A DNA stretch of 38,213 bases from Acidobacteria bacterium 13_1_20CM_58_21. Lineage in GTDB: Bacteria; Acidobacteriota; Terriglobia; Acidiferrales; UBA7541. Made by a program: the position numbers and the translations under genes. Positions 1-38,213 of this stretch are shown here, piece by piece (within the stretch, counting starts at the first letter, position 1; every line of letters starts with the position of its first letter). Under the pieces are notes generated by a model. The model was not told the origin of the DNA and did no database searches. It saw only the letters and a list, made by a program, of their open reading frames with translations. The stretch spans positions 1 through 38,213 of the forward strand of contig MNIJ01000107.1 in NCBI GenBank assembly GCA_001919715.1. The letters run 5' to 3'.

Positions 1-54
1 GCCCAGTGCATCCACCTCTTCGCGGCTGCCCAGTGCATCCACCTCTTCGCGGCT
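1..54. repeat. Perfect 27-bp tandem duplication inside modC
   Basis: gcccagtgcatccacctcttcgcggct occurs twice head-to-tail; encodes SREEVDALG x2 in frame. Confidence 0.95.
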
Positions 55-639
55 ATGTGTCACATACAGAATAGGGATCCCCTTGGCTACATTCCACGCG
101 CGCAAATCGTCCACAATGGATGCTTTCAGCTCCGCATCCAATCCCGTCAGTGGCTCGTCGAGCAACAACACGCGCGGCTCGGTAACCAGTGATCTGGCCA
201 GCGCGATTCTCTGCTTCTCGCCTCCGGAAATCTTGTCCGGCCTTTGTTTCCGCAATTTCTCCACGCGAAAGGCTTTTAGAATTGCTTCTACTTGTTCCCG
301 TCTTTCTTCCTCCCGCAGATCTGTCAGTCCGTATGCAACGTTGTCTTCCGCGCTCAGGTGCGGAAATAGCGCCAGGGTCTGAAAAACGTAGGCGGTTCGC
401 CGCTTCGGCGTGGGAACATGGATCCCCCGCGCGGAATCGAACAGGACTTCGCCGCCAGCCACGATTTGTCCTTCGTCTGGCCGCGCTAGTCCCGCGACGC
501 AGTCCAGCAGCGTGGATTTGCCGGCCCCGGAAGCTCCGAACAGAATCGTGATGCCGGGAGAGACTTCGATGGAAACGTCAAGGACAAAAGAAGAGGCGCC
601 CGCGCTGCGCCTTTCTTTGCGGATTCGCGCGGCCAGCAT
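1..639 (-). CDS. modC: Molybdate ABC transporter ATP-binding protein, 3' end truncated by window edge
   Basis: Reverse-strand translation from ATG at 639: MLAARIRKERRSAGASSFVLDVSIEVSPGITILFGASGAGKSTLLDCVAGL...ISGGEKQRIALARSLVTEPRVLLLDEPLTGLD; Walker A (GASGAGKST), signature (SGGEKQR) and Walker B (LLLDEP). Open at the left edge so absent from the ORF track. Adjacent to modB/modA. Confidence 0.92.
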   Translation of the reverse strand, partial: MLAARIRKERRSAGASSFVLDVSIEVSPGITILFGASGAGKSTLLDCVAGLARPDEGQIVAGGEVLFDSARGIHVPTPKRRTAYVFQTLALFPHLSAEDNVAYGLTDLREEERREQVEAILKAFRVEKLRKQRPDKISGGEKQRIALARSLVTEPRVLLLDEPLTGLDAELKASIVDDLRAWNVAKGIPILYVTHSREEVDALGSREEVDALG

Positions 640-647
640 TGTGGCCT

Positions 648-1316
648 TTACTTCGCCGCCCACGGCGTCCACACGCGGCGATTGACCGCATATACCACCG
701 ACAACACGACGAAAGAAACTGCCAGCAGCACCAGCGCCATGCGGTTTGCCTCGCCGTATTCCAGGGATTGCACGTGATCGTAAATGTCGATCGAAACCGT
801 TCGTGTGACTCCCGCCAAATTCCCGCCCACCATTAAGACCACGCCAAATTCTCCCAGCGTGTGCGCAAAACTCAGCACCGCGGCCGTCACCGCTCCGGGC
901 AGCGACAACGGCAGGATCACGCGGCAGAATGTCCGCAAGCCTCCCGCACCCAGCACGGCCGACGCGTCCAGCAGTTTTCGATCGACTCCCTCAAACGAAG
1001 CGATCAGCGGCTGCACAGCAAATGGAAGGCTGTACAGCACAGACGAAAGAATTAGTCCGCCGAATGTGAAGGCCAGTCCGTGCCCGAAGAGCGCGATCCA
1101 CAGTTTTCCCAACGGCCCGCGCGGCCCCATCGCTACCAGGGCGTAAAATCCAAGCACCGTTGGCGGCAGCACCAGCGGCAGCGCGACAATCGATTCGAGC
1201 AGGAATTTTCCGCGCCAGTTCGAAAAAGCCAGCCCATAGGCCATCGGCGTTCCGATCGCAAGCAATATCACCGCCACGCAGGCGGCCAATTTCATGGACA
1301 ACCACAATGCTTCCAT
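648..1316 (-). CDS. modB: Molybdate ABC transporter permease
   Basis: 222 aa hydrophobic permease with the EAA-like loop region (ASAVLGAGGLRTFCRVILPLSLPGAVTAAVLSFAHTLGEFG) typical of ModB; between modC and modA. Confidence 0.93.
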   Translation of the reverse strand: MEALWLSMKLAACVAVILLAIGTPMAYGLAFSNWRGKFLLESIVALPLVLPPTVLGFYALVAMGPRGPLGKLWIALFGHGLAFTFGGLILSSVLYSLPFAVQPLIASFEGVDRKLLDASAVLGAGGLRTFCRVILPLSLPGAVTAAVLSFAHTLGEFGVVLMVGGNLAGVTRTVSIDIYDHVQSLEYGEANRMALVLLAVSFVVLSVVYAVNRRVWTPWAAK

Positions 1317-1345
1317 TCGCTACCTTTCTCGCACTCTTCTCCGAG

Positions 1346-2173
1346 TTACCCGTGCGCTCTGGAGCGCCTCGGCGTTATCTTTTTTCCTCTTTCCTGGTCC
1401 CTTTCCGGAAACGCGAAACCGTACTTCGCGAGTATGGCGCGACCTGCGGCACTCTTCACAAACTCCAGAAACGCTCGCGCCGAATCCTTATTCTTTGCGT
1501 CCTTCAAAACGATCGCTACTTCTTCAATTGCCGGGTGCATCTCCGCTGGAATCTCCCATCGTTTTCCATCCCGCATCGCCGGCGAGACGGCTAGGGACAA
1601 GGCCACAATCCCGGCCTGCGCATTTCCCGACTGTACAAATTGCGCCGCTTGCGAAATATTCTCTCCGTACACCAGCTTGTCCTTGACGGATTCGTAGATT
1701 CCCGCCTTTTGCAACGCAGCCACTGCCGCCCGTCCGTAGGGCGCATGCTCTGGATTCGCGATCGCAATCTTGTCGATGCTGGCATCCAAGAGGGTTTGCC
1801 ATCCCATTTTGCTGACATCCAGCTTGGCATCCGCAGGCGTCCAAAGCACGATCCGCCCCACGGCGTATTCGGATAGGGTCCCGGTCTCAACGAGTCCGGC
1901 GGCCTCCAGCTTTTGCGGATATTCAGTGTCCGCGGAAAAGAACAGATCGAAAGGAGCCCCATTTTGCATTTGAGAGAAAAAGTTCCCGCTCGATCCGTAA
2001 GTCACATTCACTTTGGTTCCGGACTGCATCTCAAACTCTTCCGCTAACTCTCCCATCGCAAACTTCAAATCCGCTGCCGCCGCTATTCTGACTTCTTGCC
2101 CCGGTGCAAGAACGACGGCTGAGAGCAGCACCGCGATGCTGCCAAGAGCCATTAAGGGGGCGCAATCCTTCAT
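1346..2173 (-). CDS. modA: Molybdate ABC transporter substrate-binding protein
   Basis: 275 aa with signal peptide and ModA-type motifs (IAAAADLKFAMGELAEEFE, VTYGSSGNFFSQMQNGAPFDLFFSAD). Confidence 0.93.
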   Translation of the reverse strand: MKDCAPLMALGSIAVLLSAVVLAPGQEVRIAAAADLKFAMGELAEEFEMQSGTKVNVTYGSSGNFFSQMQNGAPFDLFFSADTEYPQKLEAAGLVETGTLSEYAVGRIVLWTPADAKLDVSKMGWQTLLDASIDKIAIANPEHAPYGRAAVAALQKAGIYESVKDKLVYGENISQAAQFVQSGNAQAGIVALSLAVSPAMRDGKRWEIPAEMHPAIEEVAIVLKDAKNKDSARAFLEFVKSAAGRAILAKYGFAFPERDQERGKKITPRRSRAHG

Positions 2174-2247
2174 GAGAATCCCTCTTAGGACGCGAGAGCG
2201 AACGGCGATTTCGCAATTGAGATCAACCGCGCCTTACCGGCCAACCC

Positions 2248-2688
2248 TCATACCCGAAGGATCATTACTTCCGTCGACTTAATCAGCGCCGCCGCTCGTT
2301 CCCCGGGCTTCAACCGCAGCTCCTTGGCGGCATCCGCCGTGATGATCGAGGTGATGTGCTGCTCACCAATCGCCATGGTCACCTGCGCCAGCAGGCCGCT
2401 GAATTTGATGGCCACTACGCGGCCAATCAGCTGGTTTCTCCCGCTGATCTTCCGGAAATTTCCTCTCCGCGCTTCGATGTCCCCGCGGTCCAACTTCTTC
2501 GGAAACAGGCGGTCTATTTCGCTTTCCGGCACGCGGTGGTGCCCGCCCGGGGTCTTCACCGATTTTATCTTTCCGCGGTAAATCCACTGCTTCAAAGTGG
2601 GATAACTGACGCCCAAGATGTTCGCGGCTTCCCGCGGAGCCAAGAGCTTCTGCACCATCCACGCCTCCGAATTCGCAGAATACCGCAC
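2248..2688 (-). CDS. HTH (MerR/excisionase-like) + TOBE (Mop) domain transcriptional regulator, probable molybdate-responsive regulator
   Basis: N-terminal APREAANILGVSYPTLKQWIYRGKIKSVKTPGGHHRVPESEIDRL, then a Mop/TOBE-like domain (ISGRNQLIGRVVAIKFSGLLAQVTMAIGEQHITSIITADAAKELRLKPGERAAALIKSTEVMI). Start may be the internal Met at about 2658. Confidence 0.8.
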   Translation of the reverse strand: MRYSANSEAWMVQKLLAPREAANILGVSYPTLKQWIYRGKIKSVKTPGGHHRVPESEIDRLFPKKLDRGDIEARRGNFRKISGRNQLIGRVVAIKFSGLLAQVTMAIGEQHITSIITADAAKELRLKPGERAAALIKSTEVMILRV

Positions 2689-3067
2689 AAAGGATCGTTA
2701 TAGCAATACGTTTATATACGATTAGTACTTCGCCTTGGGCGTTAGAGGCAGAAAAAAATGGCCATAAGGCCGAGCACGAATCGAGACAGCACGTTGTCGG
2801 GGTCCGCGAGGGTTCATCTTGGAAAAGCTGACGAGGGAGGATGTATGCAAAGCGGTTTAGCTTTTCTACATAACCTTTCTTGCTAGTTTCAGGCCACTGG
2901 CCGTGATGTCGGCGGCAAGCGGGTCGGAGAAAAGTTCGATCTTGGACGCTCCACTCACTTCGTTCAAAGAGAACCCCAGGCACGGTGCACATCCTTCACG
3001 AAGACTTTTCTGTCCGGTCACGTCGGAGCGTACCGTTGATTCGCTGGGTGCTGGTGAGACCGTCTTC

Positions 3068-5518
3068 CTAGTTGCGGAGCGGCTTGCCGGTTTTCAGGGT
3101 GTGAGCAATGCGTTCCTGGGTTTTCTTTTCTCCACAGAGAGACACGAAGGCTTCGCGCTCGAGATCCAAGACATATTGTTCGCTCACCAATTGCGGCGAC
3201 GTCAGGGCGCCGCCCGCCAGAATGTTCGCGAGCTTGCGGCCGACATGCGCGTCGTACTCGGAGGCATAGCCGCCGCGGAACATCATGTGGATCGCGAGCT
3301 TCGCGCCGGCAAGAAATTGTTCGCCGAGTACTTTGATCTGAGTGCTGCGCGCACCATCTTGCCAGCTGGCCGCCAGCGGCTTGTAGCCGCCCCGCACCAG
3401 CGACAGCGCGGCTGCCTTGGCGTCGGCGACCAAGCGATCGCGGTTCATGGAAAGGCCGTCTTCGCGGCGCAAATACCCTAACTCGCGGCATTCCTCTGCG
3501 CTTGTGCCGACCTTGGCCATGGCGATGGTTTCAAAGATGGCCTTCAGGGCATGGAAAAGATCGAGGTCGTCTTCCGGAGAAGAGGAAAGGCTGAGGGCTG
3601 TCCCACCGGTGCGCTCATTTGCGCGGATCAGCATTTCCTTCGTGCCGCCGCCGCCCGGAATCAGTCCCACCCCCGTTTCCACCAAGCCGATGTAGGCTTC
3701 CGCTGCCGCCTGAATCCTGGACGCGTGCAGGCTCACTTCGCAACCGCCGCCCAGCGCCATTCCCTGGGGCGCCGCCACCACCGGTTTTGGTGAGTATTTG
3801 ATCGCCAGGTTGATGTTCTGGAATTGCTTGACCGCCGCGTGCAATTCGTCCCACTCCTGCTCCTGGGCTCCCACCAGAACCAGCATCAAGTTTGCGCCGA
3901 CGGAAAAATTCACAGCCTGGTTCGCGATGACCAGGGCATCAAAATCCGTTTCCAGCCGCTTCAAGCCCTTGTGGAGCATGGCGATCAAGTCTGCGCCGAT
4001 GGCGTTCATCTTGGCGTGAAATTCGCAGCACCCCACGCCGTCGCCGAGATCGATCAGGCTCGCGCCGGAATTGCGCTCCACTTCGCGGCCCGCATCCTTC
4101 AACGATTTCAGAATGATGACGCCCACTGGCTCTTCGACTTTTTTTGTCCCACCGCTGCCAATGTCGAAAACCGTGGTCGTGCCTTTCTCCGATTCGTAAA
4201 ATCCTTTCCGCCCGCTCGCCAACACTTTCTCGATGACCGCCGACAGCGTGCGCCCTTCTCTTTGCACCTGCCCCGCGAATGCCTTCACGCCAACTGCATC
4301 CATGATTTCAAACGGTCCGAGTTCCCAGCCAAAGCCCCAACGCAGAGCGCGGTCAACGTCCACAATGTTGTCGGAAATCTCCGGGACACGCCGCGCCGCA
4401 TACAAACACGTTTCGGAAAGCCCGCGCCACAAGAATTGTTGCGCTTTGTCACCGTTCTGCCCTTCCAGCACAGGGCCGACAAGCGCGCGCAGCCGCTCGC
4501 GGGTGTCCTCGATCGCCTTACCCATTTCGAGCGAAGCGAATTTCGCCTTCTGCCGCGAGCGATACTCCATGGTGTTCACATCGAGCGTCAGGATCTCCTG
4601 CTTGCCCTCGCCCTTAACCTTTTTGTAAAAACCCTGCCCCGTCTTGTCGCCGAGCCAGCCACGCTTGGCCATTTCTTCCACCAGCGCCGGCACTTTATAC
4701 ATTTCCCGCGACTCGTCGTTGGGCGCCGTCTCGTAAATGTTCTTCACGACGTGTACAAGCACATCGAGGCCCACGATATCTGCCGTTCGAAACGTTGCCG
4801 ACTTCGGCCAGCCCACCGCCGGTCCCGTGCACGCGTCCACCTCTTCCACCGTCATTCCGAGCGTGCCCATCAGGCGCAGCGCATTGAGCATCGAAAATGT
4901 TCCGATGCGATTGGCAATGAAGTTCGGCGTGTCTTTTACCACCACCACGCCCTTGCCCAGTCGCCGGTCGCAAAACTCGCTCAACGACTCGACCACCTCC
5001 TTCGAAGTCTTAGGCCCGGGTATTACTTCCACCAATTTCAGATACCGCGGCGGATTGAAGAAATGCGTCCCCGCCCAGTGCTGCTGAAATTCCTCGCTCA
5101 TCCCCTCGGCGATCAGATGCACCGGCAGGCCGGAGGTGTTCGTGGTTACGATCGCCCCGGGTTTGCGAAACTGGGCAACACGCGTCAGCAATTTTCGTTT
5201 GATTTCCAGATTCTCGGCAACCACCTCGATGATCCAGTCTGCTTCCGCACAACGCCCTAAATCATCCTCGAAATTTCCAATCTCGATCTTGTCTGCGAGC
5301 GCGGCGGTAAAAAACGCCGCTGGCTTCGACTTCTTCGCCGCGTCCAGCCCCGCGCGTACAATTTTATTGCGTTCGCTCGAGGGCGCATCCGCAGACAAAT
5401 TCGGTGGCACAATATCCAGCAGAATGCATGGCAACCCGGCGTTTGCGAAATGCGCCGCAATCCGCGAGCCCATCGTCCCCGCTCCCAGCACTACGGTCTT
5501 TTCGATGCGACGTTTCAT
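3068..5518 (-). CDS. 3-hydroxyacyl-CoA dehydrogenase / enoyl-CoA hydratase fusion (fatty acid beta-oxidation)
   Basis: 816 aa; N-terminal Rossmann VLGAGTMGSRIAAHFANAGLPCILLDI, HCDH motif GTHFFNPPRYLKLVEVIPGPKT, C-terminal crotonase-type region (APQGMALGGGCEVSLHASRIQAAAEAYIGLVETGVGLIPGGGGTKEML). Confidence 0.92.
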   Translation of the reverse strand: MKRRIEKTVVLGAGTMGSRIAAHFANAGLPCILLDIVPPNLSADAPSSERNKIVRAGLDAAKKSKPAAFFTAALADKIEIGNFEDDLGRCAEADWIIEVVAENLEIKRKLLTRVAQFRKPGAIVTTNTSGLPVHLIAEGMSEEFQQHWAGTHFFNPPRYLKLVEVIPGPKTSKEVVESLSEFCDRRLGKGVVVVKDTPNFIANRIGTFSMLNALRLMGTLGMTVEEVDACTGPAVGWPKSATFRTADIVGLDVLVHVVKNIYETAPNDESREMYKVPALVEEMAKRGWLGDKTGQGFYKKVKGEGKQEILTLDVNTMEYRSRQKAKFASLEMGKAIEDTRERLRALVGPVLEGQNGDKAQQFLWRGLSETCLYAARRVPEISDNIVDVDRALRWGFGWELGPFEIMDAVGVKAFAGQVQREGRTLSAVIEKVLASGRKGFYESEKGTTTVFDIGSGGTKKVEEPVGVIILKSLKDAGREVERNSGASLIDLGDGVGCCEFHAKMNAIGADLIAMLHKGLKRLETDFDALVIANQAVNFSVGANLMLVLVGAQEQEWDELHAAVKQFQNINLAIKYSPKPVVAAPQGMALGGGCEVSLHASRIQAAAEAYIGLVETGVGLIPGGGGTKEMLIRANERTGGTALSLSSSPEDDLDLFHALKAIFETIAMAKVGTSAEECRELGYLRREDGLSMNRDRLVADAKAAALSLVRGGYKPLAASWQDGARSTQIKVLGEQFLAGAKLAIHMMFRGGYASEYDAHVGRKLANILAGGALTSPQLVSEQYVLDLEREAFVSLCGEKKTQERIAHTLKTGKPLRN

Positions 5519-5634
5519 GGCACACCTTTTGGCGGATTTGTACGGCCAGTTTGGTTAGCAGGGACAGGTTACAAAACCGGCATGCGCGGGTCAAACGACG
5601 GGCCGATCCGCGGCGATAGGGCTAAACTAGAGGA

Positions 5635-6519
5635 ATGACGGAAGAGAACAAAACCGCCGGATCGCCCGGCTGGTTTCGGAGCGCAAAGGACAAACTTCGC
5701 TCCTTCGCATACGGCGAGCAAGGCGAACCCAGGGAGCGCCCACGAGTGGGCTTGGCTCTTGCCGGCGGCTTCGCGCGCGGTATTGCCCACCTCGGTGTCC
5801 TCCGCGTCTTGCGCGAAGCTGGAATTCCCATCGATTGCGTAGCCGGCACGAGCGTCGGCGCCCTGATCGCTGTGGGCTACTGTGCCGGAGCATCGCTGGA
5901 CGAAATGGCCAAGGTGGGAGCCTCCACGAGCTTCACGGATTTCGGCCGCTGGACGCCATCCTGGCTCGGACTGGCTACCAACCAACGCATGGAAAAATAT
6001 CTCGCGCGTTTTACTCCTGTAAAGACGTTCGAGGAACTGCTGACGCCGCTGGCCATAGCCACCACGGACATCTCCGCAGGTGTTTCCGTCTACTATTCCC
6101 ACGGGCCCGTCGCGCCGCCGCTGCGCGCTTCCTGCGCTTATCCTGGCCTTTTTGTGCCTATTCAATTTGAGGGGCGGACGCTGGTCGACGGATTCCTCAC
6201 TGCACCGGTGCCAGTCGAGGGCGTCTTGCTTCTGGGCGCGGACGTGGTCATCGCCGTTTACCTTGAGGCGGGCAACATCGAACAACCCCGCACGTTCACC
6301 GACGTCCTCAGCCGGTCCTTCAACATCATCCAGCGGCATGGCGATCTCGCGTGGCGCACGCAGGCGGATATCATTATCGAACCCGACGTGAAGGCCTTTG
6401 GGTGGGACGATTTCAGCAAGACCCCGGAGATGATTGCAGCCGGTGAAGCGGCGGCGCTGGCGGCGTTGCCGGAAATTCGCGCCGCGCTGCATGGCGAAAA
6501 ACGGGATTCCGCAGCCTAG
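5635..6519 (+). CDS. Patatin-like phospholipase / RssA-like serine hydrolase
   Basis: VGLALAGGFARGIAHLGVLRVL (oxyanion-hole block), GTSVGAL (GxSxG), DGF (Asp of the dyad). Confidence 0.9.
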   Translation: MTEENKTAGSPGWFRSAKDKLRSFAYGEQGEPRERPRVGLALAGGFARGIAHLGVLRVLREAGIPIDCVAGTSVGALIAVGYCAGASLDEMAKVGASTSFTDFGRWTPSWLGLATNQRMEKYLARFTPVKTFEELLTPLAIATTDISAGVSVYYSHGPVAPPLRASCAYPGLFVPIQFEGRTLVDGFLTAPVPVEGVLLLGADVVIAVYLEAGNIEQPRTFTDVLSRSFNIIQRHGDLAWRTQADIIIEPDVKAFGWDDFSKTPEMIAAGEAAALAALPEIRAALHGEKRDSAA

Positions 6520-6567
6520 AACCGTTCCTCCCGGTAAGCAGTCCTCTCCGGGAGAAGATTCCAGAGT

Positions 6568-6828
6568 CTATTCACGAGTGACCTGTACTACTACGGGCTG
6601 GCCATCGCCTTTGCCGCGCTGTGTGAGCCAGGCGGCGAGGCCCTCGGCGAAGCGTTCGGGAGTGAGGTGGAAACCGGCTTCGACCTTGCCATCAGCGACA
6701 GGAAGCGTGTCGTCGAAGTCGGCGGAGTTGGTGAAGTTGCGCATGCAGAATTGATCGAGCCAATCGAGCGGGCAGGCTCGGGTTTCGCCGTGGATGACAA
6801 CCTTGACGGTGAATTTTTGTGCGTACAC
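6568..6828 (-). CDS. Hypothetical protein (86 aa)
   Basis: Compact ORF convergent with the patatin gene; no family recognised. Confidence 0.45.
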   Translation of the reverse strand: MYAQKFTVKVVIHGETRACPLDWLDQFCMRNFTNSADFDDTLPVADGKVEAGFHLTPERFAEGLAAWLTQRGKGDGQPVVVQVTRE

Positions 6829-6897
6829 GGTTGAAAGCAGGCGGGGCAGCCCGCCCCTAGTTTAGGACAAAGCGGGCCCGGTGGCACGCTAGGCGGG

Positions 6898-7743
6898 CTA
6901 CGAAGCGCGAGGACGCTTGACCGAGTGGGCCAGCCCGACAGCTTCGAGCATCCAGATGAAATACCAGCCGATGTCGGTCTGATACCAGCGAAGGCCAAGG
7001 CGCGCGGAGCCAGCATGCGTGTGATGGTTCTGGTGCCAGTTCTCGCCCCAGGCGGTCAATTGGAAGGGGCCTAGCCACCAGACATTCATGCTGGAGTCGC
7101 CTTCTTCGACGCGTTTGAGATGCGTGAGGCTGTTCACCAGGCACTGCATGTGCAGCGAATAGACCAGGCGGATAGCGCCCATCCAGAAGAAGCCGATCCA
7201 GCCGAAGCCGAGAATCAGGCCGACGCAGATCGAGAAGACAATGACCGGCGTTTCGGCCCAGCCCCAGATCTTGTAGACACCGCCGGTGAGTTCGGGTGCC
7301 CAGCGCTTCTTGTCTGCGGGCTGAGTTTGATAGAGCCAGCGAAGATGCGCCCACCAGAAGCCGCCCTGCTTGGGACTTGAGATGTCCTCGGGTGTGTCGG
7401 TCACGGAGTGGTGGAGGCGATGATATGCGACCCAACTCGCTGGATGGCCAGAGCCGTTGAAGACAGCCCAGAAAATCAAGAATTGCTCGATGAACCGGTT
7501 GGTCTTGAGGGTCTTGTGTGCCAGCATGCGATGATAGCAGACGGTAGTTCCGAGACCGCCAAAGGCAATACTGAGCAAGGTCATGCCGACAACCTTAAAG
7601 CTTGGCACGGGGAATAGGATCAAACCGATAGCCGCAAGAACGTGAATGAGGACGAGATAAGTGAAGACGCCTTCTTTCCCGTGGACGGGCTTCCAGAAGG
7701 GCCGGTCCCAGGGGCGTTCTTGTTGCGTTACGGTTAATTCCAT
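6898..7743 (-). CDS. Acyl-CoA (delta-9) fatty acid desaturase
   Basis: Three histidine boxes HRMLAH, HRLHH, HQNHH and membrane-spanning segments; start assigned to ATG at 7743 (MELTVTQQERPWDRPFWKPVHG), shorter than the 8052 ORF. Confidence 0.9.
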   Translation of the reverse strand: MELTVTQQERPWDRPFWKPVHGKEGVFTYLVLIHVLAAIGLILFPVPSFKVVGMTLLSIAFGGLGTTVCYHRMLAHKTLKTNRFIEQFLIFWAVFNGSGHPASWVAYHRLHHSVTDTPEDISSPKQGGFWWAHLRWLYQTQPADKKRWAPELTGGVYKIWGWAETPVIVFSICVGLILGFGWIGFFWMGAIRLVYSLHMQCLVNSLTHLKRVEEGDSSMNVWWLGPFQLTAWGENWHQNHHTHAGSARLGLRWYQTDIGWYFIWMLEAVGLAHSVKRPRAS

Positions 7744-8240
7744 GTGCTCTCCGGTGATCTGCTTTGTTGAATGCGCCAATGCCCGGTGTGCAGAACGTGA
7801 TAGGCAATCATAACAATACCATTTTCCGGCGGAGGGCGCTGCACGACTGTACAAAAACGAACACAATGAGTGAATAGCCCGTCCTTTCCCCGGCCAACCC
7901 TTCAGAGACTGCCTCATTTGCCCTTTTGCGAATGCGAATTGACTCCCAGTACGCCTCCCGTTGGATTTTCTGGATACCCTGACCAGGGAGAAACCTCGAC
8001 TGGCAACGAGTCGAGAAATTTCCCCCCGATGAATACATCGGCCGCCTATCACTCACCCGGGCAGTTTTCGCAACTACCTTCTTGAGCGCTTGATTCATAT
8101 AACTGGAATCGTGCCGTTTCTTGTTCCCCCTAAACGGCCCCAAACGGCCTTGACACCTCAAACTCGCAGGCCTAGAGTCGCTCCGGCCGGTTTCGCTTGG
8201 TCCCCAAAAAGCTGCCGCTGAGCTTCCTTCGGAGGTTTCC

Positions 8241-9143
8241 ATGGTCATTCTCATCGCAGGTTCCACAGGCTTCGTCGGCGGCAATGTGGCTCTCAAACTC
8301 AAGGAGAGCGATCACAAGGTTCTCGCCCTGGCGCGCGGCGGCCGCCGCAATCCCAAGGCTCAGCGCCTCCTTGAGGCTGGAGTAGAAGTTCTCGATGGGG
8401 ACTTGACTCGCTCCGACTCTCTGTTCGCGTCTTGCTCCGGCGTCGAAGCGGTTGTTACCACCGCCACTTCTATGCCGAGCGGTCCCGATGACGGCCTTCG
8501 CCGCGTGGATCACGAGGGCACCCTCGGCCTGATTGACGCCGCGGCGCGCCAGGGTGTTCGCCGGTTTGTCTACACCTCCTACTCTGTAAATATCCAGGAA
8601 GACTGCGCCCTAACCGCTGCAAAACGGGATTGCGAAGCCCGCTTGCTCTCCGGCCCCATGGAAGCCGTCATTTTGCGGCCTTCATATTTCATGGAAGCTT
8701 GGCTTAGTCCTGTCCTGGGCTTCGATCCTGTCGGTGGCGCCGCTCGCATCTGCGGTTCTGGGGAAGCTAAAGTAAGCTACATTTCTGCCTGCGATGTCGC
8801 CGACTTTGCAGTAGCCGCGACTACGAAGGTGTATTCGCAAGAAAATGTAATTCTTGAACTGGGCGGCCCGGAACCTCTGTCCCAGCTCGACGCTGTGTCC
8901 CTGTTCGAGCAAGCCCTCGGCAAGGAGATCAAGGTGGACCATGTTCCGGTCGAAGCACTTCGCGCGCAGCATCAGTCCTCGGATCCTCTGCAAAGAACTT
9001 TTGCCGCGCTCATGCTCGGTTATGCGAACGGAGACCTGGTGAAGGATGCCGCCAGCGCTGCCGAGGCCCACGGCATCCGCTTAGGGTCGGTTGCTGATTA
9101 TGCTGCTGGTTTTCGCGCGCGTTCCGCCGCAGCCGGTCCTTGA
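8241..9143 (+). CDS. NAD(P)H-binding NmrA-like / atypical short-chain dehydrogenase family protein
   Basis: N-terminal dinucleotide-binding motif VILIAGSTGFVGGNVALKL and NmrA-like layout (VRRFVYTSYSVN, VILRPSYFME). Confidence 0.85.
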   Translation: MVILIAGSTGFVGGNVALKLKESDHKVLALARGGRRNPKAQRLLEAGVEVLDGDLTRSDSLFASCSGVEAVVTTATSMPSGPDDGLRRVDHEGTLGLIDAAARQGVRRFVYTSYSVNIQEDCALTAAKRDCEARLLSGPMEAVILRPSYFMEAWLSPVLGFDPVGGAARICGSGEAKVSYISACDVADFAVAATTKVYSQENVILELGGPEPLSQLDAVSLFEQALGKEIKVDHVPVEALRAQHQSSDPLQRTFAALMLGYANGDLVKDAASAAEAHGIRLGSVADYAAGFRARSAAAGP

Positions 9144-9918
9144 GATTCCATCTACTGCCCGACCAACCTAGGGCAGAACGGCTTCCAGCACCCCATTCTC
9201 ACCTGGGGCAATGGCACCGATTCCCTCTCCGGCAATTACACGTTTTTCCTGAAACACATGGCCTCCTGGGGATTCGTAATCATCGCCGCACAGGACAAGA
9301 ACTCCGGTGTGGGGCAAACCATCCTGGACGGCGCGAATTTCCTGACCGCCGCCAACGGCAACTCCCCCAGCATCTTCTTTCACAAGCTGAACGTTAGCCA
9401 GGTGGGCTCGTTCGGACATTCGCAAGGCGCCACCGGGGCGGTCAACGCGCTAATCAAATCCGCAGGGATGATCAAAACCGTCTTGGCTATCGAGCTGCCC
9501 GGCCAACAATTCTGCGCTAACCCGCTGAATTGTACCGATACCTCGCACCTCACGCAGGGCTCTATCTTTTTGGTGGACGGCTCGCTCCGACATTCCGATT
9601 TCGCCGCCTATGCAGCCGGCATCAGCCACCCGACTGCAATCTATCGCCGCGTACTACAGCGCCGTGCCCGTGGGCGTCATCAAAGTGAAAGGTACGCTGA
9701 TCGGCCCAACGCATTGTGACGTCCAGGGCGCGCCCACTTGCACGCCGACCACGGTGCCTTGTTTCCTCGGCGTGTATGGTTATTTGGGTTACCCGAAGGC
9801 GTGGATGATGTTTCAACTGCAGAATGAAAACTTGGCGGGCGGCGCATTCGTGAACGGCACCGGAGAGATTTTTGTGGAGACCACGAATTGGCAACTGGTT
9901 GCCAGCAATGTTCCTTAG
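9144..9918 (+). pseudogene. Remnant of a secreted alpha/beta hydrolase (chlorophyllase / PET-hydrolase-like fold), 5'-truncated and frameshifted
   Basis: Frame 9144-~9650 reads DSIYCPTNLGQNGFQHPILTWGNGTDSLSGNYTFFLKHMASWGFVIIAAQ...VGSFGHSQGATGAVNAL (GHSQG nucleophile elbow); continues in another frame as AAYYSAVPVGVIKVKGTLIGPTHCDVQ...TGEIFVETTNWQLVASNVP*. No start codon or signal peptide; begins directly after the upstream TGA. Confidence 0.75.
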
Positions 9919-10004
9919 CCACACCTTCTCGAATTCACTTCGCCCAAGCCAAGCCTCTGGGCCTTATTATCAAGTTAACTAACAGTCGCTCGTGGAGCCG
10001 CGGT

Positions 10005-10961
10005 TCAGCTTTCCGCAGCCGGAGCTTTGGCGGAGCCGAGTTTCCAGAAGATTTGGCGGAGGATGCCGAGGGTGAGTTCGGCATCGGTGGCGGAGAGGTG
10101 GAGGCGGCGAACGAGGCGGCGGATCTTTTCCTCGGTGGGGGCGGCGGAGCAACGTTTCTGGGAACTGCTGGAATTCGCTTTCACATAGCCGCTGGAGCGG
10201 AGGGCGTCGAGTAAAAGCGCGGTGAGGCGCTCGAGATCGGCGGCGGCGGCGAGGATCGGTTTGGTCGGATGCGGAGCCGCTTGGGGATTGCGTGCGAGTT
10301 CGTAGAGGCACACGGCTACAGCCTGGCCGAGGTTCATGGAGCGATGTTCCTCGCGCGTGGGGATGCGCAGGAGCCAATGGCAGTGGCTGAGGTCTTCATT
10401 CGAAAGACCCCGCTTCTCTGAACCGAACAGAAGGGCGACCGGGCTGGTCGCCAGGCGTTTGCGGATGGAGGGCGCGGCTTGCTCCAGGCGCCGCACGGGG
10501 TGCTGCAATTGACGGAGGCCGACGGAGGTGGTCCCCACGACGAGCGTGCAGTCTGCGACAGCCTCGGCGACAGTCTTGAACTCTTCGGCACGGGCGAGCA
10601 GCGGAGCGGCGCCGACTGCCGAGCGCGCCTCGCGAAAAGCCAGCTCATAGGGGTTCAGCACGCGGAGATGGAGGTATCCGAAGTTGCTCATGGCACGGGC
10701 TGCGGCGCCGATGTTGAGAGGATTGCGCGGACTGACGAGTACGACGCGCAAGCGGTCGAGTGCGGAGTGCGGAGACAAGGGAGATGAGTTTACCGCAGGA
10801 GAGAAGTCAATGAAGGAGAGAGATAAGGAAGAGCCAAGCAAGAGCAAGAGCCCGCCTGAAGGCCACGCCACCAGGGAGGCGGCTTGCGTGGGCGGCGAGG
10901 GGTAACATAGACTGTGGGCAGGTAGAGATAAAAAGCGTGCCAGCCTGGACGAAAGCGCCAC
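10005..10961 (-). CDS. SpoU/TrmJ-family RNA methyltransferase
   Basis: LRVVLVSPRNPLNIGAAARAMSNFG, VALLFGSEKRGLSNEDL, IPTREEHRSMNLGQAVAVCLYEL are SPOUT motifs of the TrmJ family. N-terminal ~60 aa of the ORF looks non-native; true start is probably downstream of 10961. Confidence 0.85.
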   Translation of the reverse strand: MALSSRLARFLSLPAHSLCYPSPPTQAASLVAWPSGGLLLLLGSSLSLSFIDFSPAVNSSPLSPHSALDRLRVVLVSPRNPLNIGAAARAMSNFGYLHLRVLNPYELAFREARSAVGAAPLLARAEEFKTVAEAVADCTLVVGTTSVGLRQLQHPVRRLEQAAPSIRKRLATSPVALLFGSEKRGLSNEDLSHCHWLLRIPTREEHRSMNLGQAVAVCLYELARNPQAAPHPTKPILAAAADLERLTALLLDALRSSGYVKANSSSSQKRCSAAPTEEKIRRLVRRLHLSATDAELTLGILRQIFWKLGSAKAPAAES

Positions 10962-12871
10962 CTTTGTATGGGGCTGCTGGCACGGCCGAGTCCATTCGCT
11001 CCAGGACCCACCCGGTCGGAGTCCTCCGTTCCGAGTGTTGTCGGCGGGGCCAGCGACCGGGGCGGTGCGGTTTGGTCAATGTGCCGGCAGAATGCTCGAC
11101 CGGCAGGGAGATCCGTTTGGCAACTCCACTGGAAACCTGGGTTGATGAAGCGGCGAAGCTGACGAAGCCTGAGCGCGTGGTGTACTGCGACGGTTCAGAA
11201 GCGGAGTACCAGCGGATGATCGCGGAGATGCTGAGCGGGGGGGACACCCACAGGCTGAACGAGAAGACCTACCCCAATTGCTACCTGCACAGAAGCAGTC
11301 CAAATGACGTCGCGCGGACTGAACATCTCACCTACATCTGTTCGGCTGAAAGAGAGGACGCCGGACCGACCAACAACTGGATGGACCCGGATGCGGCGAA
11401 ACATAAGGTGGGTGCGCTGCTGGACGGAGCGATGCGCGGCCGGACCATGTATGTCGTTCCGTATGTGATGGGGCCGATGAGCTCGCCGATCAGCAAAGTG
11501 GGCGTGGAAGTGACGGACAGTCCGTACGTGGTGGCGAGCATGCGGATTATGTCGCGGATGGGCAAGGTGGCGAGGGAACGACTGGGGGCATCAAGCGAGT
11601 TTGTTCCCGGGTTGCACTCGCTGGGCGACTTGGACCCTTTGCGGCGGTACATCGTGCACTTCCCGCAGGAGAAGTTGATCTGGAGCGTGGGGTCGGGCTA
11701 CGGAGGAAACGCGCTGCTGGGGAAAAAATGTTTTGCGCTGCGGATTGCGAGCGTGATGGCGCGCGAGCAGGGTTGGATGGCCGAGCACATGCTGATCCTG
11801 GGGCTGGAGTCGCCTGGTGGCAAGGTGACGTATACGGCGGCGGCGTTTCCAAGCGCGTGCGGTAAAACGAACCTGGCAATGATGGTCTCCGCGCTGGAAA
11901 CCCAGGGCTACCGCGTTTGGACGGTGGGCGACGACATTTCCTGGATGAAGATCGGGGATGACGGCTATTTACACGCCATCAATCCGGAAGCGGGATTTTT
12001 TGGTGTGGCCCCGGGCACGGGAATGAAAACAAATCAGAACGTAATGGCGGCGCTACACCAGAACACGCTGTTTACGAACGTGGCGATGACTTCGGAGCGG
12101 GAACCATGGTGGGAAGGAATTGGCAGCGAGGCGCCAGCGGGTTTGACCAACTGGAAGGGCGAGGCGTGGGACCCGTCCAGAGGAGCGGCGGCGCATCCCA
12201 ACGCAAGATACACTGTGCCGGCGCGGCAGTCACCAAGCATTTCGCCGAAGTGGGAAGCGCCTGAAGGCGTCCCGATTTCGGCGTTCATTTTTGGCGGGAG
12301 AAGAGCACGTGTGGCGCCCCTTGTGTACGAATCGTTTGACTGGCAGCACGGGGTCTTTGTGGCCGCGACGATGGCAAGCGAGACTACTGCGGCGGCGACA
12401 GGCAACGTGGGAATCACGCGGCGGGACCCGATGGCCATGCTGCCGTTCTGCGGCTATAACATGGCGGATTATTTTGGGCACTGGCTGGAGATGGGGGAGA
12501 AAATACCGAAACCGCCGAAGATTTTTCACGTGAACTGGTTCCGGAAGGGCGCGGATGGAAAATTCCTGTGGCCCGGTTACGGCGAAAACGTGCGCGTGCT
12601 GAAGTGGATACTGGAGCGCGTGGAGGGGCGCGGCGCGGCGCAGGAGACGCCGATCGGCTATGTGCCTGCCAAGAGCGGGCTGACGCTGGATGGATTGAAA
12701 ATTTCTGATGAAGAGGTGAACGAATTGCTGCGCGTGGACACCGAAGATTGGGAGATGGAGCTGGAAGATTCTAAACAGTTTTTCGGCAAATTCGGCGAGC
12801 GCCTGCCGCGACAAATTCGCGAAGAGCATAAAAACCTGGCGAGGCGGTTCCAGCGCGTGGTCACGGCATAA
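10937..12871 (+). CDS. pckG: Phosphoenolpyruvate carboxykinase (GTP)
   Basis: FPSACGKTNLAMM kinase-1a loop, GDDISWM, NPEAGFFGVAPGT, full-length; actual start probably around 11080-11120 (LATPLETWVDEAAKLTKPERVVYCDGSEAE). Confidence 0.95.
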   Translation: MPAWTKAPPLYGAAGTAESIRSRTHPVGVLRSECCRRGQRPGRCGLVNVPAECSTGREIRLATPLETWVDEAAKLTKPERVVYCDGSEAEYQRMIAEMLSGGDTHRLNEKTYPNCYLHRSSPNDVARTEHLTYICSAEREDAGPTNNWMDPDAAKHKVGALLDGAMRGRTMYVVPYVMGPMSSPISKVGVEVTDSPYVVASMRIMSRMGKVARERLGASSEFVPGLHSLGDLDPLRRYIVHFPQEKLIWSVGSGYGGNALLGKKCFALRIASVMAREQGWMAEHMLILGLESPGGKVTYTAAAFPSACGKTNLAMMVSALETQGYRVWTVGDDISWMKIGDDGYLHAINPEAGFFGVAPGTGMKTNQNVMAALHQNTLFTNVAMTSEREPWWEGIGSEAPAGLTNWKGEAWDPSRGAAAHPNARYTVPARQSPSISPKWEAPEGVPISAFIFGGRRARVAPLVYESFDWQHGVFVAATMASETTAAATGNVGITRRDPMAMLPFCGYNMADYFGHWLEMGEKIPKPPKIFHVNWFRKGADGKFLWPGYGENVRVLKWILERVEGRGAAQETPIGYVPAKSGLTLDGLKISDEEVNELLRVDTEDWEMELEDSKQFFGKFGERLPRQIREEHKNLARRFQRVVTA

Positions 12872-12887
12872 AAAATCGGGGCAAGCT

Positions 12888-13428
12888 TCAATGATGTCCG
12901 CCTGCGCGGCGCGGCGAGTTGATGGGCGGCATATCCTCGGTTTCAAGGGCAGCAGGTCCGCGCTCGAAATGAAAGTCTGGCCGGCTTTCCAGCAGTCGGA
13001 CGCAACGATTCCAACGGAGAATGCTGTCGTCGTTGCCGACCGGCCGAATCTTTTCCGCCTCGGCAAAGCAGCGCATGGCCTCTTCAACGAGCGGCAGGAG
13101 AATGTGCGGAGCGTAGCCGACCAGGAGTTGGGTCTTGGCATGGCGTTCATGCAATAAACCGGTGTAGTAGAGCTGCTCGTAGGGATCGCGAAGACCCTGA
13201 AAGATGGACTGCACCTCGGTATATCGATCGCTGGCGGCACCGATAAACTGGTCAGTGATGGCGAGACCGAGCATGCGGCGAGCGAGCTGATGCCCGGGAT
13301 CAACGGCCAGGATATCCCGGCAGATGGATTCGGCCTCTTCGGGCTCGTTGAGATAACGGTAGAGCTCGACTTTGGCAATCGCTTCGGGGATGCCGGCCTT
13401 GGAGATGGACTTGAGTTGGTGTGCCATG
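12888..13428 (-). CDS. TPR-like hypothetical protein
   Basis: MAHQLKSISKAGIPEAIAKVELYRYLNEPEEAESICRDILAVDPGHQLARRML; helical repeat-like sequence; start assigned at ATG 13428. Confidence 0.65.
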
Positions 13429-13524
13429 GTACCTCCCGTTTCGTGACCAGTTGCCCAAACCTTACAATCAAAGAATTTTGCCGGCAAGCTCACCGTGCTT
13501 AGGTAGCACAGCGTACAGGCCGTG

Positions 13525-14256
13525 CTACTGGCCGCGAACCTTCCGGAACAGCATGGTCAACGGATCGTAAAACTCGTCCACCACGCGCTCTTTGAGCGGG
13601 ATGATGGCATTGTCGGTAATTCGAATCTCCTCGGGGCAGACCTCGGTGCAACACTTGGTGATGTTGCAAAGACCCAAGCCGAGCTGATCCTTGAGAAGGG
13701 CTGCGCGATGGCGGCCGTCGAGAGGATGCATTTCGAGGCCGGCGATTCGAACGAAGAAGCGCGGGCCGGCGAATTGCTCTTGCTTGTCGTGTTCGCGGAG
13801 GACGTGACAGACGTCCTGGCAGAGAAAGCATTCGATGCACTTTCGAAACTCTTGGACGCGGTCTACATCGAGCTGGGAGATTTTCCATTCCACTCCCTTG
13901 CGGGGTTCGAAAGGAGGGATCTTACGGTTGACACGATAGTTCCAGGAAACGTCGGTGACAAGATCTTTGATTCGGGGAAAGGATTTCATGGGCAGGACGG
14001 TGATGGGCTGGTCTTGCGGGAGATCGTCCATGCGAGTTTTGCAGGTCAGGCGGGGGCGTCCGTTCACTTCCGCTGAACAGGAGCCGCACTTCCCTGCTTT
14101 GCAGTTCCAACGGACGGCGAGGTCCGGAGCGAGGTGACCCTGAATGTGGTGGAGCGCGTCGAGGACCACCATGCCCGGGGCGACCGGGACGCGATAGTCA
14201 ATCGTTTGCCCGCCATTCGAATCGCCGCGAAAAACGCGCAGGGTGGCTTCCTTCAT
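13525..14256 (-). CDS. sdhB: Succinate dehydrogenase / fumarate reductase iron-sulfur subunit
   Basis: CKAGKCGSCSAEVNGRPRLTC (2Fe-2S) and CIECFLCQDVCHV...CNITKCCTEVCPE (4Fe-4S/3Fe-4S); start taken at ATG 14256, overlapping the upstream stop. Confidence 0.95.
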   Translation of the reverse strand: MKEATLRVFRGDSNGGQTIDYRVPVAPGMVVLDALHHIQGHLAPDLAVRWNCKAGKCGSCSAEVNGRPRLTCKTRMDDLPQDQPITVLPMKSFPRIKDLVTDVSWNYRVNRKIPPFEPRKGVEWKISQLDVDRVQEFRKCIECFLCQDVCHVLREHDKQEQFAGPRFFVRIAGLEMHPLDGRHRAALLKDQLGLGLCNITKCCTEVCPEEIRITDNAIIPLKERVVDEFYDPLTMLFRKVRGQ

Positions 14257-14617
14257 GACGGTTCCCCTTTCTTCGAGCGCTGCATGGCTTCTTCCCAACC
14301 AAGAGGTAGCACCGAGCACAAGACGTTCCACTTGGTGAACTTCGTCGGACCCAGGTGGGGCATCATAGCTTTCCTAGCTTGCCCGTGCGGAATTCCCGCG
14401 ACGAAATCCATCAGAGTTTTTTCGCCGTCCCAGGCAGAGAGAGTCCAAATTGCGGCTCAGCAGCTTGGCGCGCAGGGAGTATCCGGTGATTCCGGGAGTG
14501 CTGCGCGACTGCTTTTGGATCTGCGACGCAAAGCGAAGGAAACCGGGGATGGCCGGGTACTTGTTCAACGGCCGGTAGTAGAGCAGAGCGAAATACTCGC
14601 GGCTCCTTGCAGTTCAT
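14253..14617 (-). pseudogene. Small conserved-looking protein between sdhA and sdhB, reading frame interrupted
   Basis: Stitching frames gives ...REYFALLYYRPLNKYPAIPGFLRFASQIQKQSRSTPGITGYSLRAKLLSRN/WTLSAWDGEKTLMDFVAGIPHGQARKAMMPHLGPTKFTKWNVLCSVLPLGWEEAMQRSKKGEPS*; ATGA-type overlaps with both the sdhA stop and the sdhB start. Confidence 0.65.
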
Positions 14618-16335
14618 GACCTGTCCTCGGCAAGAATCTGCTGGAGATCCTCGGGCATGGCCTCCAGGGGGGATTCGTGGCGTTTCATAGCGCCGGATTC
14701 CCGGACAATGATGTTGTGTTTCTTCTCCCAGACCGGATCCACATTCGGATAGTCGATGCGGCTGTGCGCGCCGCGGCTTTCCGTGCGGGCCAATGCGCTG
14801 AGTGTCACGGCTTCGGAGACGATGAGCATGGCTTTCAGGTCGTACGAGAGATGCCAGCCGGGGTTGAAGAGACGTGAACCTTCGACACTGGCTTTGGCAG
14901 TGCGGACTTTTAGTTTTCCTAGCTCGACGAGCGCTTTTTCCAAATCTTCTTTTGTACGATAAATCCCGACGAGATTCTGCATGACTTCCTGTAAGTCACG
15001 CTGCACGGCGTAAGGACTTTCCGTGCCGGAGTTGGAAAAGGGAGCAAGCAATTCTTTTTCGGCTTGATCGATTTGCGAGTTGTCGAAGGAAGAAGCAGAA
15101 GCGCGCTTGGCGTACTCGGCGGCGGCAAGTCCGGCGCGACGGCCGAAGACCAGCAGATCGGATAGCGAATTTCCGCCCAGGCGATTCGAACCGTGAAGAC
15201 CTGCGGCGGCTTCGCCTGCCGCAAACAGACCGGAAATCGTGGACTGCGCCGTTTCGGCCTCCACGCGGATGCCCCCCATCATGTAGTGACAGGTGGGGCC
15301 AACCTCCATCGGCCCGTTGGTAATATCCACGTCGGCCAGTTCCTTGAACTGGTGATACATGCTGGGAAGTTTCTTCTTCACGTATTCGGCGGCCTTGTGA
15401 GAAATGTCAAGATACGCGCCGCCATGCTCGGTGCCGCGACCTTCCTTCACTTCGGTGTAGATGGAGCGGGCAACGACGTCACGCGTGGAAAGCTCCATGC
15501 GCTTGGGGTCGTACTTCTCCATGAAACGCTCGCCCGCTTTGTTGCGCAGGATGCCGCCTTCGCCGCGGACTGCTTCGGTGACAAGAATGCCCTGGACGCC
15601 GGGCGGCCAAACCATTCCGGTAGGATGGAACTGGACGAATTCCATGTCCATGAGCTCGGCGCCGGCTTCATACGCGAGCGCCATGCCGTCGCCCGTGTAT
15701 TCCCAGGAATTCGAAGTGATGCGCCAGGCTTTACCGATGCCGCCCGTGGCGATGACGATGGCCCTGGCTTTGAAGACGATGAAGCGGCCGGTCTCGCGCC
15801 AATAGGCAAAGGCACCCGTCACGCGACCACCATCGGTGAGAAGGCGGGTAACGGTGCACTCCATGTAGGCATCGATGCCCTGTTGAACGCCGCGATCCTG
15901 GAGCGTGCGAATCATTTCGAGGCCGGTGCGGTCGCCGACGTGACAGAGGCGTTTGAAGGTATGGCCGCCGAAAGCGCGCTGTAGAATGTCGCCTTTCTCG
16001 GTGCGGTCGAAGAGTGCGCCCCACTGCTCGAGTTCGCGGACACGCTCGGGAGATTCCTGTGCGTGAAGCTGAGCCATGCGCCAGTTGTTGAGCAATTTTC
16101 CGCCACGCATAGTGTCGCGAAAATGAGTTTTCCAATTGTCGGCGGAGTCCACGTGGGCCATGGCCGCGGCGATGCCGCCTTCGGCCATAACGGTGTGGGC
16201 TTTGCCAAGAAGCGACTTGCAGACCACACCGACAGAGGCGCCCTGGGCGAGCGCTTCGAGCGAGGCCCGCAATCCTGCACCGCCCGCGCCGATGACGAGA
16301 ACGTCGTGCTCGCGGGTCTCATAGTTCGTGGTCAC
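14614..16335 (-). CDS. sdhA: Succinate dehydrogenase / fumarate reductase flavoprotein subunit
   Basis: HDVLVIGAGGAGLRASLEAL FAD-binding motif, QFHPTGM, RGEGGILRN, TTNYE start; GTG start at 16335 overlaps the sdhC stop. Confidence 0.95.
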   Translation of the reverse strand: MTTNYETREHDVLVIGAGGAGLRASLEALAQGASVGVVCKSLLGKAHTVMAEGGIAAAMAHVDSADNWKTHFRDTMRGGKLLNNWRMAQLHAQESPERVRELEQWGALFDRTEKGDILQRAFGGHTFKRLCHVGDRTGLEMIRTLQDRGVQQGIDAYMECTVTRLLTDGGRVTGAFAYWRETGRFIVFKARAIVIATGGIGKAWRITSNSWEYTGDGMALAYEAGAELMDMEFVQFHPTGMVWPPGVQGILVTEAVRGEGGILRNKAGERFMEKYDPKRMELSTRDVVARSIYTEVKEGRGTEHGGAYLDISHKAAEYVKKKLPSMYHQFKELADVDITNGPMEVGPTCHYMMGGIRVEAETAQSTISGLFAAGEAAAGLHGSNRLGGNSLSDLLVFGRRAGLAAAEYAKRASASSFDNSQIDQAEKELLAPFSNSGTESPYAVQRDLQEVMQNLVGIYRTKEDLEKALVELGKLKVRTAKASVEGSRLFNPGWHLSYDLKAMLIVSEAVTLSALARTESRGAHSRIDYPNVDPVWEKKHNIIVRESGAMKRHESPLEAMPEDLQQILAEDRS

Positions 16336-17090
16336 AGGAGCCTCAGGTCCCGGAAGGTTCCACAGGCCACCATGCGCACGTAGAAGTCGGCGAACCCGAC
16401 CGAAACCAGACTGCACCAGGCGAAGAGCATGTGGCGCTCGTTCAGAAACGTGGAGACGCGCCAGGCAGCGAAGCGGGGACGGCCGAAGGTCGTGCAAGAG
16501 AAGCAATCAAGCTTGCCGCCGGCAAGGTGACGGAGCGAGTGGCAGGAAAACGTGTAGAGCGAAAGGAGAGAGACATTGAGAGTGAGGACGAGTGTGCCGA
16601 CGCCAACGCCGAAGCGGCCCTCGAAGAAAAAAGAACGGAAGGCGTCGCGCCAGAGAAACGCTATGAAGAGAACGGCAAGGTAGAAGAAGTAGCGATGCAC
16701 GTTTTGCAGGATGAAGGGAAAAACTGTTTCGCCGCGATAATTGCGGCGAGCAGATTCACCGACGGCGCAGGCGGGGGGGTCGAAGAAAAACGCGCGGTAA
16801 TAGGCTTTGCGGTAATAGTAGCAGGTGGCCCGAAAGCCCAAAGGGCCAACGAGAATCAGCAAGGCGGGGGAGAAAGGCCACCAGTGATGCTGGGGATCGA
16901 TGAGCGGCGAATAAAAGGGCGAGAGATACGGACCCCAGAAATAGTGGGCATTTTCGAAGGCGCGGAGCGTGGCGTACACTCCAAAACCGCCGAGCACAAT
17001 GACAACCGGGAGGATTTCCATCCACCAGGCGTCACGCCGCAGTGTGCTACCAAGCCGGGATTCCGGCAGAGGAGTTGGAACACCAGCCAT
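16332..17090 (-). CDS. sdhC: Succinate dehydrogenase membrane (cytochrome b-like) subunit
   Basis: 252 aa, about 5 hydrophobic segments with conserved His residues; immediately upstream of and overlapping sdhA. Confidence 0.75.
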   Translation of the reverse strand: MAGVPTPLPESRLGSTLRRDAWWMEILPVVIVLGGFGVYATLRAFENAHYFWGPYLSPFYSPLIDPQHHWWPFSPALLILVGPLGFRATCYYYRKAYYRAFFFDPPACAVGESARRNYRGETVFPFILQNVHRYFFYLAVLFIAFLWRDAFRSFFFEGRFGVGVGTLVLTLNVSLLSLYTFSCHSLRHLAGGKLDCFSCTTFGRPRFAAWRVSTFLNERHMLFAWCSLVSVGFADFYVRMVACGTFRDLRLL

Positions 17091-17313
17091 TCGATGACCT
17101 CCGGCGTGGGTGTAGGGTAGTCAAAAATGGGATTTTTTCAAACGAAATTTTGAGCGACCGGAAGAGCGGGGACGCCTTTAAGCGAAAACGCGGTCCGGAA
17201 CAGATAAGTCCGCGTCCATGAAACCTTAGCAATCCTGTTCATGGGGAGTCGGGATGCTACCCGAATTATATTGACGGTGGCAATACGCTAGAAGGTTCAG
17301 GAAGACCTCTCGT

Positions 17314-17589
17314 TCAGAGGATGGATTCGATTTCGGCGTCGAGAGAGACGTGGGTTGCAGGGATTCCGTTGATCGAGAATTTCTCGCCGGCTGCTTCAGC
17401 GAATTGGAGGAAGCGGCTGATGTGATAGTCTTCGTCGTAACGGGAGAAGAGGCGTCCCGTTTCTGCGTTTGTCAAACCGAAGGCAGAGAGCGCAACTGGC
17501 CGACCAAAATTGCCGGCGTGAGAGAGGTATAAACGGACAAGGTCGCGCAGGGGCATGATGGGAGCGCGGCTAGCGGCTTCGGCGCTCAT
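17314..17589 (-). CDS. Hypothetical protein
   Basis: MSAEAASRAPIMPLRDLVRLYLSHAGNFGRPVALSAFGLTNAETGRLFSRYDEDYHISRFLQF; start assigned at ATG 17589. Confidence 0.6.
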   Translation of the reverse strand: MSAEAASRAPIMPLRDLVRLYLSHAGNFGRPVALSAFGLTNAETGRLFSRYDEDYHISRFLQFAEAAGEKFSINGIPATHVSLDAEIESIL

Positions 17590-17786
17590 AGGGTTCTCCT
17601 GAGCAGAGTGTACTGCCGAGGGCAAGAAGAAGGAACGAAATTAACGGCAGAGGACGGGAGGAGAGCCGGATACAGGGCGGCAACAGGATGGAGGGCAACA
17701 ATACTGGCGGAAACTGGAACTTGGTGTGGGGCGCAAGGATTGGATAAGATGCTGAATGCGAGTTGAAAGGCATAGGAGGAAATCGT

Positions 17787-18260
17787 ATGAGTATCGCGGT
17801 GGGACAGACGGCCCCGGATTTTGCGCTTTTGAATCAGGAAAAAAAGGAAGTGAAGCTATCAGATTTCGCGGAGAAAAAGAATGTCGTACTCGTGTGGTAC
17901 CCGCTGGACTGGAGCCCGACGTGCACGAACGAGCATGTGTGCTTCGTGAACGATATGAAGGCGTTCGAAACGCTGGCCGCGGAAGTGCTTGGCGTGAGCG
18001 TGGACAGCGTATGGTCGCACAAGGCGTTCGCCGAGAAGATGGGAATCAAGTATTCATTGCTGGCCGATTTTCATCCGCGGGGAGCGATGAGCGAGAAATA
18101 CGGGGTGTATCTGGCGGACAAAGGAATAACGGGCCGGGCAATCGCCATCGTGAACAAAGCGGGAAAAGTGGCGTGGTTCAAGAACTATGATATTCCGGTG
18201 GTGCCGGACTTGAAAGAAGTTGCGGCCGCGCTGGGCCAAGTGAAGGCGGCTACAGCATGA
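17787..18260 (+). CDS. Peroxiredoxin (AhpC/TSA family)
   Basis: MSIAVGQTAPDFALLNQEKKEVKLSDFAEKKNVVLVWYPLDWSPTCTNE; P-x3-S/T-x2-C active-site region; AGGAGGA ribosome-binding site just upstream. Confidence 0.92.
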   Translation: MSIAVGQTAPDFALLNQEKKEVKLSDFAEKKNVVLVWYPLDWSPTCTNEHVCFVNDMKAFETLAAEVLGVSVDSVWSHKAFAEKMGIKYSLLADFHPRGAMSEKYGVYLADKGITGRAIAIVNKAGKVAWFKNYDIPVVPDLKEVAAALGQVKAATA

Positions 18261-18335
18261 AGAAACGATCGCCACAGAGACGCCGAGACACAAAATGAAG
18301 AGCCCTCCTTATATTACCGAGTATGGTTGTATGCG

Positions 18336-18830
18336 CTAGGAGACTGCTTCCAGTGCCGCGCGCAACGGGGCGGCAAGTAGCCAGAGTAGAAGAATCAGCA
18401 TACCTGCGGCGATTAGCGGGGCACGCAGGAAGTTGGGACGCAGAAGCGAGTAGACGAAAGCAAAACCGGGAATTAACACCAGGAACCACATCGCGGCAAA
18501 TTCAATCCAGCCACCGGTGGGATGCGCAACCACCGCGGGGATAGAACCACAGCCCAGACCGTGTGGAATCCCGGGAAGCTGGCAGGCATAGCTCACTGTG
18601 ACGCAGAGTAGAAGGAGAATCGCGAAGAGATCACGATTCTTGCTCGTGAGCGCAGCCGCCGGCGGGCTGGTCCTTGTCCGGCGGAGCGAATCTTCCGCCT
18701 TGCCAAATGGCGGGGGCTCTTCGGGAAGAACACGAGCCCAGCCGAGGGCCAAGGGAGCTGCCGCGCCGAGATTCAGCACGGCGAGGAAGAGGAATGCGAG
18801 ACGATGATCTAAGACGAGTGCGGCCAACAT
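18336..18830 (-). CDS. Hypothetical membrane protein
   Basis: 164 aa with about four hydrophobic segments; no family recognised. Confidence 0.5.
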   Translation of the reverse strand: MLAALVLDHRLAFLFLAVLNLGAAAPLALGWARVLPEEPPPFGKAEDSLRRTRTSPPAAALTSKNRDLFAILLLLCVTVSYACQLPGIPHGLGCGSIPAVVAHPTGGWIEFAAMWFLVLIPGFAFVYSLLRPNFLRAPLIAAGMLILLLWLLAAPLRAALEAVS

Positions 18831-18886
18831 TTAGAGTGGATCGGGGAGCGAAGCAGCGGCAAGCGCTCCGCTCCATTCCCGCTTGC

Positions 18887-20169
18887 CTATCTTGCCGCGA
18901 GATCGTTGCGGGCAACCATACCCCTTTCATCACGAACTTAACGAATTCAAGGACATGCACGTCGGAAGCCGGGTCACCGCTCACAGCGATCAGATCGGCA
19001 TGCTGACCGGTTTCTAACGCACCGATCTTGTCGGCCCAGCCAAGCAGATCCGCGGCGTTGACCGTCGCGGCCTGAATGGCCTCGAGAGGCTTCATGCCCC
19101 ATTCCACCATTTTACCAAACTGTTTGGCGTTGTCGCCGTGAGGATAGACGCCGGAATCGGTGCCATAGGTCAGTTTCGCGCCGGACCGATACACATGACG
19201 GAAATTTTCACGCTGGAGACGACCGATCTTCTTTTCCTTTTCGATGGATTCGGGAAGCATTCCGGCCTTCGCGCCTTGCTGCAGAATATCGTCGTCATTG
19301 TAGATGTCGAAAACGAGATAAGTTCCGTGCTGTTTGGCGAGGGCGATGCCTTCGTCGTCAATCAGGCTGGAGTGCTCGTTGGAATCGATGCCGGCGCCGA
19401 TAGCGTCTTTGATGGATTGCTTACCATGAGCAAGGGCGGCGACTTTACGGCCAAGTTTGTGGGCTTCCTCCGCGATTGCCTGCATCTCTTCGAGAGTGTA
19501 CTGAGTGTGCCGGGCTGATCGCCTTGCTAAGGACTCCGCCAGAGGCGCAGATCTTGATGAGATCAGCGCCGTACTTGACGGTTTCGCGGACCTTGTCGCG
19601 CGCGGCCCAGGGGCCGTCGGCTACGCCTTCCGCTTTGTGGTGAAATTCAGAAGGAAGCAGATTGTTATCGCAGTGTCCGCCAGTAATGCCAAGCGCCGGT
19701 CCGGAAACAGCATGCGAGGACCGTCGACGTCGCCCGCGTCAATGCCATCGCGTAGAGCGACATCGGTGTAACCGCTAGCGCCGACGTTGCGGACGGTGGT
19801 GAAACCAGCCCGAAGAGTTAGGCGAGCGTTCTTGGCACCAGTGGCGGTTTCGCGCGGAACCGAGATGCCAAGGCCCGGGTAGCCGTTATTCGTGGGCTCG
19901 GCGGTGAGATGAGTGTGGACATCGATCAGGCCGGGGAGACACGTGGCACTCGAAAGATCAATCGCGGTGACCCCATCCGGGAGCTTCGTACAAGAAGAGG
20001 AGCCGACCGAGGTGATCGTCCCAGAAGCATCGAAGACCACGGTCTGGTCGACAAGCATCTGACCGGAGCGAACCTCGAGTAATTTGCCGCATCGGATTGC
20101 GCCTGGCGCAGAGAAGGCCAGCGGCGACAGCATACCGAGGAAGAGAAGAACGGGCAAAAGCTTGGGCAT
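18887..20169 (-). pseudogene. Amidohydrolase (imidazolonepropionase/prolidase-like), interrupted by about four single-nucleotide frameshifts
   Basis: N-terminal GLIDVHTHLTAEP and TTVRNVGASGYTD in ORF 19621..20169; C-terminal [26 protein letters not shown]...TYGTDSGVYPHGDNAKQFGKMVEWGMKPLEAIQAATVNAADLLGWADKIGALETGQHADLIAV in ORF 18631..19485. Frame changes near 19703-19710, 19521-19524, 19501-19505 and 18920-18924 restore a continuous amidohydrolase. Confidence 0.85.
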
Positions 20170-20251
20170 GAGTCTCCTTAAAAGGGTGAATGGAACGAAA
20201 TGAGAATATATCCGCGGCCTGGGTTTGGGAAGAGAGCTAGACGAGGAAAGA

Positions 20252-20752
20252 TCAGTCTTTTAGGGACGCGGTTGTGTTTTTGCCAGTGTTAGGCTTCTTC
20301 TCCTGGATTGGCGACGCAGATGGAGCGGAGAAGGAGCGGACGAGAAGAACCAGCCCCCAGCGCTGATCTTCGGTCAACCGTTTCTTGAAAGAAGGCATGG
20401 GCTTTCTGCCTTCGCTGATTTGATAGAAGATTTCGCCGTCAGTGACCGTGTTCATGTGCCTGGCGTCAGTGATATCGGACGGAGGAGGATCGTGCATCAT
20501 GGCCTCGGGGCCATCGCCTTTGCCGTGTTCGCCGTGGCACTGGGCGCACTCATCCGTGTAAATCCTCCTGGCAGCCTGTAGCGTGGATTCCGACGGGGCG
20601 ATAGGATTCTTCAGTTTCTTGACCTCCTCGGGAACGACCCACGGCTTGTCTCTCTGGAAAGCGATGTAAACCAGCGCGATGCAAATAAGGGCAAGGAGCG
20701 AAGCAAAAAGGGTTTTGCGGGTCTTGAGATTGTGGTGCGCATCGGTAGACAT
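20252..20752 (-). CDS. Membrane-anchored c-type cytochrome
   Basis: Single N-terminal TM, CAQCH heme-binding motif followed by GEHGKGDGPEAM, distal Met ligand candidate GRKPMPSF. Confidence 0.88.
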   Translation of the reverse strand: MSTDAHHNLKTRKTLFASLLALICIALVYIAFQRDKPWVVPEEVKKLKNPIAPSESTLQAARRIYTDECAQCHGEHGKGDGPEAMMHDPPPSDITDARHMNTVTDGEIFYQISEGRKPMPSFKKRLTEDQRWGLVLLVRSFSAPSASPIQEKKPNTGKNTTASLKD

Positions 20753-20980
20753 GGCGAGCAGGAAAATTCTCGCACATTCAGTATGGCAGCGAAAGGCGAA
20801 GAGAGTGCGGAGAAAAGATCATCCAGCAGAAAGACACTAGCTCGGATTGCTCGGCGCGTTTTCTTAGGGCCCATGCCTTTGTCATTCTGTCTTTGTCCGC
20901 ATTCTTTGCATCCCGGTGATTTGTACCGGGGCGCTCCATCCTTGTCAAAAGGACGAAGGATGACACTACTCACTTAAAAC

Positions 20981-22384
20981 TTATGCGGAACGGAAGATGA
21001 GCCAGAGGAATTCGGCGTTAAAAAAGAGGATGGCGGCGGCAACGAAGCAGGCGACCACGGTCGTCAGGCGAGAATTTGCGAATTCGCCCATCTTGGAGCG
21101 GCTGTTGGTGAACTGAATGAGGGGAATCACGGCGAAAGGCAACTGAAAACTGAGAATCACCTGACTGAGAATAAGCAGCGAGGTGACCTTGTTCTCACCA
21201 GCAAAACCAATCACCAAGGCGGCAGGAATGATGGCGATAGAGCGGGTGATGAGCCGGCGCAGCCAGGGCTTGAGCCGAATGTCAAGAAAGCCTTCCATCA
21301 CGATCTGTCCAGCCAGTGTGCCGGTGAGCGTGGAGTTCTGGCCAGAGGCGAGCAGCGCACAGGCAAAGAGCGTGCTGGCGAGGCTTGCTCCGAGGACGGG
21401 GCTGAGAAGTTTGTAGGCGTCGGCGATTTCGGCGACGTCGTGAAGGCCGCGGGTGTGGAAGGCAGCGGCGCCAAGAACGAGAATCGCGGCATTGATAAAA
21501 AGCGCAAAGCCGAGGGCGAGTGTGGAATCGAATATCGCGTAACGCACGGCTTCACGCCGGTCGCGTGTGGAGGAACCGAATGCTCGCGTTTGCACGATAC
21601 TGGAGTGTAGATAGAGATTGTGCGGCATTACGGTGGCACCAAGGATCCCGATGGCGATGTAGAGCATTTCACGGTTGCGGAGGATTTCGGCTCGAGGGAT
21701 GAAGCCGATGGCGGCCTCACGCCAGAGAGGGTGAGCGAAAAAAATTTCGTAACCGAAGCAAGCGGCGATCGAGGCGATGAGCGTGACGACAAATGCTTCG
21801 ACAAGTCGAAAGCCGCGCCCCTGAAGGGCCAAAACGATGAGAACGTCGAATGCGGTGATCAGAACACCCGCCAGCAGCGGCAGGCCGAAGAGAAGCTTCA
21901 GCGCGACGGCCGAGCCCAGGACCTCGGCAAGGTCACAGGCGGCGATAGCGATCTCGCAAACCACCCAGAGAAACAGACCGGCACGGCGAGAATAGTGTTC
22001 GCGGCACGCCTGGGCCAGGTCACGTCCGGTGGCAATCCCCAGCTTTGCAGAGAGGGCTTGCAGAAACATGGCCATCAGGTTGCTGATGAGGACGACACTG
22101 AGAAGCGTGTATCCGAACTTTGAGCCGCCGCCAATGTCCGTGGCCCAGTTTCCCGGGTCCATATAGCCGACAGCCACGAGATAGCCCGGGCCAGCAAAGG
22201 CCAGGACCTTACGGAACCACGAAGCACCGGAAGAAAAAGGGATGGTGCGATGAGATTCCGGCAAGGAAGGCAGAACAACTCGGTTACGCGTCGCCGATGC
22301 GGAGCAGAGACCGTCGGAAGTCTCCCCGGTGACCGGTGGATCGGTTTCGAGTTGCGGCGGAACCGTGCGTGCCATGTCTGACAT
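20981..22384 (-). CDS. mntH: Nramp-family divalent metal transporter
   Basis: 467 aa polytopic protein with Nramp hallmarks YMDPGNW (TM1) and GATVMPHNLYLHSSIVQTR (TM6). Confidence 0.93.
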   Translation of the reverse strand: MSDMARTVPPQLETDPPVTGETSDGLCSASATRNRVVLPSLPESHRTIPFSSGASWFRKVLAFAGPGYLVAVGYMDPGNWATDIGGGSKFGYTLLSVVLISNLMAMFLQALSAKLGIATGRDLAQACREHYSRRAGLFLWVVCEIAIAACDLAEVLGSAVALKLLFGLPLLAGVLITAFDVLIVLALQGRGFRLVEAFVVTLIASIAACFGYEIFFAHPLWREAAIGFIPRAEILRNREMLYIAIGILGATVMPHNLYLHSSIVQTRAFGSSTRDRREAVRYAIFDSTLALGFALFINAAILVLGAAAFHTRGLHDVAEIADAYKLLSPVLGASLASTLFACALLASGQNSTLTGTLAGQIVMEGFLDIRLKPWLRRLITRSIAIIPAALVIGFAGENKVTSLLILSQVILSFQLPFAVIPLIQFTNSRSKMGEFANSRLTTVVACFVAAAILFFNAEFLWLIFRSA

Positions 22385-22561
22385 TAACTATGCTAAATAA
22401 CAATACTAAACTACACTTAATGTGTTCCCTTGTCAACGGACTCCTGATAACTCTGATCCTACTTTCCAACGGAGAAGGCGGCGCCTGCGACGAGGGATGC
22501 CGATCATGCGAACCGTGGGTGCTTGTGGTAAGTTCGAAAGGCGTTCTGGGAGAGAAACGAA

Positions 22562-22870
22562 ATGGATCAACAGCAGCCGGTGCAGGGTCAGGTGCAGATC
22601 AAAGCGGACGAGAAAGAATTGCAGGGGCAATACAGCAACCTGGTGATGATTCACCACAATTTGGAAGAGTTCACAATGAACTTTGTCTATATTTTTCCGA
22701 ATGGCACGCAAGGAAAACTGCTGAATAGCATGATCGTCAGCCCGGGGCACGCGAAACGCATCTGGCGGGCGCTGGGAGAAAACTTGGCGCGGTATGAAAC
22801 ACAATTCGGCACCATTAAGGAATCACCGGAAGGGAGCACCCCGGCACCGAACGTGGGCTTTGTTCAGTAG
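22562..22870 (+). CDS. DUF3467-type protein
   Basis: QVQIKADEKELQGQYSNLVMIHHNLEEFTMNFVYIFPNGTQGKLLNSMIVSPGHAKRIWRALGENLARYETQFG resembles DUF3467. Confidence 0.85.
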   Translation: MDQQQPVQGQVQIKADEKELQGQYSNLVMIHHNLEEFTMNFVYIFPNGTQGKLLNSMIVSPGHAKRIWRALGENLARYETQFGTIKESPEGSTPAPNVGFVQ

Positions 22871-23155
22871 AGTTTGAGTTTTTCGGGTGAAGCATCAGGC
22901 GGAGAAGTTGGAGTTGTGCCTAGTTTCGTTGGCCTGTGAGAATTTTAAGGCACTTCTCCGAGGTGGGGACCTGTAGTCAAATGTCTGCTGCTGATTTGTT
23001 CGATGGTTAAAGCAGCTGAATTCATTGAACGCGCTTCGTTGCTGCTTCTCGTCTAGTTCTCTTCAGCATCGCAAGCGCGCCTAGCCATCGGTGTCCGGAT
23101 TGTTCAGCCGAAGGTCAATCGTCTATATGCGGCCTGAGGGAAGCCCTCGTCTCGG

Positions 23156-23408
23156 TCACTCCTCGTCATCGTGATCGTCCTGCTCGTCGTCGATCGAGCG
23201 TAGGAAGTGGCCGAAGACCCACTGCACACTGCACGTCCACCACCCGTGAAGGGCTGAGGATTTGATGGGGAGCTCCCCTCATTCGCGCGCAGCGCGATAA
23301 TACCGGCCGCGGCCTGCGTACCGGCGGCGACACCAGGATCGCCCTCCGAAAGACTTTGCGCGGCCAGATAGTTGTCATACGTGGTGTCGAGGAAAGAATG
23401 GAGACGTC
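23156..23408 (-). pseudogene. Vanadium-dependent haloperoxidase / PAP2-family remnant with apparent internal deletion
   Basis: Reverse strand reads SFLDTTYDNYLAAQSLSEGDPGVAAGTQAAAGIIALRANEGSSPSNPQPFTGG then, after a frame change, GRAV(x)QWVFGHFLRSIDDEQDDHDDEE*; the two halves resemble the middle and the extreme C-terminus of this family. Confidence 0.5.
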
Positions 23409-24323
23409 GCTAAGTTCTAAGCGCCCCGTCGCTCGCCACGAATAAAGAAACGGGCGTACGATTCATGATTTTTGCGTAAATTAGACCGTCGTGACTTCAA
23501 CCTGCCACTGGCGACGCGCCGGCTGCGGATGCCAGCTCTCCTGACTTTGCTTTGCCGGAGCGAGCACGATCAGGGCCACACCGATGACCCGAGACTGACA
23601 TTCCGGACCGGGATCGTCTCTGCAGGAGGAGCTTGCTCGAGCATCTACTATTTCTTGCGGACGGCGCGTTAAAGGCTGGAGATTGCTGCACTCAACTCCC
23701 AGTCGTCGCGGTTGCGGCGCAGGCGGTTGCTTTCGCGACGGCGGGCATAAAGTTGGAACCAAGAAGGCGCAGTGGCAGCGCAATCGACTCAGAAATGGGT
23801 AGGTTCTATTCTATTAGGGTTGTAGGCGCTTTTCCGACTTGCATCGGCGAAGGAGGGAGAGTATGTTATCTTGGAAAACCAGCCAGGATCGTCCAAAGTG
23901 GCGCCGTCACAGAGGGGCAAGGACGACTTGGTGGGCTCGCGACACCTTATTCTTCCTGGAAATTGCGCATATTGCTACGTCGCTAGAAAGCAGTTCATTC
24001 TCAGGGACGGCCTGAGGCTGAGAGGCTTGGAGTGAAACGTCTGCGTGGTAGTGCGTGGATCGCGGGTCCGTGACAGTTTGGATGTGCGAATGGCGAGTCC
24101 AAGAAACAGTGTAGAGCAGGACAACTCTAAATCGTCCAGAGGCCGAGCTGCTGACGCGCTCCGACTCACGTTCAATACCAAAACCCGAACTTTATTGTGC
24201 GCGATTAGCCTGCCGCATCCACAATACGCTGCCAATGTTCGCGATGGGCTCTGCGCAAATGATAACAGCGAACGCGTCGGGATTGCTTCGCAGAATTGAG
24301 CCTCTCAAAGGAACCGGGCGTTA

Positions 24324-24992
24324 ATGGCGAGCGTAGCTAGGCGGTTATCGGGACCGATTGTTTCCAATGAAGATTCGCGTAAGGTCTTCATCTCCGAGAT
24401 TCGCGAAATGGCCGACAGCCACTTCACGGCACTCTCCGACTCGGACCTTATCGAACACCTCAAGGGTGGCTCGCGCCAGGCACTGGGGATTCTTTTTCTT
24501 CGATACCGGCGTCTTGTCTTGACAGTTAGCCTGCGAATCTTGCGGAACAACGGCGAAGCGGAAGACGTTGTTCAAGATGTCTTCCTGGAAATTTGCAAGA
24601 AGGCGGCAGCTTTTGATTCCGGTCGCGGTAGCGTGAAGATGTGGATTTTGCAGTATGCTTACTCGCGAAGCCTGGATCGCAGAAGGTATCTTGCGCTTCG
24701 GCATGCTGACGGGCACGGGGCGAATGGCGGCGGGTACTGTACCAAGCATTCTTACGCTTACAATCCGCATGGGCCGGATGGGTTGACAGTGGAGGAGCGC
24801 GCCACTGCAATACGCAAGGCACTAACGAATCTGCCGACCAAGCAGAGAAAGGTACTTGAATTAGCGTATTTTCAGGGCCTGTTGATGACGGAAATCGCCG
24901 AATGTATGAGCGATAGCCTTGGGAATGTTCGAAATCAGTACTACAGGGGTCTCAAGAAGCTGCAGGATGCCTTAGGTGATTTTTCGGCGTGA
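24324..24992 (+). CDS. ECF-type RNA polymerase sigma factor
   Basis: Sigma region 2 (GILFLRYRRLVLTVSLRILRNNGEAEDVVQDVFLEI...KMWILQYAYSRSLDRRR) and region 4 (LTNLPTKQRKVLELAYFQGLLMTEIAECMSDSLGNVRNQYYRGLKKL). Confidence 0.93.
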   Translation: MASVARRLSGPIVSNEDSRKVFISEIREMADSHFTALSDSDLIEHLKGGSRQALGILFLRYRRLVLTVSLRILRNNGEAEDVVQDVFLEICKKAAAFDSGRGSVKMWILQYAYSRSLDRRRYLALRHADGHGANGGGYCTKHSYAYNPHGPDGLTVEERATAIRKALTNLPTKQRKVLELAYFQGLLMTEIAECMSDSLGNVRNQYYRGLKKLQDALGDFSA

Positions 24993-25005
24993 ATGGGATT
25001 TGACT

Positions 25006-26307
25006 ATGGAGAACCCCGGCACAGTTCACGAACGCTTTGGCGAGCTTTCCGCACTGGCGATCATTGGTCAGGCGTCGGCCGAGGAGTACCGTGATCTGAA
25101 AGCGCATTTGGAATTGTGCGCTGCCTGTCGCAAGGAGCATGATGCCCTTGCCCGAATCCTGCTGGCAGAACTCCCGCTGGCTCACGAGGAGAAAGATTCT
25201 AACCTTGAGCCCTGGGCCGCGGCGCGACAGACTGAGGCGAGCCGGCTGAATTCCATGAGTGGCAAAGTTTCTCTGCTCGACCACTCACTCAAACATGGAG
25301 ACCGGATCTTGAACCGCTGGCCGAGATTACGCGGAATGCAGTCGCCGTCTGTTTATGCATACGCGGCCATTTTTCTTTTGTTTGTCACGGCGGGGGCACT
25401 GACAATTCGCGTTGCGAACGAGTCGAAGCTCGACAGTGTACGCTCTGCGGAAGTTGCAAGCCTAGACGAAGAGATTGTTGGACTCCGAAAGCAGATTCAC
25501 GATCTGGATGAACGTACGAGCAATTCTCTTCCTGCTAGCCCAAGCATTCCAGCGATAACCAAAAGTGGCGAAACTACCAGCTCAGAGCCTAAACATTCTA
25601 GGCTGTTAACGCGCAATCTGGAACTCGAAACACAACTAAGAATCGCAACTGAAGAAATAGCAATCCTCAAGCAAGAGGCGCGTTCAGGAGTGGACCGCGA
25701 GCGCCAGCTCTCGGCAAGATTGTCCGAGACTCAGGACACGCTAGACAAGCTAACTACCGAGTCGAGAACTGTCCGTGAATCTCATTCGGAGGACACCTCT
25801 ATCATCGCAAAACAACAGAGCCAGTTGCTCGACATGGAAGAAAGGCTTGCCTCAGCCGCAAGTTCGATGGACCGCGACAGAACGCTTCTTGTTGCCGATC
25901 GCGATATTCGCGATCTGATGGGAGCACGCAACCTCAGAATCATCGATATCTTTGATGTGGACAGCAAAGGAAGAACCCGCAAGCCTTTTGGCCGTGTCTT
26001 CTTCACGGAAGGGAAATCACTGATCTTCTACGCTTTCGATTTGGCGAATGAGCAAGCCGGTTTGCAATCTGCGGCGTACCAGGCGTGGGGTTCTGAAGGT
26101 TCATTTGAGCATGGCGTCCGCAGCTTGGGAATTTTCTATCGCGACGATCAAAAGGCAAATCGCTGGGTACTCAAATTCGACGACCCCGATGTTTTGGCGG
26201 AAATCGATTCGGTATTCGTTACCACTGAACCGGCTGGCGGCAGCAAGAAACCGACGGGTGGCAGACTCCTCGCAGCCTTCGTCAAGGCTAACCTCAATCA
26301 TCCATAA
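25006..26307 (+). CDS. Anti-sigma factor, zinc-finger + single TM + coiled coil + RskA-like C-terminal domain
   Basis: HLELCAACRKEHDAL (HxxxCxxC), TM VYAYAAIFLLFVTAGALTI, C-terminal DSVFVTTEPAGGSKKPTGG as in RskA-type anti-sigma domains; directly downstream of the sigma factor. Confidence 0.85.
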   Translation: MENPGTVHERFGELSALAIIGQASAEEYRDLKAHLELCAACRKEHDALARILLAELPLAHEEKDSNLEPWAAARQTEASRLNSMSGKVSLLDHSLKHGDRILNRWPRLRGMQSPSVYAYAAIFLLFVTAGALTIRVANESKLDSVRSAEVASLDEEIVGLRKQIHDLDERTSNSLPASPSIPAITKSGETTSSEPKHSRLLTRNLELETQLRIATEEIAILKQEARSGVDRERQLSARLSETQDTLDKLTTESRTVRESHSEDTSIIAKQQSQLLDMEERLASAASSMDRDRTLLVADRDIRDLMGARNLRIIDIFDVDSKGRTRKPFGRVFFTEGKSLIFYAFDLANEQAGLQSAAYQAWGSEGSFEHGVRSLGIFYRDDQKANRWVLKFDDPDVLAEIDSVFVTTEPAGGSKKPTGGRLLAAFVKANLNHP

Positions 26308-26521
26308 TTCTCTTCCGGGGGTGCGTTCTTTCGGTTGGCGATCACTCTCACCCCTCGGGACAACTCTCTCGGCACTGCGAAGGCAGCCATAGAACTGACT
26401 CTAGATTGTTGAACATAAATAACCTATCTTTTCTTTACGATGGTACTAAATTCTTGCAGTTTGCCCAGGTAACTTCGTTTGGCCGGGGCGGAAACCCATC
26501 TGCAACAAATTTTTCATCTCG

Positions 26522-26560
26522 CTGATACAAAACGCGGCAGCCGTACGGAAACTGTATCAG
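26522..26560. promoter_or_regulatory. 8-bp inverted repeat (CTGATACA ... TGTATCAG) in the leader of the TonB-dependent receptor gene
   Basis: Perfect arms 26522-26529 and 26553-26560, 23-nt spacer containing the nested palindrome CGGCAGCCG; ends 37 bp before the ATG at 26597. Confidence 0.5.
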
Positions 26561-26596
26561 ATTGGGGCTCATATCAAACCAAGCGAGGTTCAGCCA

Positions 26597-29500
26597 ATGA
26601 AACGGGTGGGGATTGGTGTCCTTAGTTGTCTCGCCGTGCTGCTTTTCCTGTACGCTAGCACCGCACGGCCAGATGAACTGGCAACCGTGACAGGCTACGT
26701 CACTGACCCGGGCGGTCTCCGAATTGCCGGCGCGAAGGTCCAGGCGACGAACGTCGAAACTAATGTCTCCTTCTTTGGCGAATCAAACGGTGAAGGACTC
26801 TTCCGAATTGGAGGGCTTCCTGTCGGATCTTACCGTATCGTCATACAAAAGACAGGATTCAAAACAACCGTTAAGCAGGGACTGGAACTGCACGTTCAGG
26901 ATATTGTGGCCCTCAATTTCCAGTTGGAAATCGGCTCTGTCGCAGAAAGCGTAACAGTTGCTGCGGAAGTGTCTCTGGTGAACACGGAGTCTGCCGCGGT
27001 GAGCACAGTAGTGGACCACGAGTTCGTCGAAAATCTTCCCATTAACGGCAGAGGTTTTCAGACTCTCATTGCACTGTCACCGGGAGTTGTGTTGACACCC
27101 GCAAATCAAACGGACTCCGGACAATTTAGCGTTAACGGTCAGCGCTCGAGCACGAATTACTTCACGGTAGACGGCGTGAGTGCGAACGTCGGTGTACAGC
27201 CTACGCCCTATCTCTCTCAGACGGCAGGTGGTTCGACGCCCGGCTTCAGCGTTACGGGGGGCACAAACAACCTTGTTTCCGAGGACGCCCTGCAAGAGTT
27301 TCGGATTCAGACTTCTACGTTTGCGCCCGAGTTCGGGAGGACTCCGGGCGCGCAGGTTTCCATCGTGACCCGCTCCGGCACCAATCAGTTCCATGGCGCA
27401 GTGTTCGAATTCTTGCGGAACGACAAACTGGATGCGAATGACTGGTTTGCAGACCGAGAAAAGCTGGCGAAAGCTGAAGAGAGAATCAATGACTTCGGAG
27501 GGGTGTTCGGCGGCCCGATCGTAGGAAACCGAACATTTTTCTTCTTCTCCTACGAAGGACAACGACTGCGCTTGCCACAGACAGTGCTGTCCACTGTGCC
27601 TTCCATCCGATTGCGCAATGATCCGAATACGTCTGCCGGGGTTTTGCCCTTTCTCAACTTGTATCCGCTCCCTCTTTCCGCTACTCCCGAAAATACGGAT
27701 TCGAGCGGAAATCAAACGGGGCAAACGCCTTTCAGCGCCAGTTTTTCCAATCAATACACCTTGAATGCAACGAGCTTTCGGCTCGACCACAGACTGAACG
27801 ACCGACTGATCCTTTTCGGCCGCTACAACTACGCGCCGACGGAAGCACACGAGCGAGGCCTAGGCGCACTGAGCAATTTGCAGAATACTCGCGTTGATGC
27901 GGAAACACTGACCATGGGCCTGACATGGACTCCGACGGTAGTTACCAGCAACGAGTTTCGATTCAATTACAGCCGGGTTAAGGCCAATAATTCCAGCAGG
28001 ATGGATAATTTCGGGGGCGCGGTTCCCCCGCAAGACTCCATTTTGTTTCCATCGCCTTTTAGCAGCACAGACTCGACGACTGGATTTGCCATTTTTGACA
28101 TGCAGAATGGAGGCTGGAGCACTGGCAAGGGCGCAAACAACCTTCAGAGACAGTTCAACATTGTTGATAGTTTTTCTTTCCAGAAAGGATCGCATGCGCT
28201 CAAATTTGGAGGTGATTACCGACGGCTGACCCCAAAGTATGATCCGTTTTCCTATGAGCTGGTGCCCGTGTTCCTAGGTTTAAATGATCTTGTTTCGGAA
28301 AACCCCTTCGAGGTTATCTTGGAAGCAAACACCGGAGCCACAGTTCTATTTCGCAATTTGGGACTGTTTGCGCAAGACACTTGGAAAGTCATGCCGCGGC
28401 TCACTCTGACTTACGGACTGCGCTGGGACGCGGACTTCGCGCCAAAGGCGCTGAATGGGCCTCCACTCGCCGCAGTAACCGGATTCAATGATCTAAGCAC
28501 CATGTCTTTGGCACCCGCGGGCACACCGATTTTTGCCACTACTTACGGTAACGTCGCCCCACGAATCGGCGCGGCATTCCAGCTGCGACAAAGCCAGAAT
28601 TGGGAGACGGTCCTTCGCGCAGGTTTTGGCTTTTTTTATGATCTCGCCACGGCGCAGGCTGGGGATCTCCTGCAGTTTGGCAATTATCCCTATGGGGCGA
28701 ACGAAACCCTATGCAGCTTTTGTCCGTCTCCAGCTCCCAGTTTTCCCTTCAACTTCTCGGACCCTGCTCTGCGACCACCACCGATCAACGTTGCATCCCT
28801 TCAGAATGGAGCCCTTGGGGCCTTTGATCCAAATCTGAAGTTACCGCGAATTTATCAATGGAATTTGAGCGTCGGGCAGTCCCTCGGCGCCAAGCAGGCG
28901 TTAACGGCATCGTATATCGGCGCGGTTGGGCGGCGTCTTATCCAGGAAGAACTCGATTTTGCGAACGGGAATCCTATTCTTGGATTCGTTCAGTTGGCGC
29001 GCAACGCGGCTACGTCGGACTACCATTCCCTGCAGCTTCAATTTCAGCGTCAAATGTCGAAGGGAGTCCAGGTTCTAGCCTCGTATACTTTTTCTCATTC
29101 CATTGACACGGCCTCCAGCGGGTCCACTGGTGGGAATACCAATCTCTTTGTCAGAGGCGACGATCCAAACATCAACCGGGGTGCTTCGGACTTCGATATC
29201 CGACACAGTTTTTCCGGCGCTCTGGCTTACTCCATTCCTGTGCCACGAAATAAGGGGTTAATGCGTGCGGCTCTCGGCCACTGGTCAATAGATAATATTG
29301 TGCAAGCACGGTCGGCGCCGCCAGTCTTTGTCCTGGATACTAATGTTTTTAGAACTGACGGAAATTCCGCCGTTCTCCGTCCCAATCTTGTTCCGGGACA
29401 GCCACTGTATCTCTACGGGCCCCAATATCCAGGCGGAAAGTCGTTCAACCGCGCGGCGTTGACCGATCCGGGAACCGACGCGAGTGGAAACCAGCTCCAG

Positions 29501-29809
29501 GGGACACTGGGACGAAACGTGTTCAGGGGATTCGGGGCTTGGCAGTGGGACTTTGCCGTCCGCCGGGAATTCCACATCCATGGGAAAGAATCTACTCGGC
29601 TGCAATTCCGGTCCGAATTCTTCAATATTCTGAACCATCCCAATTTTTCCGCGCCTGTGGGTGACCTAGCGAGTCCCAACTTCGGAGTGTCCACGCAGGT
29701 ATTGTCCAGAGGCCTGGGGGGAAGCTCCGCAGGGGCTGGCGGATTCAATTCGGTGTTCCAATTGGGTGGACCCCGTTCGATTCAATTTGCTTTGAAGCTG
29801 CTTTTTTAG
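26597..29809 (+). CDS. TonB-dependent receptor with N-terminal carboxypeptidase-regulatory-like domain (Oar-like)
   Basis: 1070 aa; signal peptide, ATVTGYVTDPGGLRIAGAKVQATNVETN, plug region (LPINGRGFQTLIALSPGV, FSVNGQRSSTNYFTVDGVSAN), barrel C-terminus ending in aromatic Phe. Confidence 0.92.
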   Translation: MKRVGIGVLSCLAVLLFLYASTARPDELATVTGYVTDPGGLRIAGAKVQATNVETNVSFFGESNGEGLFRIGGLPVGSYRIVIQKTGFKTTVKQGLELHVQDIVALNFQLEIGSVAESVTVAAEVSLVNTESAAVSTVVDHEFVENLPINGRGFQTLIALSPGVVLTPANQTDSGQFSVNGQRSSTNYFTVDGVSANVGVQPTPYLSQTAGGSTPGFSVTGGTNNLVSEDALQEFRIQTSTFAPEFGRTPGAQVSIVTRSGTNQFHGAVFEFLRNDKLDANDWFADREKLAKAEERINDFGGVFGGPIVGNRTFFFFSYEGQRLRLPQTVLSTVPSIRLRNDPNTSAGVLPFLNLYPLPLSATPENTDSSGNQTGQTPFSASFSNQYTLNATSFRLDHRLNDRLILFGRYNYAPTEAHERGLGALSNLQNTRVDAETLTMGLTWTPTVVTSNEFRFNYSRVKANNSSRMDNFGGAVPPQDSILFPSPFSSTDSTTGFAIFDMQNGGWSTGKGANNLQRQFNIVDSFSFQKGSHALKFGGDYRRLTPKYDPFSYELVPVFLGLNDLVSENPFEVILEANTGATVLFRNLGLFAQDTWKVMPRLTLTYGLRWDADFAPKALNGPPLAAVTGFNDLSTMSLAPAGTPIFATTYGNVAPRIGAAFQLRQSQNWETVLRAGFGFFYDLATAQAGDLLQFGNYPYGANETLCSFCPSPAPSFPFNFSDPALRPPPINVASLQNGALGAFDPNLKLPRIYQWNLSVGQSLGAKQALTASYIGAVGRRLIQEELDFANGNPILGFVQLARNAATSDYHSLQLQFQRQMSKGVQVLASYTFSHSIDTASSGSTGGNTNLFVRGDDPNINRGASDFDIRHSFSGALAYSIPVPRNKGLMRAALGHWSIDNIVQARSAPPVFVLDTNVFRTDGNSAVLRPNLVPGQPLYLYGPQYPGGKSFNRAALTDPGTDASGNQLQGTLGRNVFRGFGAWQWDFAVRREFHIHGKESTRLQFRSEFFNILNHPNFSAPVGDLASPNFGVSTQVLSRGLGGSSAGAGGFNSVFQLGGPRSIQFALKLLF

Positions 29810-29883
29810 TTGGCTTCAATTGCAGAATGTTCCTCTCGGCTCCACGGGGAGAAGTTTTCAAGAATGCAAGGCGGAGGAATCCG

Positions 29884-32097
29884 ATGGGCGTTCTACAGAA
29901 CTTGCTTGTGCGTCATGCCTCGGCTACCTGCGCTGCTGTGCTGCTATTTGTGCTCTTCCCGTTTCTTGCACGCGCGCAGAGTCAGCATCTTGTAACGCTG
30001 GATGATTTGACTTCACAGATGAAATTCGTCGGCCAATATTTGGAGCTTTCACCCGACGATGAGACTCTGGCCTACAGCATTGAGAACGACGACAGTCTCT
30101 GGCTACTGAACGTCAAGGCACGAACTTCCCGTACTTTAGGCCAGGGATTCCTGCCACGCTGGTCTCCGGATGGCACCAAGCTTGCATTTTATTCGACGCG
30201 CAGCGGGACACTCCAATTGTGGATTCTAGACCTGAAGACAGACACATCGACCCAACTGACTAATCTTGAAGGTGGCATTGATCCCAATCCCGTGGCCGGA
30301 TTGAGCGGCTCGGATGAAGATCCGCTTCGATATTGTTGGTCGCCTGATGGCACAAGAATGGTTTTTGCGTCTCGAATGCATGCGCGTGGAAATGAGAGCA
30401 CCCGAATTTCACCGTCCAACGGGGACGGCAAAACAAGTCCAGCCACAGATCTTCAGCATCAGCCGGAGGGCACTCCTATCGTACTGACTAAGACAACGCC
30501 TCCGGAATGGACGGACAGCGGCCTTTTTCGCTATGGGGAATATCAGACTGCCTTATCTGCTAGAGGACCTGGATCAGGTACCGAGGCGGACTCATCGGGA
30601 AAGTTTCTGGCAAGGCAGGCCACCCAACTCTTTACAGTGAATATCGTGGACAAGCGCATGCAACAGCTGACCAACGATGATCGCGGGTATTTCACGCCTG
30701 ACTGGGCACCTGACGGGACTAAAATCGTGTTTATGTCGAGCGAGGGGAGGCCGATTACGGGTTACGGACCCGATACCACGAATCTTTACGTCATGCAACT
30801 TGCGGACCGCAAGGAGACGCTCCTGACGTCGGGTGTGGGCCAGAAAAGGCTGCCCTCTTATTCTCCGGATGGAAAATGGATTTCCTATTTGGGCTGCCAA
30901 CAGTTCGAGCAGGCCGCTGCTTATGTGGTATCAAGCACTGGCGGCACGCCTATAAGTGTTACCGAGCAATTGGACCGAAACGTTCGCGTTGGCCCTTATT
31001 GGTCGCCGGACAGCCATGCCCTTTTCGTTTCGTATCAAGACGGGGTTTCTATTTTGATCGGGCGAGTTTCCACTGCTGATGGAAAACTGCAACGTTTGTT
31101 CGACGACCACGCGTTCCGTGCTCCGTTTACTGTCTCTCGCGCGGGGAGCCTGATATGGGTGCAAGCGGATGGAACAAGTAGCGAGGTGATTTACAGGGCA
31201 GACTCGGAAGGCCGTAATACGGGTGAGTTGCTGGATTTGAACCCGAAAATCCGGGAATGGGCGCTTGGGAAGCAAGAAGTAGTGACTTGGAAGAACGGTC
31301 GCGGAGACGAACTTGAAGGAATTCTGATCAAGCCCGTGGGCTATCAGCAAGGAAAGTCCTATCCGCTGATTGTGGATCCCTATCCGGGCTTGGCGAACGG
31401 CTTCATGGGCGGTGCGATGAGCGGCAACCAAGCTTTCGCGTCGCGCGGGTACGCGGTTTTCTTCGCTCGCGAGCGGACCGCGCACACTTGGGAAAACCCG
31501 ACTCACGGAGACGCGTTTAATAAGGCCACGCGCGGGCCGCAAGGCGCGGACATCATGATGGATGATTTGATGAGCGGCATTGACGCGGTCGTAAAAATGG
31601 GCGTGGCCGATCCGAACAGGATGTGCCTCTATGGCTTCAGCAATGGAGGCGGCGCGACGAATTTGATCGTGACGAGGACTTCGAGGTTCAAGTGCGCGGT
31701 TTCGGCTTCAGGCGTAATGCCGGATTGGACGACTGCTTTCTTTCTTATTGACCCAGGCACTTTTGTGAAGCTCATCGGCGGCGTAGCGCCATGGGAAGAC
31801 CCGGGAGCGTACATCAAATTGTCGCCCGTCTATCATTTGGACAAGGTAACGACGCCCATGCTTCTGGCCGCCGGAGACAAAGAGACTTCGGGGGCTTTCA
31901 TGGCCCTGGAAATGTACACAGGCCTGCGCTACTTGGGCCGCGAGGTCACCTTCCTGCGGTACCCTAATCAGGGGCATGGCTTTGAAGGAGCGGCGCTAAA
32001 GGACTACTGGAAGCGCGCGAATACATTCTTTGACTTCTACCTCCATCCGGAGCCGCCCTCAATAGAGAGAACACCCGTGGCAACACTGAAGCGATAA
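29884..32097 (+). CDS. Secreted S9-family (prolyl oligopeptidase-like) peptidase; candidate lasso isopeptidase
   Basis: Signal peptide MGVLQNLLVRHASATCAAVLLFVLFPFLARAQ, beta-propeller WSPDGT repeats, GFSNGGGA (catalytic Ser), NQGHGF (catalytic His). Start taken at ATG 29884 with a GGAGGA ribosome-binding site. Confidence 0.88.
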   Translation: MGVLQNLLVRHASATCAAVLLFVLFPFLARAQSQHLVTLDDLTSQMKFVGQYLELSPDDETLAYSIENDDSLWLLNVKARTSRTLGQGFLPRWSPDGTKLAFYSTRSGTLQLWILDLKTDTSTQLTNLEGGIDPNPVAGLSGSDEDPLRYCWSPDGTRMVFASRMHARGNESTRISPSNGDGKTSPATDLQHQPEGTPIVLTKTTPPEWTDSGLFRYGEYQTALSARGPGSGTEADSSGKFLARQATQLFTVNIVDKRMQQLTNDDRGYFTPDWAPDGTKIVFMSSEGRPITGYGPDTTNLYVMQLADRKETLLTSGVGQKRLPSYSPDGKWISYLGCQQFEQAAAYVVSSTGGTPISVTEQLDRNVRVGPYWSPDSHALFVSYQDGVSILIGRVSTADGKLQRLFDDHAFRAPFTVSRAGSLIWVQADGTSSEVIYRADSEGRNTGELLDLNPKIREWALGKQEVVTWKNGRGDELEGILIKPVGYQQGKSYPLIVDPYPGLANGFMGGAMSGNQAFASRGYAVFFARERTAHTWENPTHGDAFNKATRGPQGADIMMDDLMSGIDAVVKMGVADPNRMCLYGFSNGGGATNLIVTRTSRFKCAVSASGVMPDWTTAFFLIDPGTFVKLIGGVAPWEDPGAYIKLSPVYHLDKVTTPMLLAAGDKETSGAFMALEMYTGLRYLGREVTFLRYPNQGHGFEGAALKDYWKRANTFFDFYLHPEPPSIERTPVATLKR

Positions 32098-32197
32098 AAA
32101 AAATGGCGCTTCCGGGTCTCTTAACTTTTCGCTTGACAGGGCGAATCGACGCTCGTAAAGTAGCGTCAACGCGCCTTCGATTTGCATTGCTATTTGC

Positions 32198-32332
32198 TTA
32201 GTCGTCGAGTTCGCAATCCGCAACCAGGGCTTTTCCGAGGGGTACACCGGGATCGTGAAGACTGTGTTTCGATCCTTCGATGACTTTCGTGGCTTCACCG
32301 AGGATTGCGAGTTCAGGTTTTTGGTAGCGCAT
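32198..32332 (-). CDS. Candidate lasso-peptide precursor 1 (44 aa)
   Basis: MRYQKPELAILGEATKVIEGSKHSLHDPGVPLGKALVADCELDD; leader YxxPxLxxxG; proposed core from Gly20 with Asp at core position 8. Start at ATG 32332. Confidence 0.78.
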   Translation of the reverse strand: MRYQKPELAILGEATKVIEGSKHSLHDPGVPLGKALVADCELDD

Positions 32333-32366
32333 GACTTGGGTTTCACCTTTCTCTGAATTAACCCGC

Positions 32367-32391
32367 CCCGGCGTGCCGGTAGCACGCCGGG
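32367..32391 (-). promoter_or_regulatory. Strong intergenic stem-loop between the two precursor genes
   Basis: Minus strand CCCGGCGTGC-TACCG-GCACGCCGGG, perfect 10-bp stem, 5-nt loop; no T-tract follows. Confidence 0.75.
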
Positions 32392-32413
32392 AGCAGGTTG
32401 TCTTGCTCACTGC

Positions 32414-32557
32414 CTAGCTGTCGAGTTCAGAGTCGGTGGAGACAAGCAGGTTCTTGATGAACGATGGTTGTCCCGGCTCCTGCGCTTGCTGCTTGTGTCC
32501 CAGAATGACGCTGGTGGCGTCGCCCAGAACGGCAACTTCAGGTTTCACGTAGCTCAT
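32414..32557 (-). CDS. Candidate lasso-peptide precursor 2 (47 aa)
   Basis: MSYVKPEVAVLGDATSVILGHKQQAQEPGQPSFIKNLLVSTDSELDS; homologous to precursor 1; AAAGGAGGTGAAAATC ribosome-binding site before ATG 32557; Gly20 with Glu at core position 8. Confidence 0.8.
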   Translation of the reverse strand: MSYVKPEVAVLGDATSVILGHKQQAQEPGQPSFIKNLLVSTDSELDS

Positions 32558-32640
32558 GATTTTCACCTCCTTTCGTTTCCAGCGGCCCGTCAATTCGCGC
32601 GCGAAATGATCGGGTCGGCAGGAACTCAATTAAATCCATC

Positions 32641-32662
32641 ACCTTCGCCGAAGGTATTTTTT
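32641..32662 (+). terminator. Candidate intrinsic terminator on the plus strand
   Basis: ACCTTC-GCC-GAAGGT hairpin followed by ATTTTTT. Confidence 0.45.
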
Positions 32663-32688
32663 GCTTACGTGATGCCCTTCGGAGAGAG

Positions 32689-34599
32689 TTAAGCTGGAGA
32701 GTGAGCCAAATTCATTTTTGGCTCCGTGGCTTCCAGGGGCGGGGAAGTAACCAATTCGCTGCGAGCCATGTCTCGCAGCCAAAACTCCAGAGTCATGGCG
32801 CGCATGAAATCGACGAAGTCAATGGACATGTTGCCCGACTTCATTTCTTCTAAGGCCTTGCGATACTTAGCAGGATTGACGTAACCGCGTCTGCCGATCA
32901 TTGGAGAGGCGAAGACGTTCTGCAGCATGTTCCAATTTTTTTCAATGAGAACAATGTGGCAGCGTGCCGCGCCTGCCTTTGTTTTTCTCAGGCGGACCTC
33001 ACTTGGAAGGATGTTCGCCAGAGCACGGCGCATCAGGGAGCGGCGTTCGCCCGGTCTAAGAAACTGATCTTGTGGAACGGAAGTCAGGAAGTCGACCAAA
33101 TCCCGGTCAAGGTACGGGTAGGTCATTTCCAAAATGGAAGGACGGTGTTCTCCCATCTGGCGCGCCAAAGTCGCGAGAGTGATATCCCAGTCTTGCATGC
33201 TGGGAAGTCTGAACCAGCGCTTTTGGATTCCCCCCAGCTTGCGTTCAGCCATGCGGTACTGACGGACAAATTTCGGGTCGAACCAAGGCTCTGGCCGCGC
33301 ATGTTTGGTCATCTTTGACTGCAGAGAGATCGGAAAAAAGAGTCTGCAAGTTTGCAGGAATAAGTGAATCCAAGGCCTCTTCATGTACAGGCTCCATGCC
33401 TTCAATTGCTTTGCAAATTCTCCGAGTCGAAACTGTGCGATAAGATCGCCCATCATGACGCGCGGATCTGAAGCCATGCCGTTGATCTCATCTCCGCCGG
33501 TACCAGAGAGCCCAACGCGGTATCCACCTTCGCGAAACATTTGTTCTTGGGCCGTCTTCATATCGTCGGGCCGGTCAGGAAGTGGAATGGGAGCAAAACG
33601 TGGATATTCGAGACAGTAGGGCGCGTCGAATTTGCTTGTGTCAAGATGTAGCCCTTTTCTGCCGCGCTTCTCTTCGATCTTCGTGAGGTAAAAGAAATCG
33701 TCGCCGGCGGGTTCGTTGATGTCGTAATAAGAGAAAGTGTCTAGTCGGGGAGTCCGCAGCCCTTCCTTTTGAAGAATGCCATCGGCCACGCACACGATTG
33801 ATGAGGAGTCCAATCCGCCGCTCAGTTCGGCCAATATTGGACAGTCCGACCGCAGTCGCCGGCGAATCGCCTGCTGAAAGAGGTAGAGATAGTGATGTTC
33901 GTAGTCTGCATCGCTCTTATACTTGATAAGTTTTTGGGGTTCGAATTTCCAATAAGGATGGGCCGTCACGCGGCCTTGATGAATTTTAACGTAGCTTCCT
34001 GGAGGAACGGCACGAACTTCCCGGTAGGGTGTGAGGTCCGCGTCCGGATGAGCGATGAGAAAGCCAGCGATGTATTCGTCGTCCACGGTAAATTGGATGC
34101 CCGAAAGCAGGACGATCGCAGAGAGCTCAGTACACCACATCACGCTCTCGCGAGTGCCGTAGTAGTAGAGATTTCGAACCGCCGAATAGTCCCGGGCCAG
34201 GAAAACAGACTTCTCGGCTGGATCCCAGACGGTCAGCGCCCAGTCTCCTATCAATTTCTTGAAACTCCGTGTTCCCCACTTCTCGAAGGCTGCGGCGACA
34301 ATTTCCAAGTCCGTTCGATCCGCTCGCATTAGCAGGCCAAGTTCAGAGATTAGCTGGCCGCGATTGTCCAGACGGCCATCCCACATCATCAGTTTTCCGT
34401 GTCCGAAAGTGTGTGGCTGACTTTCGAGCCGCGACTCCGGAGTGGTGTGAAATGGCCGGTAAAGGAAACCGATGGAACCGTGGACCTCCCTCTGGTTTCC
34501 GTCCGGTCCACGCTCCGCAAGAATGGCGCTCATCCGATCCAGAAACTCCGTATCGACGGGGCGACCGTCTAAGCACCACACTCCGGCTTGCACGCTCAT
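32689..34599 (-). CDS. Asparagine-synthetase-like lasso-peptide cyclase (C protein)
   Basis: SGGLDSSSIVCVADG PP-loop ATP-pyrophosphatase motif; glutaminase-like N-terminus lacking the Cys2 nucleophile (MSVQAGVWCLDGR); GAAGGAG ribosome-binding site before ATG 34599. Confidence 0.88.
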   Translation of the reverse strand: MSVQAGVWCLDGRPVDTEFLDRMSAILAERGPDGNQREVHGSIGFLYRPFHTTPESRLESQPHTFGHGKLMMWDGRLDNRGQLISELGLLMRADRTDLEIVAAAFEKWGTRSFKKLIGDWALTVWDPAEKSVFLARDYSAVRNLYYYGTRESVMWCTELSAIVLLSGIQFTVDDEYIAGFLIAHPDADLTPYREVRAVPPGSYVKIHQGRVTAHPYWKFEPQKLIKYKSDADYEHHYLYLFQQAIRRRLRSDCPILAELSGGLDSSSIVCVADGILQKEGLRTPRLDTFSYYDINEPAGDDFFYLTKIEEKRGRKGLHLDTSKFDAPYCLEYPRFAPIPLPDRPDDMKTAQEQMFREGGYRVGLSGTGGDEINGMASDPRVMMGDLIAQFRLGEFAKQLKAWSLYMKRPWIHLFLQTCRLFFPISLQSKMTKHARPEPWFDPKFVRQYRMAERKLGGIQKRWFRLPSMQDWDITLATLARQMGEHRPSILEMTYPYLDRDLVDFLTSVPQDQFLRPGERRSLMRRALANILPSEVRLRKTKAGAARCHIVLIEKNWNMLQNVFASPMIGRRGYVNPAKYRKALEEMKSGNMSIDFVDFMRAMTLEFWLRDMARSELVTSPPLEATEPKMNLAHSPA

Positions 34600-34612
34600 C
34601 GTGATCGCTCCT

Positions 34613-34990
34613 TCAGCATTTTTCCCAGACGCCATACTTCAACTGCACGTCACTATTTGTTTCGTTGACCGGTCGTCCGTCTACTTCTACCCACGCATGT
34701 GCTCTGAATGGGTACTTCTGAGCACCCAAAATCATTCGTGCGGGCACGCCCTGATTTCTAAGCAGGCAAGTGGTCACAGCCGCGCGCTGTAGACACATGA
34801 CGCGTTTCGGATACCACATCAGGGCATGGTTGACAGCATTGCACACGCGCTGAACGGTTTCCGCTCCCACTTCGCTGCGCCGCACAGGCCAGTCGCGGAC
34901 AATCCTATGTACTCCCGAAAATTTCTGGCGAGGTAAAAACACGTCGTACGCAAGCAGGCCAAGGAATGATTTCCAGAACATTATGGTCAT
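34613..34990 (-). CDS. Lasso-peptide biosynthesis B2-type protein (transglutaminase-like leader peptidase)
   Basis: RVMCLQRAAVTTCLLRNQGVPARMILGAQKYPFRAHAWVEVDGRPVNE: Cys and His of the Cys-His-Asp triad in the characteristic B2 context; 9 nt from the upstream stop. Confidence 0.9.
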   Translation of the reverse strand: MTIMFWKSFLGLLAYDVFLPRQKFSGVHRIVRDWPVRRSEVGAETVQRVCNAVNHALMWYPKRVMCLQRAAVTTCLLRNQGVPARMILGAQKYPFRAHAWVEVDGRPVNETNSDVQLKYGVWEKC

Positions 34991-34999
34991 CGTAGTTCC

Positions 35000-37084
35000 C
35001 TAAATAGTTAATCCTAGCTCGTGACAAATAAAAGAGAGCCTGTCGGTCAGGGCGGCGGCGCGCAGATCCAATGACTGGCCCGGCCAGTGGCCCCAATCCT
35101 GTTTGTAATCGAGGAGAATGGGACGCCCGGAAGTAGTCGCTGCCTGGAGCCGCGCAGTCATCTTTCTGACATGCATCGGATTACAACGATGATCGGCGTC
35201 TCCCGAAATCAACATCACCGCGGGATAAGCGGTCCCGTCTTGCACGCGGTGGTAAGGAGAGTAAGCCTTCAAAGCTTTGAAGTCGTCCTCCTTATCTGAA
35301 GAGCCGTATTCCTCCACAAACCATGCGGCAAGATCGAACTTGTGATACCGCAACATGTCCAGCAAAGGGCCGAGGCAAAGAACCGCACGAAATAGGTCCG
35401 GTCGCTGCGTCAGAGCTGCGGCAACGAGCAGACCGGCGTTCGAGCCTCCACCAATAGCCAGTTTCGCCGGTGCGGTATAACCTTTTGTCACAAGCCATTC
35501 AGCTGCGGCGACAAAATCGTCGATGGCATTTTGTCGTTTGTGCCTTTTGCCGGCTAAGTGCCACTTCGCTCCTAATTCCGATCCACCGCGCAGGTTCGCT
35601 ACAGCAAACAGAAAACCATTCTCGATGAGAAATGCCGCGTAAACGGCAAACCGTGGCACGATGGACGCTCCAAATCCTCCGTAACCGGTTAGAAAAGTCG
35701 GTCTCGGTGACGAAGCACGATATCCCCTACGACCCACCAAGGAGATCGGAATCTCGGTGCCATCTTTCGAAGGATAGGTGGCTTGTGTTACCTCGATCGC
35801 CGATGAATCAAAAGGAATGTTGCCTCGAGCCCAAATTGTCGATTTTCGCGTGGAAGCGTTGTAAGCGTGAGTTTCAGGCGGCTTTGCATAGGACGTTAGT
35901 TGGTAGAAAAGCGTGTCGTCCGAAGGCCACCAAGATAGCAAATCCACGGTACTTTCATCTGGACAAGCAAGGCAACCCTGTCTTCGACCCGCTAGGTTAA
36001 AGATATCAATTCGGGTTCTGCAATTCTCGATGTAGCTGATAAAAAGGAGTTCGCCCGCGATCGCCAAATCGTAGATGCGATGTTCAGACTCGGGGACTAT
36101 TTCTCGCCAGCCCTCTCGAGTTGGCTTTTCCAAAGAGATTTCCAACACCCGAAAGTTGGGTGCTTTCCAATCGGTCAGCGCGAAAAGCCGATGCCCAACA
36201 CAATAGAGGTTAAAATGTCCTTCGAGTTGCATCGCAATCGGGCGTGGCGGCTTGCTATCGGGCAGATCATGGACGTAAATGTCAGTGAGGCGGGGGCCTT
36301 GCAAAGAGCTCACAAGGTAGACCAGTGCGCGCTCCCCCGCCCGAAACATTGTCAAACGCCGATTCTCGCCATCTTCGATAACGAAAAGTTCTGCGTCCTG
36401 GTCCAGCGCGGTTCCTAACAAGTGCCGGCAAACGGATTGCCTTGACGAACGAGCCTTCTCAATACTTGAGTGCGAATAGTAAAATCCTGTTCGGTCCGGA
36501 CAGAAAATAAGTCCGAAACACAATCCATGCGGCAATCGATCAGACAAAACCGTTCCTGTTTCCACATCCATGAATTCCACCGCATAAGCATCTTCGCCGC
36601 CATGGCGGACGCTGTAGGCCATTAATTTCGCGTCATCAGAAATGGCAAGTAGGTTGACGCTCGTCGTGGTGCCCGCTTGTCTCTCGGCGGGATCTACTAA
36701 GCAAATGTCTTCGCTTGAGACAGAATCGTCCCGTCGCATCATGATGACCGGTTGCTGCTGATGCGCTGCCCTTTTCAGAAAGAAGTAGCAACCACCAACT
36801 TTCCACGGTTCGGAGATGAATTCGACATCTAACAGTTCTTTGATTCGTTGCCCGATCCGGTTCCGGCTTGGAATGGCATCGAGGATTTCACGAGCGTATG
36901 AGGTTTGTTCCTTGAGCCAGGTCCGCGTTCGCGGCGAATTCTGGTCTTCCAGCCACCGATAGGGATCTGTGATGCCGACACCATGCAACACTTCAGTGAC
37001 GGGTTCAACAGGGGTCTCTGGTGGTGGAGTTACTGTTAGCGTCACGCGTTTATACCTTGCACCAAATAACTTTTCGTTGATCAA
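35000..37084 (-). CDS. Prolyl oligopeptidase (S9A-like), first gene of the lasso operon
   Basis: ITDPYRWLEDQNSPRTRTWLKEQ N-terminus, GYGGFGASIVPRF, ANLRGGSELGAKWHLAG, GGGSNAGLL (Ser), SGDADHRCNPMHVRK (Asp), DWGHWPG (His); no obvious signal peptide. Confidence 0.93.
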   Translation of the reverse strand: MINEKLFGARYKRVTLTVTPPPETPVEPVTEVLHGVGITDPYRWLEDQNSPRTRTWLKEQTSYAREILDAIPSRNRIGQRIKELLDVEFISEPWKVGGCYFFLKRAAHQQQPVIMMRRDDSVSSEDICLVDPAERQAGTTTSVNLLAISDDAKLMAYSVRHGGEDAYAVEFMDVETGTVLSDRLPHGLCFGLIFCPDRTGFYYSHSSIEKARSSRQSVCRHLLGTALDQDAELFVIEDGENRRLTMFRAGERALVYLVSSLQGPRLTDIYVHDLPDSKPPRPIAMQLEGHFNLYCVGHRLFALTDWKAPNFRVLEISLEKPTREGWREIVPESEHRIYDLAIAGELLFISYIENCRTRIDIFNLAGRRQGCLACPDESTVDLLSWWPSDDTLFYQLTSYAKPPETHAYNASTRKSTIWARGNIPFDSSAIEVTQATYPSKDGTEIPISLVGRRGYRASSPRPTFLTGYGGFGASIVPRFAVYAAFLIENGFLFAVANLRGGSELGAKWHLAGKRHKRQNAIDDFVAAAEWLVTKGYTAPAKLAIGGGSNAGLLVAAALTQRPDLFRAVLCLGPLLDMLRYHKFDLAAWFVEEYGSSDKEDDFKALKAYSPYHRVQDGTAYPAVMLISGDADHRCNPMHVRKMTARLQAATTSGRPILLDYKQDWGHWPGQSLDLRAAALTDRLSFICHELGLTI

Positions 37085-37305
37085 ATAAGTGGCGGTGGCC
37101 TACCCTTCGGATCAATTTCTTCGTGGCGACCGCGGAATCGGCGAACCGACCTTTGCACTTTGTTGCGTAACAGCTTCTCAAAGCATCGCAACTTTCACGT
37201 CGCAGCTTGCGTAGGGCCGCGGAAAAGGCTAGGCGATGAGGCTGGGAACAACTTTGAGGGCTCGCGCAGGATGCACCACGTGGGAGGCTCGGATCAAGGG
37301 AAATC

Positions 37306-37344
37306 AGTTAGCCTATCCGGCCAAAGAGTTAGTCTATCCGGCCA
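37306..37344. repeat. Two-copy direct repeat AGTTAG(C/T)CTATCCGGCCA with 21-bp period
   Basis: 37306-37323 agttagcctatccggcca and 37327-37344 agttagtctatccggcca, one mismatch. Confidence 0.85.
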
Positions 37345-38213
37345 TAAATAGGGGGGCTTAAGGCCCAAGTTTTGATATTTGGTTCGGAAAATCGTTTGCG
37401 CGTCATTTTGATATCACACAATATAACAGTATACACTATATTATAGCTTGATGGTTACTCAGTGATCTTTGGGCGAGAGTCTCGACTTCATTGCACAACT
37501 GCTCGTTGCGTGAAGCGGCGCGCGCCACTTGAATATTCCGATACGGTATGGCCGTTGCCAAAGAGTTTGTACTTATACGTGGTAAGACTCGATAACAAGG
37601 CCGACTGGTCCGCGGGCATGGAGCTTGCTGGTGCGGATCAGTGCCGTCCCAATGCGGTTTCTTCGTCTTGCGGCCTTAGGGCGATGGTGGTCTGGGACTC
37701 TGTGTTCGTTACTGCTTTGATGGCTGTCAGCCCCTTCTACTACTCGGACGGACGGAAAATCTTCTGGACAAACCGGAAGCGGGTGCATAAAATGTTTTTC
37801 GGCCGTTGGCTTTTGGAAGTTACAGGAGGCAGGGTTTCGCTCCAGAACGCGGCGAAAAAGAGTATCTGATAAGCCTTTCTCGAGAAACCACCTGCCCAAT
37901 CCTCGCGACCCAGTCTCCCAGACACCTCAATCACCAGGTGGCAGAGCTATTGAGGAACAGGGATGATCGTGTCGAAAAATACTTCTAGGGTACAGCTATT
38001 CGCCAGTCTTTCTCCGGTGAAAAGCTGTTTTCGTGGGCACGTGCTAGAATCGCGTTCCAATTCCTACCTGCGGCGGGGCTCCGACTCGATCCCCGATGGC
38101 TGCTTTCCTTTCCGACCTGTTACTTTGCGTCCATCTCCGATTTCAAAATTGGCTCCGCCGTCAAAGCTGGAGTGCCACCGAGGCCGACTGATCTGTGATT
38201 CGCAAGCGATGCT

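Follow-up and report, generated by a model that had tools for sequence, protein, structure and literature searches.

The window, i.e. the entire contig C66 of 38,213 bp from a soil acidobacterial genome that is 63% complete (G000), contains a lasso peptide operon and, convergent with it, four plus-strand genes, which encode a sigma factor of the ECF type, a membrane-bound anti-sigma factor, an Oar-like receptor and a secreted hydrolase of the S9 family. Among the Terriglobia loci of its cyclase clade the convergent S9 gene was present at 44 of 45 with a flank of at least 3 kb, and the receptor at 40 of the 41 whose flank reached 6 kb or more. Every named Terriglobia locus with a sufficient flank had the convergent arm, compared to 0 of 69 other, outgroup cyclase loci taken from a public scan. 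Dozens of loci share the arrangement, and the identity of their cyclases goes as low as 29%. These counts rule out a chance neighbourhood and bear out the proposal of an earlier sequence-only reading that receptor arm and lasso operon are one conserved system. We favor, with moderate confidence, the view that the locus encodes a single functional circuit in which a peptide is made, exported, re-imported and opened, and in which the sigma factor controls uptake and not synthesis.

Gene content of the two halves

The receptor arm occupies positions 24324-32097 and the lasso operon 32198-37084 on the minus strand, with 100 bp between the stop of the S9 gene and that of the nearest convergent precursor. 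All four plus-strand genes and their orientation towards the operon had been read correctly from the sequence alone.

The operon encodes two precursors, a cyclase, a leader peptidase and a prolyl oligopeptidase. Precursor A2 (32198..32332, minus strand; MRYQKPELAILGEATKVIEGSKHSLHD...ELDD) has a predicted ring G1-D8, precursor A1 (32414..32557, minus strand; MSYVKPEVAVLGDATSVILGHKQQAQE...ELDS) a predicted ring G1-E8. The leader motif of A2 is YxKPExxxLG. Both precursors have a leader of the YxxPxxxxxG type, an acidic ring residue within positions 7-9 and an acidic tail, and A1 is preceded by an AGGAGG ribosome-binding site. The acidic C-terminal tail is conserved among the precursors of the clade's loci, a statistic computed on precursors selected by the leader motif alone. 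The asparagine-synthetase-like cyclase C (32689..34635, minus strand) had NF033535 as its best family with 321 bits versus a cut-off of 525; it reached the cut-off for Asn_synthase and falls within the conserved cyclase clade. The leader peptidase B2 (34613..34990, minus strand) matched NF033537 with 76 bits (cut-off 33) and Transglut_core3. The S9A prolyl oligopeptidase (35000..37084, minus strand) has PF02897 plus PF00326, and among solved chains it comes nearest to prolyl endopeptidases (2bkl, 420 bits). A B1/RRE (PqqD) gene, which most relatives have in the operon, was not found in the window; the three PqqD genes of the genome are all on other contigs. Because the contig ends at 38213 and the genome is 63% complete, the upstream side of the operon is cut off.

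The sigma factor (24324..24992, plus strand) has the domains Sigma70_r2 and Sigma70_r4_2 and is 85% identical to that of the related locus L085. The anti-sigma factor (24976..26307, plus strand) has a single membrane helix (residues 126-144), an N-terminal zinc-type motif HLELCAAC (HxxxCxxC) and an RskA_C match exactly at the cut-off of 29.4 bits. The receptor (1070 aa; 26597..29809, plus strand) starts with a signal-like N-terminus, followed by CarboxypepD_reg (59.9 bits) and the outer-membrane barrel OMP_b-brl_4 (502 bits), which upholds its earlier description as Oar-like. Neither a Pfam plug domain nor a FecA-type domain was found in it, nor an informative solved relative; a conserved SExVTV motif is similar to a TonB box.

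Sigma factor, membrane anti-sigma factor and outer-membrane receptor genes stand together as in FecI/FecR/FecA signalling. Yet the Pfam scan gave only RskA_C for the anti-sigma factor and CarboxypepD_reg/OMP_b-brl_4 for the receptor, with no FecR and no STN domain, which rules out FecR-type surface signalling and agrees with the initial assignment of the anti-sigma factor as RskA-like rather than FecR-like. Any signal must therefore get to the anti-sigma factor by another route.

A putative receptor promoter lies at 26523..26566 (plus strand), where the GCTGATACAAA block is conserved with L085. It has no -10 box at the usual spacing and in this departs from the other loci, which have TGRTACA-N17-CCGTAGA at the equivalent position before the receptor. 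The exact form TGATACA-N14-18-CCGTAGA was found in 7 of 12 genomes tested; of its 8 sites in total, 7 lie between the anti-sigma gene and the receptor gene. In seven relatives the predicted promoter is almost the sole site of its kind in the genome. Before the sigma gene and the lasso operon the shared sigma promoter showed no excess over shuffled sequences. Upstream of the operon two direct repeats TGGCCGGATAGRCTAACT with a spacing of 21 bp (37306..37344, minus strand) form a candidate operator; they occur nowhere else in the genome, and in G614 only before the operon.

The enzyme in the isopeptidase slot

The convergent S9 slot holds an enzyme similar to AtxE2 and SpI-IsoP at most loci, including L085, the closest relative. 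A profile of the locus S9 proteins matched AtxE2 in the PDB with 316 bits and SpI-IsoP with 217, followed by 201 for the next chain and at most 132 for the rest. The S9 protein of L112 scored 400.2 on the curated AtxE2-family model (cut-off 400) and matched AtxE2 with 202 bits; the top fold matches for the model of the L085 enzyme were SpI-IsoP and AtxE2.

The window's own S9 hydrolase (29827..32097, plus strand; true start probably the ATG at 29884) has a hydrophobic, signal-like N-terminus and a complete triad S605/D684/H717, of which S605 and H717 are invariant across 38 proteins. With 174 bits on NF033523 it remained below the AtxE2-family threshold of 400. Generic acidobacterial S9 enzymes, scored as a control, reached about 200 on the same model, but their DPP5 scores were higher. 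By phmmer 8wt1, an S9 carboxypeptidase, was nearer (124 bits) than AtxE2 (74 bits), and in the fold search 8wt1 came first and SpI-IsoP 16th. In the S9 tree a well-supported clade of their own unites the window enzyme with those of L090, L142 and L158, and the window enzyme lacks the WFxFWL...QYxRW tail of AtxE2-like enzymes. The control, the tree and two fold searches rule it out as an AtxE2 isopeptidase. Thus the idea that the locus follows the logic of an S9-family isopeptidase holds for the slot at most loci, while the window enzyme is of another lineage, which has replaced the AtxE2 branch here.

This opens an alternative for the window locus that we regard as possible though rather unlikely, namely that the enzyme leaves the ring closed. 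A recruited carboxypeptidase-like S9 would then trim the acidic C-terminal tail or degrade linear peptide in the periplasm, the remaining arm working as proposed. The proximity to 8wt1 by fold and sequence, the separate clade and the conserved acidic tail at the end of the precursors are in its favor. On the other hand, the enzyme sits in the same slot as the AtxE2-like enzymes of sister loci, including L085 with its closely similar sigma factor, and its score for NF033523 exceeds that for DPP5 (105 bits), unlike those of the generic enzymes.

A proposed circuit of production and uptake

In the circuit that we favor, the minus-strand operon would make a lasso peptide with an 8-residue ring, and the Oar-like, TonB-type receptor would import this peptide in its threaded form, perhaps together with a bound cargo. 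In the periplasm the S9 hydrolase may then open or cleave the peptide. The membrane anti-sigma factor would retain the ECF sigma factor until an inducing signal arrives, and the released sigma factor would activate the receptor/S9 transcription unit but not the biosynthetic operon. The window S9 would here do a job equal to that of the AtxE2-like enzymes.

The halves do not always occur together. G370, G139 and G701 carry the arm without any lasso operon, and such receiver-only arms were found in near-complete genomes. G564 and G505 are weaker cases of receiver-only genomes, since each has a B2 gene elsewhere. A search for lasso precursors beside receiver-only arms yielded a single pattern match, an unlikely reading frame at L132. 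Independent segregation is thus not seen from the side of the operon, as the clade's lasso loci nearly always keep the arm, and is seen in part from the other side, as some near-complete genomes have the receptor/S9 arm alone. The notion of a closed circuit holds only in part, given G370, G139 and G701 and a sigma-type promoter that precedes the receptor rather than the biosynthesis genes. Because several genomes keep the arm without the operon, uptake appears valuable without production. Tentatively, the clade's lasso peptides may act in soil as signals or as goods shared outside the cell, which producers export, recover by a dedicated receptor and open, and for which relatives that lost production or never had it keep only the receiver arm, as they would for foreign siderophores. 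Since the sigma factor has essentially one predicted target promoter, before the receptor, the arm would be a dedicated peptide-sensing and uptake circuit.

We consider it improbable that the peptide is an antibacterial weapon, with the receptor as entry door and the S9 enzyme and sigma/anti-sigma pair serving self-protection and a stress response. TonB-type receptors do admit some lasso peptides into cells, a re-entering peptide would be inactivated by an opening enzyme, and 10 of the 37 loci whose upstream flank was long enough have an ABC exporter. Yet receiver-only genomes retain receptor and enzyme, which would be costly if the receptor merely admitted a toxin, and antimicrobial activity is mostly absent in known isopeptidase-type lasso peptides (PMC9266682). 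Sigma/RskA-type anti-sigma/Oar modules without lasso genes do exist elsewhere in the class, but it is very improbable that the arm is such an ordinary uptake module for an unrelated nutrient, placed by accident beside the lasso genes, because those modules mostly have no S9 gene, their Oars score at most about 0.55 bits per residue on the lasso-locus receptor model versus at least 0.99 for the discrete lasso-locus clade to which the window receptor belongs, and convergent pairing is nearly universal within the cyclase clade and absent outside.

The sequence-only reading had also suggested metal scavenging. Nothing was found linking the system to metals: no Nramp gene occurred at the other loci searched, so the nearby MntH is not conserved and a metal link through it was dismissed.

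Relation to known lasso systems

In known isopeptidase-type clusters an S9 enzyme converts its cognate peptide from the threaded to the linear form, with TonB receptor and sigma/anti-sigma genes adjoining, and the purpose of such peptides, which a producer's genes both make and later open, has been called enigmatic (PMC9266682). At the loci of astexin-2/3 and sphingopyxin I in alpha-Proteobacteria, genes for an S9 enzyme, a TonB receptor and a sigma/anti-sigma pair likewise stand opposite the lasso operon (PMC9266682), and their AtxE2 and SpI-IsoP are the nearest solved relatives of most locus S9 proteins described here. The acidobacterial loci differ by an RskA/zinc-type anti-sigma factor instead of FecR, an Oar-like receptor without STN, split B1/B2, an operon-borne prolyl oligopeptidase, often an APH-fold kinase, and a conserved acidic precursor tail; at the window, the S9 enzyme is of another lineage. 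A conserved GntR gene was not noticed on informal inspection of these loci. The rubrinodin cluster combines ABC transporter, isopeptidase, TonB receptor and sigma/anti-sigma genes (PMC9266682), and several loci of our series have both transporter and arm; regulators are FecI/FecR-like there, RskA-like and in another phylum here. Soil-metagenome 'Group II' lasso clusters (PMC12670498) share split B1/B2 and a prolyl oligopeptidase gene between core genes, while the accessible part of that report neither describes a convergent receptor arm nor mentions Acidobacteria. No relevant account of acidobacterial lasso isopeptidase loci was found in the open-access literature searched.

The locus is a variant of the isopeptidase-type lasso systems that was not previously known, and the receptor promoter, the conserved acidic precursor tail and the receiver-only genomes are new. 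It provides a large natural series of loci with the same logic in another phylum, among them workable isolates (Edaphobacter aggregans DSM 19364, Silvibacterium bohemicum S15 and strain AB60), and receiver-only genomes, in which uptake stands apart from production. Together with the predicted near-single-target promoter, these make the purpose of such peptides testable.

Arm and lasso operon in the window and its relatives

On the plus strand of the window (24324-32097) an ECF sigma gene is followed by genes for a membrane anti-sigma factor that has an RskA_C domain, an Oar-like receptor of 1070 aa and a secreted S9 hydrolase. This arm is convergent with a minus-strand lasso operon (32198-37084) that encodes two precursors, the cyclase C, the peptidase B2 and a prolyl oligopeptidase (POP), the stop codons being 100 bp apart. 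The four-gene arm proposed in a sequence-only reading was thus confirmed, including its RskA-like rather than FecR-like anti-sigma factor; neither FecR nor STN domains were found in the window. The genome is 63% complete (3.86 Mb, 239 contigs) and the window is one full contig of 38,213 bp. An MntH-type Nramp transporter is encoded roughly 2 kb upstream of sigma (20981-22384, minus strand); the other lasso loci searched yielded no Nramp gene.

Synteny, which the same reading had proposed as a check, was examined by a cyclase search of 399 Terriglobia genomes; about 60 loci were fetched and annotated with models built from the loci. In this cyclase clade a convergent S9 gene was present in 44/45 loci whose precursor-side flank spans at least 3 kb, a receptor in 40/41 with at least 6 kb and an anti-sigma gene in 21/23 with at least 8.5 kb, counts that include the window and a few near-duplicates. 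In named public genomes the arm stood at every Terriglobia locus with enough flank and at 0/69 further cyclase loci, which include Cyanobacteria, Nitrospira, Proteobacteria and other Acidobacteriota. The case for a functional link of arm and lasso operon is strong. Locus L123 (genome G708) has a complete flank and no arm; a receptor and S9 arm lies on a separate contig (L150). The second cyclase locus that lacks an arm, L116 in G561, has a broken cyclase gene. Decay in G561 (L116, L162) extends to an S9 gene that is truncated at another site. Earlier counts include many acidobacterial lasso clusters (PMC8692599), and we found no description of a convergent arm beside a lasso operon in the open-access literature.

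The enzyme in the S9 slot

An AtxE2-type S9 partner had been expected, which holds for L112 and for the closest relative locus, L085, and not for the window. When 38 S9 proteins from the loci were combined in a profile and run against all solved structures, the lasso isopeptidases AtxE2 (316 bits) and SpI-IsoP (217) ranked at the top. The S9 protein of L112 reached the curated cut-off of the AtxE2-family model NF033523, and, searched singly, it matched AtxE2 at 202 bits; generic acidobacterial S9 controls showed that a score near 200 with NF033523 is not diagnostic by itself. The window S9 searched alone matched 8wt1, an S9 carboxypeptidase, at 124 bits versus 74 for AtxE2. Its predicted structure (mean pLDDT 77) had 8wt1 as first fold match with SpI-IsoP in 16th place, and it is devoid of the AtxE2-type WFxFWL...QYxRW tail. 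As a control the S9 protein of L085, where sigma and anti-sigma factors are 85% and 78% identical to those of the window, was modelled likewise and gave SpI-IsoP and AtxE2 as top fold matches. In a catalytic-domain tree the window S9 groups with L090, L142 and L158, while a third lineage occupies the slot in L099, L100, L102, L108 and L109. The correlation of S9 with cyclase distances is weak (r = 0.22) next to that of B2 (r = 0.87) or the receptor (r = 0.46), so that the slot is retained while the enzyme in it is swapped. The main correction to the sequence-only reading is that the window S9 is, as judged from these comparisons, a replacement from another lineage, and ring opening by it should not be assumed. 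S9 genes with internal stops were seen in L154 (G233) and L158 (G627).

Precursors and promoters

Both window precursors (32198-32557) have a YxKPExxxLG leader and predicted 8-residue rings, G1-D8 (GSKHSLHD) and G1-E8 (GHKQQAQE). Among 25 precursors picked out solely by their leader, residue -2 was acidic in all and residue -1 in 23, and C-terminal conservation faded by position -8; a hypervariable core is therefore flanked by the conserved leader and by an acidic tail that is conserved as well. Tail variants in the window and among L065-L160 are AYEADE, GYADWE and ELDD, and many tails read PAYEADE. POP is part of the biosynthetic operon in the window (35000-37084) and in L065, L079, L085-L087, L096-L099, L105, L113, L114 and L120; removal of the tail after Pro by this POP is a possibility. 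Soil-metagenome lasso clusters with POP between core genes have been noted (PMC12670498). At other loci the genes upstream of the operon encode the PqqD protein B1, an APH-fold kinase and, in some cases, an ABC transporter. The kinase-like protein of about 457 aa is encoded between B1 and POP/B2 (L076:10411-11784, L098:13374-15026, others) in most relatives and is absent from the window's subclade. A nine-residue ring would place Phe, Asn or Leu, not Gly, at predicted core position 1 of the L117, L119 and L123 precursors. L095, L100-L104 and L106 combine GYADWE-tailed precursors with two tandem cyclase genes; in several of them PqqD domains sit at the margin of longer open reading frames, and L101 also encodes a Glyco_transf_8 protein.

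The motif TGRTACA-N17-CCGTAGA preceded the receptor gene in 12/40 loci at one mismatch or fewer (0.15 expected from shuffles); in the same loci none was found before sigma or the lasso operon. Because it was discovered and counted on one locus set, 12 whole genomes were tested separately. Six genomes had the exact pattern once and a seventh had it twice, 7/8 sites lying between anti-sigma and receptor genes, including that of G370, which has the arm without a lasso operon; the reversed control pattern gave two matches altogether. The window and L085 retain the GCTGATACAAA block and lack the -10 box at this spacing. The lasso operon is preceded by a pair of 18-bp direct repeats with 21-bp spacing (37306-37344), which are conserved in L085 and have no copy elsewhere in either genome. 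From these sites we infer that the sigma factor controls uptake and a different regulator synthesis.

Receptor clade and arms without production

Lasso-type receptors scored at least 0.99 bits per residue with a model trained on lasso loci, other Oars about 0.55 or less; receptors of genomes with the arm alone were outside the training set. By this measure the window receptor is a member of a discrete clade. High-scoring receptor/S9 pairs without a lasso cyclase were present in G370 (one contig), G139 (nine contigs) and G701, where neither a cyclase of this clade nor a B2 gene was found. G564 has two arms in tandem, plus a B2 gene elsewhere.

The best-supported reading is a circuit in which the peptide would be made by the minus-strand operon, exported, re-imported through the arm and then opened; import, opening and signal are the parts we infer. 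The closed form of this circuit, as first proposed, agrees with the conserved pairing and is at odds with the arms standing alone in G370, G139 and G701. Likewise, independent segregation, named earlier as the finding that would speak against a link, was seen for the arm and hardly for the operon (44/45 paired). Arms without production, with the reverse almost never observed, are what would be predicted for an arm that acts usefully on peptides from other producers. Alternatively, genomes with the arm alone may have arisen by loss of production. Close to the arm of G370 there is a phage-type integrase gene (L132:17133-18191), a hint that this arm was transferred horizontally.

Follow-up and report, generated by a model that had tools for sequence, protein, structure and literature searches.

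Do two short open reading frames lying side by side in an acidobacterial contig encode lasso peptides and, if so, which residues close their rings? The window, that is, the whole stretch of 38,213 nucleotides that was analysed, is one entire contig of a MAG that is 63% complete. We consider it likely that the two frames, A1 and A2, are lasso peptide precursors with a leader of the Ile(-2) type, that they belong to an isopeptidase-type cluster of an uncultured soil bacterium of the Terriglobia and that their rings join Gly1 to Asp8 or Glu8.

Two probable precursor genes in tandem

Both genes lie on the minus strand, 81 bp apart, and each has a Shine–Dalgarno match and homologues in related loci. 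A2 (32414–32557) encodes 47 amino acids, MSYVKPEVAVLGDATSVILGHKQQAQEPGQPSFIKNLLVSTDSELDS, behind the Shine–Dalgarno sequence AAAGGAGGTG (32564–32573, minus strand), and A1 (32198–32332) encodes 44 amino acids, MRYQKPELAILGEATKVIEGSKHSLHDPGVPLGKALVADCELDD, behind a Shine–Dalgarno-like element, AAAGGTGA (32343–32350, minus strand); both elements were recognized by sequence. An earlier note on this DNA had described two tandem precursors that align without gaps through residue 31, and both frames are indeed there. The leader comprises residues 1–19 in each, 12 of which are identical, and translation confirms the core lengths given in the note for a start at Gly20: 25 residues for A1 (GSKHSLHDPGVPLGKALVADCELDD, codons 32275–32201) and 28 for A2 (GHKQQAQEPGQPSFIKNLLVSTDSELDS, codons 32500–32417).

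Beyond the leader, A1 and A2 share Gly20 (codons 32275–32273 and 32500–32498, respectively), Lys22 (32269–32267 and 32494–32492), an acidic residue at position 27 (Asp in A1, 32254–32252; Glu in A2, 32479–32477) and a PGxP motif. The remaining ring residues had been called divergent, which is wrong for Lys22, as it is common to both peptides and conserved across the family. The claim that a single ring is possible holds in part: a ring from Gly20 fits both precursors, but A1 offers a second candidate of seven residues, Gly33–Asp39, that has no equivalent in A2. A core start at Gly12, correctly described as open to A1 only, was rejected; it lies inside the conserved leader.

The pair is more than a chance occurrence, because it stands directly behind a lasso cyclase and a B2 gene and because about 80 related loci, with one to four precursors each, repeat this leader behind this set of genes. 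Both window leaders read YxxPx(L/V) with Ile or Val at −2, in the register described in PMC10368454; Y3, P6, L8, I18 and G20 correspond to −17, −14, −12, −2 and +1 of BsfA (Leu or Val at −12). For BsfA, from Bradymonas sediminis, mass spectrometry has proven that the leader is cut behind Ile(-2)-x(-1) (PMC10368454), and the matching register makes Gly20 the likely residue 1 of the window peptides.

Genes around the precursors

Transcription on the minus strand runs through a prolyl oligopeptidase (POP), B2 and C to A2 and A1, and a convergent row on the plus strand holds a sigma factor, an anti-sigma factor, an outer-membrane protein and an S9 peptidase. The AsnB-like lasso cyclase C (32689–34635, minus strand; true start probably Met13, near 34599) matches PF00733, and its best model is NF033535, where it reaches 321 bits (E = 1.4e-95) and stays short of the curated cut-off, 525. 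Its ATP motif, SGGLDSSS, is intact, and SGGxDS is invariant among the cyclases compared. The transglutaminase-like leader protease B2 (34613–34990, minus strand; PF13471) scores 76 bits with NF033537, above the curated cut-off of 33, and retains the catalytic Cys and His, with Glu rather than Asp at the third triad position. This Glu (motif HAWxEx..NE) occurs in all 6 B2 proteins of the window's own clade, defined below; a tie between it and Gly20 was rejected, as about 10 sister loci also have Glu. The POP (35000–37084, minus strand; PF02897 and PF00326; start probably a GTG near 37045) is without a signal peptide, shares the operon of B2, C and the precursors, and recurs in roughly half of the related loci. 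We rejected a role for it in trimming the tail at a conserved Pro, given that not all precursors have a Pro ahead of the tail and that only 19 of 42 sister loci have the enzyme.

On the plus strand, an ECF sigma factor (24324–24992; TIGR02937, above cut-off) is followed by an anti-sigma factor (24976–26307; PF10099, a weak PF13490 match and NF052375) and an outer-membrane beta-barrel protein with a CarboxypepD_reg domain (26597–29809; PF25183, 502 bits), all three also identified by synteny. The barrel, of the Oar or TonB-dependent-receptor type, is the presumed importer. Next to it lies an S9 peptidase with a distant likeness to AtxE2 (29827–32097, plus strand), the presumed lasso isopeptidase. 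Its Ser-Asp-His residues are present and its best NCBIfam model is that of the Atxe2 family, NF033523, with 174 bits (E = 5.6e-51) against a cut-off of 400; among solved structures, AtxE2 (5txc, E = 5e-20) comes third and the nearest chain is another S9 peptidase. As judged from sequence, the gene layout is that of isopeptidase-type lasso clusters, in which an outer-membrane receptor and sigma/anti-sigma genes stand beside an S9 peptidase. The Pfam scan of the locus proteins showed no ATP-grasp ligase, the mark of a graspetide locus. Counting against the lasso reading are the low scores of the cyclase and the S9 peptidase relative to their curated cut-offs and the lack of a B1 gene on the contig.

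The upstream end of the contig

B1, a PqqD-like RRE protein, was not found on the contig, which ends 1.1 kb beyond POP, and this last stretch (37085–38213) contains no long ORF and no remnant of a kinase gene or of B1. Nor was a B1 of lasso context found elsewhere in the bin. Its other PqqD matches were rejected as B1 candidates, being parts of a PQQ operon or of radical-SAM or HPr-kinase-like loci, or false (CsbD-like). Among the bin's loci, one has a PqqD gene beside an HPr-kinase-like ORF and a radical SAM protein (L052, 6525–8808) and another, in the same genome, a PqqD gene beside a kinase-like ORF (L054, 7477–9049); each is possibly another RiPP locus.

These absences, together with the non-coding 1.1 kb upstream of POP, would also fit an inactive locus, from which the MAG has lost the B1 and transporter genes of its close relatives. 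We regard this as quite improbable: every ORF present is intact, completeness of the bin stands at 63%, and the contig extends for only 1.1 kb upstream of POP; in L094, L095 and L097, B1 lies 2–3 kb upstream of POP. In relatives, the region upstream of POP holds a transporter, a phosphotransferase or B1; B1 is upstream in most related loci, and many have both B1 and an APH-type phosphotransferase (PF01636) there. The close relatives L094, L097 and L099 carry an ABC transporter there instead (13693–15492, 1182–2999 and 7376–9145, respectively). Their loci thereby unite a transporter with the isopeptidase-type arm, which a review calls exceptional (PMC9266682).

Relatives and the probable ring of the window peptides

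Cyclase searches of 396 genomes from the phylum, 399 from the class and 89 from the family, and of named genomes, returned dozens of Terriglobia loci with the same two-armed layout. The homologue set comprises 137 precursors from 88 loci, and a cyclase tree was built. The window's own clade (SH-aLRT 99) consists of 8 loci with 13 precursors: the window, L119, L093, L133, L094, L099, L098 and L144. The sister groups comprise 71 loci with 109 precursors, from Terriglobia and from a Pyrinomonadaceae and a Bryobacterales locus; 15 canonical acidobacterial lasso precursors were placed in the same alignment.

All 13 own-clade precursors have Ile or Val at residue 18 and 12 have Gly20, with the acid at core position 8 in 8 precursors and at position 9 in 4 (12/13 at 8 or 9); among the canonical precursors, Gly20 and an acid at 8 or 9 are each found in 14 of 15. 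The pattern of a residue 1 with Asp or Glu at positions 7–9 is seen in the window (D8 and E8) and does not hold in the Lys-anchored sister groups. The proposal that Gly20 is residue 1 and the acid residue 8 is therefore supported for the window pair in the BsfA register, although close relatives have the acid at 8 or 9 and not always at 8. Similarly, the expected conservation of Gly20 and an acidic residue 27 among homologues applies to the own clade, with the acid at 8 or 9, and fails in the 71 sister loci, which keep neither; as a rule for the whole family the proposal thus falls to the condition that the note itself had named as refuting it. Because the own clade retains Gly20 and the acid, and because the leader matches that of BsfA, the ring of the window pair is best read as Gly1–Asp8/Glu8.

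The conservation of Lys22 in 11 of 13 own-clade precursors counts against a Gly1 ring, which leaves it unexplained, and so does L144, a clade member with Ser20 and no Lys. The side-chain amine of Lys22 could instead close the ring on Asp27 or Glu27, with Gly20-Ser21 or Gly20-His21 hanging free. A Lys is present in all 109 sister precursors as well, at a near-fixed offset from the acid while residue 20 and its distance to the acid vary, and by our calculation a ring from the epsilon-amine of Lys(i) to Asp(i+6) would have 26 atoms, close in size to a lasso ring of 8 residues. Own-clade offsets, however, are mostly +5 (23 atoms), shorter than the +6 to +8 of the sister groups, whereas the distance from Gly to the acid gives normal rings of 8 and 9; L094 has Arg22, L144 is without the Lys, and Gly20 is conserved. 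We know of no AsnB-type enzyme that closes a ring from a Lys side chain, and we consider such a ring unlikely in the window peptides.

If Lys22 were itself core residue 1, with B2 cutting just before it and its alpha-amine closing the ring, the window ring would have 6 residues, a size that to our knowledge has never been reported. In the sister groups the same start would yield rings of 7, 8 and 9 residues (49, 45 and 15 precursors), which is the known range (PMC9266682). Nevertheless, 107 of the 109 sister precursors keep Ile or Val at residue 18, at the validated cleavage distance, and no conserved residue or motif precedes the Lys; we give this arrangement very little credence in the window peptides. 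With Lys22 spaced at +5, closer to the acid than in the sister groups, and with Arg in its place in L094, Gly1 remains the first choice for the window. Lys22 is probably a remnant or a secondary residue of the ring.

With Gly1 as the ring amine, B1, encoded off the contig, would bind the YxxPxL leader, B2 would cut after residue 19, C would adenylate Asp8 or Glu8, and the Gly1 alpha-amine would close a ring of 8 residues that encircles the PGxP tail. Once exported, the product would return through the Oar-type outer-membrane protein under sigma/anti-sigma control, to be opened by the S9 peptidase. The window clade is nested in a wider family, where the place of the ring acid goes with an invariant Lys and not with residue 20.

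A lysine rule in the sister family

Every one of the 109 sister precursors has a Lys with Asp or Glu at +6, +7 or +8 (49, 45 and 15 precursors); Gly stands at residue 20 in just 33 of the 109, and the acid ranges over core positions 8 to 18. Examples with residue 20 unconstrained are L038, L113, L128, L176 and L192. With one precursor per locus the rule holds in 70 of 70, compared with a mean of 14.1 and a maximum of 24 in 300 shuffles, and no residue other than Lys shows such spacing to the acid. Of the 52 cores with a single Lys, 47 have their first acid, counted from +3 onwards, at +6 to +8, compared with a mean of 7.9 and a maximum of 18 after shuffling; in an earlier locus set, 46 of 47 loci followed the rule (shuffled mean 11.7, maximum 22). 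On the tree the Lys position changes 41 times, the acid position 44 times and the spacing between them 27 times. The Lys was picked by its spacing, which makes a comparison of spacing variance partly circular, and the shuffles carry the case; the loci that follow the rule are mutually related. The shuffles and the fewer tree changes for spacing indicate that the acid is tied to Lys and not to residue 20.

We conclude that in the sister clade the Lys probably marks the start of the ring or supplies its amine, as far as alignments can tell. One tentative possibility, which we hold to be somewhat doubtful, is that the sister AsnB-type cyclases close the ring from the Lys side chain to the Asp or Glu 6–8 residues on, leaving 1–11 N-terminal residues free, and that the window clade returned to Gly1. 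Such a product would be a lasso whose lactam joins two side chains. By arithmetic, such rings to Asp at +6, +7 and +8 would have 26, 29 and 32 atoms, compared with 22–29 for lasso rings of 7–9 residues. A side-chain ring would explain why the Lys is invariant, why Gly is no longer required as residue 20 and why the overhang varies. On a third reading, the Lys may be a ring residue that is recognized by the cyclase, the receptor or the isopeptidase. Conservation between paralogues, compared to see whether the spacer from residue 20 to Lys goes with the leader or with the core, is 0.54 in that spacer, 0.69 in the leader and 0.34 in the ring. Cleavage after the Lys was rejected; it gives rings of 5–7, and the K+1 residue is not conserved.

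Other features recur in the family. The acidic C-terminal tail is strongly conserved (AYEADE, AYDLDE and GYADWE across the family, ELDD-like in the own clade) and is 84% identical between paralogues of one locus; astexin tails are also acidic at the C terminus, as in the window precursors. Two tandem, divergent cyclase genes stand beside 1–4 precursors with GYADWE-type tails in L103, L109, L110, L111, L112 and L114. In Granulicella sp. L60 (L178), three precursors place a Cys two positions ahead of the candidate ring acid (CQD, CPD and CSD), and the first of them has three Cys in total.

Comparison with known systems

The window precursors resemble BsfA in YxxPxL at −17 to −12, Ile(-2), Gly1, Asp8 and the split B1/B2 (PMC10368454). 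The Ser3 kinase and the D transporter of the Bsf cluster do not appear on the window contig, and, unlike Bsf, the window has POP, the S9 peptidase, the outer-membrane protein and sigma/anti-sigma factors. Lasso precursors with Ile or Val at −2 and phosphotransferases have been reported in silico in Acidobacteriaceae, including strain TAA 166 (PMC10368454), which is L186 in our locus set. The main text of that paper does not contain the word 'lysine', and we found no report of the Lys–acid spacing rule in the literature searched (supplements and most subscription journals lay outside its reach).

The astexin, sphingopyxin and benenodin clusters likewise combine a cyclase, a leader protease, an S9-type isopeptidase homologue, an outer-membrane receptor and sigma/anti-sigma factors (PMC9266682). 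The window differs from them in Ile(-2) rather than Thr(-2), the split B, the Oar-type barrel, the extra cytoplasmic POP, the convergent gene order and an S9 peptidase distant from AtxE2. Metanodin also comes from a soil-metagenome lasso cluster with an isopeptidase; it differs in its origin (Steroidobacterales), Thr(-2), Asn1 and lack of a Lys anchor, and its Asn shows that residue 1 is not confined to Gly, Ala, Ser and Cys (PMC12670498). For the Lys reading of the sister family only, graspetides provide a RiPP precedent in their omega-amide lactams between a Lys side chain and Asp or Glu (PMC13097080); they are made by ATP-grasp ligases, whereas the window has an AsnB-type cyclase and B2, with B1 expected.

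Implications

The homologue comparison gives A1 and A2 a concrete, testable ring. Lasso mining predicts rings from a small residue 1 placed 7–9 before an acid, and more than 100 acidobacterial precursors depart from this rule, all of them alike in having an invariant Lys; automated tools would therefore mis-call or miss them. If the Lys supplies the amine, the family would represent a new ring chemistry for AsnB-type lasso cyclases; if the Lys is residue 1, it would add a new kind of residue 1 and move the leader cut.
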